Shown: positions 1 through 64,000 of the stretch, piece after piece
How positions within the stretch are numbered: position 1 is the first letter of the stretch
Layout of the letters: every line of letters starts with the position of its first letter
DNA from: Chelatococcus reniformis
GTDB taxonomy: Bacteria > Pseudomonadota > Alphaproteobacteria > Rhizobiales > Beijerinckiaceae
Assembly: GCF_014640075.1 (NCBI RefSeq)
Contig: NZ_BMGG01000010.1
Coordinates: forward strand, 62,001-126,000
Length of the DNA stretch: 64,000 nucleotides
Direction of reading: 5' to 3'
The notes under the pieces: generated by a model
Database searches by the model: none
What the model was told of the DNA's origin: nothing
What the model saw: only the letters and a program-made list of their open reading frames with translations
Position numbers and translations under genes: made by a program

Positions 1-1726
1 GGAAACGCCGGATCTGCGCGGCCGCCATGGCCGGCTCCCGGGCGAGAGCGCGGTTGGTCTCGGCGATGTGCTCGCCGATCATGTCGTAGACGAGCGGGTG
101 GCCGGCGAGCTCCTGGTAGGACCCGTAGACGATGTTGTTGCGCTCGGCCCAGTTGCCGACGGCGGTGAGGTCGATGTTGACGAAGCAGGCCACGAAGTCG
201 CGGCCGTCCCCGAAGGTGACGGCCTCCTTGATGTTGGGGAAGAACTTAAGCTTGTTCTCGAGATACTTCGGCGCGAACAGGGCGCCGCCGGCGAGCCGGC
301 CGACGTCCTTGGCCCGGTCGATGATCTTGAGCTGGCCGTCCGGCTCGAACACACCGGCGTCGCCTGTCCTGATGAAACCGTCGGGCGTCATCGCCTCGGC
401 CGTCTTCTCCGCATCCTTGAAGTATTCGACGAACATGCCGGGCGACTTGAACTGCACCTCGCCGCTGTCGGCGATGCGGATCGCCACGTTCGGCGCCGGC
501 GGCCCGACGGTGTCGGCGCGGACCCCGCCATCGGGCTGCGCCGTGACGTAGAGAAACGCCTCGGTCTGCCCGTAGAGCTGCTTCAGGTTGAGCCCGAGCG
601 AGCGGTAGAACGAGAAGAGATCCGGCCCCACGGCCTCGCCGGCGGTATAGGCGGTGCGCACGCGCGACAGGCCGAGCATGTTCTTGAGCGGCGCGTAGAC
701 CAGCAGGGCGCCGGCGCCGTAGAGCAGGCGGGCGCCCGCCGGCACGGGCCGGCCGTCGAGGATGGCCTCGCCGTAGCGCTTCGCCACCCCGATGAAATAG
801 TGGAACAGGCGCTGCTTGAGCGCGCCGGCGTCCTCCATGCGGATCATGACGCGGGTGAGCAGATTCTCGAAGACGCGCGGCGGCGCGAAATAGAAGGTGG
901 GGCCGATCTCCCTGAGATCCTGCTCCACCGTGTCCGGGGATTCCGGACAGGCGAGGCAGAAGCCTGCGACCAGCGCCTGTGCGAAATTGAGGTAGTGGTC
1001 GCCCACCCAGGCGAGCGGGAGGTAGGCCAGCGCCTCGTCCTTTTCGCTCAACCGGTCGAAGACGACCGTGTCCGCGGCGGCGGCGATGCAGCGGCCGGCC
1101 GCCAGCACCACGCCCTTCGAGCGGCCGGTGGTGCCGGAGGTGTAGAGGATGATGGAGGCATCGCGGCCAGACCCGGAGGCGATCTCCCCGTCGAGCCAGG
1201 CCGTGGCGTCGGTCTCTTCGGCGAGCGCGCGCCGGCCGGCGGCGATGACGTCGTCGATGGCGTGAAGCCGGCCGCGGTCGTAGTCGCGCAGCCCGCGCGG
1301 CTCGTCGTAAACGACCTGTTCCAGCTGCGCCAGCCGTGCCTGCACCGCCAGGACCTTGTCGACCTGCTCCTGGTCCTGGGCCACAGCAAAGCGCACCTCG
1401 GCGTGGGCGAGTACGTGGGCGAGTTCGTCCGCCACCGCGTCGCTATAGACCGGCACCGGCACGGCGCCGAGCGATTGGGCGGCGAGGAAAGTCCAATAGA
1501 GTCGCGGCCGGTTGCTGCCGACAACGGCGATGCGGTCGCCGCGCTTGAGGCCGAGCCGCGCCAGCCCAACGGCGTAGGCGCGGGTGCTCTCGTGCACCTC
1601 GGCCCACGTCCACGTCTGCCAGATGCCGCGATCCTTGTGGCGGAACGCCGGCCTCTGGCCGCGGACAGCGGCGTGATGCTGCAAAAGCTTGGCAAAGGTG
1701 TCGCCGGGTGGCGGCTCGGCCGTCAC
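1..1726 (-). CDS. AMP-forming long-chain acyl-CoA synthetase (FadD/COG1022-like), 3' end beyond the window
   Basis: Activates a long-chain fatty or related acid to its CoA thioester through an acyl-adenylate. The reading frame opens at a GTG at 1726 preceded by GGGAGG and runs off the left edge, so about 575 N-terminal residues are present and the C-terminus is missing. The P-loop-like adenylation signature YTSGTTGRSKG lies near 1096-1150. A later stretch reading RTGDAGVFEPDGQLKIIDRAKD, then FPNIKEAVTFGDGR and NNIVYGSYQELAGHP, is typical of the COG1022 long-chain synthetases often found beside branched-chain amino-acid-type ABC genes; that context would lie outside the window. Substrate chain length cannot be read from the sequence. 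The family call is firm. Confidence 0.9.
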   Translation of the reverse strand, partial: MTAEPPPGDTFAKLLQHHAAVRGQRPAFRHKDRGIWQTWTWAEVHESTRAYAVGLARLGLKRGDRIAVVGSNRPRLYWTFLAAQSLGAVPVPVYSDAVADELAHVLAHAEVRFAVAQDQEQVDKVLAVQARLAQLEQVVYDEPRGLRDYDRGRLHAIDDVIAAGRRALAEETDATAWLDGEIASGSGRDASIILYTSGTTGRSKGVVLAAGRCIAAAADTVVFDRLSEKDEALAYLPLAWVGDHYLNFAQALVAGFCLACPESPDTVEQDLREIGPTFYFAPPRVFENLLTRVMIRMEDAGALKQRLFHYFIGVAKRYGEAILDGRPVPAGARLLYGAGALLVYAPLKNMLGLSRVRTAYTAGEAVGPDLFSFYRSLGLNLKQLYGQTEAFLYVTAQPDGGVRADTVGPPAPNVAIRIADSGEVQFKSPGMFVEYFKDAEKTAEAMTPDGFIRTGDAGVFEPDGQLKIIDRAKDVGRLAGGALFAPKYLENKLKFFPNIKEAVTFGDGRDFVACFVNIDLTAVGNWAERNNIVYGSYQELAGHPLVYDMIGEHIAETNRALAREPAMAAAQIRRF

Positions 1727-1811
1727 GTGAACCTCCCGTTTCGCCCCGCGGGGCGTGTGCCGTCCGGATTTCGCTCCGGATCCTGATCGCCTCAGTTTGC
1801 AGAGGGAATGG

Positions 1812-1828
1812 GGCGGCGCAAGGCCGCC
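1812..1828. terminator. GC-rich hairpin between the Crp-type regulator and the acyl-CoA synthetase
   Basis: A perfect 6-bp stem GGCGGC/GCCGCC closes a 5-nt loop in the short gap downstream of the minus-strand Crp-type gene. There is no T-tract, so a rho-independent terminator is only a possibility. Just upstream of the synthetase the motif TATGACT occurs twice in tandem (about 1842-1858), which may be a regulator site. Confidence 0.3.
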
Positions 1829-1893
1829 ATTGACAGACAAGCCTATGACTTTATGACTATTCTCGGAGCTGTGTCTGCGCCGGGCCGGGCGGC

Positions 1894-2604
1894 TTATTCG
1901 CCGAGATGGGCCAGGCCCCTGAGATCGAGCACGGTGATGCCCTGCCGCTCGATCCGCAGCAGCCCGCGATCCTCCAGGTTCTGGAGCGCCTTGTTGGCGG
2001 CCTGGCGCGATAAGCCCGACAACAGGCCGAGCTCCTCCTGGCTGACCTCCAGATGGGCGCCGTCGTTGGGGTAGAGCACGGCGTTGAACAGCCATGAGAT
2101 GCAGCGGGCGAGCCGCGCCGGCGCATCGAGCATGCGGTCGGAGGCGACGAGCGCGATGAACTGGCCGAGCCGCTCGTTGAGCTGGCGCACCAGGAACCGG
2201 TTGAAGGCGAAGCTGTTGTCGGCGAGCCAGCGGAAGCTGGTGCCGGCCATGAAGGCGACCCGGCTGTCGCGGACGGCGACGAGGTCGTATTGGCGCGCCT
2301 CGTTCTTCAGCACCGTGCCTTCGCCCAGCCAGCCGCCGGCCGGCACGCCGGCGAAGCTCACGGCCTTGCCGCTGCTCGAAATGGCGCTCACCTTGACCAG
2401 ACCGCCGATGACGCCGATCCAGGCATCGAGCCGGTCGCCCCGGTGCAGGATGTAGCTGCCCTTGTTGAAGACGCGGACAGTGGTGCCGCGCGCCGCCCGC
2501 TCCAATTCGGTTGGTTCCAACTCCCGGGCCCAGGGGGCGATCGCCTTGAGATGGTCGGCGGAGATCAAGGCTTGCGGTTCCTTGGGCAGCGGGGCGGCGG
2601 ACAC
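1894..2604 (-). CDS. Crp/Fnr-family transcriptional regulator
   Basis: 236-residue regulator with an N-terminal cyclic-nucleotide-binding-type beta-roll (about residues 30-130) and a C-terminal winged helix (about 175-225; recognition region SGLSRQAANKALQNLEDRG). It lacks the N-terminal cysteine cluster of FNR, so it is not an oxygen-sensing Fe-S protein; the ligand is unknown. It lies upstream of the acyl-CoA synthetase on the same strand and divergent from the SDR at 2714, with only 109 bp between the two starts. It may therefore control either neighbour. Length is normal for the family. Confidence 0.9.
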   Translation of the reverse strand: MSAAPLPKEPQALISADHLKAIAPWARELEPTELERAARGTTVRVFNKGSYILHRGDRLDAWIGVIGGLVKVSAISSSGKAVSFAGVPAGGWLGEGTVLKNEARQYDLVAVRDSRVAFMAGTSFRWLADNSFAFNRFLVRQLNERLGQFIALVASDRMLDAPARLARCISWLFNAVLYPNDGAHLEVSQEELGLLSGLSRQAANKALQNLEDRGLLRIERQGITVLDLRGLAHLGE

Positions 2605-2713
2605 TTATACGCGGATGGCGCGCCGCAATCCCGGCTTTGTCGGCTATCACGGCCGCGCGCGACCCCATAGGTTTGAGGCGACCCGGCCGGCCGGTTGGAA
2701 CGAGGAGGTCCCC

Positions 2714-3454
2714 ATGAACATCGAAGGCAGTGTCGCGCTGGTCACCGGCGCCAACCGGGGCCTCGGCAAGGCTTTTGCGGAGGCGCTCATCGGAGCCGGC
2801 GCGGCGAAGGTCTATGCCGGCGCCCGTGACCCGGCCGCCATAACCGACCCGCGCCTCACCCCCGTCAGCCTCGACGTGACGCAGTCCGTCTCGGTCGCGG
2901 CGGCGGCCGAGCGCTGCGGCGATGCAACCATCTTGATCAACAACGCCGGCATCTTGCTGGGACGCCCGATGCTGGCTGCCGGCTCCGAACAGGCCATGCG
3001 GCAGGAGATGGAGGTCAATGTTTACGGTGTGCTCGCCATGATGCGGGCTTTCGCGCCGATCCTGGCGCGCAACGGCGGCGGCGCCATCGCCAACATGCTT
3101 TCGGTCGTCAGCTGGTTCACCTCGCCGCTGAATGCCACCTACGGCGCCTCCAAGCGTGCGGCGCTCGCCGTCACCGATGCGGCCCGCATGGAGCTCAAGG
3201 CCCAGGGCACGCAGGTGATCGGCATCTATGCGGGGTTCGTCGACACCGATATGGCCGCCGGCATCGACCGTCCCAAGACATCGCCGCGCCAGGTCGCCGA
3301 GCGGACGCTCGAGGGGATCCGGGCCGGGGTGGACCATGTGCTCGCCGACGAGCGGGCCGAACAGGTCAGGCACGACACGCGCTTCAAGCCGGAGGCCTTT
3401 GCCGCCGGCCTGCAGGCGCTGTGGGACGGGCGGGCCGCCGGCGTCGGCCGGTAA
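2714..3454 (+). CDS. Short-chain dehydrogenase/reductase
   Basis: 246-residue classical SDR, NAD(P)-dependent. The Rossmann motif TGANRGLG is at residues 11-18, NNAG at 76-79, and the catalytic residues Ser133, Tyr143 and Lys147 (YGASK) are intact. ATG at 2714 is chosen because GAGGAGGT lies 5-6 bases upstream; the open frame extends further upstream but without a ribosome binding site. It is divergent from the Crp-type regulator and followed by a class II aldolase 110 bp downstream, so an aldol/oxidoreduction step on a small hydroxy-carbonyl compound is possible. Substrate not predictable. Confidence 0.9.
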   Translation: MNIEGSVALVTGANRGLGKAFAEALIGAGAAKVYAGARDPAAITDPRLTPVSLDVTQSVSVAAAAERCGDATILINNAGILLGRPMLAAGSEQAMRQEMEVNVYGVLAMMRAFAPILARNGGGAIANMLSVVSWFTSPLNATYGASKRAALAVTDAARMELKAQGTQVIGIYAGFVDTDMAAGIDRPKTSPRQVAERTLEGIRAGVDHVLADERAEQVRHDTRFKPEAFAAGLQALWDGRAAGVGR

Positions 3455-3563
3455 CCGACGCCCGCCTGCGCCGGACGGCATGGCGACGCGGCTCGCCGCG
3501 GGGCGGCGCCGGGCAATGTGCTATGGGCGCGGGGAGGATGGACGTAGCACGGGGAGGCGGGGC

Positions 3564-4223
3564 GTGAGCGGCACCATGGATGAACAGTCGGCCCGGGCCG
3601 AGCTCTGCGATGTCTACCGGCGCCTCGAGCAGGCCGGACTCAGCCCCGGCAACGCGGGTAACGTCAGCGTGCACTTGGGCGCCGACATGCTCATCAGTCC
3701 GACCGGCGCTGACGGCGCCACGGTGCGGCCCGAGGACATCGTGCGCACCAGCCTCGACGGCGAGGCGCTCTCGGCCGGCATCCCGTCGAGCGAGTGGGCG
3801 ATTCACGCCGAGATCTACAAGGCGGGCCTCGGCCGTGCGGTCATCCACGCCCATCCCGATCACTGCGTGGCGCTGTCGTGTCTGCGCCAGCCGATCCCGG
3901 CGTTCCACTATGCCGTCGCCACCTTCGGCGGCAAGCAGGTGCCGTGCGCGCCTTACGCGGCCTTCGGCACGAGGGCGCTCGCCCGCGGTGTCGTCGACAC
4001 GCTCAAGGGCTACAGCGCCTGCCTGATGGCCAACCACGGCATGGTCTGCTGCGCCGAGACGCTGCCACGCGCCCTCGCCAAGGCGGCGCAACTGGAGACG
4101 TTGGCGCGCCAGTATTGCATCGCCAGGCACAGCGGGCCGATCGTCATGCTGGACGAAACGGAGATGGAGACCGTCCTAGCCCGCTATCGCGACTACGGCA
4201 CGCGGCGGCTGTCTGCCGATTGA
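3564..4223 (+). CDS. Class II aldolase/adducin family protein (fuculose-phosphate aldolase-like)
   Basis: 219-residue zinc-dependent class II aldolase-type enzyme that cleaves or epimerises small sugar phosphates or hydroxy acids in the cytoplasm. The presumed catalytic glutamate is E77 (SSEW). Zinc ligands are H95 and H97 (IHAHPDH) and H158 (ANHGM), the fuculose-phosphate aldolase set. The GTG at 3564 is preferred over the ATG at 3576 because GGGGAGG (3551-3557) sits 6 bases before the GTG and 18 before the ATG. It follows the SDR at 2714, perhaps co-transcribed. Exact substrate unknown. Confidence 0.88.
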   Translation: MSGTMDEQSARAELCDVYRRLEQAGLSPGNAGNVSVHLGADMLISPTGADGATVRPEDIVRTSLDGEALSAGIPSSEWAIHAEIYKAGLGRAVIHAHPDHCVALSCLRQPIPAFHYAVATFGGKQVPCAPYAAFGTRALARGVVDTLKGYSACLMANHGMVCCAETLPRALAKAAQLETLARQYCIARHSGPIVMLDETEMETVLARYRDYGTRRLSAD

Positions 4224-4264
4224 CGGCTGCGCCGTTTCCGGCGCCGTCGCCCTGCCCCGTCTCC

Positions 4265-5311
4265 CTATTCGAACGCGAACACGCGCTTCCAGTCGCGCTT
4301 CATGCTGATCACCGCCCAGCCCTTGCTCCTGGCTTCGTCGTCGAGCGCGGCGGTGAAGGCGCCGACCCGGGTATCCGGCAGGCCACGGGCCGGACCGTAG
4401 GCGTATTCTCGTGCCGGGTCGTCGTGCAGCACCAGCATGGAGAGGCGCGCGCCGTCGCCCGCCTGCGCATACTCCAGCATCTGCCGGTCGCCGGTCGAGT
4501 TGCCGAAGGCCGCCGTGGGCTGGCGGCCGATGAGCAGATGAATGCCCTCGGGCTTGCCGGCATTGTTGTCGTTCAGGAGCAGCTTGGGCTCCTTGGTCAG
4601 GAACGGCTTGCCGTCCTTGCCGTAGCCGTATCTGACACCGCCCGCGGTGCCCACCACCTGCTCGGGCGGGATTCCGTACACGTCTTGGGCGTAGGCGCGC
4701 ACGAAATCCTGGCCGCCGCCCGTCACGATATAGGTCTTGTAGCCATTGTCGCGCAGGTGGCGCAGCACCTCGCGCATGGGCTGGTAGACCAGTTCGACAT
4801 AGGGCCGATTCCAGCGCGGGTGCCTGGCGCTGGCGATCCAGGCCTTGGCTTCGGCCTCGAAGGTCTCCACCGGCATGCCGGTGAGGGTCGCCGCCAGGAC
4901 CTTTTCCAGGTCGGGCATCGACAGTCGTGCCATGGCCTCCCGGTTGCCGGACAGCACGGTCTTGAACGGTTCGACATTCTTGAGCTGCGGCCTCTGCGCG
5001 ACTACGGACGGCACGCGCTCGAAGCAGTAGACCACCTGCGTGTACATGGGGTGCTCGACCCACAGCGTGCCATCCTGGTCGAAGGTGGCGATGCGCGCCT
5101 CCGGTGGCACGAAGCGCGGGCTCGAGCGATCCGTGGTGATCCGAACGAACTCGATGATGGCGCGTTTTGGCGGACCGTCGTTCCAGGAGGGAAGTGGGTC
5201 GCCGGCCACTGCCTGAGCGAGGGCGGGCGCGAGCCGTGCCGAGAGGCCTGCAGCGGCGTTCCACGCCAGGCCGACAAGCAGGACACGGCGGCTGATATCG
5301 AGGCTCGGCAT
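4265..5311 (-). CDS. Exported HAD-superfamily phosphatase
   Basis: 348-residue haloacid-dehalogenase-like hydrolase, probably a periplasmic phosphomonoesterase. The N-terminus SRRVLLVGLAWNAAAGL followed by an Ala-rich cleavage region looks like a Tat or Sec signal. HAD motif I is DQDGT (nucleophile Asp78, general acid Asp80), motif II is the TGGG stretch in the middle of the protein, and the acidic motif is GNSTGDRQML. The start at 5311 has GGAGA upstream; the longer open frame to 5671 is rejected because it would bury the signal peptide. Convergent with the aldolase, divergent from the MFS gene. Confidence 0.87.
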   Translation of the reverse strand: MPSLDISRRVLLVGLAWNAAAGLSARLAPALAQAVAGDPLPSWNDGPPKRAIIEFVRITTDRSSPRFVPPEARIATFDQDGTLWVEHPMYTQVVYCFERVPSVVAQRPQLKNVEPFKTVLSGNREAMARLSMPDLEKVLAATLTGMPVETFEAEAKAWIASARHPRWNRPYVELVYQPMREVLRHLRDNGYKTYIVTGGGQDFVRAYAQDVYGIPPEQVVGTAGGVRYGYGKDGKPFLTKEPKLLLNDNNAGKPEGIHLLIGRQPTAAFGNSTGDRQMLEYAQAGDGARLSMLVLHDDPAREYAYGPARGLPDTRVGAFTAALDDEARSKGWAVISMKRDWKRVFAFE

Positions 5312-5646
5312 CCGTGTCTCTCCTTCGATCCGGGGGCCGGGGTGGACCGAGAAGCGCGGCGGCGGATACCGCCATTGGCGGTCCACGATGGTGGCCTCGT
5401 CGTTGCCTTGCGCCGACAGCCCAGTCGTTGGACGGCGCCCACCGGATCCCGGAGCCGCCGCAATCGCTGGATGACCGCTCCGCGGCATCGCACCGATGCT
5501 ACGGGCGGGCGGGGCGGTGTCTATGCGGAAACGGCCAGCGCAGCCTGGCTTCACGCGCCGGCCAGTCCCGCGCGCCGGGCGCACGAGCCGAAGGGGGGCT
5601 GCCGAGAGGGGTTCCCATAGCCGCACCGATGGGCGATCAGGGCCGC
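5312..5646. other. 335-bp divergent intergenic region
   Basis: Separates the exported phosphatase (minus) from the MFS transporter (plus) and should hold both promoters. It is uniformly GC-rich and I cannot point to a convincing -35/-10 pair, repeat or operator. Both neighbouring frames remain open through it, but without start signals. Confidence 0.4.
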
Positions 5647-6795
5647 ATGCAGACCTTCTCCGCGACGACACCGGTTCGCCTCGGCCCGGCTCAACACCTC
5701 GCCACGCGCCTGGCCTTCTTCATCGCCGGCTTCGGCCTCGCCGCCTGGGCGCCCCTGGTGCCCTTCGTCAAGGCGCGGGCCGGGCTCGACGACGGCGCGC
5801 TGGGCCTGCTGCTGCTCAGCCTCGGTGTCGGCTCGATCGTCGCCATGCCGCTGGCCGGCGCGCTCGTCGCCCGTCTCGGGTGCCGCCTGGTCCTGATCGT
5901 CGCGACCGTCCTCCTCTGCCTGACGCTACCGCTGCTGGCGACGCTGTCGAGCGTGCCACTGCTGGCCGCCGCGCTGTTCGTGTTCGGGGCCGGCGTCGGC
6001 TCGATCGACTGCACCATCAACATCCAGGCGGTGATCGTCGAGCGCGCCGCCGGCCGGCCGATGATGTCGGGCTTCCACGGCCTGTTCAGCCTCGGCGGCA
6101 TTCTCGGGGCGGCCGGCGTCAGCGGGCTGCTCGGCGTCGGCTTCACGCCGCTCATGGCGAGCGTCGTCGTCGTCGCCGGCATGGTGCTGGCGCTCCTCGC
6201 TGCCATGCCCGGGCTGCTGACCGGTGGAGAAAGCAGCGGGCCGCCCTTCGCCGTTCCGCACGGCGTCGTGCTGTTCATCGGGATTCTGTGCTTCATCATG
6301 TTCCTGGCCGAGGGCGCGGCGCTGGATTGGAGCGCGGTGTTCCTGAGCCAGGTACGCGGCGCCGAACCGGCGGTGGCGGGGCTGGCCTATGCGGCGTTCG
6401 CGGCGACGATGACCGCCGGCCGGCTCGCCGGCGACGCCATCGTGCAGCGCCTGGGGCCGATCCGCGTGGTGGTGTGGGGGGCGATTTGCGCCGCCGCGGG
6501 GCTCGCGCTCGCCACCCTCGTTCCTGCCTGGGAGGCGGCGCTTGCCGGCTACGCGCTGCTCGGCGCCGGCTGCTCCAACATCGTGCCGGTCTTCTTCACC
6601 GCCGCTGGACGCCAGAACGTCATGCCGGAGAGCGTGGCGATCCCCGCTATTACCACGCTCGGCTACGCTGGCATCCTGGTCGGGCCCGCGGCGATCGGCT
6701 TCGTCGCCCACGCCGCAAGCCTGTCGGTTGCCCTGCTGATCGTGGCGTTGTTGCTGCTCGGCGTGGCCGCCAGTGCCCGCTGGCTGCGAATTTAG
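5647..6795 (+). CDS. MFS transporter, MosC/YbjJ-like
   Basis: 382-residue inner-membrane major facilitator protein with about 12 hydrophobic segments, for example FFIAGFGLAAWAPLVPF at the start and LIVALLLLGVAA at the end. The central stretch SGFHGLFSLGGILGAAG is characteristic of the MosC/YbjJ branch of small-molecule exporters. ATG 5647 gives a normal short cytoplasmic N-terminus; ATG 5629 is an equally in-frame alternative and neither has a strong Shine-Dalgarno. Substrate unknown. No obvious operon partner: the next plus-strand gene is an unrelated AT-richer hypothetical. Confidence 0.88.
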   Translation: MQTFSATTPVRLGPAQHLATRLAFFIAGFGLAAWAPLVPFVKARAGLDDGALGLLLLSLGVGSIVAMPLAGALVARLGCRLVLIVATVLLCLTLPLLATLSSVPLLAAALFVFGAGVGSIDCTINIQAVIVERAAGRPMMSGFHGLFSLGGILGAAGVSGLLGVGFTPLMASVVVVAGMVLALLAAMPGLLTGGESSGPPFAVPHGVVLFIGILCFIMFLAEGAALDWSAVFLSQVRGAEPAVAGLAYAAFAATMTAGRLAGDAIVQRLGPIRVVVWGAICAAAGLALATLVPAWEAALAGYALLGAGCSNIVPVFFTAAGRQNVMPESVAIPAITTLGYAGILVGPAAIGFVAHAASLSVALLIVALLLLGVAASARWLRI

Positions 6796-6919
6796 CGAAA
6801 CGCATGACCGAATCACTCGGCACAAGCGTAGCCCGTCGAGTGCGTTGGCGATTGAGATAGGTTGCGATGGCGCGCTATGATTGTATGCGCAGAGCAGCGA
6901 CATTGCCGGGGGCAAAAGC

Positions 6920-7414
6920 TTGAAGTCATTCGTCATCGCGGCGCTCAGCTTGTGCCTCGCCTGCGTTAACCTGAACCAGGCCGCGGCCGAGAAGAAGGGC
7001 CGCAGGAGCGTCGAAAGCGCACCTAAAACGTTGAACGAGGCTGAAGTTCTGCGGAAATTGATAGCGAAGCATCTCGCTCGCCGGAAAAACCTTCCGGGAA
7101 ATAATGGTATAGTTCGGGAGCACGGAATTATTACTTCCGCCGAAATACTTGGACCAGCGTTAAGTCAGCGAACTGGAAGATTGATTTATTGCGTTACCGT
7201 GCGTGAGAAAATAAGTCTATTTCAACTTGTCGCGTTTCGCTCGGTTGATGTGACGATTCCAGTAGGAATTGCTATAGATCGGGCCAAGAACGAGATTAGT
7301 ATGGAGGGCCTCAGTTCTTATGCGACATGCGATCCCGGAGGCGTGCCGTTTCCCGAGTTGATCGAGGCGCGTCGGCACGTGAGGGGCCAACTTGGGCTTG
7401 AGGCTGGTCAGTAA
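6920..7414 (+). CDS. Hypothetical exported protein, AT-richer than its surroundings
   Basis: Not recognised. Translating from a TTG at 6920 gives 164 residues beginning with a clean signal peptide (KSFVIAALSLCLACV, then NQAAAEK). CCGGGGG 7 bases upstream supports this start; an in-frame TTG at 6881 would put a charged extension before the signal. The mature part is mixed alpha/beta in appearance with no motif I know. About 7080-7330 is visibly richer in A+T and uses codons such as TTA, ATA and AAA that neighbours avoid, suggesting recent acquisition or weak expression. Confidence 0.6.
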   Translation: MKSFVIAALSLCLACVNLNQAAAEKKGRRSVESAPKTLNEAEVLRKLIAKHLARRKNLPGNNGIVREHGIITSAEILGPALSQRTGRLIYCVTVREKISLFQLVAFRSVDVTIPVGIAIDRAKNEISMEGLSSYATCDPGGVPFPELIEARRHVRGQLGLEAGQ

Positions 7415-7491
7415 TGCTTGGGCATCAGAACGCGCCTTTCAAGCTCGCCTGCGTCTAATCATTGTAGGCGTACCCACGGCCGCCTGGGCCT

Positions 7492-8691
7492 TCAGTCGCT
7501 GCCGACACTACACGAGCGTGTGAGTGCCGCGACTTGCCGGGCGAGCGCGATGAGGCGCTCGTCCGAGCCCTTCGGCCCGATCAGCGAGAGGCCCACCGGA
7601 ATGCCGGCGTGGTGGGCCAGCGGCAGGTTGATCTGCGGATGGCCCGTCAGGCCTGCGATGCAGGTCAGCTCGATGATGCGGCTGACCGAGTGCGTCAAGG
7701 CCGAAAACGGCTCGTCGCGCCGCGGCGGCAGGATCGGCGTCGTCGGCAGGCAGAGCACGGCGTCGTCGCCGAGGAGGTCGCCCAGGCGCGCTTTCGCCAT
7801 CGCGCGGAACGCGTTGGGGCCGACGAGCTCGGCTTCGGCAAGGAGCGCGCCGAGCGCAAGGCTGGTCCCGACCTCGATGGAGAAGCGCGGCACGCAACGC
7901 TCCACCCAGGGCCTGAAGGTCTTGGTATACTCGCCGCGCTGCAGGAGCGACTGATTGCGCGACCAGTCGAGGATGTCGCGATCGGCGAGTGGCGCCTCGC
8001 GCACGGCGGAGAACAGCCCGCCGAGCGCCTCGGCCGCCGGGGCAAGCGCAGCCTGCACCTCCGGCTCGGCAATGGCGAAGCAGTCGCTGGCGACGATCAT
8101 CCGGGTGAGCCCGCCGTCGGCGATCGGCGCGCCGAGCAGCACCTCGCCCACCTTGGCGAAGGTGTCTGCATCGGCCGCGAACCAGCCGCAGGTGTCGAAG
8201 GTCGGCGACTGGGTCTCCATGCCCTTCACAGAGATGCGGCCATGGGTGGGTCGCAGGCCGAAGAGGCCGCAAAAAGCCGCGGGCGTCCGGACCGAGCCGC
8301 CGGAATCGGTGCCGAGCGCGGTGTCGACGAGGCCACCGGCGACCGCCGACGCCGAGCCGCTGGAGGAGCCGCCGGGCACGCGGTCCGGCGCCTTCGGGTT
8401 GAGCGGCGTGCCATAGAACTGGTTGCGGCCGACGAGACCCAGCGAGATCTCATCGGTGATGGTCTTGCCGGCGAGGGTGGCGCCGGCATCGAGCAGGGCC
8501 TTCACCGCTGCCGCATGGCGCTTCGCCGGCGCATGGGTGCGCTCCCAGTCGGGATTGCCGCTGCCGGTCACGTAGCCGGCGACATCGAAGAGATCCTTGG
8601 CGGCGAAGGTCATGCCCGCGAGCGGGCCCGACCCTGATCCCTGCACCACGCAGTCCACGTGCGGCACGAAGGCGCCGAGAGCGTCACGCAT
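7492..8691 (-). CDS. Amidase-signature hydrolase (AMI1-like, about 400 aa)
   Basis: 399-residue amidase-signature enzyme hydrolysing a carboxamide to acid plus ammonia. The catalytic Lys-cisSer-Ser triad is Lys32 (AAKDLFD), Ser109 (PGGSSSGSA) and Ser133 (DSGGSVRTP), with the usual 24-residue spacing between the serines. Overall it resembles the shorter amidases annotated as AMI1-type (indole-3-acetamide hydrolase-like). The ATG at 8691 has AGGA about 8 bases upstream; an in-frame start at 8730 lacks one. It is the last gene of the minus-strand ABC-transporter operon beginning at 15923, 116 bp after the binding-protein gene, so its substrate is probably imported by that system. Confidence 0.9.
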   Translation of the reverse strand: MRDALGAFVPHVDCVVQGSGSGPLAGMTFAAKDLFDVAGYVTGSGNPDWERTHAPAKRHAAAVKALLDAGATLAGKTITDEISLGLVGRNQFYGTPLNPKAPDRVPGGSSSGSASAVAGGLVDTALGTDSGGSVRTPAAFCGLFGLRPTHGRISVKGMETQSPTFDTCGWFAADADTFAKVGEVLLGAPIADGGLTRMIVASDCFAIAEPEVQAALAPAAEALGGLFSAVREAPLADRDILDWSRNQSLLQRGEYTKTFRPWVERCVPRFSIEVGTSLALGALLAEAELVGPNAFRAMAKARLGDLLGDDAVLCLPTTPILPPRRDEPFSALTHSVSRIIELTCIAGLTGHPQINLPLAHHAGIPVGLSLIGPKGSDERLIALARQVAALTRSCSVGSD

Positions 8692-8807
8692 GTCGGTTTC
8701 CTGTCCTGTCCTGTCCGCGCCGGCGGCCACGCCGCGGGGGCACTCAGATGTTGCAAGCGATGAGGCAGCCCCGCCGATGGCGGCGTCGGCGGGGCGGGCG
8801 CGGCCGA

Positions 8808-10430
8808 TCAGCCCTTCTTGATGGTGCGGTAGTCGATGTGCTGGTGAAACCAGTAGACGTAGTTCTCGATGTTGGGCTGCATCGCCACGTCGCCGAACAG
8901 CTGAGCCAGCGGAATGCGCGGCACGTCAGCCATGACGATGGCGACCATCTCGCTCAGCGTCTTCTTGTATTCCGCATCGTTGCTGGCAAAGCGCGCCGTC
9001 TCGATCAGAGCATCGAGCTTGGGATTGACGTAGTTGCAGGTGTTGAACACCGAGTTGTTGCCGCCATGATACGTCCAGAAGAAGTGATACTCGGGGTAGT
9101 CGAGCCAAGGGTAGAACTCGGCGATCACGAAGGGCATCTTCTTGGATGCCATGTTGGCGAACCAGTTGGCGCCCGGCACCTTCTCGAGGGTGACCTTGAT
9201 GCCGATCTTGCCGAGCGATTCCTGCACGAGCACGGCGATCGGCTCGCGCGTCGTGGCCTGGCTGAGGTCGAAGGAGAGCGTCGTCGCAAAGCCGTTGGCG
9301 AGGCCGGCCTCGGCCAGCAGCGCCCTGGCCTTGTCGAGATCGGTCTTGAACGGCGACGGGGTCGGCCACGTCGGCGGATAGGTCTGCGGCGCGGGATCGG
9401 CGCCGAACATCGGCAGGCCGCGCTGATAGAGGGCGCTGTCCATGATCTGCGCGTAGGGGATCGCATAGGCGATGGCCTGGCGGACCTTGGGGTTGTCGAA
9501 GGGCTTCATCTGCACGTTCATGTCGATGAAGAGCAGATCGCCCTGCACCGGCGTGCCGGTGACCTTCAGCTTTCCGGCGGCGGCGAGCTCGGCATAGTCC
9601 TTCGGCGGCAGGCCGACGGAGAGGTCCACGTCGCCCTTTTCCAGCAGCGCGCGGCGCGTGCCGGGCGAGGCGATCTGGCGGAACACGACCCGCTTCAGCT
9701 CCGGTAGTGGCCCGCTCTTCCAACCGTCGAAGCGTGTCAGGACGAGCTGGTCGCCCGGCTTCCAGCTCGCCACCGCGAAGCCACCGCCACCGGCGTCGTT
9801 GCGCTGCGTCCATTCGAGGCCCCACGGATCGGCGTCGGTGACGTGCTTGAGCACCAGCTTCTTGTTGACGATGCAGGGCACCGGCACGGCCACGTCCGGA
9901 AGCGCCAGCTTGTTGGCCTTCTCGAAGGTGATCTTGAAAGTGTACGGATCGACGGCGGTGAACTGGTCGGGGCTGACGAGCGAGCCGGCCGCCATCTGGA
10001 CGGCCGGAAAGCCGCCCGCGGCGATGGCGCGTTCGAAGGACCATTTGACGTCCTCGGCCGTCACCGGGCTGCCGTCATGGAATTTGGCGTCCTGGCGCAG
10101 ATGGAAGATCAGCGTCCTGCCGCCGTCCAGCACCTCCCAGCTTTCGGCGAGCTCGGGCTTGAAGACCGTTGCGTCATAGCCCGTCGCGCCGTTCGGCAGG
10201 GGCTTGGTGCCGTGTGTCACCAGCCGGTCGTAGACGTTCCAGGCCACCATGCGGCTCTGGTCGTTGGCCGCCGGCAGCATGGTGTCGAGCGAATTGGGGC
10301 CCATCTCGTTGAGGAGGATGAGCGTGTCTTTTGGCGTAGCCGCCTGCGCCACCTGCCATCCGCCGGTCACGGACAGCGCGGCGCCGCCGCCGATAAGGCC
10401 GAAGGCTTGCCTGCGATTGACCTCGAGCAT
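8808..10430 (-). CDS. ABC transporter substrate-binding protein, family 5 (DppA/OppA-like)
   Basis: 540-residue periplasmic binding protein for peptides, opines or other medium-sized solutes. The N-terminus NRRQAFGLIGGGAAL is a Tat-type signal ending near AQAAT. Family-5 signatures are present, such as LAESWEVLDGGRTLIFHLR and FHDGSPVTAEDVKWSFERA. ATG 10430 is preceded by GAGGAG (10437-10442). It sits between the two amidase genes and belongs with the permease and ATPase genes at 12113-15923. A 105-bp palindromic repeat occupies much of the gap to the upstream amidase. Confidence 0.93.
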   Translation of the reverse strand: MLEVNRRQAFGLIGGGAALSVTGGWQVAQAATPKDTLILLNEMGPNSLDTMLPAANDQSRMVAWNVYDRLVTHGTKPLPNGATGYDATVFKPELAESWEVLDGGRTLIFHLRQDAKFHDGSPVTAEDVKWSFERAIAAGGFPAVQMAAGSLVSPDQFTAVDPYTFKITFEKANKLALPDVAVPVPCIVNKKLVLKHVTDADPWGLEWTQRNDAGGGGFAVASWKPGDQLVLTRFDGWKSGPLPELKRVVFRQIASPGTRRALLEKGDVDLSVGLPPKDYAELAAAGKLKVTGTPVQGDLLFIDMNVQMKPFDNPKVRQAIAYAIPYAQIMDSALYQRGLPMFGADPAPQTYPPTWPTPSPFKTDLDKARALLAEAGLANGFATTLSFDLSQATTREPIAVLVQESLGKIGIKVTLEKVPGANWFANMASKKMPFVIAEFYPWLDYPEYHFFWTYHGGNNSVFNTCNYVNPKLDALIETARFASNDAEYKKTLSEMVAIVMADVPRIPLAQLFGDVAMQPNIENYVYWFHQHIDYRTIKKG

Positions 10431-10529
10431 GTGGTATTCTCCTCGGGAGCTTCGGTGGATCGATGATGCCGGCGGCGCCGGCGAAGACTTGGCGGGCGCG
10501 ACGCGAGGCGCCGCGATCGGCCGGCGACC

Positions 10530-10634
10530 TAGAGCATTTCCGCGTTTCTTCGAATCGCCGAAATGCTCTATCTTTTTGATTTGTGGCGGTTTCTTCACGC
10601 GAACCGGCGTCCACTTCGCTCGAAAACGCTCTAA
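10530..10634. repeat. RIME-like palindromic intergenic repeat, copy 1
   Basis: About 105-bp element beginning TAGAGCATTTC and ending AAAACGCTCTA. An inner perfect 10-bp inverted repeat AGAGCATTTC/GAAATGCTCT forms the first hairpin; a weaker GCGAA/TTCGC pair lies in the second half. The same sequence recurs at 51412-51516 and, with a degenerate left end, at 38104-38207. Size and two-hairpin layout resemble rhizobial RIME1 elements. Its right end supplies the TAG stop codon (CTA at 10631-10633) of the minus-strand amidase. Confidence 0.85.
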
Positions 10635-12097
10635 AGCCCCAGCTCGGCGACGAGCGGCGGCCAGGCGTCGGCCCACGGCTTGGCGGCCTCGAAGGCGGCC
10701 GAGGCGCGCAGCACCATGGGATCGTCAAGGTGACGGCCGACGACTTGCAGGCCGACCGGCAGGCCGTCCGTGGTGAACCCGGCGGGGATGGAGGCGGCGG
10801 GCTGCCCGGTCATGTTCATGATGGAGGTGAAGGCGAGCCAGGCGCCGGTGCTCACCATCCGTCCCTCGATCATCTCCGGCCCCTGCATGTGCACCGGGAA
10901 CGGCGGGACGGCGAGCGTCGGCGTCAGCAGCAGATCGTAGCGCTGCATCAGACGCCACATCTTGTTGACCACGGCCTTGCGCACGGTCTTGGCGTCCGTG
11001 ATCTGGGCCGCCGTCCAGTCGTGCTCGATCAACGCGACCAGGTGTGGCGAGACTTCGCTTTCGCGGCCCTTGATCATCTTACGCATCCCCGTGAGGTCGG
11101 ACTCGGCCATCACCAGGGTCCAGAAGTGGGGACCGGGGTCCTCCCAGCCGGGATTGGCTTCTTCGACGATGCAGCCGAGGTCCCGCTCGAATACCTTGAC
11201 GGCCTCGCCGACCACGCGGCGCACCTCCGGATCGACGGCGGCGTAGCCCCAGTCGGCCGAGTAGGCCACGCGCAGGCCCTTGAGGGAGGCGGGCTTCGCC
11301 GCCTCGTTCCACTCGAACTCGGGTCCGGGCAGCGAGTAGCGGTCGCGCATGTCGGGACCCGCGGCGATGACGCTCAGCATCAGGGCCGAGTCGGCGACGG
11401 TGCGGCTTATCGGGCCGATATGCTCGAGCGATTCCCAGCTCGACACGCCGGGAAAGCGCTCGTCGCGGCAGCCGGGATAGAGCGGCACGCGGCCCATCGA
11501 GGCCTTCATGCCGTAAAGGCCCGAGTGGGCCGCGGGGATGCGGATCGAGCCGCCGCCATCGGAGCCGATGGCGAAGGGCGTGACGCCGCAGGCGACCGAG
11601 GCGCCGGAGCCGGCGGAGGAGCCGCCCGGCGTCATCGCCAGATTCCAGGGATTGCGGGTAGTGAGGCCGAGCGGATTGTGCCCCACGCCGGAGTAGCCGA
11701 ACTCCGGCACGTTGGTCTTGCCGAGGATCACGGCGCCAGCCGCCTTGAGGCGCTCGACGACGATGTCGTCCTCGTCGGGGATCCAGCCCTTGTAAAGGTT
11801 CGAGCCCATGGCGGTCTCGATGCCCTTGGTAGCGACGAGATCCTTGATGCCGATCGGCACGCCCGCGAGAGGCCCGGCCTCCTCGCCGGCCGCGATCTTG
11901 CGATCCACCTCGCCGGCCGCGGCACGCGCCACGTCCGGGGTGGGGACGCTGAAGGCGCAGATGTGGGGCTCCAGCGTTTCCATGCGGCGGAGCGATGCCT
12001 CCGCCACCTCGAGCGCGCTCAACTCCTTGCGCTTGACTTTCTGAGCAATCTCCCCGGCGGTGAGGCGGGCGATGGCGTTGTCGGCGGCTGACGGCAT
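10631..12097 (-). CDS. Amidase-signature hydrolase (GatA-like fold, 488 aa)
   Basis: 488-residue amidase-signature enzyme. The triad is Lys85 (GIKDL), Ser160 (PGGSSAGS) and Ser184 (DGGGSIRIP), with the expected spacing. It is longer than the other amidase in this operon and not closely similar outside the signature, so the two probably act on different amides or successive bonds. It is not GatA itself: no gatB or gatC is near. It follows the ATPase gene at 12113 by 15 bp and precedes the binding protein. Its TAG stop lies inside a palindromic repeat. Confidence 0.92.
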   Translation of the reverse strand: MPSAADNAIARLTAGEIAQKVKRKELSALEVAEASLRRMETLEPHICAFSVPTPDVARAAAGEVDRKIAAGEEAGPLAGVPIGIKDLVATKGIETAMGSNLYKGWIPDEDDIVVERLKAAGAVILGKTNVPEFGYSGVGHNPLGLTTRNPWNLAMTPGGSSAGSGASVACGVTPFAIGSDGGGSIRIPAAHSGLYGMKASMGRVPLYPGCRDERFPGVSSWESLEHIGPISRTVADSALMLSVIAAGPDMRDRYSLPGPEFEWNEAAKPASLKGLRVAYSADWGYAAVDPEVRRVVGEAVKVFERDLGCIVEEANPGWEDPGPHFWTLVMAESDLTGMRKMIKGRESEVSPHLVALIEHDWTAAQITDAKTVRKAVVNKMWRLMQRYDLLLTPTLAVPPFPVHMQGPEMIEGRMVSTGAWLAFTSIMNMTGQPAASIPAGFTTDGLPVGLQVVGRHLDDPMVLRASAAFEAAKPWADAWPPLVAELGL

Positions 12098-12112
12098 GGT
12101 CGGTCGTGTCCT

Positions 12113-13087
12113 CTAGGCGGGATGTCCGGCGAAATGGCAGGCGGCGAGATGCCCGGCTCCGACCGGCCGCAGCGGCGGCCGCGACTGGGCGCAGACCGGC
12201 TGCCCCCGGGGGCAGCGGCCGTAGAACTGGCAGACGCCCGGGTCGGGATCGATCGGGCTGCGCGGGCTGCCGTCGAGCCGCGGCGGGTGCTGTCCGCGAC
12301 GGTGCGGATCGGGGATGGCGGCGAGCAGGGCGCGCGTATAGGGGTGGGCCGGACCCTCGAACAGCGCCTCGGTCGGCGCCGTTTCGATTACCTCGCCGAG
12401 ATACATGACGACGACGCGCTCGCAGAGCAGGCGGACGACGTCGAGGTCGTGCGAGACGAAGACGTAGCTCATGCCGAGCCGGGCGCGCAGGTCCGCCAGC
12501 AGCTTCAGCACCACCGCCTGCACGGAGACGTCGAGAGCCGAGGTGGGCTCGTCCAGGATCAGCAGCTCCGGCTCGACGGCGACGGCCCGCGCGATGCCGA
12601 CGCGGGCCTTCTGGCCGCCCGAAAGCTGGTGCGGGTAACGGCCGATGAGATTGTCCGGCAGGCCGACCATGGCGAGCGCGGCCCGCACGCGCCGGTCGAG
12701 ATCGTTCTTGTCCGCCGCCCCCCTCAGCCGTCTGATCGGGTCGGCGATGGCGTCGCCGACCGTGAAGTGCGGGTTGAGGCTTTCGGTCGGGTCCTGGAAG
12801 ACCATCTGGATGCGGGCCCGGAGCGGGCTCGTGATGAACCGTGCGAGCGGGATCGCTGCGATGTCCTCGCCCTTGAAGCGGAGGCTTCCCGCGGTCGGCT
12901 CGACGAGGCGCGCCAGGACCCGCGCCAAGGTGGACTTGCCGCACCCGGATTCGCCGACCAGACCGACGCTCTCGCCCGTGCCGATGGCTAGGTCGACCCC
13001 GTCCAGCGCATGCAGCATGCCACGCTTGCGGCCGCTCCCGACCTTGTAGAAGCGCTTCAGCCCCGTGGCTTCGAGCAGCGTCGTCAC
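12113..13087 (-). CDS. ABC transporter ATP-binding protein, DppF/OppF-like
   Basis: 324-residue ATPase energising the peptide/opine-type importer. Walker A is GESGCGKST, the signature LSGGQKARVGIARA, and Walker B LLILDEPTSALD. The C-terminal oligopeptide-transporter extension with PGVCQFYGRCPRGQPVC is present and probably binds an Fe-S cluster, as in related subunits. The start is a GTG at 13087 overlapping the upstream stop codon by four bases (GTGA), implying translational coupling. Second of two ATPases. Confidence 0.95.
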   Translation of the reverse strand: MTTLLEATGLKRFYKVGSGRKRGMLHALDGVDLAIGTGESVGLVGESGCGKSTLARVLARLVEPTAGSLRFKGEDIAAIPLARFITSPLRARIQMVFQDPTESLNPHFTVGDAIADPIRRLRGAADKNDLDRRVRAALAMVGLPDNLIGRYPHQLSGGQKARVGIARAVAVEPELLILDEPTSALDVSVQAVVLKLLADLRARLGMSYVFVSHDLDVVRLLCERVVVMYLGEVIETAPTEALFEGPAHPYTRALLAAIPDPHRRGQHPPRLDGSPRSPIDPDPGVCQFYGRCPRGQPVCAQSRPPLRPVGAGHLAACHFAGHPA

Positions 13088-14055
13088 AGCGGGCTCCAGC
13101 AGCGCACGAGATGGTCTTCGCCGACGGCCGTCATCGGCGTCGGCTCGGTGTCGCATCGCGCCACGCGCCGGTCGCAGCGGTCGCAGAAGCGGCAGTAAGG
13201 CAGGTCGTCGCGCAAGAGGTTCGGCAGGTTGCCGGGGATGCTCGCCAGCTCGTCGATGCTGGCGGCCGACGACGGGGTCGCGGCGACAAGCTTGGCGCTG
13301 TAGGGATGGGCGGGGCGGCCGAGCAGCGCCGCCATCGGCGCCGTCTCGACGACGTGGCCGGCATGCATGACGGCCACCCGGTCGCAGTATTCGCCGGCGA
13401 GGCCCAGATCGTGCGTGATCAGGATCGCGGCCATGCGCGAGTTGTCGACGAGGTCGCGGATCAGATCGAGGATCACCGCCTGCGTGGTGACGTCGAGGCC
13501 GGTCGTCGGCTCGTCGGCGATCAGCAGCATCGGCTCGCAGGCGAGCGCCATGGCGATCATGACGCGCTGGCACATGCCGCCCGAGAGCTCGAAAGGGTAG
13601 GCGTCGTAGCGGCGCTCCGGGTCGGGAATGCGGACCTTGCGCAACGCCGCAATGGCTTTCTCCTTGGCTTGCCGGCGGGGCACCGGGCCGTGGCGGACGA
13701 GCACGTCCGCGATCTGCCGACCGACCGAACGGATCGGGTTCAAGGCCGTGCGCGGGCTCTGGAAGATCATCGAGATCTCGCGGCCCCGCATGCTCCGCAC
13801 CGCCGCCCGGTCGCGCTCGATGAGATCGGCGCCGCCGAAGTGCATCGTGCCGCCGCGGATCTCGGCGTTGCCGTCGAGCAGGTCCATGACCGCATAGGCG
13901 CTCACCGACTTGCCCGAGCCGCTCTCGCCGACGATGCCGAGGATCTCGCCGCGCTGGACGCTGAAGGAGATGTCGTCCAGGGCCTTGACGCGTCCGGCCC
14001 GGGTGCGGAAGTCGAGGGTCAGGCCGTCCACATCCAGCAGCGGCGGCGCGCTCAT
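13084..14055 (-). CDS. ABC transporter ATP-binding protein, DppD/OppD-like
   Basis: 323-residue ATPase pairing with the downstream subunit. Walker A GESGSGKSV, signature LSGGMCQRVMIAMAL, Walker B LLIADEPTTGLD and the H-loop THDLGL are all intact. The C-terminal cysteine-rich oligopeptide-transporter tail (YCRFCDRCDRRVARC) is present. ATG 14055 overlaps the preceding permease stop by an ATGA, and its own stop overlaps the next start, so the four transporter genes are tightly coupled. Confidence 0.95.
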   Translation of the reverse strand: MSAPPLLDVDGLTLDFRTRAGRVKALDDISFSVQRGEILGIVGESGSGKSVSAYAVMDLLDGNAEIRGGTMHFGGADLIERDRAAVRSMRGREISMIFQSPRTALNPIRSVGRQIADVLVRHGPVPRRQAKEKAIAALRKVRIPDPERRYDAYPFELSGGMCQRVMIAMALACEPMLLIADEPTTGLDVTTQAVILDLIRDLVDNSRMAAILITHDLGLAGEYCDRVAVMHAGHVVETAPMAALLGRPAHPYSAKLVAATPSSAASIDELASIPGNLPNLLRDDLPYCRFCDRCDRRVARCDTEPTPMTAVGEDHLVRCWSPL

Positions 14056-14900
14056 GTGCGCCTCCGCGGATCGATCATGTCGCGCAGGCCGTCGCCGAGC
14101 AGGTTGAAGCAGAAGACGGCGAGCACCAGGGCGGCGCCCGGGAAGACGAAGGTCCACCACTCCCCGGAGAAGATGAAGCTCGCCCCCTCCGACACCATGA
14201 TGCCCCACTCGGCCTCCGGCGGGCGCACGCCGAGGCCGATGAACGACAGGCCAGCGGCGTTCAGGATCGCCCAGCCCATGTTGAGTGAGGCCTGCACCAT
14301 CATCGGCGGCATGATGTTGGGGATGAGGTGGCGGGCCAGGATGAGCGCCGCGCCGTTGCCGCCCATGCGCGCGGCCTCGACGTAGGCGAGCTCGCGGCGG
14401 ATGTTCACCTCGGCTCGGGCGAAGCGGCCGTAGAAGGGCAGATTGATGATCGCGGTCGCGATGACGATGTTGGCGACCGAGTTGCCGAGCGCGGCGACGA
14501 TGCCCATGGCGAGCACGAAGAGCGGGAATGCCATGATAGTGTCGAAGAGCCGGCCGACCACATTGTCGATCCAGCCGCCGCGGTAGCCCGCCACCGCGCC
14601 GAGCCCGGTGCCGATCACCAGCGAGAGGGCCACGGCGCAGACGGCCATCCCGAGGTCGAGGCGGGCGGCCACGACGACGCGGCTGAGGATGTCGCGTCCC
14701 AGCCGATCGGTGCCGAACCAATGAGTGCTGGACGGGGGCACAAGACGGAAGTCGGAGTTTGTCGCCAGCGGGTCGTAGGGCACCAGTGCGGGGCCGACAA
14801 CCGCGCAGGCGACGAGCAGCAGGAAGATAGCGAGCGCGACGGCGGTGAGCGGATTCTCGCCGAAGGCATAGCGCACGTCGCGCAGGGTCGCCGCAGCCAT
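14052..14900 (-). CDS. ABC transporter permease, DppC/OppC-like
   Basis: 282-residue inner-membrane permease with about six transmembrane segments. It carries the OppC-type N-terminal domain (FLLLVACAVVGPALVPYDP, then STHWFGTDRLGRD) and the cytoplasmic coupling loop EAARMGGNGAALILARHLIPN that contacts the ATPases. It starts 3 bases after the stop of the DppB-like gene and overlaps the ATPase gene by four bases. Confidence 0.94.
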   Translation of the reverse strand: MAAATLRDVRYAFGENPLTAVALAIFLLLVACAVVGPALVPYDPLATNSDFRLVPPSSTHWFGTDRLGRDILSRVVVAARLDLGMAVCAVALSLVIGTGLGAVAGYRGGWIDNVVGRLFDTIMAFPLFVLAMGIVAALGNSVANIVIATAIINLPFYGRFARAEVNIRRELAYVEAARMGGNGAALILARHLIPNIMPPMMVQASLNMGWAILNAAGLSFIGLGVRPPEAEWGIMVSEGASFIFSGEWWTFVFPGAALVLAVFCFNLLGDGLRDMIDPRRRT

Positions 14901-14903
14901 GAT

Positions 14904-15923
14904 CTAACCCCCGAACCGCACGCGTGGATCAATCAGGCCGGCGACCAGATCGACCACGAGATTGAGCAGCACGTAGGCGACCGCCATCAGCAGCACGAAG
15001 CCCTGCACGCTGGCGTAGTCGGAGGCGATGACGGCGCTGACGGCATAGGAGCCGACGCCCGGCCAGCCGAACACCTGCTCGATCAGCACGTTCGAGCCGA
15101 GCAGGAAGGAGAAGACCATCCCCAAGGTGTTGACCACGGCGAGCAGCGCGTTGCGGAAGGCGTAGGTGAATAGCACCGTACCCGCCGCCAGGCCGTTGGC
15201 TCGCGCCGTGCGTACGAAATCGGAGCCGAGCGCGGCCAGCATGGCGGCCCGCGTCATCCGCGCGATCGGCGCCAGGGCGAACAGCCCGAGGGAAACGGTG
15301 GGCAGGATGAGCTGGGCGAGCGCGCCGCGGAAGGCGGCGAAGTCGCCGGCGATGAGCGTGTCGATCAGCAGAAAGCCGGTCACTTCGCTGGGAAACGTAT
15401 AGTAGATCTCATCGAGCCGGCCGACCGGCTGCGGCGCCCAGCCCAGTACGTAGTAGAAGACGTAGACGAAGAGCAGCGCGACGAAGAATGTCGGGAAGGC
15501 CGCGCCCATCGTCACCAGCGCCCGGCACAGGTGGTCGACGATGGAGTCCGGTCGCGCCGCCGCGAGCACGCCGAGCGGCACCGCGACGATGATCGCGAAG
15601 ATGAGGGCACAGAACGTCAGTTCCATGGAGGCGGGCAGGCGCTGGACGAGGTCGGCGACCACCGACTGGCCCGTCGTCAGCGAGTGGCCGAGGCTGCCAT
15701 GGGACAGATCGCTCAGGTAGCGCCAGAACTGTTCGGGCCAGCTCTTGTCGAGGCCGAGGCTTTCGCGCACCTGCTGGACCGACGCTGCGTTGGCGGCGGG
15801 GCCGGCGAAATAGGCGGCGGGATCACCGGGCAGGGCACGCGACAGCAGGAAGGTGACGATGACGACGCCGATCAGGCTGGGAAGCGCGCCGGCGATGCGC
15901 TGGAGGACCGCACGATAAGCCAT
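14904..15923 (-). CDS. ABC transporter permease, DppB/OppB-like
   Basis: 339-residue inner-membrane permease, first gene of the importer operon. The N-terminal segment IGVVIVTFLLSRALPGDPAAYF and the loop TARANGLAAGTVLFTYAFRNA are diagnostic for the DppB family. The substrate may be a peptide, an opine or an amide-containing metabolite; the two amidases downstream favour an amide. Its promoter should lie in the 215-bp region shared with the divergent response regulator. Confidence 0.94.
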   Translation of the reverse strand: MAYRAVLQRIAGALPSLIGVVIVTFLLSRALPGDPAAYFAGPAANAASVQQVRESLGLDKSWPEQFWRYLSDLSHGSLGHSLTTGQSVVADLVQRLPASMELTFCALIFAIIVAVPLGVLAAARPDSIVDHLCRALVTMGAAFPTFFVALLFVYVFYYVLGWAPQPVGRLDEIYYTFPSEVTGFLLIDTLIAGDFAAFRGALAQLILPTVSLGLFALAPIARMTRAAMLAALGSDFVRTARANGLAAGTVLFTYAFRNALLAVVNTLGMVFSFLLGSNVLIEQVFGWPGVGSYAVSAVIASDYASVQGFVLLMAVAYVLLNLVVDLVAGLIDPRVRFGG

Positions 15924-16087
15924 CGGCGATCATCGACCCCAACGGGCAGGCGCCGAACCGACGCAGGCCGCAGACAAGACAACTTGCATCGCGTGAGCCC
16001 CGGCTTCCCCCTCGGTGCCATGGGCCGAGGGCTGCATTGCTTACCCGTGAGCTTGCCGCCCGCTTGTGAACGAGTCCGCGCCGGCCC

Positions 16088-16115
16088 TTGAACCGGCGGG
16101 ATAATTTTGTAGAAT
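16088..16115 (+). promoter_or_regulatory. Candidate sigma-70 promoter of the response regulator gene
   Basis: TTGAAC (16088-16093), 16-bp spacer, TAGAAT (16110-16115), in a locally AT-rich patch within the divergent 15924-16138 region. Transcription would begin about 16122, just before AGGAGG (16125-16130), giving a very short leader. If real, a TTG start at 16088 for the regulator is impossible. Confidence 0.45.
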
Positions 16116-16138
16116 TTTGTGAACAGGAGGCGGGCAGG

Positions 16139-16843
16139 GTGCAGCAACGCTGGACAGATTGCCGGCTCGGCATCGTCGACGACGATGCTTCGATCCGGGA
16201 AACGTTGGCAGGTTTCCTGGAGGCGGAAGGCTATCACGTGCGCGGCGCCGCGGATGCCGTGGGGCTCGAGCGCATGATGCGCACGGAGCCGCTCGACCTC
16301 GTGCTCCTCGACATCCGCCTGCCTGGCACCGACGGGCTGACCCTGACCCGGTCGCTCCGCGAGAAGTCCGAGCTCGGCATCATCCTGATCACCGGGCGCA
16401 ACGACAAGGTCGACCGCATCCTCGGCCTCGAATACGGCGCCGACGACTATATCGCCAAGCCGATCGACGAGCGCGAATTGCTGCCACGGGTACGCAATCT
16501 CCTGCGCCGCGTCAGCCATAGCCGCCTCGCCAGTCCGACGCAGACGCTGCATTTCGATCGCTATACGATGGACATGGGCCGCCGCGCGGTAACGGACGAC
16601 GGCGGCCAGCCGGTGAGCCTCACCACCGCGGAGTTCGACCTGCTCAGCGTCTTCGTCCGAAATTCCGGCCAGGTGATGTCGCGCGAGCGCCTGATCGCCG
16701 CCGCCAGCCATCGCCGCTGGGATCCGTTCGACCGCACCATCGACACCCTGGTGCGCCGGCTGCGCCGCAAGCTGGAGGCCAATCCCGAGCGTCCCAGCCT
16801 GATCACCACGGTGCACGGCGCCGGCTATCTGTTCTCGGCTTGA
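16139..16843 (+). CDS. OmpR/PhoB-family response regulator
   Basis: 234-residue two-component regulator: receiver domain (residues about 8-120) and winged-helix DNA-binding domain (about 135-232). Acidic pocket Asp14/Asp15, phospho-acceptor Asp58 (LLDIRLPGTDG) and Lys107 (AKP) are intact. The GTG at 16139 is preferred because AGGAGG lies 8 bases upstream; an in-frame TTG at 16088 falls in a likely -35 element. It is convergent with the hybrid histidine kinase at 16902, the obvious candidate partner, as in TorS/TorR-type pairs. Confidence 0.92.
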   Translation: MQQRWTDCRLGIVDDDASIRETLAGFLEAEGYHVRGAADAVGLERMMRTEPLDLVLLDIRLPGTDGLTLTRSLREKSELGIILITGRNDKVDRILGLEYGADDYIAKPIDERELLPRVRNLLRRVSHSRLASPTQTLHFDRYTMDMGRRAVTDDGGQPVSLTTAEFDLLSVFVRNSGQVMSRERLIAAASHRRWDPFDRTIDTLVRRLRRKLEANPERPSLITTVHGAGYLFSA

Positions 16844-16892
16844 GCCTCGTGGTGTCGGCCGTCGCGGTGGCAGGGCGCCTCTTGATCGGTCG

Positions 16893-16975
16893 ATGGTCGG
16901 GTCAAGCCCGACCATGACGGGTGGGAGAAGCAGCCCCTTTCTCGGCGTCACGGTCGGGCTTGACCGGGCCATCCA
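16893..16975. repeat. GGTCGGG-type palindromic repeat pair
   Basis: A perfect 9-bp stem ATGGTCGGG/CCCGACCAT with loop TCAAG (16893-16915), and an inverted related unit at about 16949-16975. It belongs to the same family as the units at 29570, 34939, 51533, 52924 and 54423. It lies between the convergent response regulator and kinase genes and overlaps the kinase 3' end. Confidence 0.75.
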
Positions 16976-19415
16976 TCCGCTCGAAGGCACCGGTTTCCAA
17001 GAGCTTGAGCCTGTCCGCTGGGTCGGACGGGGCCAACTGGTCGAGATGGGCGTGAGCGCAGCGCAGCGCCTCCCGGTGCGCTTCGACGACCAGCACAGCG
17101 GCATCCGATATGGCGGCGAGGCCCCCCGAGCCGGCGACAGTCTCCAATTCCTGCGCCGCCGCCGCGAGGGCATCGAAGCCAGCATTGGCCGCCGCTCCGG
17201 CCAGGCGATGCGCATCATCTGCGATGTCGGAGGGGTCGAGGCGCGAGCAGTTCTCGGCGATGGCCGCGACCGCGTGGTCCGCGACATCGACGAAGGACGT
17301 CATGATGCGGCGGGCGCGGGCATCGCCGAGCTTCTCGCGCAGGTGGGCGAAGCGCCGAGGCTCGGGCATGGGGAGGCGGCGGCTCGGCCGGCGACGCAGC
17401 GCCGCTTGCAACTTGCCGGCCTCGACCGGCTTCTCGATGATGCCGTCGATGCCGCAGAGCAGGTAGAGGGGCCGGTCGGTGGGGGACGGCGAAGCGGTGA
17501 GGCCAAGGATCGGACCTTCGTGCCGCCGCGGCCCGTGATTGGACCGGATCATGCGGGTCGCAGCCAACCCGTCCACGCCGGGCATGCGGATGTCCATCAG
17601 CACGAGGTCGAAGCTCTCGCGCTCCAACGCCGCGATCGCCTCCGCTGCCGAGGCAGCGGTGCGCACCTGGCAGCTTTCGGCGCGGAGGAGCTCGGCGACC
17701 ACGTCGCGGTTGAGCGCCACGTCGTCGACGACGAGCACCCGCGACGCGACGGCCACCGTCTCGTCCTCCTCGACGTCGGCCGTCAGGCCGAAGGGGAGCT
17801 GGACGCGGAAGGTCGAGCCACGGCCGATCTCGCTGTCGACCGAGATGGTGCCACCCATCGCTTCGGCGAGCCCCTTGCTGATGGCCAGTCCGAGGCCGGT
17901 CCCTCCATAGCGGCGGCCGCGCCCCGTCTCCGCCTGGGAAAACGGCTGGAAGAGCCGGGAAACGACGTCGGGTGCGATGCCGATGCCGCCGTCGATCACC
18001 TCGATGGCGAGCACGATCTGCTCCTCATCACGCCCGACGGCGTCGATGCGGACCTCGATGGTCCCTTTGTCAGCGAATTTGAGGCCGTTGCCGACCAGAT
18101 TGACGACGATCTGCTGGAGTCGTGCCGGGTCGCCGAAGACGAGCGGCGGCAGCGGCGTCAGCAGCGACACGCGCGCGACCAGCCCCGTCTCGGGCGCCGC
18201 CGCACTCGCCAGGGTCACCGCCGCCGTGATCGTCTCACGGGGATCGAACGGTTGGCGCTCCAGGCGCAGATGGCCGATCTCGATGAGCGCCAGATCGACG
18301 ATGTCGTTGATGATCACACTGAGCGTCCGGCTGGCCTGCACCATGCGCCGCACGATGTGCATGGCCGGATCCGGCAGGGGCTGCTTGGCCAGAAGCTGCG
18401 CCAGGCCGAGCACGCCGTTGACCGGTGTGCGCAGCTCGTGGCTGATCATCGCCAGCGATTCCGACTTCATCTGTCCGAGGGTTTCGGCCGCGGTCTTGGC
18501 GCGCCTGAGCACCATTTCCGCCTCGTGACGAACCGTGATGTCGACGGCGCTGGCGATGATCATGCGGCGGGCGCGCACGCGCAGCGACTGGCGCGAGACG
18601 AGCATGTGGCGAACGGAGCCGGACGGATCGGCGAGTGCGAACGCGCGCGTCTCGGCCTGCGCATCGGCCCCCTTGGCTCCCACGAGCCATTGGAAGAGCT
18701 CTGCGTGGCGGCGGAGTTCCGTCTGGAGGCCGGCGGGCGATCCGGCCGTGTCTCCCGCGAACAGCTCGCGCGCCGGCGCGTTGGCGAGTTGCGGCCGGCC
18801 GTCCGTGTCGATCAGGAGAAGCGGCACCGGTGACGCCTCGAGCAGGCGGCGGACTGAATAGTCGCTCAGCCGGCTCTCGCGCACGAGGAGCAGCAGCGAG
18901 CCCAGGAAGACGACGCAGCCGAGATCGATGGTGAGCCTGCTCAAGAGGCCGACAGCGAGCGCCGTGAGCGGTGCGGAGGTCATCACGGCGACGGAGTTGT
19001 CGCGCATGCCGGCGAAGAGTTTGCCATTGCGGATGACGAACTTGCCGTTTGTACCCTCGGGCCGCGCGAGGTCCACGCCGAGCAGCGCGAGCGTGGGCTC
19101 GCGCTGCTCGGCGGAGGTCGGCCGAACGGCAACCGTCGCTTGGCCGCTCAGGGGCGCCAGGCCCGACGACGTCTCGCTCCGTGCCCGCCCGGGATCGTCG
19201 AGCACAGTCTTCACCTCGGCAATGCGCGGGTCCGCCGCGACGGTGGCGAACTGAAGGGCCAGCCGCGCCTCGTGGATGGACAGGTTGCTCAGGATATCCT
19301 TGCGCGCCTGCAGCAGCAGGAAGGCGAGCGACGAGACGAGGATGATGGCGACCAGGCCCGTCCGCGCCTCGCCGGGCGTGCGCGAGAAAAGCCGCCTGGT
19401 GCGTGTGCCCGCCAT
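16902..19415 (-). CDS. Hybrid sensor histidine kinase (HisKA-HATPase-REC-Hpt)
   Basis: 837-residue membrane phosphorelay kinase. TM1 is about residues 20-36, followed by a periplasmic region of about 110 residues and TM2 about 161-178. A PAS-like segment (190-295) follows, then the HisKA domain with His326 (SHELRTP) and the ATPase domain with the N box near 440, DGGIGI and GGTGLGLAIS. The receiver has Asp608 (MDIRMPG) and Lys662, and the Hpt domain has His736 (HRLAGAA). This TorS-like layout can pass phosphate to the OmpR-type regulator at 16139. ATG 19415 is 7 bp after the NCS1 permease stop, so it ends the nitrile hydratase operon. The last 30 or so residues come from a palindromic repeat. 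Confidence 0.93.
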   Translation of the reverse strand: MAGTRTRRLFSRTPGEARTGLVAIILVSSLAFLLLQARKDILSNLSIHEARLALQFATVAADPRIAEVKTVLDDPGRARSETSSGLAPLSGQATVAVRPTSAEQREPTLALLGVDLARPEGTNGKFVIRNGKLFAGMRDNSVAVMTSAPLTALAVGLLSRLTIDLGCVVFLGSLLLLVRESRLSDYSVRRLLEASPVPLLLIDTDGRPQLANAPARELFAGDTAGSPAGLQTELRRHAELFQWLVGAKGADAQAETRAFALADPSGSVRHMLVSRQSLRVRARRMIIASAVDITVRHEAEMVLRRAKTAAETLGQMKSESLAMISHELRTPVNGVLGLAQLLAKQPLPDPAMHIVRRMVQASRTLSVIINDIVDLALIEIGHLRLERQPFDPRETITAAVTLASAAAPETGLVARVSLLTPLPPLVFGDPARLQQIVVNLVGNGLKFADKGTIEVRIDAVGRDEEQIVLAIEVIDGGIGIAPDVVSRLFQPFSQAETGRGRRYGGTGLGLAISKGLAEAMGGTISVDSEIGRGSTFRVQLPFGLTADVEEDETVAVASRVLVVDDVALNRDVVAELLRAESCQVRTAASAAEAIAALERESFDLVLMDIRMPGVDGLAATRMIRSNHGPRRHEGPILGLTASPSPTDRPLYLLCGIDGIIEKPVEAGKLQAALRRRPSRRLPMPEPRRFAHLREKLGDARARRIMTSFVDVADHAVAAIAENCSRLDPSDIADDAHRLAGAAANAGFDALAAAAQELETVAGSGGLAAISDAAVLVVEAHREALRCAHAHLDQLAPSDPADRLKLLETGAFERMDGPVKPDRDAEKGAASPTRHGRA

Positions 19416-19422
19416 CCGACCG

Positions 19423-20715
19423 TCAGTCGATCGCTTCCGCGCCGAGCGAGCCGCGCCCGAGGCCGGCTCCGAGCGAGTGCGGCGCAAGCGTCGCGAGCAT
19501 GAGGTAGAGCAGGCCCGCGACAGGGGCACCGACGAGGGGCGTCATGTCACCCATGAAGTCGGCACGGATGACGAGAGCGATGGCGACCGCCGCCGCGAGC
19601 GCGACCAGCGCCGCGGCGTTGCAGCGGACGTCGCGCGCCCGGGAAAAGCCGATATGGCCGCGCACGACGTAATAGTCGGCGACGATGATGCCGCCGATCG
19701 GCGGCACGACCGCGCTCAGCAGGATCCCCCAGTCGAAGACGTCATCTACGACGCCGCCGAGCGCCAGGACAAGGCCGAGAGCGGCGGCTCCTCCGGAGAC
19801 GAGCGCCCACGACACGCGGGGAAACGCGCTCTTCAGCGTCACGCTGGCGTTGGCAAGGCAGGCATCGCATGTGGTCCAGTGCGACAGCACGATCAGGCCC
19901 AGCAGCAACAGCGACAGCGGATCGCCGCGCGTGAAGAGATCGTCGAGCCGCACATGGGCGGCGCCGATCAGCACGCCGAGGATCAGGAAGAGCAGGTTGG
20001 AGACGATGAAGCCGATCGCCATGGCATGGATCGCTTCGTTGCCCGTGCGGCAGTAGCGCACGATGTCGCCCGTCATCGTGCCGCTGACGACGAACATGCC
20101 GAACACGACGCCGACGCCGGTGCCGAACGAGAGCGTGCCGCTCAGCGGGCCGTCGAAGACTGTGCCGAGACTCGGACCGATATCGCGAACGGCGACGGCC
20201 ACGGCGAAGAGGATCATGGCCGGGAAGGCGATCGCCGTGACATTGAAGCCGCGGCTGAGGCCCGAGACCACGGGAGCGGCGAACAGCAGTCCGAACAGCA
20301 GCAGCCAGCCCGTCGGCGCCGAGGCAAGGCCGGTGGCATCCGCCAACACAGCGGTCGTCAGCATGACGTGGAAGCCGAACCAGCCGGCCACCAGGGCCGC
20401 GAGCAGCACGCCCGGCAGGATCGCGCCTACGCGTCCGAAGACGGCCGTCAGCATCAGCTGCGAATTGAGGCCCCAGCGGCCGGCCGCGAATCCGATTGCC
20501 GCCGAGTAGATGAAGAGCAGCCAACTGCCCAGGATGGACGCCAGGAGGGCATCGAGTGTCCCGAGCTCTGCCTGCAGGCGGGCACCGACCAAAATGGAGG
20601 CAAAGGCCGAGGTGAACCCGGACCAGGCGAAAGCCGGACGCACCAAGCCGCGCCGCGCGGCGAGCGGCACGGGCCAGATGATGTCCTGTCCGTCAGCGAT
20701 CGTCCGCTCCGCCAT
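19423..20715 (-). CDS. NCS1-family permease (CodB-like; cytosine/purine/hydantoin type)
   Basis: 430-residue inner-membrane transporter with about 12 hydrophobic segments. The segment beginning PAFAWSGFTSAFASILVGA and the later VVPPIGGIIVADYYVVRGH are hallmarks of the NCS1 nucleobase-cation symporter family. ATG 20715 is chosen for the N-terminus MAERTIADGQ; upstream in-frame starts give an unlikely basic extension. It lies between nitrile hydratase beta (122 bp upstream) and the hybrid kinase (7 bp downstream), suggesting uptake of a nitrile, amide or N-heterocycle linked to that enzyme. Substrate not determined by sequence. Confidence 0.88.
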   Translation of the reverse strand: MAERTIADGQDIIWPVPLAARRGLVRPAFAWSGFTSAFASILVGARLQAELGTLDALLASILGSWLLFIYSAAIGFAAGRWGLNSQLMLTAVFGRVGAILPGVLLAALVAGWFGFHVMLTTAVLADATGLASAPTGWLLLFGLLFAAPVVSGLSRGFNVTAIAFPAMILFAVAVAVRDIGPSLGTVFDGPLSGTLSFGTGVGVVFGMFVVSGTMTGDIVRYCRTGNEAIHAMAIGFIVSNLLFLILGVLIGAAHVRLDDLFTRGDPLSLLLLGLIVLSHWTTCDACLANASVTLKSAFPRVSWALVSGGAAALGLVLALGGVVDDVFDWGILLSAVVPPIGGIIVADYYVVRGHIGFSRARDVRCNAAALVALAAAVAIALVIRADFMGDMTPLVGAPVAGLLYLMLATLAPHSLGAGLGRGSLGAEAID

Positions 20716-20837
20716 TCCGTCCCGGGTCGATCCGCAGGAGCGCGCCGCTGCCCCCCGTACCATCGTCGCGATTGTGCAAGCAATTGCTATGCCAGCACCG
20801 GAGTCCCGATTGGTACAGTCGTCGGGGGCGGGGACGC

Positions 20838-21503
20838 TTAGGGCGTCGCCGGCTCCAGGTAGCTTTCCCACGCGTCGATGGAGACGGCGAGCGACGGATC
20901 GGCCTCGGGGCCCCACAGCTCCCGGGCCGAGAAGCGCACGCAGTAGAGCCACTGCGGATTTTCACCCTGACCATGGGCATGGGTATCGGGCAGCACGTAG
21001 CCGCCGTGGACGATCTCGACGGTGCCGAGCTTGCCCCGGGCATAGCGCGGCAACCGCGTGTGGCCCCTAGGGTTCATCTCACGCGCCCGCAGGCGGTCGC
21101 CGACGGCGAAGCGCGCCGGCGTCGCGACAGGCCGGTCGTAGGACGAGCCCTTGGCCATGGCGGCCAACGCGGCTTCTGCGGAGAGCACGCGCGGGATCGG
21201 GCGGGGCGCTTCGAGTGCTCGGCCCTGTGCCAGTTCCTCCGCCGTGACCAGCCCGTGAGCGAGGAGCAGCCGCTCGAGCCCTTTGGTCCAGATTTCGTAG
21301 TAGCTGGAGGCGAGATAGTCGGCCGGGTGCAGGCTCTCGCGCATGTGCCGCGAGGCATCAATGTTCCAGACGCCGCCGCCGCCGACCGCGACGGTGAGCG
21401 CCAGGGCCCGTCGCTCCCACGGGGCATGAAAGCGCACCGCCTCGTCCTCGGGCATCACCGGGCCGAAGCCCATCATGCCGCCCATGTCCTGCGCACCGTT
21501 CAT
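20838..21503 (-). CDS. nthB: Nitrile hydratase beta subunit
   Basis: 221-residue beta subunit of the metalloenzyme that hydrates nitriles to amides in the cytoplasm. The N-terminus [16 protein letters not shown] is the classical beta-subunit start, and the C-terminal SH3-like barrel with [10 protein letters not shown] is present. ATG 21503 has GGAGGG about 8 bases upstream. It overlaps the alpha-subunit stop by four bases (ATGA), as expected for a stoichiometric heterodimer. The usual small activator gene is not downstream; an NCS1 permease follows instead. Confidence 0.95.
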
Positions 21504-22135
21504 GGCGTCGCTCCCTCCGGCGCGCGGGCAAGGCCGGTGCCGATCATCGAGTCGCGTGTCACCAGGTCGGCCAGGGCCTCTTCCGTCCAGCCATCGGTGT
21601 CGGCTGGCCGCCGGGGAATGACGAGGTAGCGGATCTCGGCCGTCGAATCCCAGACGCGGATGGTGGTTTCGGCCGGCAGCGCGACGCCGAAATCGGCCAG
21701 CACGGCGCGGGGCTCGATCACGGCACGGGAGCGGTAGGGGGCCGACTTGTACCAGACCGGGGGCAGGCCGAGCACCGGCCAGGGATAGCAGGAGCACAAG
21801 GTGCACACGACCATGTTGTGCACGTCGGGGGTGTTGGCCACCGCCACCAGGTGCTCGCCCTGGCGGCCGGTGTAGCCGAGCGCATGGACGGCGGCGGTGC
21901 CGTCGGCGAGCAGCCAGTCCCGGTAGGCCGGATCGTTCCAGGCTCTGGCGACGACGCGGGCGCCGTTGCGCGGGCCCACCCGGTGCTCGTAGAGCTCGAC
22001 GATGGCGTCGAGCGCCGCCGGATCGACATAGCCCTTCTCGACGAGCAGCGATTCCAGCGCCTTCACGCGCAAGGCGATCGGCGCGGGCTCGCCGCCCTCG
22101 TGACGGTGGTCATGGTCGTGACCGGCATCGCTCAT
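21500..22135 (-). CDS. nthA: Nitrile hydratase alpha subunit, cobalt-type metal site
   Basis: 211-residue alpha subunit carrying the metal centre. The motif VCTLCSC places the ligands at Cys111, Cys114 and Cys116; the last two are normally oxidised to sulfinate and sulfenate. Threonine in CTLCSC points to cobalt rather than iron (CSLCSC), from family knowledge. The N-terminus is His-rich (HDHDHRHE), which could help metal loading. ATG 22135 is preceded by GGAGA. First gene of a minus-strand operon: alpha, beta, NCS1 permease, hybrid kinase. Confidence 0.96.
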
Positions 22136-22364
22136 GGCAATCTCCGCTGGGTCCGGCGCTCGACGGCGAAGATGATCGCTCAAAGCCGCGCTGTCGAGCG
22201 GCGGCTTCCCGCGTCGGCGCGCAGCGTCCGGGGACGTTGCGGCAGCTGGAGCCTTCCGCCAGTTGCTCCGCCGCGCTCGGGACAACCTCCCCACGAGGGG
22301 AGGCCGTTCAACGGCTTTACGGCGTCATGACCATCCCATTGCGTGTCGATAATCTCGGCGAGCG

Positions 22365-23615
22365 CTACGGGTATCCGCCCGGGCCGTCGCGGCGGCGGGT
22401 CAGCCAGAGGCGCTCGGCGGGGCCGGGGCCCAGGGCGAGCGCGGCCGTGTAGGCGGCGCGGGCCTCGCCCAGGCGGCCGAGGCGCCGCAGCAGATCCGCA
22501 CGCACGGCGTGGTAGGGCAGGAACCGGTCGAGGCCCTGCGCCGGCAGCGCCTCGATCTCGGCGAGCGCTGCCGCCGGGCCGTCGACCTCGGCCAGGGCGA
22601 CGGCGCGGTTCAGTCGCACGATGGGGTCGTCGCGACAGGTGAGCAGCAGGTCGTAGAGCGTCAGCACCGCCGTCCAGGGCGGTGGTTCGTCCAGGCGCTG
22701 GCGGCGGCACCAGAGCCGATGAATGGCGGCCTGGATGGCGCGGGGCGACGGCGGCCTCGGGCTGATGGCGTGGGCCAGATAGGCGTCGGCCTCGGCGATC
22801 AGCGCGCGGTCCCACAGGCGCGGATCCTGCTCCGCCAACGGCACCATCAGGCCGTCGTCGTCGAGGCGGGCCGGCCGGCGTGCCTCGGCGTAGCGGACGG
22901 TCGCCGCCAGCGCCGCGGCCTCCGGCTCGTCCGGCAGCATGGCAGCGAGCAGGCGGGTCAGCCGCAGCATCTCGGGCCCATAGCCCGCATGCGGGCCAGC
23001 GCCGGCCGCGTCTTCATGGGCCTTGGCATAGGCCACCTCCAACGTCGACAGCACCGCCTGCAGGCGCTCCGGCCAGGCGGTCGGCGCGGGAATCTCGAAG
23101 GGCACGCCCGCTTCGGCGATCTTGCGCTTGGCCCGCACGAGCCGCTGCGCCAGGGTCGGCTCCGGCAGCAGGAAAGCGCGCGCGATCTCGGCCGTGCCAA
23201 GCCCGCAGACCAGCCGCAGGGTCAGCGCGGCGCGGGCCTCGATCGCGACGGCCGGATGGCAGCAGACGAAGATCAGCCTGAGCCGCTCGTCCGGGATCAA
23301 CTGGGCGTCGTCGCTCATGACGTCCTCCGCGGTGGGTGCGGGCTCAGGCGGCTCCGGCGCCAGGCGCTCGCGCGTGCGCCGGCGGCGCAGTGCATCGAGC
23401 GCCCGGCGTTCGGCGGCGCGATAGAGCCAGGCGGCAGGATCACGCGGCGCGCCCTCCCGTGGCCAAGCCTCCAGCGCGCGCACGCAGACTTCGGCGAACG
23501 CCTCCTCGGCGAGATCGAGGTCGCGGAAGCGGGCGGCGAGCGCGCCGATGACGCGTCCGCCCGCCTGGCGCACCACGTCCGCCAGCGCCTGCGGCTCCGC
23601 GGCCTCGCCGCTCAT
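22365..23615 (-). CDS. ECF42-type RNA polymerase sigma factor with C-terminal TPR-like extension
   Basis: 416-residue extracytoplasmic-function sigma factor. Regions sigma2 (about 15-80; FRDLDLAEEAFAEV) and sigma4 (about 115-170; CGLGTAEIARAFLLPEPTLAQRL) are followed by a long helical extension (DUF6596/TPR-like) typical of the ECF42 group. ECF42 factors are encoded next to YCII/DGPF-domain proteins and have no anti-sigma factor. Here the DGPF gene ends 4 bases upstream, but is frameshifted. Target genes unknown. Confidence 0.92.
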   Translation of the reverse strand: MSGEAAEPQALADVVRQAGGRVIGALAARFRDLDLAEEAFAEVCVRALEAWPREGAPRDPAAWLYRAAERRALDALRRRRTRERLAPEPPEPAPTAEDVMSDDAQLIPDERLRLIFVCCHPAVAIEARAALTLRLVCGLGTAEIARAFLLPEPTLAQRLVRAKRKIAEAGVPFEIPAPTAWPERLQAVLSTLEVAYAKAHEDAAGAGPHAGYGPEMLRLTRLLAAMLPDEPEAAALAATVRYAEARRPARLDDDGLMVPLAEQDPRLWDRALIAEADAYLAHAISPRPPSPRAIQAAIHRLWCRRQRLDEPPPWTAVLTLYDLLLTCRDDPIVRLNRAVALAEVDGPAAALAEIEALPAQGLDRFLPYHAVRADLLRRLGRLGEARAAYTAALALGPGPAERLWLTRRRDGPGGYP

Positions 23616-23619
23616 CGCC

Positions 23620-23996
23620 TCAGGCCGACGCGGATGGGCTCGCCTCGCCCGGCGGCGTCAGCAGTGGCCGGATCTCCACGGCGCCATCACGCGTCAGCGG
23701 CACACGCCTGGCCAGGGCGATGGCGGCGTCGAGATCGGCCGCCTCGACGATGTAGAAGCCGCCGAGCTGCTCGCGCGCCTCGGCGAACGGCCCGTCGTGG
23801 ATGGCTGGCGCCCATCGGTGGTGCGCACCGTGGTGGTGAAGGCGCTGCCCTTCAGGCCGGCGCCGGTGATGCGCGCGGCGCCGAGCTCCTTGACGTAATC
23901 CCAGTGGCGGGCCGCCACCGCCTTCAGTGCCGGGCCATCTTTCTCGGGGCCGCCGTAGACCGCCTCGTCCTCGTACAGCATCAGCATATATTGCAT
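23620..23996 (-). pseudogene. YCII/DGPF-domain protein, frameshifted
   Basis: The protein starts at ATG 23996 (MQYMLMLYEDEAVYGG) and is normal to about residue 62 (VRTTDG). The rest of the family, beginning HDGPFAEAREQLGGFY, is in another frame ending at 23620. The span is 377 bp, one base short of 126 codons; one extra G in the GGG run at about 23810-23813 would restore a 125-residue protein. This is the usual ECF42 partner gene. Either it is a genuine single-base inactivation or a sequencing error; the flanking sigma-factor gene is intact. Confidence 0.82.
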
Positions 23997-24128
23997 GGGA
24001 GAGCCCTTCTCGTGTCCGCGGGCCGCGAAACTGCGGCGCCGGTACTCCCAAGGCGCACGGGCCGGGTGGATTTCGACAGCGGCCGGATATTTTTTCGCCG
24101 TCCGCTCCATGCCCGAGCGGAGGATGGC

Positions 24129-24572
24129 ATGGCCGACATCGATCCCTTCGACCTCGAGCGCTTCGTCGCGGCACAGGCGCCGGTGATCGAGACGGCGCTG
24201 GCCGAGCTGACGGCCGGCCGCAAGCGCAGCCACTGGATGTGGTTCATCTTCCCACAGCTCGAGGGCCTCGGCTATTCCGCCATGGCGCAGCGCTATGCCA
24301 TCGGCTCGCTTGCGGAGGCGCGCGCCTATCTCGCCCATCCGCTGCTCGGCCCGCGGCTCGTCCGCTGCACTGAGGCCGTTCTGGCGATCGAAGGTGGCCG
24401 GCTCCCTGCGATCTTCGGCTCACCCGACGACATGAAGTTCCGCTCGTCCATGACGTTGTTCGCCCACGCGGCCGCCGCGGGCCAGACCTGCTTTGCGCAG
24501 GCGCTCGACCGCTTCGGCGGCGGCGCCGGCGACCCCAAGACGTTGAAGCGCCTCGAGGCTGCCGTCCGCTGA
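24129..24572 (+). CDS. DUF1810 family protein
   Basis: 147-residue cytoplasmic protein of unknown function (COG5579). The family core SHWMWFIFPQLEGLG followed by MAQRYAI is at residues about 33-58, and the conserved FGSPDDMKFRSSMTLFA lies toward the C-terminus. ATG 24129 has GGAGG 5 bases upstream (24119-24123). A much longer open frame reaching back to 22509 is antisense to the sigma factor and not coding. Divergent from the YCII pseudogene; monocistronic. Confidence 0.87.
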   Translation: MADIDPFDLERFVAAQAPVIETALAELTAGRKRSHWMWFIFPQLEGLGYSAMAQRYAIGSLAEARAYLAHPLLGPRLVRCTEAVLAIEGGRLPAIFGSPDDMKFRSSMTLFAHAAAAGQTCFAQALDRFGGGAGDPKTLKRLEAAVR

Positions 24573-24608
24573 GGCCGAACCGCCATCCCTCCGGCTGCAC
24601 GGGTCCCT

Positions 24609-24636
24609 TTGACAGGCAGAACGCCGATGTTACATT
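24609..24636 (+). promoter_or_regulatory. Candidate promoter for the 24.8-34.9 kb cluster
   Basis: TTGACA (24609-24614), 16-bp spacer, TACATT (24631-24636). The -35 is a perfect consensus match. Transcription would start near 24643, immediately before the 16-bp palindrome at 24649. Confidence 0.45.
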
Positions 24637-24648
24637 CACGTCCGTCAA

Positions 24649-24664
24649 CTTACGCCGGCGTAAG
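24649..24664. promoter_or_regulatory. 16-bp perfect palindrome, probable repressor operator
   Basis: CTTACGCCGGCGTAAG is a perfect 16-bp palindrome placed just after the predicted transcription start of the solute-binding/CoA-ligase/carboxyltransferase cluster. Size and position fit a TetR-family operator; the only TetR gene in the cluster (29646) is the natural candidate. No second copy was seen by eye in the window. Confidence 0.5.
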
Positions 24665-24809
24665 ATAGTCGGCGAGGACATAAGCCCGCATCCACCAGCG
24701 GGCGGGGGATGGCAATGCCAGCCCGAGCGAGTCCGATGCCGGTTGCGGCAGCATCGTCACCGCTCGGCGACACAAGACGGCCGGCTGTTCCGGCCCCAGG
24801 GAGGGTACT

Positions 24810-26369
24810 ATGACCGATCCGCATTCTCGCGGCTCCACCATCGACCGCCGTCGCCTGATCGGCGCCTGCCTCGCCGGGGCCGGCCTTGTCGTCTTCGATC
24901 TGCCGGGCCGTGGCCGCGCCCAGGCCCAGCAGGGCAGTGCGCTCCGGGTGTCTGCCAACGTCAATCCGTCCACGCTCGACCCGGTGACCGGCCGCAGCGG
25001 CGGCGACCATCAGTTCCTCTATCCACTCTACGACACGCTGGTGCAGTGGGATCCCAAGACGCTGGCGGCGCGCCCCGGGCTCGCCCAGTCCTGGACCTAC
25101 AAGGACGACACCACGCTGGTCCTGGAACTGCGCCCCGGTGTCACCTTCCACGACGGCACGCCGCTCGACGCCGAAGCGGTCAAGTTCAACCTCGACCGCG
25201 CGCTCGGCGACGCCAAGTCCAACATCAAGGTCGACCTGTCATCGGTGGATTCGGTCGAGGTGAGCGGGCCGACCACGGTCACCATCAAGCTCAAGGCCCA
25301 GGACCGCTCGCTGCCCCTCATCCTGTCCGACCGGGCGGGCATGATGGCGTCTCCCACCGCCGTCAAGGCGGGCGGCGGCAGCATCGACCGGGCACCGGTG
25401 GGCGCCGGCCCCTGGAAGTTCGTGAAGTGGGACGACGCCGCCATCGTCGTCTACGAGCGCAACCCGGCTTATTGGGACAAGGGCATTCCCAAGGTCGACC
25501 GGCTCGAGATGAAGGTGATTCCCGAGGTGGCGACCGGCGTGCGCTCCGTAATGGCCGGGGAGAACGACGTCGTCGTTGCCGTGCCGCCGATGCAGAAGGT
25601 GATCCTCGACCGCTCCGACAAGGTCGCGGTCTATGCGACGCCGTCGCTCTATCTGCACATGATCTACGTCGACTTCTCCAAGCCGCCGTTCAACGACGTG
25701 CGCGTGCGCAAGGCGCTCAACCTCGCCATCGACCGCTCCATCTTCAACAAGCTCGCTCTGGCGGGGCTCGGCCAGCCGGCGACGACGCTCTTCCCCACGG
25801 AGTTCTGGGCCTACGACCCCTCCCTCACCGATATCCTCGCCTACGACCCGGAACGGGCGAAGGCGCTGCTGAAGGAGGCCGGCACCCCTGAAGTCACCTT
25901 CACCGGCATCACCTATTCCGATCAGGCCGCGGTGAAACGGCAGGAAATCCTGATCGAGATGTGGCGCAAGGTCGGCATCAAGGCGCAGATGCGGACAGCC
26001 TCCGTGCCCGAGGCCTCCTCGGCGTTCTTCTTCCAGCGGCAGATCGACACCTTCGTTGCCGCCATCACCTCGCGGCCGGACCCGTCGATGGGGCTCTATA
26101 CGCTGTTCGGCAAGTCCTCGCCCTACAACGGGGGCCGCCAGGAGATCCCGGGCATGGAAGCGGCACTGGCCGAATCGCGCATGGGCGCCACCCAGGAGCA
26201 GCGCAAGGTCGGGCTGTCCAAGGTGCAGCGGATCGCGCTCGATCAGGCGCTGTTCGTGCCGCTGGTGTTCGACGTCAGCATTACCGCCGTCAGCAAGAAG
26301 TTCGACGGCTTTCAGCCGAACCTGTTCGGACGGCCGCGGTTCGAGACCGTCGGCGTGGCGGCGAGCTGA
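24810..26369 (+). CDS. ABC transporter substrate-binding protein, family 5, without permease genes
   Basis: 519-residue periplasmic binding protein of the DppA/OppA family. The Tat-type signal DRRRLIGACLAGAGLVVF is followed by an AQAQ cleavage region. Family motifs include SWTYKDDTTLVLELRPGVTF and NDVRVRKALNLAIDRS. GGAGGGTACT precedes the ATG. It heads a cluster of CoA ligases and carboxyltransferases and has no permease or ATPase nearby. It must borrow a transporter encoded elsewhere, possibly but not necessarily the one at 12113-15923. Confidence 0.92.
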   Translation: MTDPHSRGSTIDRRRLIGACLAGAGLVVFDLPGRGRAQAQQGSALRVSANVNPSTLDPVTGRSGGDHQFLYPLYDTLVQWDPKTLAARPGLAQSWTYKDDTTLVLELRPGVTFHDGTPLDAEAVKFNLDRALGDAKSNIKVDLSSVDSVEVSGPTTVTIKLKAQDRSLPLILSDRAGMMASPTAVKAGGGSIDRAPVGAGPWKFVKWDDAAIVVYERNPAYWDKGIPKVDRLEMKVIPEVATGVRSVMAGENDVVVAVPPMQKVILDRSDKVAVYATPSLYLHMIYVDFSKPPFNDVRVRKALNLAIDRSIFNKLALAGLGQPATTLFPTEFWAYDPSLTDILAYDPERAKALLKEAGTPEVTFTGITYSDQAAVKRQEILIEMWRKVGIKAQMRTASVPEASSAFFFQRQIDTFVAAITSRPDPSMGLYTLFGKSSPYNGGRQEIPGMEAALAESRMGATQEQRKVGLSKVQRIALDQALFVPLVFDVSITAVSKKFDGFQPNLFGRPRFETVGVAAS

Positions 26370-26381
26370 GGGGAGGCGTTC

Positions 26382-27995
26382 ATGCTCGACAAGCGTATGC
26401 CGCCGCGGAATGACGTGGTCATCCGCGACCTCATCGACCGGCGCGCACGGGAGATCCCCGACAACGTCTTCGCGGTGTTATCCGACGGCTCGGAATGGAC
26501 CTTCGGAGAATTGCGCAGGCGGGTTCGCAATTGCGCGGAGGCGTTGCAGCGGCTCGGGGCCGGGCAGGGTGACTTCGTGCTGGTCTGGCTGCCCAACGGG
26601 CCGACCTGCCTCGAGGTGATGTTTGCCCTCAACTACCTCGGTGCCATCTACGTGCCGATCAACACCGGCTATCGCGGCGGCCTGCTGGCGCACGTCATCG
26701 ACAATGCCGGCGCCAAGCTGATGATCGCGGACGCACAGTTGGTCGAGCGGCTGGCCGATGTGAGCCACGCCGATCTGCGCACGGTGGTGGTGGTCGGCGG
26801 CGGCGCCCGCGAGGTCCCGGGCCTCACCCTCCTGGATCAGGGCGTTCTGGTCGGCGATGGCGAGGCGCTGGCGCCGCCGCAGCGCCAGATCGAGCCCTGG
26901 GACACGCTATCGATCATTTACACGTCGGGGACCACCGGCCCGTCGAAGGGCGTGCTCATCTCGGCGCTGCAGATGTACGCGACGTTCATTCCCCGCGGCG
27001 TGCTCGAGCCCGAAGACCGCACGCTGGTGACGCTGCCCATGTTCCACGTGGGCGGTGCCGGGCCGATCTGGTCCACCCTGATGCGCGGCGGCTCCTTCGC
27101 GCTCACCGAGGCATTCCGCACCAGCGAGTTCTGGTCGACGATCCGCCGCTTCGGCATTACCCACACCATTCTGCTCGGGGCAATGACGCCCTTCCTGCTC
27201 AAGGAACCGGCGTCTGCCGAGGATCGCACGCACCCGCTCACCAAGGTGTCGATGATCCCGCTCACCGACCAGCACCGGGAGTTCACGGCGCGTTTCGGTA
27301 TCGAGGTCTACACCGGCTTCAACATGACCGAGACATCCTCGCCGCTGCACTGCGGGCCTGATCCTGCGTCGCCGGGCACCTGCGGCCAGCCCCGCGACGG
27401 CATCGAGGCGCGCGTCGTCGACGAGAACGATTGCGAAGTGGGCCCGGGCGTGGTCGGCGAACTGATCCTGCGGGCCGACATGCCCTTTGCCCTGAACCAC
27501 GGCTACCACAAGAATCCGGAAGCCACGGCCAAGGCCTGGCGCAACGGCTGGTTCCACACCGGCGATGCCTTCCGGCGCGACGAGGAGGGCAGCTTCTACT
27601 TCGTCGACCGCATGAAGGACGCCATCCGCCGGCGCGGCGAGAATATCTCGTCCTTCGAGGTGGAGAAGGAGATCGTCGCCTACGAGGACGTCCGCGACGC
27701 TGCCGTGGTGGCGGTGCCGAGCGAGTTCGGCGAAGACGAGGTGATGGCGATCCTCAGCCCGGCGCCGGGGCGCAACATCGATCTGCCGGCGCTCGTGGAG
27801 TTCCTCAGGCCGCGGCTCGCCCACTTCATGGTGCCGCGCTATTTCCGCGTCATCGACGACCTGCCGCGCACGCCCACCGAGAAGGTGCAGAAGCACCTGC
27901 TGCGCAGCGAGGGCATTACCCCCGATACCTGGGACCGCGAAAAGGCCGGCATCGTGCTCAAGCGCGAGCGCCTGACCCAGGGTACCGCTGCATGA
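26382..27995 (+). CDS. AMP-forming acyl-CoA ligase, CaiC-like (ligase 1)
   Basis: 537-residue adenylate-forming enzyme activating a carboxylic acid to its CoA ester. Adenylation motif YTSGTTGPSKG at residues 180-190, a central GFNMTETSS, the hinge stretch VDRMKDAIRRRGENISSFEV, and a C-terminal TPTEKVQKHLL carrying the probable catalytic lysine. The hinge variant is that of crotonobetaine/carnitine-CoA ligase relatives. It is clearly paralogous to ligase 2 at 31991. GGGGAGG precedes ATG 26382, 12 bp after the binding-protein stop, so the two are co-transcribed. Confidence 0.92.
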   Translation: MLDKRMPPRNDVVIRDLIDRRAREIPDNVFAVLSDGSEWTFGELRRRVRNCAEALQRLGAGQGDFVLVWLPNGPTCLEVMFALNYLGAIYVPINTGYRGGLLAHVIDNAGAKLMIADAQLVERLADVSHADLRTVVVVGGGAREVPGLTLLDQGVLVGDGEALAPPQRQIEPWDTLSIIYTSGTTGPSKGVLISALQMYATFIPRGVLEPEDRTLVTLPMFHVGGAGPIWSTLMRGGSFALTEAFRTSEFWSTIRRFGITHTILLGAMTPFLLKEPASAEDRTHPLTKVSMIPLTDQHREFTARFGIEVYTGFNMTETSSPLHCGPDPASPGTCGQPRDGIEARVVDENDCEVGPGVVGELILRADMPFALNHGYHKNPEATAKAWRNGWFHTGDAFRRDEEGSFYFVDRMKDAIRRRGENISSFEVEKEIVAYEDVRDAAVVAVPSEFGEDEVMAILSPAPGRNIDLPALVEFLRPRLAHFMVPRYFRVIDDLPRTPTEKVQKHLLRSEGITPDTWDREKAGIVLKRERLTQGTAA

Positions 27996-28026
27996 CCAAT
28001 TTCCCCTCCCGGCCGACGAGAAGGCA

Positions 28027-29562
28027 ATGATCAACAAGACGACGTCCGACCTGGCGGCTGAGCTCGATGCGCGGCGCCGCAAGGTGCACGCCATGGGCGG
28101 CGAGGCCAAGCTCGCTGCCCGGCGCGAGCGCGGCATCCTGAACGCACGCGAGCGCATCGACGCGCTGGTCGATCCGGGCAGCTTCACCGAGCTCGGCGAG
28201 TTCGCCCATTCGGCCCGCGACGAGGACAAGGACCGCACGCCGGCCGAGGGCATCGTCACCGGCTTCGGCCGGGTCGAGGGCCGCGAGGTGGCGGTTGCGT
28301 CCTTCGACCTGACGACGCTCGGCGCTTCGTCGTCGGTCACCAACATCCGCAAGCTCGCTTTCCTCAAGACGAGCGCCTCGCGCGCCGGCATTCCCTGCGC
28401 CTTCCTGATCGAGTCGGCCGGCGCGCGCATGCCCGACATCCAGGGCGCCGTCGGCATGGGCCGCATCGGCCTGCTGCCGGCCAACAACCGCGACCGGGAC
28501 GTGCCCTGGGTCTGCGCGGTGCTCGGGCCGTGCTACGGCATGGGCACCTGGTACGCGGTGCAGTCCGACTTCTCCGTCATGCGGCGGGACGCCACCTTCT
28601 CGGTGTCCAGTCCCAAGGTCGTTTCGGTGGCCCTGAGCCAGGAATTGACCCCGGAAGAGCTCGGCGGCTCCGACGTGCACGCCGAGGTGACCGGCCAGAT
28701 CGATCTGGTGACCGACACGGACGCGGAGGCGATCGCGGCGCTGCGCCGCTTCCTCGCCTACCTGCCGTCGAACTGCGCCGAGGCGCCGCCGCGGGCGGAG
28801 GGCCCGGTGCAAGCCCATGCGGCCGAAGAGGTCGACGCGCTCATTCCGGCCGCCCGGCACAAGATCTACGACGGCCGCAAGCTGGTCGAGCTGCTGGCCG
28901 ATGCAGGCTCGGTGATGCCGTACCGGCAGCGCTACGGGCGCACGCTGGAGACGTCGCTGGCCCGGCTCAACGGCCGCCCGGTCGGCATCATCGCCAGCAA
29001 TCCGATGCGCAAGGGCGGCGCCATCGATGGGCCGTCCTGCAACAAGATGACCGAGTTCATCGTGCTCTGCGACAGCTTCAACATCCCGCTGGTGCTGCTC
29101 GCCGATACGCCCGGCTTCCTTATCGGGCTCAAGCCCGAGCTGGACGGCGTCGCCGGCATGATCATGAACAACCTGCGGGCGCTGGCGCTGGCGAGCGTGC
29201 CCAAGCTCGCCGTCGTGGTGCGCAAGAGCTATGGCCAGGCCTACCTCAACCTCGGTGGCGGCGTCGCCGACGCCCTCGCCGTCATGACCACGGGCGAGGT
29301 CGGCTTCGTCGATCCGGCGGTCGCCGTCAGCGTCGTGCACAACCGCAGGCCCGAACCGGGTGACAACTCCTACGCCGAGCTCATGGACGACATGGTCGTC
29401 AGCAACTCGCCCTTCGAGCTCGCCGGCATCTTCGCCGCCCACGCGGTGATCCGTCCCGGCGAGACGCGGGAGTGGCTGATCCGCATGCTCGACGTCTACC
29501 AGCGCCGCATGCAGGGGGGCGTCAGCCAGCATCGCTTGGCCACGTGGCCGACGAGCCTCTAG
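28027..29562 (+). CDS. Acyl-CoA carboxylase carboxyltransferase (CT) subunit-like protein 1
   Basis: 511-residue two-domain crotonase-fold protein of the AccD5/PccB/MmdA family, which transfers CO2 between biotin and an acyl-CoA. N-domain oxyanion loop SAGARMPDIQGAVG, the linker PEELGGSDVH, and the C-domain loops LADTPGFLIG and VRKSYGQAYLNLGGG are present. No biotin carboxylase or biotin-carrier gene is in the window, so it may use housekeeping subunits or act as a decarboxylase or other CoA-enolate enzyme. It lies 31 bp after ligase 1. Confidence 0.88.
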   Translation: MINKTTSDLAAELDARRRKVHAMGGEAKLAARRERGILNARERIDALVDPGSFTELGEFAHSARDEDKDRTPAEGIVTGFGRVEGREVAVASFDLTTLGASSSVTNIRKLAFLKTSASRAGIPCAFLIESAGARMPDIQGAVGMGRIGLLPANNRDRDVPWVCAVLGPCYGMGTWYAVQSDFSVMRRDATFSVSSPKVVSVALSQELTPEELGGSDVHAEVTGQIDLVTDTDAEAIAALRRFLAYLPSNCAEAPPRAEGPVQAHAAEEVDALIPAARHKIYDGRKLVELLADAGSVMPYRQRYGRTLETSLARLNGRPVGIIASNPMRKGGAIDGPSCNKMTEFIVLCDSFNIPLVLLADTPGFLIGLKPELDGVAGMIMNNLRALALASVPKLAVVVRKSYGQAYLNLGGGVADALAVMTTGEVGFVDPAVAVSVVHNRRPEPGDNSYAELMDDMVVSNSPFELAGIFAAHAVIRPGETREWLIRMLDVYQRRMQGGVSQHRLATWPTSL

Positions 29563-29569
29563 GATCGAG

Positions 29570-29604
29570 GATGGGATGGCCGGGCTTGACCCGGCCATCC
29601 CATC
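29570..29604. repeat. GGCCGGG palindrome (15-bp stem)
   Basis: Perfect 15-bp inverted repeat GATGGGATGGCCGGG/CCCGGCCATCCCATC with loop CTTGA, 7 bp after the stop of carboxyltransferase 1. It may terminate or attenuate transcription before the TetR gene. Same family as the units at 16893, 34939, 51533, 52924 and 54423. Confidence 0.8.
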
Positions 29605-29645
29605 CAGTCGGAAAAGTCGGCCCTCGCGGGGACGATCGAAAGGTG

Positions 29646-30275
29646 ATGGCGGACGTGACGCAGGCCAGGCCCCGGTGGAACGGTGAGTTCGAATCATCGT
29701 CGGAGCAGCAGGCGCTGAAGCGCCGGCTCATCCTGCGCGAGGCGGGCGCGGCCTTCAACGAGCGCGGCTTCCGCAACGTTTCGCTCGACGAGGTCGCGGT
29801 CAAGCTCGGGATCTCCAAGACGGTCTGCTACTATTACTTCCGCGACAAGAACCATCTGCTGCTGAGCTGCGTCGAGATCGGCTTCGAGCTGGCCGAGCAC
29901 GCCCTGGACGTGGCCGAGGCGCTGGACGGCCGGGGGCTCGACAGGGTCGTCGCGTTCACGCGCACCTATGTCGAGGGCATCACCTCGGACTTCGGCAGCT
30001 GCGCCGTGCTGACCGACATGAATTCGCTGCACGCCGACGACCTCAAGGCCGTGCGCACCCGCCAACGGCAGTTCGGCCGGCGCCTCATCAAGCTGGTGGA
30101 GGCAGGCCAGGCGGATGGCAGCATCGATGTGGCGAACGCCCGGGCGGCAGTGAGCTGGATCGTCAGCGCGCCGCTCATGATCCCCCGCCTGACCGAGCTG
30201 TGGCAGAGCCAGGGCACGGCCTGGCTCGCCGACCATTACGCCGAGTTCACGCGCCGGTCGCTGGCGCGGCGGTGA
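29646..30275 (+). CDS. TetR-family transcriptional regulator
   Basis: 209-residue regulator with an N-terminal helix-turn-helix (about residues 27-72; SLDEVAVKLGISKTVCYYYFRDKNHLL) and a helical ligand domain. ATG 29646 follows AAGG at very short spacing; a GTG at 29643 is out of frame. It lies at the centre of the symmetric ligase/carboxyltransferase cluster, so a CoA ester made by the cluster is a plausible inducer. The candidate operator is the palindrome at 24649. Confidence 0.9.
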   Translation: MADVTQARPRWNGEFESSSEQQALKRRLILREAGAAFNERGFRNVSLDEVAVKLGISKTVCYYYFRDKNHLLLSCVEIGFELAEHALDVAEALDGRGLDRVVAFTRTYVEGITSDFGSCAVLTDMNSLHADDLKAVRTRQRQFGRRLIKLVEAGQADGSIDVANARAAVSWIVSAPLMIPRLTELWQSQGTAWLADHYAEFTRRSLARR

Positions 30276-30343
30276 GGGTGGCCCCCCGCGAAGCCGACGC
30301 CCATCCGGTGACGCGACAACACGACGACAAGGAGACGTCCCAC

Positions 30344-31903
30344 GTGACGACGCAGGTCGAATCCCGAGCCCTCCTGACCGATGTGGAGGAGGCGAAGGCG
30401 TCGCTGACCGACGCCCGCCGCGGCGCGGCGCTGGAGCGTCAGCGCAAGCGCGCCGACATGACCGCGCGCGAGCGCATCGCCTATCTCTGCGACAAAGGCT
30501 CGTTCCAGGAGATCGGCGGCCTCGCCCATCCCAAGGAGGGCGCGGCGAAGCGGGCCCCGGCCGACGGCGTGGTCGTCGGCACCGGGCGGGTCGACGGCCG
30601 CTGGTGCGCCGTCGTCTCGCAGGATTTCAGCGTGTTCGGCGGCTCCATCGGCGAGATCGGCAGCGACAAGACCAGCCGTATCGCCCATATCGCACGCGAG
30701 CAGGGCATGCCGCTGGTCATGCTGCTCGACGGCGGCGGTCACCGCATCCAGGGCGGCCAGAACTCCCGGCACTTCGCCAAGGCCGGCCCGTTCTTCCACG
30801 AGCTGGCGCGCATGTCGGGCTGGGTGCCGATGGTCGCGGCCATGCTCGGCGCCGGCTTCGCCGGGCCGACCAACTACGCCGGCATGGCCGACTTCGTCGT
30901 GATGGTGCGCGGCCGCTCCACCATGGGCCTGGCCGGGCCGGCACTGGTGAAGGCCGGTACGGGCGAGGAGATCGGCCTGGAGGAGCTCGGCGGCGCCGAG
31001 GCCCAGGTCGACCGCCACGGCCTCGCCGACCTCGGCGTCGAGAGCGAGGCGGCGGCGATCGATGCGGTGAAGCGCTATCTCTCCTATCTGCCGTCCAATG
31101 CCCGCCAGCCGCTGCCGCTCGGGCCGCCCGACGATCCACTCGATCGGCGGGCGGAAGCGCTGCTCGACCTCGTCCCGGCCAACACGCGGCGCGTCTACGA
31201 CATCCGCAAGGTGATCGACCACGTCGTCGACGCCGGCAGCTCCTTCGAGATCAAGCCGACCTTCGCTCGCAACATCGTCACGTCACTCGCCCGGCTCGGC
31301 GGGCGCCCGGTGGGTGTCATCGCCAACCAGCCGATGCGGCTCGGCGGCATGCTCACCTCGGACGCCTGCGACAAGGCCGCCCACTTCATCGCGGTGTGCG
31401 ACGCCTTCGGCCTGCCGCTGGTCTACCTGATCGACGTGCCCGGCTTCTCGATCGGCTCCGGCGCCGAGCGCACGGTGCTGGGCCGGCACAGCGCCAAGAT
31501 GGTGTTCGAGCTGGGCCAGGCCACGGTGCCGCGGATCTCCGTCGTGCTGCGCAAGGGCTACGGCCTCGGCTACTTCGCCATGTGCGGCGGCCGCAGCTTC
31601 GGCGCCGACGCGAGCTTCGCCTGGCCGACGGCCGAGATCTGCGCCATGTCGATCGAAGGCTCCGTCGACGTGGCCTACCGCCAGGACTACGAGAAGGCGG
31701 CCGATCCCGCCGCTCGCCGGCAGGAGCTGATCGACAAGATCCGGGCCGACATCGGCGTCCTGGAGGCGGCCGGCGGCTTCGGCATCGACGACGTGATCGA
31801 TCCCCGCGATACCCGCTTCCAGCTGATCTCGGTGCTCAGCCGGGCGCCGGCCCGGCGCGACAACCGCCAGCCGCCGAAGTTCAGGAGCATTGTCCCGATC
31901 TGA
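30344..31903 (+). CDS. Acyl-CoA carboxylase carboxyltransferase-like protein 2
   Basis: 519-residue CT-fold paralogue. The N-domain loop reads DGGGHRIQGGQ, the linker EELGGAEAQ (the usual histidine after GGA replaced by Gln), and the C-domain loops IDVPGFSIGSGAE and RKGYGLGYFAMCGG. GTG 30344 is preceded by AAGGAGA at 9 bases; the open frame extends upstream into the TetR gene but without signals. It pairs with ligase 2 downstream in reversed order relative to the ligase 1/CT 1 pair. No biotin subunits nearby; the reaction may be non-canonical. Confidence 0.87.
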   Translation: MTTQVESRALLTDVEEAKASLTDARRGAALERQRKRADMTARERIAYLCDKGSFQEIGGLAHPKEGAAKRAPADGVVVGTGRVDGRWCAVVSQDFSVFGGSIGEIGSDKTSRIAHIAREQGMPLVMLLDGGGHRIQGGQNSRHFAKAGPFFHELARMSGWVPMVAAMLGAGFAGPTNYAGMADFVVMVRGRSTMGLAGPALVKAGTGEEIGLEELGGAEAQVDRHGLADLGVESEAAAIDAVKRYLSYLPSNARQPLPLGPPDDPLDRRAEALLDLVPANTRRVYDIRKVIDHVVDAGSSFEIKPTFARNIVTSLARLGGRPVGVIANQPMRLGGMLTSDACDKAAHFIAVCDAFGLPLVYLIDVPGFSIGSGAERTVLGRHSAKMVFELGQATVPRISVVLRKGYGLGYFAMCGGRSFGADASFAWPTAEICAMSIEGSVDVAYRQDYEKAADPAARRQELIDKIRADIGVLEAAGGFGIDDVIDPRDTRFQLISVLSRAPARRDNRQPPKFRSIVPI

Positions 31904-31990
31904 CGGCCCCCGGCTCGGCGGCGCTGCGACGGCGGCGAGCCGCCACCTGGCGCCGGCAGCCGTCCCGACACAAGAAGGCAGGAGGAAGTG

Positions 31991-33616
31991 ATGGAGAACG
32001 GCTGGACCGATCCGCGCGTGCCCGCAGCGGACGTCTGCGTCCTGCGCGACGTGCTCGAGCGCTACGTCCGAACGCAGCCGGACAAGGTCTTCCTTCGGTT
32101 CGCCGACGGCGGCGAGTGGACCTACCGGCAGATGCGCGAGGAAGCCGTGCGGGCGGCGCACGGCCTGCGCGCCCTCGGCGTCAAGCAGGGCGAGCACGTG
32201 CTGTCATGGCTGCCCAATGGCCGGGACGCCTTTCGCGTCTGGTTCGGCCTCAACTATCTCGGCGCCGTTTATGTGCCCGTCAACCTGGCCTATCGCGGCA
32301 GCATCCTGGCCCATGTGGTGGAGAACTCCGACGCGCGGCTGATCGTAGCCCACGCCGAGCTCTGCGGCCGGCTCGGCGCCATCGACCGCGCCAAGCTGGA
32401 GGAGGTGGTGGTGATCGGCGGCGAGGCCGGGGCTGACACGGGGTTGGCCGTGCATCCGGCCGGCGCATTGCTCGCCGCGGAGGCCGGCGAGCCGCCGGCC
32501 CTCGAGCGCCCGATCATGCCGTGGGACACACAATCGATCATCTACACCTCCGGCACCACCGGGCCGTCGAAGGGTGTGTTGTCGAGCTATCTGCACCTCT
32601 ATTCCATGGGGGCGGAGCCATGGCCCTATTTCGGGCCCGACGACCGAGGCATGTGCAACCTGCCGCTGTTCCATGCCGGTGGCACCGGCGCCGTCTATCG
32701 TTCGCTGGTGCGCGGCGCCTCGGTCGCCGTCTTCGACGCCTTCTCGACCCAGGATTTCTGGCGGCTCGTGCGCGAGCACGGGGTGACGACCACGGTGCTG
32801 CTCGGCGTCATGGCGACCTTCCTGGTCAAGCAGCCGCCGTCGGAGGAGGATCGCGGCCACGGGCTCAAGTCTGTCACCATGGTGCCGCTGTGCGAGGACG
32901 CGGAGCTGTTCTCGCAGCGCTTCGGCGTCGAGGTCTACACCACCTTCAACATGACCGAGACGTCGTGCCCGATCGTCTCGGAGCGCAACCCGGCCGCGCT
33001 CTCCAGCTGCGGCAAGCCGCGTGCCGGCGTCGCCGTGCGCATCGTCGACGCCAATGACTGCGAGGTCCCGGTCGGTGAGGTGGGTGAGCTCGTCGTGCGC
33101 ACCGACCGGCCATGGGCGATGAACCACGGTTACTACAAGAACCCGGAAGCCACCGCGAAAAGCTGGCGCAACGGCTGGTTCCACACGGGCGATGCGTTCC
33201 GCATGGACGCCGCCGGCGACTTCTTCTTCGTCGACCGGATGAAGGACGCCATCCGCCGGCGCGGCGAGAACATTTCATCCTTCGAGGTCGAAACCGAGAT
33301 CTGCGCACACCCCGCCGTGAAGGAGGCGGCCGTCGTCGCCGTGCCGAGCGAATTCGCGGAGGACGAGGTGCTGGCGGCGGTGTCGCTGACGGACGGAGCC
33401 CAGCTCGATCCGGCCGAGCTGATCGCCTTTCTGTTGCCGCGCATGGCCCATTTCATGGTGCCGCGCTATGTGCGCGTGCTGCCGGACCTGCCGAAGACGC
33501 CGACCCAGAAGGTGCAGAAGCACATCGTGCGCAGCGACGGGATCACCGCCGACACCTGGGACCGTGAGGCGGCTGGCATCCGCATCAAGCGCGAGAAGAT
33601 CGGGATCTCCGCCTGA
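31991..33616 (+). CDS. AMP-forming acyl-CoA ligase, CaiC-like (ligase 2)
   Basis: 541-residue paralogue of ligase 1 with the same landmarks: YTSGTTGPSKGVLSS, TFNMTETSC, VDRMKDAIRRRGENISSFEV and TPTQKVQKHIV. ATG 31991 directly follows GGAGGAAG; the GTG one codon upstream is an alternative. The near-identical hinge in both ligases but different substrate-pocket stretches suggests an old duplication with changed specificity. It follows carboxyltransferase 2 by 87 bp and precedes a type-1 binding protein by 68 bp. Confidence 0.92.
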   Translation: MENGWTDPRVPAADVCVLRDVLERYVRTQPDKVFLRFADGGEWTYRQMREEAVRAAHGLRALGVKQGEHVLSWLPNGRDAFRVWFGLNYLGAVYVPVNLAYRGSILAHVVENSDARLIVAHAELCGRLGAIDRAKLEEVVVIGGEAGADTGLAVHPAGALLAAEAGEPPALERPIMPWDTQSIIYTSGTTGPSKGVLSSYLHLYSMGAEPWPYFGPDDRGMCNLPLFHAGGTGAVYRSLVRGASVAVFDAFSTQDFWRLVREHGVTTTVLLGVMATFLVKQPPSEEDRGHGLKSVTMVPLCEDAELFSQRFGVEVYTTFNMTETSCPIVSERNPAALSSCGKPRAGVAVRIVDANDCEVPVGEVGELVVRTDRPWAMNHGYYKNPEATAKSWRNGWFHTGDAFRMDAAGDFFFVDRMKDAIRRRGENISSFEVETEICAHPAVKEAAVVAVPSEFAEDEVLAAVSLTDGAQLDPAELIAFLLPRMAHFMVPRYVRVLPDLPKTPTQKVQKHIVRSDGITADTWDREAAGIRIKREKIGISA

Positions 33617-33684
33617 CGCGTGGCGGTTTCCCGCGGGCTACATCAAGCTGCCACCAGAACAGCGGAACGACGGAGGGACAAGAT

Positions 33685-34923
33685 ATGACCAAGGACATCG
33701 GCGCTCCGCTCGTGCGGCCGGACGGTGACATTTCCCGGCGCGGGCTGCTCAAGGCAGCCGCCGCACTCGGCGGCGGGCTCGCCCTGCCTGGGCTCGGCTG
33801 GGCTCAGGGGGCGGGCGAGCCGTTCAAGATCGGCTGGGTGAGGCCGACGACCGGGCGCCTTGCCTCGTCCTTCGCGCCGCTCTACGCGGGCGGCGTGATC
33901 GCCATCGACGAGATCAACGCCGCGGGCGGCATCATGGGGCGGCCGATCGTCCGCGATGAGCAGGATGACGAGGCATCACCCGCCAAGGAGCCCGGCATCA
34001 TCCTCAAATACCAGGGGGCGGGCATCCACTTCGTGTGCGGTCCGACCGGCTCCTCGCAGGCGCTGGCGTCGCTCTCGGCCACCACGGCGCGCAAGATGAT
34101 TCAGACCACCTATGGTCTTGCCGCCGATATGGGCAACGGGCGCAAGTATCCCTACCACTACCAGCTGATCTTCAACTCCGACCAACAGGCGGTCGCCTGC
34201 GTGAGCTATCTGACGGACGTGCTGAAGCTCAAGAAGATCGGCATCCTGCAAGAGAGCACTGCCTATGGGGAGCAGATCACGCCCGTGTCGAAGGCGGAGC
34301 TGAAGAAGCGGGGTCTCGATCCCGTCGACGTGCAGGTGTTCCCGATCACCGCTCCGGATCTTTCGGGCTACGTCCAGGCCCTGCGCAAGGCCGGCGCCGA
34401 GGGCATCCTGATGTGGATGTCGACTGTCCCCAATGCGGCCATGATCTTCAATGCCATGAACGCGATGAAGTGGTTCCCGCCGATCACGGGTCACACGTCC
34501 CTCTTCCTGGAATCACTGCTCGACCTGGTGCCGCGCGAAGCACTCACGAACGTCTACGGCACCTGGTACAAGTCCCTGACCTGGACGGCCACGGAGAGTC
34601 CGGCCCCGCGCCAGGTCGAGTATGCCAAGAAGATCCTCGCCGCTCCCGATGCCAAGGGCAGCGAGATCAATGCGGCCGGCAGCCCGTACTACGATTTCCT
34701 TCATCTGCTGAAGATGGCCATCGAGCAGGAGAAGAGCTTCGACGTGGAGCGCGTCAAGGCCGTGCTCGACAGTACCAAGGGCTACAAAGGCATGCTCGGC
34801 ACCCTGAGCTTCACGCCGGAGCAGCACTGCGGCATCGATGTTGCCGACTTGGTGATGGCGACGGTCACCTCGGCGCGCGAGCCGAAGGCCATGGGCATCT
34901 TCCGGGAGCGCGCTCCGGGCTGA
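33685..34923 (+). CDS. Branched-chain amino-acid-type (LivJ-like) periplasmic binding protein, orphan
   Basis: 412-residue type-1 periplasmic binding protein. Tat signal SRRGLLKAAAALGGGLALPG, then the family opening FKIGWVRPTTGRLASSFAPL and the pocket region CGPTGSSQALA. Relatives bind branched-chain amino acids, amides, urea, aromatic or dicarboxylic acids. No LivHMGF permease or ATPase genes lie nearby. Its place at the end of a ligase/carboxyltransferase cluster suggests it captures the acid that the ligases activate. GGAGGGACAAG precedes the ATG. Confidence 0.92.
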   Translation: MTKDIGAPLVRPDGDISRRGLLKAAAALGGGLALPGLGWAQGAGEPFKIGWVRPTTGRLASSFAPLYAGGVIAIDEINAAGGIMGRPIVRDEQDDEASPAKEPGIILKYQGAGIHFVCGPTGSSQALASLSATTARKMIQTTYGLAADMGNGRKYPYHYQLIFNSDQQAVACVSYLTDVLKLKKIGILQESTAYGEQITPVSKAELKKRGLDPVDVQVFPITAPDLSGYVQALRKAGAEGILMWMSTVPNAAMIFNAMNAMKWFPPITGHTSLFLESLLDLVPREALTNVYGTWYKSLTWTATESPAPRQVEYAKKILAAPDAKGSEINAAGSPYYDFLHLLKMAIEQEKSFDVERVKAVLDSTKGYKGMLGTLSFTPEQHCGIDVADLVMATVTSAREPKAMGIFRERAPG

Positions 34924-34938
34924 GCATGGTACCAGCGT

Positions 34939-34963
34939 CATGGCCGGGTCGCGCCCGGCCATG
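34939..34963. repeat. GGCCGGG palindrome (10-bp stem)
   Basis: Perfect stem CATGGCCGGG/CCCGGCCATG around TCGCG, 16 bp after the binding-protein stop and before the convergent HxlR gene. Possible bidirectional terminator; member of the window-wide palindrome family. Confidence 0.75.
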
Positions 34964-35033
34964 CCGGCGAGGGGGCAGGGCGTCTGCCGGCGTAGCCTCG
35001 CCCCGACCGGGATGCCCTCGGGGGACCGCGACG

Positions 35034-35531
35034 TCAGCCGGCCTGGCGCAGCTGAGACTGCGGCAGCACCTGCCGCTCGGCGGTCGAACCGGGCCCCGGG
35101 CGCACATGGACGTCCTTGGCGGAGAGCGGCTCGTTGCACTCCGAGCACACCATGACCGGGTCGAACAGCTTGCCGCACAGCTTGTGCTCGTGCAGCAGAG
35201 GGCGGCCGCGCTCGTCCGCCATGTGAATGTCGCCCCAATGGACGATGGCCATGATCACGGGGTAGAGTTCGAGGCCGCGCTGGGTCAGGATGTATTCATA
35301 GCGCTTGGGGCTGTCCTGGTAGGGGACGCGGCGCAGCACGCCGTAGCGCACGAACTTCTTCAGCCGGTCCGACAGCAGATGACGCGTGATCCCGAGCCTG
35401 GCCTGGAAGTCGTCGAAGCGCCGCACGCGCAGGAAGCAGTCGCGCAGAATCAGCAGGCTCCAGCGGTCGCCGATCACCGCGACGGTGCGCGCCACCGAGC
35501 ACTGCTCCTCTTCGAGCGTGGTCCACTTCAT
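35034..35531 (-). CDS. HxlR-family transcriptional regulator with C-terminal cysteine motif
   Basis: 165-residue regulator. The HxlR winged helix occupies residues about 10-105 (IGDRWSLLILRDCFL, then FQARLGITRHLLSDRLKKF). The C-terminal tail has LCGKLFDPVMVCSECNEPL, three cysteines that could bind a metal or thiol signal. The ATG at 35531 is preferred over 35543 because GGAGAGG precedes it. It is divergent from carboxyltransferase 3 with 455 bp between, containing a large palindromic element. Confidence 0.9.
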   Translation of the reverse strand: MKWTTLEEEQCSVARTVAVIGDRWSLLILRDCFLRVRRFDDFQARLGITRHLLSDRLKKFVRYGVLRRVPYQDSPKRYEYILTQRGLELYPVIMAIVHWGDIHMADERGRPLLHEHKLCGKLFDPVMVCSECNEPLSAKDVHVRPGPGSTAERQVLPQSQLRQAG

Positions 35532-35549
35532 CGTCCTCTCCATCTGGCC

Positions 35550-35667
35550 TAGAGCGCTTCTCCCTGATCGGGTGGAATCACCCGATCAGGGAGAAGCGCT
35601 CCAGATTAAAAGACTTGGAGCATTTCTAACCGATCAGATGATTCCATCTGATCGGGAAATGCTCTAG
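35550..35667. repeat. Compound palindromic repeat (two long hairpins)
   Basis: 118-bp element bounded by TAGAGC and GCTCTA. The first hairpin is a perfect 23-bp inverted repeat (35552-35574 and 35579-35601) with loop GAAT. The second (about 35618-35640 and 35645-35664) is imperfect around ATTC and shares GAGCATTTC with the RIME-like units. Common ends suggest a relative of the elements at 10530, 38104 and 51412 with a different interior. Confidence 0.8.
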
Positions 35668-35986
35668 CGAGCCACGGATGGCGCCGAGATGGGCGTCGTG
35701 CCTGTGGGCCTCAAGACCCCGGATATATAGGTTCCATTTTTGCCCATAAAGGTCAATATCTCTGCCGTTTCTAGCACGAGATCGTACAAAATGCCGTCTC
35801 ACGCGCCGTTACGGGCACGGCCGGTCGGCCGGCTTGACCGTTCTCTAAGGGAACGATAGCACCTCCGAGGTGACCGCGACCGGCTGGGCCGGCAGTTCCG
35901 CGCTGCCGTCCGCTGCTTGGCTTGGGCGCATCCGCCTCTATCGTGGCTGCCGGCGGGGCCAGGCCCGCGAACCATGGGAGGCGTGC
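35668..35986. promoter_or_regulatory. AT-rich divergent promoter region between HxlR and carboxyltransferase 3
   Basis: 319 bp. The stretch 35719-35795 is strikingly A+T-rich for this window, including TATATA at 35723-35728, a CCATTTTTG run and AAAGGTCAATATC. It is the likeliest site for the HxlR and carboxyltransferase 3 promoters and for HxlR binding. I cannot assign exact -35/-10 boxes with confidence. The remainder shows nothing. Confidence 0.4.
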
Positions 35987-37534
35987 GTGAGCGAAGGGGA
36001 CAAGGCCGCCGAGATCGAGCAACGGCGTGCGCGCGCCGGGCTGCAGGGCGGCGCGGAGGCGATCGCCAAGCAGCACGGGCGCGGCCGGCTGACCATTCGC
36101 GAGCGCATCGATCGCGTCCTCGATGCGTCCTCGTTCCGCGAGGTCGGGCCGATCGCCGGCAAATCGGAGGTCGCGGCCGACGGCAGCACCAGCTTCACCC
36201 CCGGCAATTTCGTTGTCGGCTTCGGCCGCATCGGCGGGCGCAACTGCGTCGTCGCCGGCGAGGACTTCACCCAGGCGGCCGGCTCGCCCAATGCCGCCGG
36301 CCTGCGCAAGAGCGTCTATACGGAGGAACTTGCGATCCAGTATCGCGTGCCGCTGGTCCGCTTCCACGAGGGGTCGGGCGGCAGCGTCGGGGGCAGCGAC
36401 AAGGCGGGGCCGTCGCTGCCGGAGGCGCTGCACGGGCGGCATCGCTTCTTGTCGGTCGCCCAGGCGCTGGCGACCGTGCCGGTCGTCAGCGCCGCCGTCG
36501 GCACCGTGGCCGGTCTGCCCGCGGGCCGGCTAGTGTCGTCGCACTACACGGTCATGACGCGCACCTCGCAGGTGATCATCGGCGGGCCGGCCCTGGTGGA
36601 GCGCGCGCTCGGCATGAAGGTCAGCAAGGAGGACCTCGGCGGACCGACGATCCACGAGAAGAGCGGTGTCGTCGACGACGTGGTGGAGGACGAGGCGGCG
36701 GCCTTCGATGCGGTTCGCACCTTCCTGTCCTATCTGCCGCAGAACGTCTGGGAGCTGCCGCCGCGGAGGGCCACCGACGATCCGCCGGGCCGCATGGATG
36801 CGGCGCTCGACGGGATCGTGCCGGCCAATCGGCGCCGGGTCTACGACATTCGGGCGGTCGTCCGGTCGGTGCTGGATCAGGGCTCGTTCTTCGAAATGGG
36901 ACGGCGCTTCGGGCCGGGACAGGTCGTCGGCCTGGCCCGGCTCGCCGGTTACCCCGTCGGCATCTTCGCCAACGACGTCAGGCATTTCGGCGGCGCCATC
37001 ACCGCCGACGGCGCGCAGAAGCTGCGCCGCTTCGTCGAGTTCTGCCAGACCTTCCACCTTCCCGTCATCTCCTTCGTCGACGAGCCGGGCTTCATGATCG
37101 GCCCCGAGGCGGAGCGCGCCGCCACCATGCGCTACGGCGCCATGGCGCTCGCCACCGTCGCGCTGGCGACGGTGCCGTGGGCTACGGTCAGGGTGCGCAA
37201 GAGCATGGGCCTGGCGAGCTATGCCCACGTCGCACCCGGCGCCTTCGTGCTGGCCTGGCCGACGGTCGAGATGGGCGCGTTGCCGCTCGAGGGCGGCGTC
37301 GCCGTCGCCTTCAAGCACGAGATCGCCCAGGCGGAGGATCCGGCCGCCAAGCGCGCCGAGCTCGAGGCCGAGCTCGCCGCCCGGCAAAGCCCGTTCCGCC
37401 AGGCCGACGGCTTCGCCGTGCACGACCTGATCCACCCGCGCGAGACGCGGCCGCGGCTCGCCGACTGGATCGAACTGGTGCAGCCGCTGCTCACCGCCCA
37501 ACTCGGCCCCTCGTCATTCTCGTACCGGCCTTGA
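35987..37534 (+). CDS. Acyl-CoA carboxylase carboxyltransferase-like protein 3
   Basis: 515-residue CT-fold protein. The linker KEDLGGPTIHEKSGVVDDVVEDE matches true carboxyltransferases well, but the N-domain oxyanion loop reads HEGSGGSVGGSDKAG instead of the usual GGARIQEG, and the C-domain loop RKSMGLASYAHVAPG lacks the usual Tyr-Gly-Gly. GTG 35987 has GGGAGG 5 bases upstream. Monocistronic and divergent from HxlR. Substrate and even reaction type are uncertain. Confidence 0.87.
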   Translation: MSEGDKAAEIEQRRARAGLQGGAEAIAKQHGRGRLTIRERIDRVLDASSFREVGPIAGKSEVAADGSTSFTPGNFVVGFGRIGGRNCVVAGEDFTQAAGSPNAAGLRKSVYTEELAIQYRVPLVRFHEGSGGSVGGSDKAGPSLPEALHGRHRFLSVAQALATVPVVSAAVGTVAGLPAGRLVSSHYTVMTRTSQVIIGGPALVERALGMKVSKEDLGGPTIHEKSGVVDDVVEDEAAAFDAVRTFLSYLPQNVWELPPRRATDDPPGRMDAALDGIVPANRRRVYDIRAVVRSVLDQGSFFEMGRRFGPGQVVGLARLAGYPVGIFANDVRHFGGAITADGAQKLRRFVEFCQTFHLPVISFVDEPGFMIGPEAERAATMRYGAMALATVALATVPWATVRVRKSMGLASYAHVAPGAFVLAWPTVEMGALPLEGGVAVAFKHEIAQAEDPAAKRAELEAELAARQSPFRQADGFAVHDLIHPRETRPRLADWIELVQPLLTAQLGPSSFSYRP

Positions 37535-37580
37535 GGAGCGCGGTTGGCGGAGGACGAAGCGATTCCGATCGCTGAAATGG

Positions 37581-37610
37581 TGACTTATATTTTGTGAAAC
37601 CAGGTATAGT
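37581..37610 (+). promoter_or_regulatory. Weak candidate promoter of the cupin gene
   Basis: A locally AT-rich patch after carboxyltransferase 3 contains a good -10 (TATAGT, 37605-37610) with a poor TGACTT-like -35 at 37581. It is the only promoter-like signal in the 182-bp gap before the cupin gene. Confidence 0.3.
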
Positions 37611-37716
37611 AAGCAGGCCGACGTTGATCGCAAAGCAGTCGAGAGCTTCGATCCTTGCCGACACCATGCACACGTCGTTCCGACCCAAGGGGCGGCGGAT
37701 CGTTTGGGAGGGCACA

Positions 37717-38106
37717 ATGAAGTGTCTGCGCATCTACGCCACGCCGGATGGCGAGTCCCGTTTCGACGAAATCGACATTCCGACAAGCGAGCGGCCGATC
37801 TTTCCTGATGCGGCGCCGTTCGAACTATCGGCCTCATATCCCGCCGCACGTATCCGTTTCACGCGCATTCCCGCGGGCATGCGCGTCCTCGGCTATCATA
37901 CGGTGCCGGAGCCGACGCTCACGGTGAGGCTCGAAGGCTCGGTGGAGTATGAGACGAGCGATGGCGAGGTGCGGCAAGTCTCCGCGGGGAGCTTTGTGCT
38001 GTTGGAGGATGTGCAGGGGAAGGGCCACATCTCACGCCACTCTCCGGAAGCCCAGACAGTCCTTTGGATCGCGCTGCCGAACGGGCTCGACCTGTCGGAC
38101 GGCTAG
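37717..38106 (+). CDS. Cupin-domain protein
   Basis: 129-residue single-domain cupin, cytoplasmic. The beta-barrel region runs about residues 45-120: IPAGMRVLGYHTVPEPTLTV, then VEYETSDGEVRQVSAGSFVLLED and GKGHISRHSP. Potential metal ligands are scattered histidines rather than a textbook HxH cluster, so an enzyme or a small-molecule-binding role is equally possible. ATG 37717 has GGGAGGG just upstream; an upstream in-frame start at 37594 would add an atypical basic leader. Its TAG stop merges with a palindromic repeat. Confidence 0.82.
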   Translation: MKCLRIYATPDGESRFDEIDIPTSERPIFPDAAPFELSASYPAARIRFTRIPAGMRVLGYHTVPEPTLTVRLEGSVEYETSDGEVRQVSAGSFVLLEDVQGKGHISRHSPEAQTVLWIALPNGLDLSDG

Positions 38107-38207
38107 CGTACTTCCGCGCTTCTTCGATCGCCGAAATGCTCTATCTGTATGATTTGTCGCACTTTCTTCACGCGAACCGGCGCCCACTTCGCTCGAAAAC
38201 GCTCTAA
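38104..38207. repeat. RIME-like palindromic repeat, copy 2 (degenerate left end)
   Basis: Matches copies 1 and 3 through TTCCGCG, TCGCCGAAATGCTCTATC, CTTTCTTCACGCGAACCGGC and CACTTCGCTCGAAAACGCTC, but the left terminus reads TAGCGTACTT instead of TAGAGCATTT, so the first hairpin is damaged. The left TAG is the stop codon of the cupin gene. The right end runs into an extra AAGCGCTC. Confidence 0.8.
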
Positions 38208-38293
38208 AGCGCTCCGCGGGTCGAACACCAGGCGGAGATAGCTGGAGCCCCTCCAGACCACGCGATTCGAGAGCGGCGGTGGTGGTCGGCTGC

Positions 38294-40492
38294 TCACGAC
38301 ATCAGCGGCAGCAGCTTGTCGAGGGTGACGGGATAGTCCCGCACGCGCACGCCGGTGGCGTTGTAGATGGCGTTGGCGACCGCCGCCCCCACCCCGCACA
38401 GGCCCAGTTCGCCGACGCCTTTCGCCTTCATGGGCGACGACATGGGGTCGGCCTCGTCGAGGAACGCGACCTCCTGGTGCGGGATGTCGGCGTGGACGGG
38501 CACCTCATAGCCGGCGAGGTCATGGTTGACGAAGAAGCCGCGGCGCTTGTCGACGACGAGCTCTTCCATCAGCGCCGCGCCGACACCCATCGTCATGGCG
38601 CCGATCACCTGGCTGCGCGCGGACTTCGGATTGAGAATGCGGCCGGCGGCGCACACGGCGAGCATCCGGCGCACGCGGATCTCGGCGGTCGCCGCATCCA
38701 CACCCACCTCGACGAAATGCGCTCCGAACGTGGACTGCTGATAGCGCTTGGCGAGGTCGCCGTATTCGATCTTGTCCTCGGCAACGAGGTCGCCGTCGGC
38801 GGCCGCCTCTGCGAGCGGCACGGTCCGGTCGCCGGAGCGAACCTGCCCGTCGGCGAAAGTCACCTCGGCGGCGTTCAGGCGGAGCCTTTCGACCACCGTG
38901 TCGCGCAGCCTGACGCAGGCCGCGTAAACGCCGGCCGTCGAGCTGTTGCCACCCCATTGGCCGCCTGATCCCGCCGAGACCGGAAAGGCCGAGTCGCCGA
39001 GGCGCACCACCACCTTGTCGATCGGCAATCCCATCATCTCCGCGGCGGTCTGGGCGATAATCGTGTAGCTGCCGGTGCCGATGTCCGTCATGTCGGTCTC
39101 GACCGTCACCAGGCCGCGCCGGTCGAGACGCACGCGCGCCCCTGACGCCATCACCAGGTTGTTGCGGAAGGCGGCGGCGACGCCGAGCCCCACGAGCCAG
39201 CGGCCGTCGCGGGCGGCCCCGGGACGGGGGCTGCGCTTGTCCCAGCCGAAACGGGCGGCGCCGAGGCGGAAACACTCGACCAATTGGCGCTGCGAAAAGG
39301 GCCGGTCCGGGCTCTCGGGGTCGACCTGGGTGTCGTTGAGATCGCGGAAAGCGATCGGGTCGAGCCCGAGCTTTTCCGCCATCTCGTCCATGGCGATTTC
39401 CAGGGCCATCATCCCCGGCGCCTCGCCCGGCGCGCGCATGGCGTTGCCTTCCGGCAGGTGGAGGGTTGCGAGCCGCATGGCCGTCATCCGGTTGGCGCCG
39501 GCGTAGATGAGGCGCGTCTGGCCGACCGTCGTCTCGGGCTGGCCGTCCGGCTGGTCGCCGGACCAGCTCTCGTGACCGATTGCGGTGATCTTGCCGTCGC
39601 GGCTTGCGCCGATGCGGATGCGCTGAATCGTGGCGGGCCTGTGCGTTGTGTTGTTGAACATCAGCGGCCGTGTGAGCGCCACCTTGACCGGGCGCTTGGC
39701 GGCGCGCGCGCCGAGCGCTGCCAGGATGGCGTCGGCGCGCACGAAGAGCTTGCCGCCGAAGCCGCCGCCGACGAAGGGCGAGATCAGCCTTACGTTCTCC
39801 GCTGCGACGCCGAGAGTCTTGGCCACATCGCCCACGCCCCAGGCGATCATCTGGTTGGAGGTCCAGAGCGTCAGCTTGTCGCCGTCCCACGCCGCTGTCG
39901 ATGCGTGCGGCTCCATCATCGCATGGCCTTGATCTGGGGTCGTGTAGGTCGCATCGAGCTGCACCGGCGCGGCCGCGAACGCGCCGGCGAAGTCGCCGAC
40001 CGACGTTGCGGGCGGGCCCCAATAGCCGCTGCCGGCCATGCCGGCGCCGTCGCGGGCGGCGGCGAGATCGAACCGCCCTTGGCCGCGCACGTAGTCGATC
40101 CGCACCTTCTCGGCGCCGTCGCGAGCCTGCTCGAACGTCTCGGCGACGACCAGCGCCACGGCTTGGTGATAGTGGTCGATGTCGGGCCCGGCGAGCAGCT
40201 TGACGGTGTTCATGTCGCCCTTGGCGAGCTGGCCGGCGTTCTCGGCGGTGATGACCGCGAGAACGCCGGGCGCCGCCTTCGCGGCGGCCAGATCCATCGA
40301 GGCGATGCGGCCCTTGGCGATTGCCGCGCCGATGACGAAGCCATAAGCCGGATTGCCGACGGCATCATGCCGCTCATAGGCGTAGGGCGCTGTGCCGGTG
40401 ACCTTATAGCGTCCGTCGATGCGGTCGATGGGATGCCCGACGACCTTGAGCTGGTCGATCGGGTTCGTCGTGGCTGGCGTGTCGAACTTCAT
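38294..40492 (-). CDS. paoC: Periplasmic aldehyde oxidoreductase, molybdenum-binding subunit (PaoC/YagR-like)
   Basis: 732-residue xanthine-oxidase-family large subunit, the same length as E. coli PaoC. It binds the molybdenum-MCD cofactor and oxidises aldehydes to acids. Recognisable elements: an N-terminal VGHPIDRIDGRYKVTG, a central GGGFGGK, and the C-terminal KGVGELGLCGVG containing the catalytic Glu. It starts 3 bp after the FAD-subunit stop and is the last gene of the paoABC operon. The dedicated maturation factor gene paoD is not in the window. Confidence 0.93.
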   Translation of the reverse strand: MKFDTPATTNPIDQLKVVGHPIDRIDGRYKVTGTAPYAYERHDAVGNPAYGFVIGAAIAKGRIASMDLAAAKAAPGVLAVITAENAGQLAKGDMNTVKLLAGPDIDHYHQAVALVVAETFEQARDGAEKVRIDYVRGQGRFDLAAARDGAGMAGSGYWGPPATSVGDFAGAFAAAPVQLDATYTTPDQGHAMMEPHASTAAWDGDKLTLWTSNQMIAWGVGDVAKTLGVAAENVRLISPFVGGGFGGKLFVRADAILAALGARAAKRPVKVALTRPLMFNNTTHRPATIQRIRIGASRDGKITAIGHESWSGDQPDGQPETTVGQTRLIYAGANRMTAMRLATLHLPEGNAMRAPGEAPGMMALEIAMDEMAEKLGLDPIAFRDLNDTQVDPESPDRPFSQRQLVECFRLGAARFGWDKRSPRPGAARDGRWLVGLGVAAAFRNNLVMASGARVRLDRRGLVTVETDMTDIGTGSYTIIAQTAAEMMGLPIDKVVVRLGDSAFPVSAGSGGQWGGNSSTAGVYAACVRLRDTVVERLRLNAAEVTFADGQVRSGDRTVPLAEAAADGDLVAEDKIEYGDLAKRYQQSTFGAHFVEVGVDAATAEIRVRRMLAVCAAGRILNPKSARSQVIGAMTMGVGAALMEELVVDKRRGFFVNHDLAGYEVPVHADIPHQEVAFLDEADPMSSPMKAKGVGELGLCGVGAAVANAIYNATGVRVRDYPVTLDKLLPLMS

Positions 40493-40495
40493 GGC

Positions 40496-41446
40496 TCAGC
40501 CCCTCGCCTCGGTCATGGCGGCACCGAGCGTGCGCTCGACCAGCAGCAGCTTGAAGGCATTGTCGGAGGTCGGCGCAGCCCCGGCCAACAACTGCGAGGT
40601 CACGGCCTTGGCGCCGCGCGGCATATCGGCTTCCGCCGCCTCGACCCGCCATGGCTTGGGCGCCACGCCGCCCAGCGCGACGCGCCCCGTGCCGTCCTTG
40701 TGCACGATGGCGGCCACCGAGATCAGCGCGAAGGCGTAGGACGCCCGGTCGCGGACCTTATGGTAGATCTGCGTGCCTCCTGCCGGCTTTGGCAACGTGA
40801 CGCCTGTGATCAGTTCGCCCGGCGCGAGCACGCTCTCCAGATGTGGCGTGTCTCCCGGCAGCCGGTGAAAGTCGGCCATCGCGATGGTGCGGCTCTCGCC
40901 GGCCGGCCCGACGGTCGTGACGACGGCGTCGAGGGCCCGCATGGCGACGGCCATGTCGCTCGGGTTCGTCGCAATGCAGGCGCCGCTGCCGCCGATCACC
41001 GCCAGCGGCCGGCTGAACCCCTCGAGCGCCGCGCACCCGCTGCCGGGGTTGCGCTTGTTGCAGGGCATGTTGGTGTCATAGAAATAGGGGCAGCGCGTGC
41101 GCTGCAGCAGGTTTCCCGCGGTCGTCGCCCGGTTGCGCAATTGGCCCGAGGCGCCGGCCAGCAAGGCGCGCGACAGCAACGGATAGTCGCGTCGCACCCG
41201 CGCATCGGCGGCGAGGTCGGTGTTGCGGACCAGAGCGCCCACCTGCAGCCCGCCTTCCGGCGTCGGCTCGATCTTGTCGAGCGCCAACCCGTTGATGTCG
41301 ATGAGGTGCAGCGGGGTCTCGATCTGCAGCTTCATCAGGTCGAGCAGGTTGGTGCCACCGGCGATGAACTTGGCGCCGGGTGTACCTGCTGCGGCCACCG
41401 CCGCGGCGGCGGGCGTCCAGGCCCGCTCGTAGGTGAACGGCCTCAT
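40496..41446 (-). CDS. paoB: Aldehyde oxidoreductase FAD-binding subunit (PaoB/YagS-like)
   Basis: 316-residue FAD subunit. FAD motifs [11 protein letters not shown] and [14 protein letters not shown] are present. The insertion RCPYF...[12 protein letters not shown] supplies four cysteines for the extra [4Fe-4S] cluster typical of PaoB. ATG 41446 overlaps the PaoA stop by four bases. Electrons pass from Mo via PaoA clusters to this FAD. Confidence 0.93.
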
Positions 41447-42078
41447 GCTGGCCTCCCGGCGACTTCGGCCATGGCGTCGGCGATGTTGGAATAGGCCCCG
41501 CAGCGGCAGATGTTGCCGCTCATGCGCTCGCGCATCTCGATGCTGGTGGCCTGCGGCTGGACCGTGAGGTCGGTGGTGACGTGGCTTGGTATGCCGGCCT
41601 TGATCTCGGCCAGTACGGCGACGGCCGAGCAGATCTGACCGGGCGTGCAATAGCCGCATTGGTAGCCGTCATGCTTGATGAACGCGGCCTGCATCGGGTG
41701 CAGGTTCTCGGGCGTGCCGAGCCCCTCGATCGTGGTGATCTCGCTGCCCTGGTGCATGATGGCGAGCGTCAGGCAGGAGTTGATGCGTCGGCCGTCGACG
41801 ATCACCGTGCAGGCGCCGCACTGGCCGTGGTCGCAGCCTTTCTTGGTGCCGCTCAGGTGCAGATGCTCGCGCAATGCGTCGAGCAGCGTCGTGCGGGTGT
41901 CGAGATCAAGCTCGTGCGGCGCGCCGTTCACGCTCAGCGAGACCTTGGCTGTCACTTCGGCCTCCTTGGGGGCAGGTGCTGACCACGCCGTCTCGGGCAT
42001 CGCCATCAGGGCGGCGGATGCGGTGGTCCCGAGCAGCATCTGTCGCCGATTGAAATCCAGATCGATGGGGTCGCCCAT
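41443..42078 (-). CDS. paoA: Aldehyde oxidoreductase [2Fe-2S] subunit with Tat signal (PaoA/YagT-like)
   Basis: 211-residue iron-sulfur subunit. The N-terminus [20 protein letters not shown] is a Tat signal that would export the folded PaoABC trimer. The plant-type [2Fe-2S] loop [12 protein letters not shown] plus a later Cys, and the second cluster motif [10 protein letters not shown] with CRC, are intact. First gene of the operon; 250 bp separate it from the divergent LysR gene, which probably regulates it. Confidence 0.94.
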
Positions 42079-42328
42079 ATCGCGTCCAACCTCTACCGGC
42101 CTTGCGGGTGCTCACCTCGCGGGATTGCCCCGTCGGCCTTCGTAGAATGAATCTAGGTTTGGGGGCGGACAAGACGAGGCCAGTCTCATTTCACGCGGCG
42201 TTGACTGTCGCTCATCGTTGGCGGCATGCTGGCCGGAGCCGGCGGCTCACGGCCGCGGCTTGGGGCCGGCCGGGCCGGCCACGCTGTTGCCGCGCAGCGC
42301 GCTCATCTCGTCGCTGGAGCAGGCAGGC

Positions 42329-43237
42329 ATGCAGATCAGCCGCTCGGACCTGGCAGACTTCGCCTATTTCCTGGCGATCGCGCGGCACCGGAGCTTCCGG
42401 AGGGCCGGTCTCGAGCTCGGGGTCAGCGCCTCGGCGCTCAGCCACGCGCTGAAGGGCCTGGAGGCGCGCCTGGCGGTCCGCCTGTTCAACCGGACGAACC
42501 GGAGCGTGACGCTCACCGCCGCAGGCGAGGAACTGCTTGCAGCGATCTCCGAGCCCTTCGATCTCATTGGTCAGTCCGTGCAGGCGCTCGACCGCTTCCG
42601 CACCGCCCCCGTGGGGCGTGTCCGCCTCAATGCCCTCGACGACGCGGCGACGCTGCTGCTCGGTCCCGTCCTGCCGGTTTTCGCGGAGCGGTATCCGGAG
42701 ATCGAGATCGAGCTGTCCGTCAACAACCGGCTGATCGACGTGATCGAGCAGGGGTACGACGCGGGCATTCGCTTCGAGGGGACCGTCCCGGCGGACATGA
42801 TCGCTCAGCGACTGACCCCGGACTTCCGATGGATCGTCGTCGGGTCCCCAGCCTACCTCGAGCGCTGGGGCACGCCGGAACACCCGAGCGATCTCCTGCG
42901 CCATCGATGCCTGAACATACGCCTCGGCAATGGGCGCATCTACCGGTGGGAGTTCGAGAAGAGCGGGGAGGCGGTCGCCGTCACCGTTCCCGGGGCGATC
43001 ACCATCGACCAGAGCGCGGTGGCGCGGAGCCTGGCGATCAGCGGCACCGGTCTGATGTACGCGCCGGAGCAGTCAGTCGCGCCTCAGCTGCACAGCGGCA
43101 CGCTCAGGATCGTGCTCGCGGATTGGGCTCCGGGCGGTGCGGCGTTCTGCATCTACTATTCCAGCCGCAGGCACCTGCCCACAGGTCTGCGGCTGCTGAT
43201 CGAGCTCATCAGGGAACTGCGTCCGCTAGGGGGATGA
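42329..43237 (+). CDS. LysR-family transcriptional regulator
   Basis: 302-residue LTTR. The helix-turn-helix lies at residues about 10-55 (FLAIARHRSFRRAGLELGVSASALSHALKGLE), followed by a periplasmic-binding-protein-like effector domain (about 90-300). ATG 42329 is chosen to give the standard LTTR N-terminus with GGAG upstream; in-frame starts back to 42218 add an unlikely leader. Divergent from paoABC, the classical LysR arrangement, so it probably senses an aldehyde or aromatic related to that enzyme. Confidence 0.91.
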   Translation: MQISRSDLADFAYFLAIARHRSFRRAGLELGVSASALSHALKGLEARLAVRLFNRTNRSVTLTAAGEELLAAISEPFDLIGQSVQALDRFRTAPVGRVRLNALDDAATLLLGPVLPVFAERYPEIEIELSVNNRLIDVIEQGYDAGIRFEGTVPADMIAQRLTPDFRWIVVGSPAYLERWGTPEHPSDLLRHRCLNIRLGNGRIYRWEFEKSGEAVAVTVPGAITIDQSAVARSLAISGTGLMYAPEQSVAPQLHSGTLRIVLADWAPGGAAFCIYYSSRRHLPTGLRLLIELIRELRPLGG

Positions 43238-43588
43238 CGGGTCTGGTGCCCGCGCCGGCGCGGCGCCGGGCCCGATCAGCGCGGCACCGCAACTTTACGG
43301 CTCCGGGCCGTCAGTCGGCCAATTAGTTCTGTTTCAAAACTTAACGGCGACTGGCCTGTGGAGCGGGCAGGCCCCAAGGCGTCGCCGCCCCGGTGCGCAC
43401 GATTCCCGGATACCCTGCATTCGCTCCGAGCGTTGGCGTCCGTAACCGCCCCTTTGCCGTTTCGGCATCATCCGCGGGTGCGGCCGGATGCGTCTCGACT
43501 TGACGAGTTCCAAAAAAGCACTTTAGATGCGCGTCACCAGACGCCGGGCAGCGGCGGACGCCGCTCGGCGCCACAACGGGAGGGAACG
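43238..43588. other. 351-bp intergenic region before the CoA-thioester operon
   Basis: Follows the LysR gene and should carry the promoter of the 43.6-51.4 kb operon. AT-richer patches are at 43318-43345 (TTAGTTCTGTTTCAAAACTTAAC) and 43500-43530 (TTGACGAGTTCCAAAAAAGC). A TTGACG at 43499-43504 could be a -35, but no convincing -10 follows. No repeat or small gene recognised. Confidence 0.4.
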
Positions 43589-45142
43589 GTGAACGAAGTG
43601 CTTGCACGCCAGGCCGAGCCCGCTCCACTCGCGGGACTGCCGAACCGGATTAGCGACGTGGTGACCCGCATGGCCGAGGAAAGGCCCACGGGGCTCGCCC
43701 TCACGGAGCCCGGCCGTGCCTGGACCTTTGGGGATCTGGCCCGCATCGTCGGCGATACGGCGCAGGCGCTGGGTCGCCTCGGCGTGCGGCCGGGCGACCG
43801 CATCCTGATCGTCAGCGAGAATTCGCTCGCCCTTGCGGCGCTGCTCTTCGCTGCGTCGAAGCTCGACGCCTGGGCGGTGGTGGCAAGCCCCCGGCTCTCC
43901 GGCCGCGAGGTGGATCAGATCGGGACCCATTCCGGCGCCCGTCGCGCCTTCTATGTGATCGGCATCGGCCAGCAGGCGGCCGAGCACGCCCGCCGCAACG
44001 GCGCCGTCGTCGAGGCGCTGCCGGGTCTCGGCCAAGTGGCGGTCGGCCCGCTCGACGCCGAGGCGGTGCCCGAGCCCGTGCATGCGGCGGCGGAGGAGCA
44101 GGTGGCGGTGCTGCTCTACACCTCGGGCACGACCGGCAATCCCAAAGGCGTGATGCTCACCCACCGCAACCTGCTGTTCAGCGCTTTCGTCTCCGGGTCG
44201 CTGCGGTCGATCGGTCCGGCGGACTGCATCTATGGCGTCCTGCCCATGTCGCACATCGTCGGCCTCACGATCATCCTGGTGTCGTCGATCATGTTCGGGG
44301 CGCTCGTCCGCGTCGTGCCCCAATACGATCCGGCCGATCTCGCGGCCGCGATCGCCGAGGACACCACCATCATCTACGGCGTGCCGGCCACCTACCAGCG
44401 GCTCCTGGAATACAAGGCGGTCAAAGGCCTGCCGAAGCTGGCGGCCGGCAAGCTGCGCTGCATGTTCGTGGCCGGAGCGCCCCTCGATCTCACCTTGAAG
44501 GCGCGTGTCGAGGAGGAGCTCGGCCAGCCGCTGCTCAACGGCTACGGCATCACCGAATGCTCGCCGGGAGTGTCCTCGGTGCAGTCCGCCTACCGCGAGG
44601 ACGATACCGTCGGCACCATCATTCCGGGCGTCGAGACGCGGGTCGTCGACCGCTCGGGCCGCACGGTGGCGTCGGGGGAGGTGGGCGAGCTACATGTGCG
44701 CGGACCCAATGTCATGCGCGGCTACTATCGGGCGCCGGAGGCGACGGCCGCGGCCATCGATGCGGACGGCTGGTTCAAGACCGGCGACCTCGCCCGCTTC
44801 GCCGGCGAGGACATGTATATCGTCGGGCGCTCGAAGGAGCTGATCATCCGCTCCGGCTTCAACGTCTATCCGCCGGAGGTGGAGGCGGTGCTGAGCTCCC
44901 ACCCCGACGTCGTCCAGTCCGCCGTCATCGGCCGGGCGGTCGAAGGCAACGAGGAGGTGGTCGGCTACGTCCAGCTTCTGCCCGGCTCCAAACTCTCGTC
45001 CGCGGATCTCTTGGCGTTCGTCCGGCCGCTGCTGACGCCCTACAAGCGCCCGGCCGAGATCGTGATCCTCGACGTGCTGCCGGCCAGCTCGACCGGCAAG
45101 ATTCTCAAGCACAAACTCGCCGAGGCCGCCAGGACGACCTGA
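43589..45142 (+). CDS. AMP-forming acyl-CoA synthetase (class I adenylate-forming)
   Basis: 517-residue CoA ligase: LLYTSGTTGNPKGVMLTH for adenylate binding, NGYGITECSPGVS, KTGDLARFAGEDMYIVGRSK, and the C-terminal SSTGKILKHKL with the catalytic Lys. It resembles 4-coumarate/benzoate/long-chain ligases but the acid is not predictable. GTG 43589 follows GGGAGGGAA. First gene of a seven-gene operon whose later members are two SDRs, a binding protein, two acyl-CoA dehydrogenases and a flavoprotein. Confidence 0.93.
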   Translation: MNEVLARQAEPAPLAGLPNRISDVVTRMAEERPTGLALTEPGRAWTFGDLARIVGDTAQALGRLGVRPGDRILIVSENSLALAALLFAASKLDAWAVVASPRLSGREVDQIGTHSGARRAFYVIGIGQQAAEHARRNGAVVEALPGLGQVAVGPLDAEAVPEPVHAAAEEQVAVLLYTSGTTGNPKGVMLTHRNLLFSAFVSGSLRSIGPADCIYGVLPMSHIVGLTIILVSSIMFGALVRVVPQYDPADLAAAIAEDTTIIYGVPATYQRLLEYKAVKGLPKLAAGKLRCMFVAGAPLDLTLKARVEEELGQPLLNGYGITECSPGVSSVQSAYREDDTVGTIIPGVETRVVDRSGRTVASGEVGELHVRGPNVMRGYYRAPEATAAAIDADGWFKTGDLARFAGEDMYIVGRSKELIIRSGFNVYPPEVEAVLSSHPDVVQSAVIGRAVEGNEEVVGYVQLLPGSKLSSADLLAFVRPLLTPYKRPAEIVILDVLPASSTGKILKHKLAEAARTT

Positions 45143-45196
45143 TGGCCGGCCGCGTTTCAACAGCGCGCCCTTCGCGCGATTGGAAGGAATACCGAC

Positions 45197-45940
45197 GTGA
45201 CGACACGTAACGCCACAGTAGCTGTGATCGGAGCCGGCGACTTCATCGGCTCGGCGATCGCCAAGCGCTTCGCCGCCGAGGGCTTCACCGTCTTCGTCGG
45301 CCGGCGCGGCGGCGAGAAGCTCGCGCCGCTCGTGAGCGAGATCGAGGCCGCCGGCGGCAAGGCTTTCGGCCGCTCCCTCGACGCCCGCAACGAGGAGGAG
45401 GTCGCAGCCTTCCTCAAGGCCGCGGACGACCACGCGCCGCTCGAGCTATGCGTCTTCAACATCGGCGCCAACGTCAACTTCCCGCTGCTGGAGACGACCG
45501 AGCGCGTGTTCCGCAAAGTCTGGGAGATGGCCTGCTATTCCGGCTTCCTGGCGACGCGCGAGGCGGCCCGGCTGATGGTGCCGCGCGGCCGCGGCGCCAT
45601 CTTCCTCACCGGCGCGACGGCGAGCCTGCGTGGCGGGGTCGGCTTCGCTGCCTTCGCCAGTGCCAAGTTCGGCCTGCGCGCCGTCTCCCAGGCGGCGGCC
45701 CGCGAACTCGGCCCGAAGAACATCCATGTCGCCCACCTCATCATCGATTCCGGCGTCGATACCGCCTGGGTGCGCGAGCGCATTCGCGAGCACGAGGGCG
45801 AGGAGGCCCTCGCCAATCTCGATCCCGACCGGCTGATGCGGCCGGAGGCCGTCGCCGAGACCTACTGGGCCCTCTACCAGCAGCCGCGCGACGCGTGGAC
45901 CTCGGAGATGGAAATCCGGCCCTTCGGCGAGAAGTGGTAG
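45197..45940 (+). CDS. SDR-family protein lacking the catalytic tyrosine
   Basis: 247-residue Rossmann protein. Cofactor motif GAGDFIGSA (residues 12-20) deviates from TGxxxGxG. The active-site position that should be Tyr-x-x-x-Lys reads FASAK (Phe153, Lys157), so normal ketoreductase chemistry is doubtful. The C-terminus MEIRPFGEKW resembles that of the second SDR at 49690, which has the same Tyr-to-Phe change. GTG 45197 has GGAAGG at 9 bases. Possible roles: hydratase/isomerase-like or an inactive partner. Confidence 0.85.
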   Translation: MTTRNATVAVIGAGDFIGSAIAKRFAAEGFTVFVGRRGGEKLAPLVSEIEAAGGKAFGRSLDARNEEEVAAFLKAADDHAPLELCVFNIGANVNFPLLETTERVFRKVWEMACYSGFLATREAARLMVPRGRGAIFLTGATASLRGGVGFAAFASAKFGLRAVSQAAARELGPKNIHVAHLIIDSGVDTAWVRERIREHEGEEALANLDPDRLMRPEAVAETYWALYQQPRDAWTSEMEIRPFGEKW

Positions 45941-45996
45941 CCGGGCGCTCGCCAATACGGCGCCGTACTGAATGATAAAACAAAATCAGGTGGGGA

Positions 45997-47202
45997 ATGA
46001 TGAATAGATTGCCGATTGTACTAGGGGTTATGCTTGGCCTCGCCGTTGCCGTAGCTCACGCGGCGGACAATGCCATCGGCGTGACCGCCAGCGAGATCAA
46101 GATCGGTACGACGATGCCGTTCAGTGGCCCGGCGTCGGCGCTGGGCAACACCGGCAAAGGCCTGATCGCCTACGTCGACCTGATCAACGAACGCGGCGGC
46201 GTGGGCGGCCGCAAGATCAACCTGATCGCGCTCGACGACGGCTACATGCCGCCCAGGGCCGTCGAGCAGACGCGCAAGCTGATCGAGCAGGATGAGGTGG
46301 CGTTCATCTTCAGCCCGCTCGGCACGCCGTCGAACTCGGCGACGATCAAGTATATCAATGGCAAGAAGGTGCCGGACGCCTTCATCATGACCGGCGCCGC
46401 CAAGTTCGCAAGAGCCGCCGAGTATCCGTACACGACGACGGCCCTGCCGAGCTACGAGACGGAAGCGCGAATCTACGCCAGGTTCATCGAGAAGGCCAGG
46501 CCGGGCGCCAAGATCGGCATCCTCTACCAGAACGATGATCTGGGAAAAGACTTCGTTTCCGGCGTCAAAGCCGTGCTGAGGGATGCGTTCGCGCAGCGCG
46601 TGGTGGCGCTGCCCTACGAGGTGGCCGATGCGACGGTCGACTCCCAGATCCTAAACCTGAAGAATGCGGGCGTGGATGCTCTGCTGCTCGCCACGACGCC
46701 GAAGTTCGCCGCACAGGCCATCAAGAAGACGGCCGAGATCGGCTGGCAGCCACTGCGGATCGTCAACGTCGTGTCGAGCTCGGTCTCCGCCACCCTGAAG
46801 CCGGCGGGGCTCGACAATGCCAAGGGCGTGCTGAGCGCCGTCTTCTACAAGGACCCGGCGGATCCGGCCTGGAAGGATAGCCGCGAGGCCGATGACTATC
46901 TGGCCTTCGTCGGGAAGTACCTGCCCGGTGCCGACGCCCACGATATCAACTACATCACGGGTTACAACCAGGGCATGATCCTGGAGCACCTGCTGAAGCA
47001 GTGCGGGGAAGATCTATCCCGCGACAATATCAACAGGCAGGCGCACGCCATCCGCGACCTGCAGCTGCCGATGATCCTGCCGGGCATCAGGGTAAACACC
47101 AGCCCGGAGAACAACCAGGCGTGGACGCAACTCCAGCTCCAGCGCTGGACCGGCGAGCGATGGGAGCTGATTGGCTCGGTGCTCCAGGCCGATAGCGACT
47201 GA
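45997..47202 (+). CDS. LivJ-like periplasmic binding protein, orphan, inside a catabolic operon
   Basis: 401-residue type-1 binding protein with a Sec signal (RLPIVLGVMLGLAVAVAHA, then ADNAIG) and the family opening EIKIGTTMPFSGPASALG. Tandem ATGs at 45997 and 46000; GGTGGGG lies just upstream. The 56-bp gap before it holds the 12-bp palindrome TACGGCGCCGTA (45956-45967). Placed mid-operon between CoA-ester enzymes, without transporter partners, it likely captures the acid degraded by this operon. Confidence 0.92.
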   Translation: MMNRLPIVLGVMLGLAVAVAHAADNAIGVTASEIKIGTTMPFSGPASALGNTGKGLIAYVDLINERGGVGGRKINLIALDDGYMPPRAVEQTRKLIEQDEVAFIFSPLGTPSNSATIKYINGKKVPDAFIMTGAAKFARAAEYPYTTTALPSYETEARIYARFIEKARPGAKIGILYQNDDLGKDFVSGVKAVLRDAFAQRVVALPYEVADATVDSQILNLKNAGVDALLLATTPKFAAQAIKKTAEIGWQPLRIVNVVSSSVSATLKPAGLDNAKGVLSAVFYKDPADPAWKDSREADDYLAFVGKYLPGADAHDINYITGYNQGMILEHLLKQCGEDLSRDNINRQAHAIRDLQLPMILPGIRVNTSPENNQAWTQLQLQRWTGERWELIGSVLQADSD

Positions 47203-47238
47203 CCGCCCGACGATCGCGCGCCGCAGAACCCGGGAGAC

Positions 47239-48435
47239 ATGACCGTGTCCGTCACCTTCGCCCCGCACGATGAGGCCTTCCGCCAGGACGTGCGCAGCTT
47301 CATTGCCGAGAATTATCCGGCCGAGTTGCGTGTCGCCAACCCGGAGACGGATCTCACCAAGGAGCAGAGCCTGCTCTGGCACCGCATCCTCTTCCGCGCG
47401 GGCCGGCTCGCGCCGCATTGGCCGAAGGAGTACGGCGGCCCCGGTTGGACCACGGTGCAGCAATACATCTGGGACCAGGAAACGGCGCTCGCCGGCACGC
47501 TGCCGCCGCTGGCCTTCAGCGTCACCATGGTCGGCCCGGTGATCTATACCTTCGGCAACGCCGTGCAGAAGGCCCGCTTCCTGCCCCGCATCCTCTCCGG
47601 CGACGATTGGTGGTGCCAGGGCTATTCGGAGCGGGAGGCCGGCTCCGATCTCGCCAGCCTGAAATGCAAGGCGGTGCGCGACGGCGATCACTACATCGTC
47701 AACGGTCACAAGATCTGGACGACGCTGGCCCAGCATGCCGACTGGATCTTCTGCCTGGTGCGCACCGACGTTTCGGCCAAGCCGCAGCGGGGCATCTCGT
47801 TCCTGCTCATCGACATGACCACGCCGGGCATCACGGTCAGGCCGATCATCACCATCGACGGCAGCCATGAGATCAACGAGATCTTCTTCGAGGACGTCCG
47901 CGTCCCGGCCGAGAACCTGATCGGCGAGGAGAACAAGGGCTGGGACTACGCCAAGTTCCTGCTCGGCAACGAGCGTACCAGCATGGCGGGCACGGGCCAC
48001 GCCCGCCGGGCGCTGGCCGAGCTGAAGTCGGTCGCCGCCCAGGAGCGGGCGGGCGGTGCGCCGCTCCTGGCCGATGCGGATTTCGCCCGCCAGGTGGCGC
48101 GGACCGAGATCGATCTGGCGGCGCTGGAGTTCACCGAGCTCAGGATGATTTCGGCGCTCTCTGCCGGCCGCGATCCGGGCGCCGGCGCCTCGCTGCTGAA
48201 GATCCGCGGCACCGAGGTCCGTCAGCGCATCGCCGAGCTCACCCACCGCGCCATCGGCTCCTACGGCATGGTGCTGCGGCACGAACTGGCCCTCGGCCAC
48301 AACGAGCCGGCGCCCGGGCCCGACTACGGCCACACGGCGACCGAGCGCTACCTGAACACGCGCAAGCTCTCGATCTACGGCGGCTCCAACGAGATCCAGC
48401 GCAACATCATCGCCAAGGCCGTACTCGGGCTGTAG
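47239..48435 (+). CDS. Acyl-CoA dehydrogenase (subunit A of a likely heteromeric pair)
   Basis: 398-residue FAD-dependent alpha,beta-dehydrogenase of acyl-CoA. The N-terminal region has HWPKEYGGPGWT; substrate/FAD motifs QGYSEREAGSDLASL and NGHKIWTT follow. The C-terminal YGGSNEIQRNII replaces the Glu of the YEGT motif found in MCAD-type enzymes, as in many steroid and cyclic-acid dehydrogenases. It is followed at 92 bp by a second, divergent dehydrogenase, typical of heteromeric pairs. Confidence 0.92.
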   Translation: MTVSVTFAPHDEAFRQDVRSFIAENYPAELRVANPETDLTKEQSLLWHRILFRAGRLAPHWPKEYGGPGWTTVQQYIWDQETALAGTLPPLAFSVTMVGPVIYTFGNAVQKARFLPRILSGDDWWCQGYSEREAGSDLASLKCKAVRDGDHYIVNGHKIWTTLAQHADWIFCLVRTDVSAKPQRGISFLLIDMTTPGITVRPIITIDGSHEINEIFFEDVRVPAENLIGEENKGWDYAKFLLGNERTSMAGTGHARRALAELKSVAAQERAGGAPLLADADFARQVARTEIDLAALEFTELRMISALSAGRDPGAGASLLKIRGTEVRQRIAELTHRAIGSYGMVLRHELALGHNEPAPGPDYGHTATERYLNTRKLSIYGGSNEIQRNIIAKAVLGL

Positions 48436-48526
48436 CTCCGCCGTCATGGCCGACCATGACGTCCAAAAGGCATCGCGACGACACGACAAGACATCATCCC
48501 GGGCCAGCCGGTGGCGGAGTAAAGCC

Positions 48527-49678
48527 ATGCACTTCGAGTTCTCCGACGAGCAGGACATGCTGCGCGACAGCATCCGCAAGCTGCTCGGCGACCGATACGG
48601 GCTCGCCGCCCGCCAAGCGATCGTCGATGGCGAGAGCGGCTTCAGCCGCGAGCTCTGGCGCCAGTTCGCCGAGCTGGGGCTGCTCGGCATCGAACTGCCC
48701 GAGGCGGTGGGCGGCCTCGGGGGTAGTGCCCTCGGCACGATGGTGGTGCTGGAAGAGTTCGGGCGCCGCCTGGTGGTCGAGCCCTATCTGGAAACCGTGA
48801 CCGTTGCGGCCGGCCTGCTCCGGCAGGGCGGGCTCGATCGCTGGCAGGACGAACTGGCCGAGATCGCTTCGGGCGAGCGGATCTGGACGCTGGCGTGGTC
48901 GGAGCCGCAGGGCCGCTTCGACCTCGGCCATGTGGCGACCGTGGCCCGGCGCGACGGCGAGGGCTACCTCGTCAGCGGCCGCAAGGTCGTCGTCGCCGCT
49001 GCGCCGTGGGCCGATCGGCTGATCGTCTCGGCCCGCACCGCGGGCGCCGGCGCCGAGCCAGACGGCGTCAGCCTGTTCGTGGTTGACAGCGCTGCGCCGG
49101 GCCTGCGCCTCGACAGCTATCGCACGCTGGACGGGCGGCGGGCAGCCGACGTGACCGTGGATCAGGTGCGTCTGGGCCCCGAGGCCTTGCTGGGCGAGGA
49201 GGGGCGCGGCCTGCCGCTGCTCGCGCGCGCCGCCGACCGCGCCGTCGCCGGCCTCTGCGCCGAGGCCGTCGGCTGCATGGCCGAGCTCAACCGCACCACG
49301 CTCGACTACGCCAGGGCGCGGCGCCAGTTCGGCACGCCGATCGCGAGCTTCCAGGTGCTTCAGCACCGCATGGTCGACATGTTCATCGCCCATGAGGAGG
49401 CGGCGGCCACCACCTTTTTCCTGCACCGCGCTCTCGATGAGCCGGGCGGGGAGGCGGCACAGCTGGCCCCGGCCGCCAAGGTGCAGGTGGGCGAAGCCGG
49501 GCGCCTCGTCGGCCAGCAGGCGGTGCAGATCCATGGCGGCATGGGCATGTCGGAGGAGCTGGAGGTCGGCCGCTACTTCAAGCGGCTGACGGCCATCGAC
49601 ATCCAGTTCGGCGACGCCGACCATCACCTGGCGCGCTACACCGGCGCCATGCAGGCCGCCGCCTTGGCCGCGGCATAG
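48527..49678 (+). CDS. Acyl-CoA dehydrogenase-like (subunit B of a likely heteromeric pair)
   Basis: 383-residue acyl-CoA dehydrogenase homologue. N-terminal FEFSDEQDMLRDSIRKLL and the helical C-domain (DYARARRQFGTPIASFQVLQ, then QIHGGMGM) are intact. The position of YEGT/YGGT reads FGDADHHL, so the usual C-terminal glutamate/FAD contact is lost. Such degenerate subunits pair with a partner such as the gene at 47239 in alpha2beta2 enzymes. ATG 48527 is chosen by homology start (MHFEFSDEQ) and GGAG upstream. Confidence 0.9.
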   Translation: MHFEFSDEQDMLRDSIRKLLGDRYGLAARQAIVDGESGFSRELWRQFAELGLLGIELPEAVGGLGGSALGTMVVLEEFGRRLVVEPYLETVTVAAGLLRQGGLDRWQDELAEIASGERIWTLAWSEPQGRFDLGHVATVARRDGEGYLVSGRKVVVAAAPWADRLIVSARTAGAGAEPDGVSLFVVDSAAPGLRLDSYRTLDGRRAADVTVDQVRLGPEALLGEEGRGLPLLARAADRAVAGLCAEAVGCMAELNRTTLDYARARRQFGTPIASFQVLQHRMVDMFIAHEEAAATTFFLHRALDEPGGEAAQLAPAAKVQVGEAGRLVGQQAVQIHGGMGMSEELEVGRYFKRLTAIDIQFGDADHHLARYTGAMQAAALAAA

Positions 49679-49689
49679 GGAGCCAGGCG

Positions 49690-50391
49690 ATGACGCGTCC
49701 CGTTGCCCTGATCACAGGGGTGGGCCCCGGTACCGGGCGGGCGCTGGCGCGACGCTTTGCCGAGGGCGGCTACGAGGTCGCCATGCTGGCGCGCACGGCC
49801 GAGCGCCTGCATGAGATCGAACAGGCTCACGCCAACTGCCACGCCTTCGTTACCGATGTGACCGATGCCGCGGCGCTGGAGCGCGGCCTCACGGCGGTCG
49901 AAAGTCGGCTCGGGCCGCCTTCCGTCGTCGTGCACAATGCCGTGGGGGGCGCCTTCGGCTCCTTCCTCGACATCGATCCGGCCGTCCTGGCGCGCAACTT
50001 CGACGTCAATGTCATGGCGCTGCTGCATCTCGCCCGCCGCGTCGCGCCCGGCATGGTGGCGGCCGGCAAAGGCGCCATCATCGCTACCGGCAACACCTCG
50101 GCGCTGCGCGGCCGCGCCAATTTCGCCGGCTTCGCGCCCACCAAGGCCGCTCAGCGCATTCTGGCCGAGGCCATGGCGCGGGAGCTCGGGCCCAAAGGCG
50201 TGCACGTGGCCTATGTGATCGTCGACGCCGTCATCGACCTGCCCTGGACGCGCGCCCGCTACCGAGAGGCGGCCGACGACTTCTTCATCAAGCCGGAGCA
50301 CATCGCCGACGAGATCTGGCACCTGGCGCAGCGGCCGCGCTCGGCCTGGTCGTTCAACGTCGAGCTCCGCCCCTTCCGCGAAACGTGGTGA
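49690..50391 (+). CDS. SDR-family protein lacking the catalytic tyrosine (second copy)
   Basis: 233-residue Rossmann protein. Cofactor motif TGVGPGTGRALA (residues 9-20) and HNAVGG in place of NNAG. The active site reads FAPTK (Phe148, Lys152) where Tyr-x-x-x-Lys is expected. The C-terminus VELRPFRETW parallels the SDR at 45197. It starts 11 bp after the dehydrogenase stop, so co-translation is likely. Function uncertain for the same reason as its paralogue. Confidence 0.85.
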   Translation: MTRPVALITGVGPGTGRALARRFAEGGYEVAMLARTAERLHEIEQAHANCHAFVTDVTDAAALERGLTAVESRLGPPSVVVHNAVGGAFGSFLDIDPAVLARNFDVNVMALLHLARRVAPGMVAAGKGAIIATGNTSALRGRANFAGFAPTKAAQRILAEAMARELGPKGVHVAYVIVDAVIDLPWTRARYREAADDFFIKPEHIADEIWHLAQRPRSAWSFNVELRPFRETW

Positions 50392-51411
<1,020 letters not shown>

Positions 51412-51414
<3 letters not shown>

Positions 51415-51516
51415 AGCATCTCCGCGTTTCTTCGAATCGCCGAAATGCTCTATCCGTTTGATTTGGCGCGTTTTCTTCACGCGAACCGGCGTCCACTTCG
51501 CTCGAAAACGCTCTAG
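51412..51516. repeat. RIME-like palindromic intergenic repeat, copy 3
   Basis: 105-bp unit TAGAGCATCTCC...AAAACGCTCTAG, nearly identical to copy 1 at 10530 (differences mainly around the central ATCCGTTTGATTTGGCGCG). It sits between convergent genes (flavoprotein plus, binding protein minus) and may act as a bidirectional terminator. Its left TAG is the flavoprotein stop. Confidence 0.87.
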
Positions 51517-51532
51517 ATCGCTGCGCGGATGA

Positions 51533-51554
51533 ATGGCCGGGCGTGACCGGCCAT
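51533..51554. repeat. GGCCGG palindrome (8-bp stem)
   Basis: ATGGCCGG/CCGGCCAT around GCGTGA, between the RIME-like repeat and the stop of the minus-strand binding protein. A short, slightly degenerate member of the window-wide palindrome family. Confidence 0.6.
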
Positions 51555-51573
51555 CAACTTGGCAAAGTGCCGC

Positions 51574-52815
51574 CTACGACTTGACCAGCGGGCAGCCGCC
51601 TTCGGCCATGGGGCGGTAGGCCTCGTCGCCGGGGATGCGGGCGAGCACGGAGTAATAGTCCCAGGGCTCCTTGGATTCCGCGGGGGATTTCACCTTGAGC
51701 AGGTACATGTCGCGGACCAGCCGGCCGTCCTGGCGGATCTTGTAGTTGTCGCTCCAGAAGTCGTTGACCGGCAGCTCCTTCATCTTGGCGGCGACCGCAA
51801 GGGATTCGTCCGTGCCTGCCGCCTGTACCGCCTTGAGATAGTGAAGCACGGCGCCATAGACGCCGGCCTGGTCCGCGGTGGGCGCCTTGCCGCCGTGGCG
51901 GGCCATGAAGCGGCGCGACCAGTCCCGCGTCTTGTCGTCCAGGTTCCAGTAGAAGGATTCGGTGATCACCAGCCCCTGCGCGTCGGTGAGGCCGATGGCG
52001 TGCACGTCGGTGATGAACATCAGGAGGCCGGCAAGCGTCTGGCCCGGGGTGATGCCGAACTCCTTGGCCTGCTTGATGGCGTTCACCGTGTCGCCGCCGG
52101 CATTGGCGAGCCCGATCACCTTGGCCTTCGAGGCCTGCGCCTGCAGGAGGAAGGAGGAGAAGTCGAGCGTGTTGAGCGGATGGCGCACCGCGCCGGCCAC
52201 CTTGCCGCCGCCCTGCTCGACGAAGCGGACCGCGTCCTTCTCCTGGGAGTGGCTGCCGGCGTTATCGGCGGTGATGAAGAACCAGCTGTCGCCGCCCTGC
52301 TTGATCAGCGCCCGCGCCGTGCCGTTGGCCATGGCGTAGCTGTCGTACGTCCAGTGGATGGTCGTCGGCGCGCACAGCTTGCCGGTGAAGTCCGACAGCG
52401 CGGGGCCCGATAAAAGCAACATGCGGTTGCGATCGCGGGTGACGCTGAGCACGCCGAGCGCGGTGGCCGAACTGGGCACGTCGGCGATGGCGTCGACCTT
52501 GTCCACATCGATCCACTTGCGCGCGATGGCCGAGCCCACGTCCGGCTTGTTCTGGTGGTCGCCGGCGACGATCTCGATCGGCTTGCCGAGCACGGTGCCG
52601 CCGAAGTCCTCGACCGCCATCTTGGCCGCGAGCACCGAGCCCGGGCCGCTGAGGTCGGCATAGAGGCCCGACTGGTCGTTGAGAACACCGACCTTGACGA
52701 CGCCGTCCGAGATGCCGCCCGCCGCTGCGGGCGCGGCCGGCTTGTCCGCCCCCTGCGCCAGCGCGCCGCCCGCCCATACCGCGCCCACCGCCGCAGCGAT
52801 CCATAGCTTGCGCAT
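51574..52815 (-). CDS. LivJ-like periplasmic binding protein, orphan, FadR-operator controlled
   Basis: 413-residue type-1 binding protein with a Sec signal (RKLWIAAAVGAVWAGGALAQ). The family opening VVKVGVLNDQSGLYADLSGPG and the aromatic-rich pocket SYAMANGTARA match binding proteins often linked to aromatic-acid or fatty-acid catabolism. ATG 52815 is preceded by GGGAGG. It is divergent from an acyl-CoA dehydrogenase; a FadR-type palindrome lies 27 bp upstream of its start. No permease or ATPase gene nearby. Confidence 0.92.
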   Translation of the reverse strand: MRKLWIAAAVGAVWAGGALAQGADKPAAPAAAGGISDGVVKVGVLNDQSGLYADLSGPGSVLAAKMAVEDFGGTVLGKPIEIVAGDHQNKPDVGSAIARKWIDVDKVDAIADVPSSATALGVLSVTRDRNRMLLLSGPALSDFTGKLCAPTTIHWTYDSYAMANGTARALIKQGGDSWFFITADNAGSHSQEKDAVRFVEQGGGKVAGAVRHPLNTLDFSSFLLQAQASKAKVIGLANAGGDTVNAIKQAKEFGITPGQTLAGLLMFITDVHAIGLTDAQGLVITESFYWNLDDKTRDWSRRFMARHGGKAPTADQAGVYGAVLHYLKAVQAAGTDESLAVAAKMKELPVNDFWSDNYKIRQDGRLVRDMYLLKVKSPAESKEPWDYYSVLARIPGDEAYRPMAEGGCPLVKS

Positions 52816-52841
52816 GCACGTCCTCCCGGTATCTCCGACTA

Positions 52842-52858
52842 TTATTGTCGGACAAAAA
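52842..52858. promoter_or_regulatory. FadR/GntR-type operator (site 1)
   Basis: TTATTGTCGGACAAAAA: the core TTGTCGGACAA (52845-52855) is palindromic about its central base and fits the FadR-subfamily consensus TNGTNNNACNA. It differs from site 2 at the central base and at one outer position. It lies just upstream of the minus-strand binding protein and the GntR regulator is encoded at 56258. Confidence 0.65.
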
Positions 52859-52923
52859 ATGAGAATAGAAGCGGGAGGCCGCTCCGTCAACGACGCGCAC
52901 GTCGATTGTTGTCTCGCGGCGGA

Positions 52924-53010
52924 TGGATGGTCGGCTGGCCCGATCATGACGATAACTCGGCGGAGATGCTGCGACTTCGACGTCATGATCGGGCTCGACC
53001 CGACCATCCG
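52924..53010. repeat. Inverted pair of GGTCGGG-type palindromic repeats
   Basis: Left unit about 52924-52950 (ATGGTCGGCTGGCCCGATCATGACG) and right unit about 52981-53010 in inverse orientation form a long imperfect inverted repeat in the divergent promoter region, between the two operators. Same family as at 16893 and 54423. Confidence 0.65.
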
Positions 53011-53074
53011 TCCTCTAAAGGCCTGCGGCGGCCTGCACCCCGCTTGACAGCAAGCCCTCGGACGCGCGACATCG

Positions 53075-53091
53075 TTATTGTCCGACAATAA
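53075..53091. promoter_or_regulatory. FadR/GntR-type operator (site 2), perfect 17-bp palindrome
   Basis: TTATTGTCCGACAATAA is fully palindromic around the central C. It lies 103 bp upstream of the acyl-CoA dehydrogenase start and 217 bp from site 1. It is the best match to a GntR/FadR-subfamily operator in the window. Confidence 0.7.
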
Positions 53092-53193
53092 AAGCCGACG
53101 TGCCCGCCCGATGCGGCCGCCGTCGGCGGGCATGCCATCGCGGCGCGGCGATGCTAGTGCTGCGGCACTGTTGTTCCAGGGAGACCCCACGAC

Positions 53194-54402
<1,209 letters not shown>

Positions 54403-54422
54403 GGAGCGCGCTGCGTTCCCAG

Positions 54423-54541
54423 CGTCATGGCCGGGCTTGACCCGGCCATCCATCCACTCGGGAACGCTCCGCTCCGGCCAGCCCTGGCGGGCTGCATTTG
54501 GTTCGATCGATGGATGGCCGGGTCAAGCCCGGCCATGACGG
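54423..54541. repeat. Compound inverted repeat with perfect 32-bp arms
   Basis: Arms 54423-54454 and 54510-54541 are perfect reverse complements; each arm itself contains GGCCGGGCTTGACCCGGCC. The 55-nt spacer is unrelated. It can fold either as one long hairpin or as two small ones. It lies inside the presumed operon between the acyl-CoA dehydrogenase and the CoA ligase, and could attenuate transcription. Confidence 0.85.
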
Positions 54542-54602
54542 CTGAGGCGCGTTGCGCGAGACCGATCTCGGGCCGGCCTTGGGATGAGGCGGGAGGACAA
54601 TC

Positions 54603-56261
54603 ATGCGGGACATCTGGACGGCTGGACCCGAGGCTTCCGGTGAGAGCTACGTGGCGATGCGTGCCGGCTTTCGCTGGGACGTGCCCGCCACCTTCAACTT
54701 CGGCAGCGACGTCATCGACCGCTGGGCGCAGGAGCGGGACGGGCCGGCGCTGATCTGGCGCAATGCCGCAGGCGCTGCCCGCACGCTCACCTATTCCGAC
54801 ATGGCGACCGAGACCAACCGTCTGGGCAACGTGCTGCGTGCCCATGGCATCGCGGCCGGCGACCGCGTCCTCGTCATGCTGCCGCGCATCCCGGAGTGGA
54901 TGACCGCCCTCGTCGGCGCCCTCAAGATCGGTGCCGTGCCGATCCCCTGCATCGAGATGCTGACGCCGCGGGACATCGAATATCGCGTGCGCAACTCCGG
55001 TGCCAAGGCGGTGATCTGCCGGGCCGAGCAGGCGGACAAGTTTGTCGCTGTCACCGGCGAGGTGCCGGTGCGCATCGCCATCGGCGGGGAGGCGGGGTCG
55101 CCGGCAGACTGGCTCGACTGGAGCCGCGCGCTGGCTGCGGCGGCCGAAACGCTGGAGGCCGCCGTGGTCAGGGCCGACGATCCGGCCATCATGTATTACA
55201 CCTCGGGCTCCACAGGGCATCCCAAGGGCGTGCTCCACGCCGCGCGTGCCCTCTACGCCTGGCGCGTCTCGGCAATGTACTGGCTCGACCTGCGGCCCGG
55301 CGAGCGCATCTGGTGCACTGCCGATACCGGCTGGAGCAAGGCCGGCACCAGCATCCTGTTCGGGCCGCTGAGCTGCGGTGCCGCAAGCTTCTTCTACGAC
55401 GGCCCGTTCGTACCGAGCGAGCGGCTGAAGCTTCTCGCCGAGCATGGCGTCACCGTCTACTGCGCGCCGGCGACGGAGCTGTTCCGCCTCGTCGACGAGA
55501 ACATCGCCGCCTACGACCTCTCGGCGCTGCGCCGAGTCGTCTCCTCGGGCGAAGCCATGAATCCGGTCGTCGCGGGTCGCTGGGAGGCCGCCACCGGGCT
55601 GCGCGTCGACGAGGCCTATGGCCAGACCGAGACCTTGATGACCGTGCTCAACTATCCCGGCGAGCCGGTGAAGTACGGGGCCATGGGCCGGCCCTCGCCC
55701 GGCAGCGAGCTGGCCGTCATCGACGAGGCGGGCCGGCGGCTGGCCCAAGGCGAGGAGGGCGCGCTGGCGCTGCTGACGCCCAATCCGCAGATGATGCTCG
55801 GCTACTGGCAGGACGAGGCGCGCACGGCGGCGGCCCACGTGGAGGGGCCAGAGGGTCGCTGGTACCTCACCGGCGACCGCGCCAGCTTCGATGCGGACGG
55901 CTACCTCTGGTATCGCGGCCGCGCCGACGACGTCATCAATTCGGCCGGCTACCGTATCGGGCCGCTCGAGGTGGAGAATGCGCTGCTCGAGCATGCGGCG
56001 GTCCAGGCCTGCGCCGTGGTCGGCAGCCCGGACACCGAGCGCGGCGAGATCGTCAAGGCCTTCGTCGTGCTGCGCGCCGGCCATGCCCCGTCCGATGCGC
56101 TCGCCCGCGAGCTGCAGGACCACGTCAAGCATGTCACCGCGCCCTACAAATATCCGCGGGCCGTCGCCTTCATCGCGGCGCTGCCGCTGACCGCGACCGG
56201 CAAGATCAAGCGGCGGGACCTGCGCGATCAGGAATACGCCAAGGCGGACGCCGCGCCATGA
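54603..56261 (+). CDS. Medium-chain/aromatic acyl-CoA synthetase (ACSM-like)
   Basis: 552-residue AMP-forming CoA ligase of the ACSM/benzoate-CoA ligase branch. Motifs: YYTSGSTGHPKGVLHA, the GWSKAG tryptophan segment, EAYGQTET, YRGRADDVINSAGYRIGPLEVE (hinge) and the catalytic ATGKIKRRDL. GGCGGGAGGACA precedes the ATG. Its stop overlaps the GntR start (ATGA). Likely activates the acid oxidised by the preceding dehydrogenase and captured by the divergent binding protein. Confidence 0.94.
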   Translation: MRDIWTAGPEASGESYVAMRAGFRWDVPATFNFGSDVIDRWAQERDGPALIWRNAAGAARTLTYSDMATETNRLGNVLRAHGIAAGDRVLVMLPRIPEWMTALVGALKIGAVPIPCIEMLTPRDIEYRVRNSGAKAVICRAEQADKFVAVTGEVPVRIAIGGEAGSPADWLDWSRALAAAAETLEAAVVRADDPAIMYYTSGSTGHPKGVLHAARALYAWRVSAMYWLDLRPGERIWCTADTGWSKAGTSILFGPLSCGAASFFYDGPFVPSERLKLLAEHGVTVYCAPATELFRLVDENIAAYDLSALRRVVSSGEAMNPVVAGRWEAATGLRVDEAYGQTETLMTVLNYPGEPVKYGAMGRPSPGSELAVIDEAGRRLAQGEEGALALLTPNPQMMLGYWQDEARTAAAHVEGPEGRWYLTGDRASFDADGYLWYRGRADDVINSAGYRIGPLEVENALLEHAAVQACAVVGSPDTERGEIVKAFVVLRAGHAPSDALARELQDHVKHVTAPYKYPRAVAFIAALPLTATGKIKRRDLRDQEYAKADAAP

Positions 56262-57004
56262 CCGGTGTCGATGTGGGCCTGGTGCCGGCCCGCACCGGGC
56301 TCGCCTACCGCACAGTCGCGAGCTTCATCGAAGACCGCATCCTGCGCGGCGACTGGGCGGTGGGCGCCCGGCTGCCGTCGGAGACGGCGCTGGCCGAGCA
56401 ACTCGGCGTCAACCGCTCGACCATGCGCGAGGCCATCCGGGTGCTGGAGCAGAACGGGCTGGTGCGGCGCCACGAGGGCGGCAAGCGCCTGTTCGTCAGC
56501 GCCCCGCGCGACGCCGACATCGCCTCGCGCGTCGCGGCCGCCATGGTGCTGCGCGAGATGAGCTTCTTCGAGCTGTGGGAAGCCATGCTGAGCCTGGAGC
56601 CGGGCCTGGCCGAGGGGGCGGCCGGCCGCATCTCCGCCGATGAGCTCGACGCCATCGCCGACAACGTGGCGCGCACGCGCCGGGCACTCACCGACGAGCG
56701 CAGCCTCACCGAGCTCGACATCGAGTTTCACGACCTCGTCGCCAAGGCCTCGCGTAACCGCGCTCTCCAGCTCTGCCGCGAGCCGATCAGCCGCCTGTTC
56801 TACCCCGCGTTTCTCCAGGTGTTCTCGCGCCTCAACGCCGGCGAGCGCCTCATCTTCGCCCACGAGCGCATCCTCGCCGCGCTGCGCGCCGGCGCCGCGT
56901 CCGAGGCCCGCGCCTGGATGGACAAGCACATCGTCGATTTCCGGCGGGGCTACGAGCTGGCCAGCCTGGACATCGAGGCGCCGGTGCGGATGCCGCAGGC
57001 TTAA
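56258..57004 (+). CDS. GntR-family regulator, FadR subfamily (FCD domain)
   Basis: 248-residue regulator: winged helix at about residues 16-80 (GARLPSETALAEQLGVNRSTMREAIRVLEQ) and an all-helical FCD effector domain (about 95-235) with DIEFHDLVAKAS and HERILAAL carrying likely metal-ligand histidines. It overlaps the CoA-ligase stop by four bases. Three sites of the FadR type (52842, 53075, 57141) flank its neighbours, so a local regulon controlled by a CoA ester or organic acid is likely. Confidence 0.93.
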   Translation: MTGVDVGLVPARTGLAYRTVASFIEDRILRGDWAVGARLPSETALAEQLGVNRSTMREAIRVLEQNGLVRRHEGGKRLFVSAPRDADIASRVAAAMVLREMSFFELWEAMLSLEPGLAEGAAGRISADELDAIADNVARTRRALTDERSLTELDIEFHDLVAKASRNRALQLCREPISRLFYPAFLQVFSRLNAGERLIFAHERILAALRAGAASEARAWMDKHIVDFRRGYELASLDIEAPVRMPQA

Positions 57005-57126
57005 GAGCTCACCGGGCAGGCCTAGGGGCGTGGGATCATGCCGGGGTGAGGGGGCGCGAGGGGGCGGACATAGGCCATCCAGCGCCGGCTGGCCATTGCG
57101 CGGTCAGCATTCGCGCCCAGCCAGCC

Positions 57127-57152
57127 CTGACAAGGTCAGCATTGTCCGATAA
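57127..57152. promoter_or_regulatory. Candidate GntR operator (site 3) upstream of the MFS gene
   Basis: ATTGTCCGATAA (57141-57152) matches the left half and core of the 17-bp palindrome at 53075 with one change in the right half. It is preceded by a separate inverted repeat CTGAC-AAG-GTCAG (57127-57139). Both lie in the 209-bp gap after the GntR gene. Confidence 0.5.
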
Positions 57153-57213
57153 GGTGACCGCCGCCATCGGCGCCATGGCTTGAATTGCCTTTTCGGGCAC
57201 AGCGGGGTCCGCA

Positions 57214-58440
57214 TTGTACGCGCAAGTTGCAGCCATAATACTTGCCACGAGCTTTGTTCAACTGGCGAACGGGTTCTTCACGACTTTAGTCGCGCTGCGC
57301 CTCGGCATCGAGAATTTTTCTCCCTCGCTGGAGGGCGTGATCATGAGCGCCTATTTCGTGGGCTTCACCATCGGCTCGCTGACCTGTGGCGGCATCATCC
57401 AGCGTATCGGGCATATCAGGGGCTATGCGGCGTTCGGCGGCATCGTCATCTGTGCCACCATGGGCATGAGCCTCCTCGTGGACGGCCTTGCCTGGGCCTT
57501 GCTGCGGGCCGCCATCGGCTTCGGCTGCGTGGGCCTTTTCGTGGCGACTGAGAGCTGGCTCAACGCCAAAGCCACGCCGGCGCTGCGGGGCCGCATCTTC
57601 TCCACCTACATGGTCGGCACGTTTCTGGCGCTCGCCGGCGGCCAGTTGCTGGCGGGGCGGCTGTCGCCGACCGGCTCGGCCTCGTTCGACATCATCGTCG
57701 CGTTGTTCGCGCTGGCGCTGGTCATCGTCAGCATGACGCGCGCCGAGCCGCCGGCCATCGTCACGGAGGCCAGGCTGCCTTACGGGGCCTTGGCGCGCGT
57801 GGCTCCGCTGGCGGTGCTGGGCGCGGCCATCGCAGGTATGGTCAGCGCCACCTTCTACGCCGTCGTGCCCACGTGGATGATGGCCCGAGACGTCCCGCAG
57901 GAGACCATTGGCCTCGTCATGCTCAGCGTCGTGCTGGGTGGATTGGCCTTGCAGGTGCCGGTGGGGCTGCTGTCCGACCGCGTCGACCGCCGGCTGCTCC
58001 TCGCAGCCCTTGCGCTCGGATATGCGACGGCCGCACTGGCGTTGATCGTCGTCCCGCGCAACCTCGCCATCGTGCTGCCGCTGGCAGCCGTGCTCGGCGG
58101 GTTCATGTCCACGATGTATCCGGTCTGCGTCGCCAACGCGATGGACAACATGGGGGGCGAGAGAGCCGTTTCCGTCAGTGGCCGGCTCATTCTCGTCAGC
58201 GGCATCGGGTCGATCATCGGGCCCTTCGCGGGCACATGGCTGATGTCGCATCTCGACATCGACGGGGTGCTCTACTTCGTTGCAGCCGCTGCCCTCGTGC
58301 TGGCCGCGGTGGCGGTCTGGCGCGCGGTGTCGCGCGCTGCCGTCCCGGCGGTCGATGCACCTTTCGTCATTGCCCCTTCGCAGGCGGCACAGTTCGTTCC
58401 CGAGCTCGAGCCGGGCGCCTCCCGACCGGGCGCGGTATGA
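57214..58440 (+). CDS. MFS transporter, YcaD-like
   Basis: 408-residue inner-membrane major facilitator with about 12 transmembrane segments. The first half, ANGFFTTLVALRLG, IGFGCVGLFVATESWLN and LRGRIFSTYMVG, matches the YcaD-like subgroup. No ATG lies near the N-terminus. A TTG at 57214 preceded by GCGGGG at 6-7 bases is the best start and places TM1 immediately after it. Probably imports or exports a compound of the GntR-controlled pathway. Confidence 0.88.
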   Translation: MYAQVAAIILATSFVQLANGFFTTLVALRLGIENFSPSLEGVIMSAYFVGFTIGSLTCGGIIQRIGHIRGYAAFGGIVICATMGMSLLVDGLAWALLRAAIGFGCVGLFVATESWLNAKATPALRGRIFSTYMVGTFLALAGGQLLAGRLSPTGSASFDIIVALFALALVIVSMTRAEPPAIVTEARLPYGALARVAPLAVLGAAIAGMVSATFYAVVPTWMMARDVPQETIGLVMLSVVLGGLALQVPVGLLSDRVDRRLLLAALALGYATAALALIVVPRNLAIVLPLAAVLGGFMSTMYPVCVANAMDNMGGERAVSVSGRLILVSGIGSIIGPFAGTWLMSHLDIDGVLYFVAAAALVLAAVAVWRAVSRAAVPAVDAPFVIAPSQAAQFVPELEPGASRPGAV

Positions 58441-58539
58441 TGCCGGCGGCCCGCCACGCGCCCGACCGCCTGCCGACCATTCGTCGGCGATAACGGGATC
58501 GGGCGGGGGCACCCGAGGGGCGGGCTCCAGGCGCCGCCG

Positions 58540-58570
58540 TCGGATCGCGGGGTTCGGCCGCGCGATCCGA
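58540..58570. terminator. Hairpin between convergent genes
   Basis: Perfect 10-bp stem TCGGATCGCG/CGCGATCCGA with an 11-nt loop in the 159-bp gap between the MFS gene (plus) and the SRPBCC gene (minus). No T-run, but position and stability fit a bidirectional terminator. Confidence 0.5.
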
Positions 58571-58599
58571 TGCCGGGGCCTCGCTCGACGCCGATGCGC

Positions 58600-59043
58600 C
58601 TACTCGTTGATCTCGGGCTCGACGAGCTTGGCCAGATTTCGCAGCGACTCCTGCCAACCGAGGTAGCACGCCTCGAGCGGAATGACGTCCGGCACGCCGG
58701 ACTGCTCGACATCCAACTCGGTGCCGACCGAGACCTTCTTCAACGTCACGGTGACCTGCATCTCGCCGGGCAGGTTGGGATCGTCGAATTTGTCCGTGTA
58801 GCGCAGGCGTTCGCCGGGCACGAGCTCGACATATTCGCCGCCGAAGGCGTGGCTCTTGCTCGTTGTAAAATTCCGGAACGACATCTTGAAGGTGCCCCCG
58901 ACCTTGGGCTCCAGATGATGCACGGTGCAGGCAAAGCCGTTGGGTGGCAGCCATTTCGCAAGCGCGTCGGCCTCGACGAACGCGCGATAGACCTTCTCCG
59001 GGCTGGTCGCCAGAACGCGGTGCAAGCGCACAGTGTTGGGCAT
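58600..59043 (-). CDS. SRPBCC/AHSA1-domain protein
   Basis: 147-residue START-like protein (activator of Hsp90 ATPase 1-like C-terminal family). Typical landmarks: VLATSPEKVYRAFVEADALAKWLPP, GGTFKMSFRN, GERLRYTDKFDD and the C-terminal GWQESLRNLAKLVEPEI. It probably binds a hydrophobic ligand. GAGGA precedes ATG 59043 at about 8 bases. The ArsR-type regulator often paired with such genes is absent. Confidence 0.87.
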   Translation of the reverse strand: MPNTVRLHRVLATSPEKVYRAFVEADALAKWLPPNGFACTVHHLEPKVGGTFKMSFRNFTTSKSHAFGGEYVELVPGERLRYTDKFDDPNLPGEMQVTVTLKKVSVGTELDVEQSGVPDVIPLEACYLGWQESLRNLAKLVEPEINE

Positions 59044-59361
59044 ACTCGTATCCTCATGCATTGGCGGATGGCTGTCGACGCGGTCAAGCGCCTGGTATCG
59101 GCAGAACCGGCAAGATCTCCACCGGACGGGGCCCGGAGAGAGCGATAGCAAGCCCCTTTGCGCCCGTGAATTGCCGATCCATGGTCCGAGGACGAAGACG
59201 GGCTTGTCAATCCGACAGCGGGTCTCAGATTTATCGAGGCCACCTGCGATTGCTTGCGGATCCACGGCGATGAATGGGGCGGGCCGGGCCCGTTCTCATA
59301 TTGAGGATGAGGGCTTTCGCTTTCGCCACGTCATCGGCGGTCTGACGCGACCTCCATTCGC
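59044..59361. other. 318-bp intergenic region, no gene recognised
   Basis: Lies between the SRPBCC start and the stop of the small membrane-protein gene, both on the minus strand. Presumably contains the SRPBCC promoter. I see no clear -35/-10 pair, repeat or RNA gene; small open frames here lack start signals. Confidence 0.4.
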
Positions 59362-59631
59362 TCAACGGGCCGGGCGGCTACCGGCACGGATCAGCTTCAG
59401 CCACGGTGCCGCGTGGAAGAAGCTCATCAGCAGGTACATCGTCGCCATGCCGCTCAGCGGCCACACGGGCGCGGCCGCGCAGAGCATATCCGCCGGGCCG
59501 CCGCCCAGCACGCCGGTCAGCAGCGCCATGACGGCGAAGGTGGGCGAGGCCGCCAGCGCCAGCCCGTCGGCCACCCCCAGCGCAGGTGCGCGCCGGGGTG
59601 GCGCGGACCCGCCGACACACGCCGGGCTCAT
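59362..59631 (-). CDS. Small membrane protein translationally coupled to the DUF899 gene
   Basis: 89 residues with two hydrophobic segments: about 22-42 (DGLALAASPTFAVMALLTGVL) and 54-74 (VWPLSGMATMYLLMSFFHAA). Not recognised as a named family. ATG 59631 overlaps the DUF899 stop by four bases (ATGA), so the pair is translated together and may form a membrane-bound redox unit. Confidence 0.65.
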   Translation of the reverse strand: MSPACVGGSAPPRRAPALGVADGLALAASPTFAVMALLTGVLGGGPADMLCAAAPVWPLSGMATMYLLMSFFHAAPWLKLIRAGSRPAR

Positions 59632-60422
59632 GGCTTGGCGCCCGCGTCCCGGTTCCGGAACGCCGCCTCGCCCGCATCCGACACCGCGACCCACGTCTTG
59701 TCGGGTGCGGCGTCCGGGACGTAGCTGTCGTGCCAGTTCCACCACTTGTAGGTCGGGGTCTGAGGATAGCCTTCGGGCGAGTCCTCCCAGGTCTCCTGCC
59801 GGCCCAGCGGCGTGACGTCGAGGTAGTTCCAGGTGCTCCCCATCTGCTCGTCGCCGCGGTTGTTGACGAAATAGGTGCGGTAGACGCGATTGCCATCGCG
59901 GTAGAACACGTTGGTGCCGTGCCACTCGCCCACGTCGAAGTCGGCGTCGAAGCTGTCGGTGATGGTGAACCACGGCATCTCCCAGCCCATACGCGCCTTC
60001 AAGCGCGCGATGTCGGCCTGGGATGCCCGCGAGATGAACACGAGTGTGGTGTCCCGGGCATTGAGATGGGCGAGGTGGGCGACCTGGTCGGCCACCATCG
60101 AGCAGCCCCGGCAGGCCTGCTCGGGCCAGCCGAACACGCCGGGCTCGAAGAAGGCGCGGTAGACGATCAGTTGGCGCCGGCCCGCGAAGAGGTCGAGCAG
60201 GCTGGTCTTGCCCGCAGGTCCCTCGAAGGCATAGGTCCTCTCCACGGCCATCCACGGCATGCGCCGGCGCTCGGCAGCCAGGGCGTCCCGGGCACGGGTC
60301 TGCGCCTTTTCCTTGACCAGCAGTTCCTGATGAGCCGTCGCCCACGCCTGAGCCGACACCACCAGTGGCGTGTGCATGGCGGGCTGGCCGTCGTCGCGTC
60401 CGTTCTGGACTGATGTCGTCAT
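59628..60422 (-). CDS. DUF899 thioredoxin-like protein
   Basis: 264-residue DUF899/COG4312 protein with a peroxiredoxin/thioredoxin-type fold. The motif CRGCSM (Cys104, Cys107) follows YRAFFEPGVFGWPEQ, and the C-terminal YFVNNRGDEQMGSTWNYLDVTP is characteristic. Function is not established; a thiol-disulfide role is plausible. ATG 60422 is preceded by AGGAGG (60432-60437); a longer open frame to 60644 lacks such a signal. Confidence 0.87.
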   Translation of the reverse strand: MTTSVQNGRDDGQPAMHTPLVVSAQAWATAHQELLVKEKAQTRARDALAAERRRMPWMAVERTYAFEGPAGKTSLLDLFAGRRQLIVYRAFFEPGVFGWPEQACRGCSMVADQVAHLAHLNARDTTLVFISRASQADIARLKARMGWEMPWFTITDSFDADFDVGEWHGTNVFYRDGNRVYRTYFVNNRGDEQMGSTWNYLDVTPLGRQETWEDSPEGYPQTPTYKWWNWHDSYVPDAAPDKTWVAVSDAGEAAFRNRDAGAKP

Positions 60423-60758
60423 GGCTGGTGAACCTCCTGACCTGGCAATGTCCTGCCTCGGGGCGAGGCGCGACTTCCGCCGCGGCCCATCGCCCGTGTG
60501 TTGGCCGTGAGATCGTTTTTGCACCGCCGATCGAACGGCGGGGAGTAACAAGTGCGGCGCCATTTCGCTGGCGCTGCGCCGGGCCTGTGCAGCGGCTGAA
60601 AGGCGATGGCATCCCCGCGTGCCGCGGCCCCTGCGGGACGCCACGCATTTCGGAAAGGTCCGACGGGTGGAACGGTTCCGGCGATCGCGAAGCGCTCCGG
60701 CTTCAGAAAGCTATGAGCATTCGTGCGCTGCGGCTGGGGTCGGCTTTGTCATGATCGT
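60423..60758. other. 336-bp intergenic region upstream of DUF899
   Basis: Should hold the DUF899 promoter; the AGGAGG at 60432-60437 is within it. The rest is GC-rich with no recognisable gene or repeat. A short palindromic GCGAAGCGC near 60690 is not compelling. Confidence 0.35.
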
Positions 60759-61001
60759 TCATACGAATGACCTCTCCTCCCCCTTCAACACAGCATCGAA
60801 GCTGCACGAATAGAGTATCCTGCCTTCTGCATCGGTGACCGTCAGCGCGTCGGGTCGCTGCGGCATATCAAGGGCTTGCGCCAGCGCCCAGGCTCGCCCA
60901 ATTGCGGCGTCGCGATCGAACGCATCCTCCGTCTCGCGGCCGACGACAGCATGAGCGCCATCCTCCTGTCGGACCCGGAAAAACTCGATTACGATTCTCA
61001 C
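60759..61001 (-). CDS. Small hypothetical protein
   Basis: 80 residues from a GTG at 61001 preceded by GAGG at 5 bases (an in-frame GTG at 61007 overlaps that site). Mixed alpha/beta composition, with a C-terminal DALTVTDAEGRILYSCSF reminiscent of a PAS-like or small beta-sheet domain. No family recognised. Codon use is ordinary for the window, which supports a real gene. Confidence 0.55.
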   Translation of the reverse strand: MRIVIEFFRVRQEDGAHAVVGRETEDAFDRDAAIGRAWALAQALDMPQRPDALTVTDAEGRILYSCSFDAVLKGEERSFV

Positions 61002-61105
61002 GGCCACCTCGCGTTGCTACAACGGGCGCGTTGACGATCCGAGCCCGGCGCCGCCTTGCCCGCAGAGCGTTGGCCAGAAGGGCAACGGATCTGACGGCCG
61101 CAGTC

Positions 61106-61366
61106 CTAACAGTTCGAGCAGATTCCGCTCGTTGCGCGCTTCAATTCGGTCGCTCTCTTGTTGAAGGCGCGCTCTTCAGCATCTTGCTTGGTGTGGTTAG
61201 GGTTCCTTCCGGTGTTCACGCTGGTACGACCGCTCTCCAGTTCGGTCGACTGTAACGGCCGGTGCGGACCAGGCTTCTCCTTGGCGAAGCCAACAGCAGG
61301 CAGCGTCGCCGAAAAAGCAAGTACGTATAGCCCGAAGGCATAGCGTCTAGACCTGATTTGTATCAT
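61106..61366 (-). CDS. Small exported hypothetical protein
   Basis: 86 residues from ATG 61366 with a signal peptide (RRYAFGLYVLAFSATLPAVGFA) and a short basic, polar mature part ending GICSNC, two cysteines. Not recognised. The upstream sequence 61370-61440 is AT-richer than average and may contain the promoter. A longer in-frame start at 61441 would place 25 residues before the signal and is rejected. Confidence 0.5.
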   Translation of the reverse strand: MIQIRSRRYAFGLYVLAFSATLPAVGFAKEKPGPHRPLQSTELESGRTSVNTGRNPNHTKQDAEERAFNKRATELKRATSGICSNC

Positions 61367-61550
61367 TCGATCTGACCTTAGTATGATTTTACTGACGATA
61401 CCGATATTCCGTCGCGGTGACGAATATTCGGCGTCCGTCACGGAATGACATTCCTATCCCGACTAATATTTTGCGCCTGGCTCCCTCGAAAGACCGCGCT
61501 CCGCCGCGCATCGCCCGCGTTCTGCGCCCGCGATCAGCCCGAGGGCCCGA

Positions 61551-61847
61551 TCAGGTTAGGCCTTCGACCTCGTCAAATATCTCTTGGGCGCCCTCGATAT
61601 CGCATGCGGGGACCCATACCCAGCAGTCGCCCCATCGGGTCGCCTTGGGCACGGTATCCATCCATTCCCTTGGAACGCCCATCGCCCAGAGCCCGACATA
61701 AGGCCCGCCGTCATCCTTGGAGATGCGCCAAATGGCCTCGAACACACCGGTTTTACCGATGAACGCCGCGGATCCAGGTTTCAAATCGGCCATACGCTTC
61801 GGCGAGTACATGGCGCGGTAGCGACTGTACAGGACAAAATCTTTCAT
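61551..61847 (-). CDS. Small hypothetical protein, aromatic-rich
   Basis: 98 residues, not recognised. Many tryptophans and aromatics (FEAIWRISKDDGGPYVGLWAMG, then WGDCWVWVPACDIE) suggest a compact folded domain rather than a chance frame. GGGGAA lies about 6 bases before the ATG at 61847. No signal or transmembrane segment. Confidence 0.55.
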   Translation of the reverse strand: MKDFVLYSRYRAMYSPKRMADLKPGSAAFIGKTGVFEAIWRISKDDGGPYVGLWAMGVPREWMDTVPKATRWGDCWVWVPACDIEGAQEIFDEVEGLT

Positions 61848-61941
61848 TTCGCCGTTCCCCGCAGCTCACAACGTCGGTGCCATCCGCGGCGGCTCACCTG
61901 TCGCGTCGGCCCCAACGTTCCCGCCCGCAGAGGTCGCCGCA

Positions 61942-62157
61942 CTATCTTGCCGGCATCGTCAGCTGCCAATCGGCATCTTTTGTCAGTTTGAGCAGGGCGC
62001 TCTCGCCAGCAGTCCTTGCCTCCTGCTCGGTTGCGACAACCGGCCCGCTCCGCCCGGGAACTCTCACGCTGGCGCACCAAAGCTGATACTGGAACCCGCC
62101 CTCAACCCGAAGGACAAGCGATACAGGGGAGCGGGACAATTTCCTTGCCATGACCAT
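61942..62157 (-). CDS. Small hypothetical protein
   Basis: 71 residues from ATG 62157 (or 69 from ATG 62151). Basic N-terminus, then LVLRVEGGFQYQLWCASVRVPG and an acidic-helical C-terminus. No family recognised. No strong ribosome binding site, and the frame stays open upstream to 62301, so both start and reality are uncertain. Confidence 0.35.
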   Translation of the reverse strand: MVMARKLSRSPVSLVLRVEGGFQYQLWCASVRVPGRSGPVVATEQEARTAGESALLKLTKDADWQLTMPAR

Positions 62158-62386
62158 ACGCTCATGTGGGGGCGCCGACCAACGAATGTAACCAGGCGCG
62201 TTGCGGCGGCTGGCGGCTCGAGCGACGCTGTTTGGAATGCATGGTTCCGCTTCCCCAAAAGGGAACGAACTGTCCGGCTCCGCCTTGGCGCTGATGGGCA
62301 CCGTACGCCGGTTCGGGCGGAAACTTCCGGGTGATGGACGATCGGGCGGAGTGCGCGTCTGTCAGCGTGAGCCGCTCCGATCGCGT

Positions 62387-63916
62387 TCACTCCGCCGCTT
62401 GGCCGGGCATGCTCATCCCCGCCGGCGCGTTCGGGTCGCCAGGCTCGGTTTCCCAGGCCAGGCCCGGAATGGCCACGATGCGCCGGCCGCGACCGTCCTG
62501 ACGGCAGACGATCACCTGACGTTCCTCCATGTAGGCGAGCAGGCGCCGCGCCCGGCCCGGCGAGCGGCTGCCGTAGGAGCGGGCGACGTCGGCGTCGGAC
62601 GGGCAGAGGCGGCGGTCGAAGGCGGCCCGCGCCAGGGACAGGAACACGCCCTGCATGTCCTCCGGCAGGGCGCCCGCCATCGTCAGCACCTCGGCCCAGG
62701 GAGAATCCTCCGCTTCCGCCTCGGCGAGGTCGATGCCCGCATGGGCCACCGCCAGCCGACGCCGGAAGGACGGGAGGCTGAGGGGCTCGCCCCCGACCCG
62801 GCGGATCCGGCAGCGCACCAGGAAGTCCTGGTACAGCACCGCGATGGTACGAAAGCCGGCGTCGCTCTCGCTCAGGATCTCGCGCAGCGCCGCGTCGATG
62901 GCCGCCTGACGCTGCTCGGGCGAGAGGCTGGGCAGCGGCTCGGCGGCGGGCGGCAGCGCCGGCGGCACGCTGCGCGCGAGTTGGGTCAGCACGTCGGCGG
63001 TGGATGTCACCGCCGGGGCCCGGCGCGGCGCCGGCGGCCGCGCCTCGTCGGCTCCTGGGGTGAAGATCAGATCGCGCGTCTCCTCGGCGGCGGCCGGCTG
63101 CGGTAGTGGCATCAGCCTGGGGCTGGTGGAGCGTGGCGCCGTCTCGACCGGGCCGATGCGCACCGGCAGCGGGCGGCGGGCCAAGGCCGGCCCGAGGGCG
63201 ACGAAGTGGCCGCTCTCCAGATCTCGGAACATCTCGGCCTGGCGCCGCTCCATGCCCAGGAGGTCGGCGGCCCGGGCCATGTCGATGTCGAGGAAGGTGC
63301 GGCCCATGAGGAAGTTGGACGCTTCCGCCGCCACGTTCTTGGCGAGCTTGGCCAGGCGCTGGGTGGCGATGACCCCGGCGAGGCCACGCTTGCGGCCACG
63401 ACACATGAGATTGGTCATGGCGCCGAGCGACACCTTGCGGGCTTCGTCCGACACCTCGCCCGCGGCGGCAGGGGCGAACAGCTGCGCCTCGTCCACCACC
63501 ACCAGGAGCGGGTACCAGATGTCCCGGTCGGCATCGAACAGCCCGCCGAGGAAGGCGGCGGCGGCGCGCATCTGCTGCTCGCTGTCGAGCCCCTCCAGGT
63601 TGAGCACCACCGACACCCGGTGCTGGCGCACCCGCGCCGCCACGCGCTGGAGATCCGCTTCGCCTCGCTGGGCGTCCACCACCACGTGGCCGTAGCGGTC
63701 CGCCAGCGTGACGAAATCGCCCTCCGGGTCGATGATCGCCTGCTGCACCCAGGGCGCGCTCTGTTCGAGCAGGCGGCGCAGCAGGTGCGACTTGCCCGAG
63801 CCCGAGTTGCCCTGCACCAGCAGGCGGGTGGCCAGCAGTTCCTCGAGGTCCAGCGCGGCCGTGTCCCCGCCCGCGCGCGTGCCGAGGTCGATGGACACCT
63901 TGGCGGGCGGCGTCAT
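62387..63916 (-). CDS. HerA/DUF87-type ATPase
   Basis: 509-residue P-loop ATPase of the HerA-FtsK superfamily. Walker A GNSGSGKS at residues 36-43, Walker B LLVVVDEAQLF with Asp142/Glu143, and an arginine-rich segment CRGRKRGLAGVIATQRLAKL. A Pro/Ala-rich linker (about 270-335) precedes a helical C-terminal region. Homologues form hexameric DNA translocases, often with the NurA nuclease or in defence systems; no partner is visible here before the window ends at 64000. The gene appears monocistronic within view. Confidence 0.88.
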   Translation of the reverse strand: MTPPAKVSIDLGTRAGGDTAALDLEELLATRLLVQGNSGSGKSHLLRRLLEQSAPWVQQAIIDPEGDFVTLADRYGHVVVDAQRGEADLQRVAARVRQHRVSVVLNLEGLDSEQQMRAAAAFLGGLFDADRDIWYPLLVVVDEAQLFAPAAAGEVSDEARKVSLGAMTNLMCRGRKRGLAGVIATQRLAKLAKNVAAEASNFLMGRTFLDIDMARAADLLGMERRQAEMFRDLESGHFVALGPALARRPLPVRIGPVETAPRSTSPRLMPLPQPAAAEETRDLIFTPGADEARPPAPRRAPAVTSTADVLTQLARSVPPALPPAAEPLPSLSPEQRQAAIDAALREILSESDAGFRTIAVLYQDFLVRCRIRRVGGEPLSLPSFRRRLAVAHAGIDLAEAEAEDSPWAEVLTMAGALPEDMQGVFLSLARAAFDRRLCPSDADVARSYGSRSPGRARRLLAYMEERQVIVCRQDGRGRRIVAIPGLAWETEPGDPNAPAGMSMPGQAAE

Positions 63917-64000
63917 CGTGTCGCCGACTCTGCGGTGCGGGGGGCAAACATCATGGGCGGACTCATATCGATTCGCGCCGCACGTTCAACCGCGGGGAAA

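Follow-up and report, generated by a model that had tools for sequence, protein, structure and literature searches.

Paired acyl-CoA ligases and carboxyltransferases in a Chelatococcus reniformis operon: a candidate two-carboxyltransferase, biotin-dependent acyl-CoA carboxylase

Gene content and layout of the operon

The window investigated here is a 64,000-nt stretch of Chelatococcus reniformis DNA lying on a 376-kb contig (C10; C6, C8 and C9 below are other contigs of the same genome). At positions 24810-34923, it carries seven genes in the order SBP5, LigA, CT1, TetR, CT2, LigB and SBP6, separated by gaps of 12, 31, 83, 2, 87 and 68 nt (Table 1; SBP, binding protein; CT, carboxyltransferase; BC, biotin carboxylase; sBCCP, free small biotin carrier). 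Pfam matches and gene calls confirmed the content, order and coordinates of the cluster given in the original prediction. Its description as a mirror image holds for the order of gene kinds but not for the strand, as the plus strand carries the whole set, including TetR. A recent inverted duplication of the arms was ruled out by this single orientation, by the 35-57% identity between arms and by the different families of the binding proteins. Beyond the predicted span, an HxlR-type regulator gene separates a third carboxyltransferase gene, CT3, from the seven-gene set.

Table 1. Features of the operon and its flank
Feature	Position	Strand	Basis
SBP5, family-5 (Opp/Dpp-type) solute-binding protein, 519 aa	24810..26369	+	PF00496, 271 bits
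LigA, AMP-forming acyl-CoA ligase, 537 aa	26382..27995	+	PF00501, 221 bits
CT1, carboxyltransferase with G-Q-A site	28027..29562	+	PF01039, 297 bits
Perfect hairpin, 16-bp arms, CT1-TetR gap	29569..29605		sequence palindrome
TetR-family regulator, ~209 aa	29646..30275	+	PF00440 + PF17932; start by gene call
CT2, carboxyltransferase	~30278..31903	+	PF01039, 414 bits; start by gene call
LigB, AMP-forming acyl-CoA ligase, LigA paralogue	31988..33616	+	PF00501, 217 bits
SBP6, periplasmic binding protein with Tat-type signal	33685..34923	+	PF13458, 136 bits
CT3, third carboxyltransferase	35987..37534	+	PF01039, 291 bits (frame 35870-37534); start by gene call

Camelimonas fluminis (L025) has the same seven genes in an identical order, and dN/dS for the seven gene pairs is 0.17-0.28; thus, the gene set is not a chance assembly. 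In the parts of the literature covered by our search, most subscription journals lying outside it, an operon of this layout is not described, and exact-phrase searches within the same bounds, for orphan, standalone or paralogous CTs and for a missing BC, returned no match. Copies of the TetR gene, 66-70% identical, occur in four loci (L019, L023, L024 and L025). The hairpin in the CT1-TetR gap sits where L023 and L025 carry an sBCCP gene. Hairpin-like matches with up to 3 mismatches were found at four places in the window and at none in shuffled sequences; since only 2 copies of the strict palindrome exist genome-wide, assignment to a REP family is weak.

The binding proteins were predicted to be orphans of two families, and indeed no transporter gene adjoins SBP5 or SBP6, which match PF00496 and PF13458, respectively. 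Two SBP5 homologues, 74 and 71% identical, adjoin Opp-type genes in Vineibacter (L019). The Opp-type genes at 12.1-15.9 kb were considered as partners of SBP5, but a partnership was not evident: compared with the Vineibacter genes adjoining the SBP5 homologues, the best pairs were 34-46% identical. SBP6 is 61% identical to a binding protein at the C9 locus (L040), near a branched-chain-amino-acid-type permease-ATPase gene. Tat export was predicted for both proteins; a model supports a Tat signal in SBP6 only, which scored 19.4 bits against TIGR01409 (cut-off, 16.7) and 21.5 bits, under the cut-off of 22.7, against Pfam TAT_signal. For SBP5, an RRR stretch was seen by eye, and no Tat model matched at an E value of 0.001.

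LigA and LigB are paralogues as predicted (54-57% identical); their scores of 249.6 and 280.4 bits against the CaiC equivalog PRK08008 (crotonobetaine/carnitine-CoA ligase) lie under its cut-off of 651. The top NCBIfam model for LigA, PRK06155, scored 504.9 bits, also under its cut-off (722). An AMP-forming ligase, a family-III CoA-transferase or an ADP-forming acyl-CoA synthetase was found near CT1 in at least 9 of 24 CT1 genes, a lower bound from the subset of neighbors scanned; the genome searches for CT1 and the ligases, in which the best three candidates per genome were scored, likewise give lower bounds. Uptake genes of several kinds also lie near CT1 across loci. These three unrelated kinds of CoA-activating enzyme, together with the uptake genes, support the predicted import-activate-carboxyl-transfer module. 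The uptake and activation types were too varied for a substrate to be inferred from the neighbors of CT1.

Carboxyltransferases, biotin carriers and biotin carboxylases

All three CTs scored above the PF01039 cut-off of 22.3 bits and have a full-length CT domain; CT1 and CT2 are 35-36% identical. In an alignment, the signature G-Q-A was present in all 23 CT1 rows, down to 45% identity, and in none of the 28 other CT rows, all of which read G-(not Q)-x. At a second position, 43/51 rows have Asp, and 7 of the 8 CT3-type rows have His. We take these positions to be the two oxyanion sites of CTs. A changed chemistry could follow from these substitutions, Gln in CT1 and His in most CT3-type rows.

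CT2 consists of a CT domain only, the single-chain BC-BCCP-CT architecture being absent, and shares 66% identity with the CT domain of a fused BC-BCCP-CT protein encoded on C6. In a tree that carries long-branch warnings, its clade (support, 90/93) contains the fused proteins of L036, L045 and L046, a CT whose locus also encodes BC-BCCP (L123) and a CT adjoining an sBCCP (L124). An origin of CT2 by fission of a fused enzyme was not adopted; the tree leaves the direction unsettled, and at least two changes are required to explain which CTs are fused and which are split. The original prediction needed CTs that do not all fall inside the propionyl-CoA (PCC) and methylcrotonyl-CoA (MCC) carboxylases. 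In a quick tree, CT1, CT2 and CT3 fell outside the branch holding the PCC and MCC-like CTs of the same genome (SH-aLRT, 93), two rows of that branch being long. These landmarks were identified by solved-structure search (PCC, 6ybp, 1003 bits; MCC-like CT, 3u9r, 837 bits), and the solved PCC, MCC and single-chain long-chain acyl-CoA carboxylase (LCC) sequences were left out of the tree. Rows from L043, the same region as L025, were dropped from alignment and tree.

The absence of a BC or biotin carrier, noted for the window, holds for the whole of C10, where neither PF02785 nor PF00364 gave a match; hence no dedicated BC or carrier gene lies just outside the window either. Elsewhere in the genome, we found 11 PF02785 and 15 PF00364 matches. 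The premise that a CT distant from biotin genes must be non-canonical fails in this very genome, in which 6 of 16 full-length CTs have neither BC nor carrier in cis and 1 of 16 has a carrier only. No dedicated partner of either kind was identified for the operon, the C9 carrier belonging to the L040 module.

A different picture emerged from the relatives of CT1. An sBCCP of ~73 aa with the motif E-A/S-M-K-M-E adjoins CT1 in 10/23 loci, L025 included, and in three of the 23 a BC is present in the examined flank together with an sBCCP. CT1-type proteins are thus poor candidates for the biotin-independent enzymes originally proposed. In L025 and L023, whose CT1 proteins are 78 and 79% identical to that of the window, the motif-bearing frames are located precisely in the CT1-TetR gap and were called as genes of 74 and 71 aa. 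The other 13 loci, among them the window, lack an adjoining sBCCP, although L067 has one ~8 kb away; 20/23 have no BC in the examined flank, which is short in L022, L024, L065 and L071 and reaches a contig end in the last three. In this tally, L074 stands in for the overlapping L069 (no gene calls), and L073 for L072. A PF00364 search of eight CT1-bearing genomes without an sBCCP adjoining CT1, in which 10 candidate regions were opened, revealed a free motif-bearing sBCCP in 7/8; in G796, the one candidate region opened lacked the motif.

The motif E-(A/S)-M-K-M-E was present in all 15 aligned carriers, which are part of those found and which the motif itself had helped to recognize. The top solved match of the L025 carrier by total score was a lipoyl E2 chain (46.1 bits, against ~40 bits for biotin carriers), so its assignment to biotin rests on motif and setting. 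The matches also included the 1.3S transcarboxylase subunit.

A second, divergent CT was found near CT1 in 9/23 loci. L064, L066, L074 and L170 have a CT3-type gene in the vicinity of CT1; L064 and L074 contain CT1-sBCCP-CT3 with a BC in the same stretch, and L170, outside the 23, reads CoA-transferase III, CT1, BC, sBCCP, CT3. Paired CTs also occur in L044 and L124, and a single CT in L019, L040, L061-L063, L070 and L073. An sBCCP and a CT with no BC were seen in ten examined stretches (L023, L025, L040, L044, L061, L062, L063, L066, L070 and L124). Inspection of all 8 BC matches in G103 and G379 showed that the sole free-standing one in each genome adjoins an accB-like gene.

A proposed two-carboxyltransferase pathway and its alternatives

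Since close relatives carry a tiny biotin carrier beside the same genes, the CTs are most likely biotin enzymes. We consider it probable that the operon encodes a two-CT, biotin-dependent acyl-CoA carboxylase within a catabolic import-activate-carboxylate pathway, drawing its BC and carrier from genes outside the operon. SBP5 and SBP6 would bind two substrates and deliver them to membrane transporters from elsewhere in the cell, and LigA and LigB would convert these substrates, or their breakdown products, to CoA esters with ATP. CT1, together with CT2 and/or CT3, would then transfer the carboxyl group from carboxybiotin to the CoA ester. CT1 and its partner most likely act jointly, as a mixed oligomer or through paired reactions, around a free sBCCP loaded by BC. 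The carrier gene would have been lost from the operon, its product being replaced in trans by the C9 sBCCP or another carrier; candidate BCs are accC and the C8 BC that accompanies 5-oxoprolinase-type genes. Control of the operon presumably falls to TetR. By comparison with L064, L074 and L170, BC, sBCCP, CT1 and CT3 may form a four-component acyl-CoA carboxylase, a mixed CT oligomer with two differing kinds of active site. Against the two-CT carboxylase reading count the 13 loci without an adjoining sBCCP and the 20 without a BC in the examined flank, the lack of a dedicated partner, the lipoyl E2 match of the L025 carrier, the possible change in chemistry and the lack, by Pfam, of a hydratase or mutase for the carboxylated product among the seven operon genes.

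CT1, CT2 and CT3 might instead form their own oligomers as separate ordinary carboxylases that share BC and carrier and are clustered as a shared regulon. The stretches with a single CT would fit, as would the sharing of AccA3 among mycobacterial CTs described in the consulted part of PMC4347857; the recurrence of a CT2- or CT3-type gene near CT1 in 9/23 loci and the joint CT1-sBCCP-CT3 and BC stretches of L064 and L074 make it unlikely. That these stretches, like L170, hold both CTs plus BC also speaks against a transcarboxylase, in which one CT would pass the carboxyl group of a malonyl-type CoA ester to sBCCP and the other would pass it on to a second CoA ester, a transfer step free of BC and ATP with two ligases and two binding proteins serving two substrates. 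For such an enzyme argue the second CT in 9/23 loci and the pairs in L044 and L124, the ten stretches with sBCCP and CT but no BC, the accB-like neighbor of the sole free-standing BC in G103 and G379, the 1.3S subunit among the carrier's matches and the consulted part of PMC3199775, according to which BCCP is common to carboxylases, decarboxylases and transcarboxylases and BC is limited to carboxylases. The absence of PF03977, the membrane carboxybiotin decarboxylase, from all 11 genomes searched (control matches in 2/14) points the same way, and on this ground a sodium-pumping decarboxylase was rejected. However, only one CT is present in L040, L061-L063, L070 and L073, accC may serve in trans to load the carrier, and the carrier's matches to other biotin and lipoyl domains are as good or better; we regard a transcarboxylase as distinctly unlikely.

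Biotin-independent decarboxylases or enolate-stabilizing hydrolases, the original idea for CT1, CT2 and CT3, would agree with a contig devoid of biotin genes, with the CT1-specific Gln and the His in place of Asp in CT3-type rows and with the 13 loci lacking an adjoining sBCCP. This is very unlikely in view of the motif-bearing carrier adjoining CT1 proteins 78-79% identical to ours, the fusion of the CT2 type to BC-BCCP and the scores of CT1 and CT2 against the malonate decarboxylase beta model TIGR03133 (35.1 and 62.9 bits; cut-off, 278.15), for which CT3 was not listed at an E value of 0.001. The hairpin in place of sBCCP could also mark a decaying operon whose carrier gene has gone, which seems extremely improbable given full-length open frames by family match and the low dN/dS values.

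Relation to known biotin enzymes

If the two-CT carboxylase reading is true, CT1, with its G-Q-A site, represents a CT lineage accompanied by a separate mini biotin carrier, often beside a second divergent CT and mostly without BC in its vicinity. Service of several carriers or CTs by one BC, mixed CT oligomers beyond mycobacteria and CoA-ester-to-CoA-ester transcarboxylation would then be testable. Were the operon to encode a transcarboxylase, two imported, CoA-activated acids would be co-metabolized, one donating the carboxyl group and the other accepting it, the carboxylation itself being free of ATP and bicarbonate. The locus also warns that absence of biotin genes near a CT does not signal biotin independence.

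The three CTs share the PF01039 domain with PCC and MCC but fall outside their branch in the quick tree. The LCC structure (PDB 4rcn) is the top solved match (693 bits, residues 3-1070) of the fused C6 protein related to CT2, whereas CT2 stands alone, its chain and its contig both lacking BC and BCCP. The Propionibacterium transcarboxylase (12S, 5S and 1.3S) likewise combines a CT with a small separate carrier, as L023 and L025 do with no nearby BC, and its 12S chain (1on3) is the second-best solved match of CT1. That enzyme pairs a CoA-type with a pyruvate-type CT, whereas all three CTs here are CoA-type.

In the consulted parts of PMC4064979 and PMC4347857, two different CTs are reported to associate in the mycobacterial AccA3-AccD4-AccD5-AccE5 complex, and accD4 lies in one cluster with fadD32, a ligase gene. 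Both the two CTs and the clustering with ligase genes resemble the operon. The third-best solved match of CT1 is chain D4a of 9t97, which we take to be AccD4. The mycobacterial alpha subunit AccA3 also bears the biotin carrier. In contrast to this shared subunit, on which BC resides, the relatives of the operon use a separate carrier of ~73 aa that adjoins uptake and CoA-activation genes.

Layout of the operon

Two solute-binding proteins (SBP5 and SBP6), two AMP-forming acyl-CoA ligases (LigA and LigB), two carboxyltransferases of family PF01039 (CT1 and CT2) and a TetR-type regulator are encoded in one seven-gene run with intergenic gaps of 12, 31, 83, 2, 87 and 68 nt. The original prediction described a mirror-image cluster; the order of gene kinds is indeed mirrored, the strand is not reversed, and TetR likewise lies on the forward strand. 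Against the Camelimonas fluminis locus (L025), we obtained dN/dS values of 0.28 for SBP5, 0.24 for LigA, 0.21 for CT1, 0.27 for TetR, 0.17 for CT2, 0.20 for LigB and 0.20 for SBP6, which are rough since dS was about 0.9 to 1.2. Judging from these ratios, all seven operon genes look maintained, and the module first proposed proved to be real and conserved.

The hairpin following CT1 might be the end of a first transcript, 3' of that gene. Its core gave four window matches at up to 3 mismatches vs none in shuffles, the palindrome at 34939 being detected separately, and its strict palindrome form occurred at only 2 genome sites. The palindromes upstream of CT3 are possible operators or hairpins; the core of the one with 23-bp arms is unique within the window.

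Features of the window, in window coordinates
Feature	Position	Strand	Context or basis
SBP5-LigA-CT1-TetR-CT2-LigB-SBP6, seven genes	24810-34923	+	gene calls, family matches
CT3 (third carboxyltransferase)	35987-37534		after HxlR-type gene, downstream of seven-gene run
Hairpin, perfect 16-bp arms	29569-29605		CT1-TetR gap
Similar palindromes, this hairpin included, around CATGGCCGGG...CCCGGCCATG	29569-29605, 34939-34963, 54426-54450, 54513-54537, 16892-16916
Perfect palindromes, 23-bp and 11-bp arms, related half-sites	35552-35601, 35630-35655		between HxlR-type gene and CT3
Nitrile hydratase alpha and beta genes	20838-22294	-	adjoin purine/cytosine-type permease gene
Molybdenum hydroxylase (xanthine-dehydrogenase type), three genes, then LysR-type gene	38294-42078	-
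Ligase, SDR, SBP6-type, two acyl-CoA dehydrogenases, SDR, nitronate-monooxygenase-type genes	43358-51414	+

Biotin genes beside CT1 relatives

A contig scan recovered 10 CT1 loci (63-80% identity). At an E value of 1e-140, at least 12 of the 385 genomes searched from the class matched CT1, as did at least 2 of 398 from the phylum, both counts including the window genome. The C. fluminis locus reads CT2'-SBP5-LigA-CT1-carrier-TetR-CT2-LigB-SBP6 and the Albimonas locus (L023) CT2'-SBP5-LigA-CT1-carrier-TetR, the carrier being a free small biotin carrier (sBCCP) of 74 aa and 71 aa, respectively, by gene call; the former matched PF00364 with 55.7 bits. In a combined set of 23 CT1 loci (window, L019-L028, L061-L068, L070, L071, L073, L074), sBCCP adjoined CT1 in 10, and biotin carboxylase (BC) was present in the available flank in three (L064, L073, L074). 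A second CT was found at nine (window, L023, L025, L026, L027, L028, L064, L066, L074). Since only about 0.05 further CTs are expected per 20 kb (estimated from 18 matches in the 6.8 Mb of the window genome), this pairing is well above chance, even with L026-L028 counted once. Outside this set, L170, from the same genome as L024, encodes GntR, CoA-transferase III, CT1, BC, sBCCP, CT3 and NMT1-type plus ABC uptake genes (1595-10046), and is a candidate complete four-component carboxylase.

We also looked for unlinked carriers in eight genomes represented by CT1 loci that have no adjacent carrier (L019-L022, L024, L026-L028), examining 10 candidate regions from a PF00364 search. A free carrier with ESMKM was encoded in seven; six showed 58-67% identity to the L070 carrier that lies beside CT1, and the seventh was that of L170. 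The single PF00364 candidate region examined in genome G796 held no free ESMKM carrier. The motif E-(A/S)-M-K-M-E, which we take to denote biotin and not lipoyl attachment, was invariant in 15 aligned carriers, themselves partly recognised by it. By score, the best solved match of the L025 carrier was a lipoyl E2 chain (46.1 bits), slightly ahead of pyruvate carboxylase (40.8), a methylmalonyl-CoA decarboxylase gamma chain (40.2) and the 1.3S transcarboxylase subunit (39.9). A free sBCCP also occurred in L169 and L174 near an SBP5 homologue (44%), with transporter-size genes in between and no CT match in the available stretch.

Uptake, CoA activation and carboxyltransferase clades

AMP-forming ligases lie near CT1 in the window, L019, L023, L024 and L025, family-III CoA-transferases in L064, L074 and L170, and an ADP-forming synthetase pair in L073; a CoA-activating enzyme is thus near at least 9 of 24 CT1 genes, a lower bound from neighbours scanned in part. 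Nearby uptake genes were Opp (L019), NMT1-type plus DctM (L064), NMT1-type (L074), NMT1 plus ABC (L170), DctM (L020), ABC (L021) and TctC (L026). Because both steps are served by interchangeable types, gene content supports import followed by CoA activation in CT1 modules, as was rightly read at the outset. In L073 (4868-12594), BC-sBCCP is divergent from CT1, and the synthetase pair is accompanied by a hydantoinase/oxoprolinase-type gene. In the window genome, 10 ligases (LigB included) share 56% or more identity with LigB, and five of them adjoin a CT. Among the 27 ligase loci listed for further genomes of the class, seven had CT or BC matches within their ~1.5-kb flanks. The first acyl-CoA dehydrogenase of the run listed last in the table is 51% identical to one near CT1-sBCCP in L061-L063.

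CT2 had matches in 4 of 60 relatives at 1e-150, window genome counted. With the CT portion of a BC-BCCP-CT protein encoded in its own genome (contig C6) it shares 66% identity; next to the gene for that protein lies a ligase with 62% identity to LigB. Twelve rows make up the CT2 clade (support 90/93), which includes CTs of L123, accompanied by BC-BCCP, ligase and a further sBCCP, and of L124, where sBCCP adjoins the CT, a ligase and a second CT come next, and BC is absent from the available stretch; genome G254 holds L124 and the CT1-sBCCP locus L063 on one contig, ~25 kb apart. A larger quick tree gave SH-aLRT values of 100 for the CT1 clade (23 rows), 96 for the CT3-type clade (8 rows) and 93 for a separate branch of propionyl- and methylcrotonyl-CoA carboxylase (MCC) landmarks, two long rows included. 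In the alignment, G-Q-A was present in all 23 CT1 rows, with Gln at that site in none of 28 others, and 7 of 8 CT3-type rows had His (L037: Glu) at a position occupied by Asp in the remaining 43. Presumably these positions fall within or close to the two oxyanion sites, the first being Gly419-Ala420 of Streptomyces PccB.

Biotin supply and reaction type

The reported lack of BC and carrier genes in the window extends to the entire 376-kb contig (C10, of which the window is 62001-126000): a six-frame search of the genome (6.8 Mb, 39 contigs) gave 11 PF02785 (BC) and 15 PF00364 (biotin/lipoyl) matches, none of them there. Two short ones of the 18 PF01039 matches, on contig C1, were taken for accD and accA and excluded. 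Of the remaining 16 CTs, nine are accompanied by BC within ~9 kb or in the same chain, the one at C9 is near a carrier but no BC, and six have neither (CT1, CT2, CT3, C3:372495, C7:85578, C12:83060), so that CTs lacking biotin genes in cis are common in this genome. At C9 (L040), sBCCP occurs with an SBP6 homologue, a permease-ATPase gene, a ligase and a CT.

The original prediction took this absence as a possible sign of biotin independence. With sBCCP or BC beside CT1 relatives, the missing genes most likely reflect supply in trans instead. Genomes G103 and G379 carry sBCCP-CT1 without BC nearby (L066, L070); their eight BC matches comprise one free-standing BC per genome, beside an accB-like gene, and six chains of 648-1206 aa, four with a biotin motif by pattern. 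The membrane carboxybiotin decarboxylase PF03977 was found in none of 11 genomes searched. What remains is carrier loading in trans by AccC or another BC, or transcarboxylation between two CTs. According to PMC3199775, BC is confined to carboxylases, and the carrier is common to decarboxylases and transcarboxylases too. ATP-dependent carboxylation is the likelier basic function, because BC is present in L064, L073, L074 and L170.

In known systems, a single residue in the pocket determines whether substrate preference is that of GCC or of MCC (PMC4673880), and AccD4, AccD5 and AccA3 are reported to associate, the mixed complex being described as not yet purified for assay (PMC4064979, PMC4347857). 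No description of two CTs with a free mini carrier was found in the literature searched, most subscription journals lying outside it; this design is an uncommon variant.
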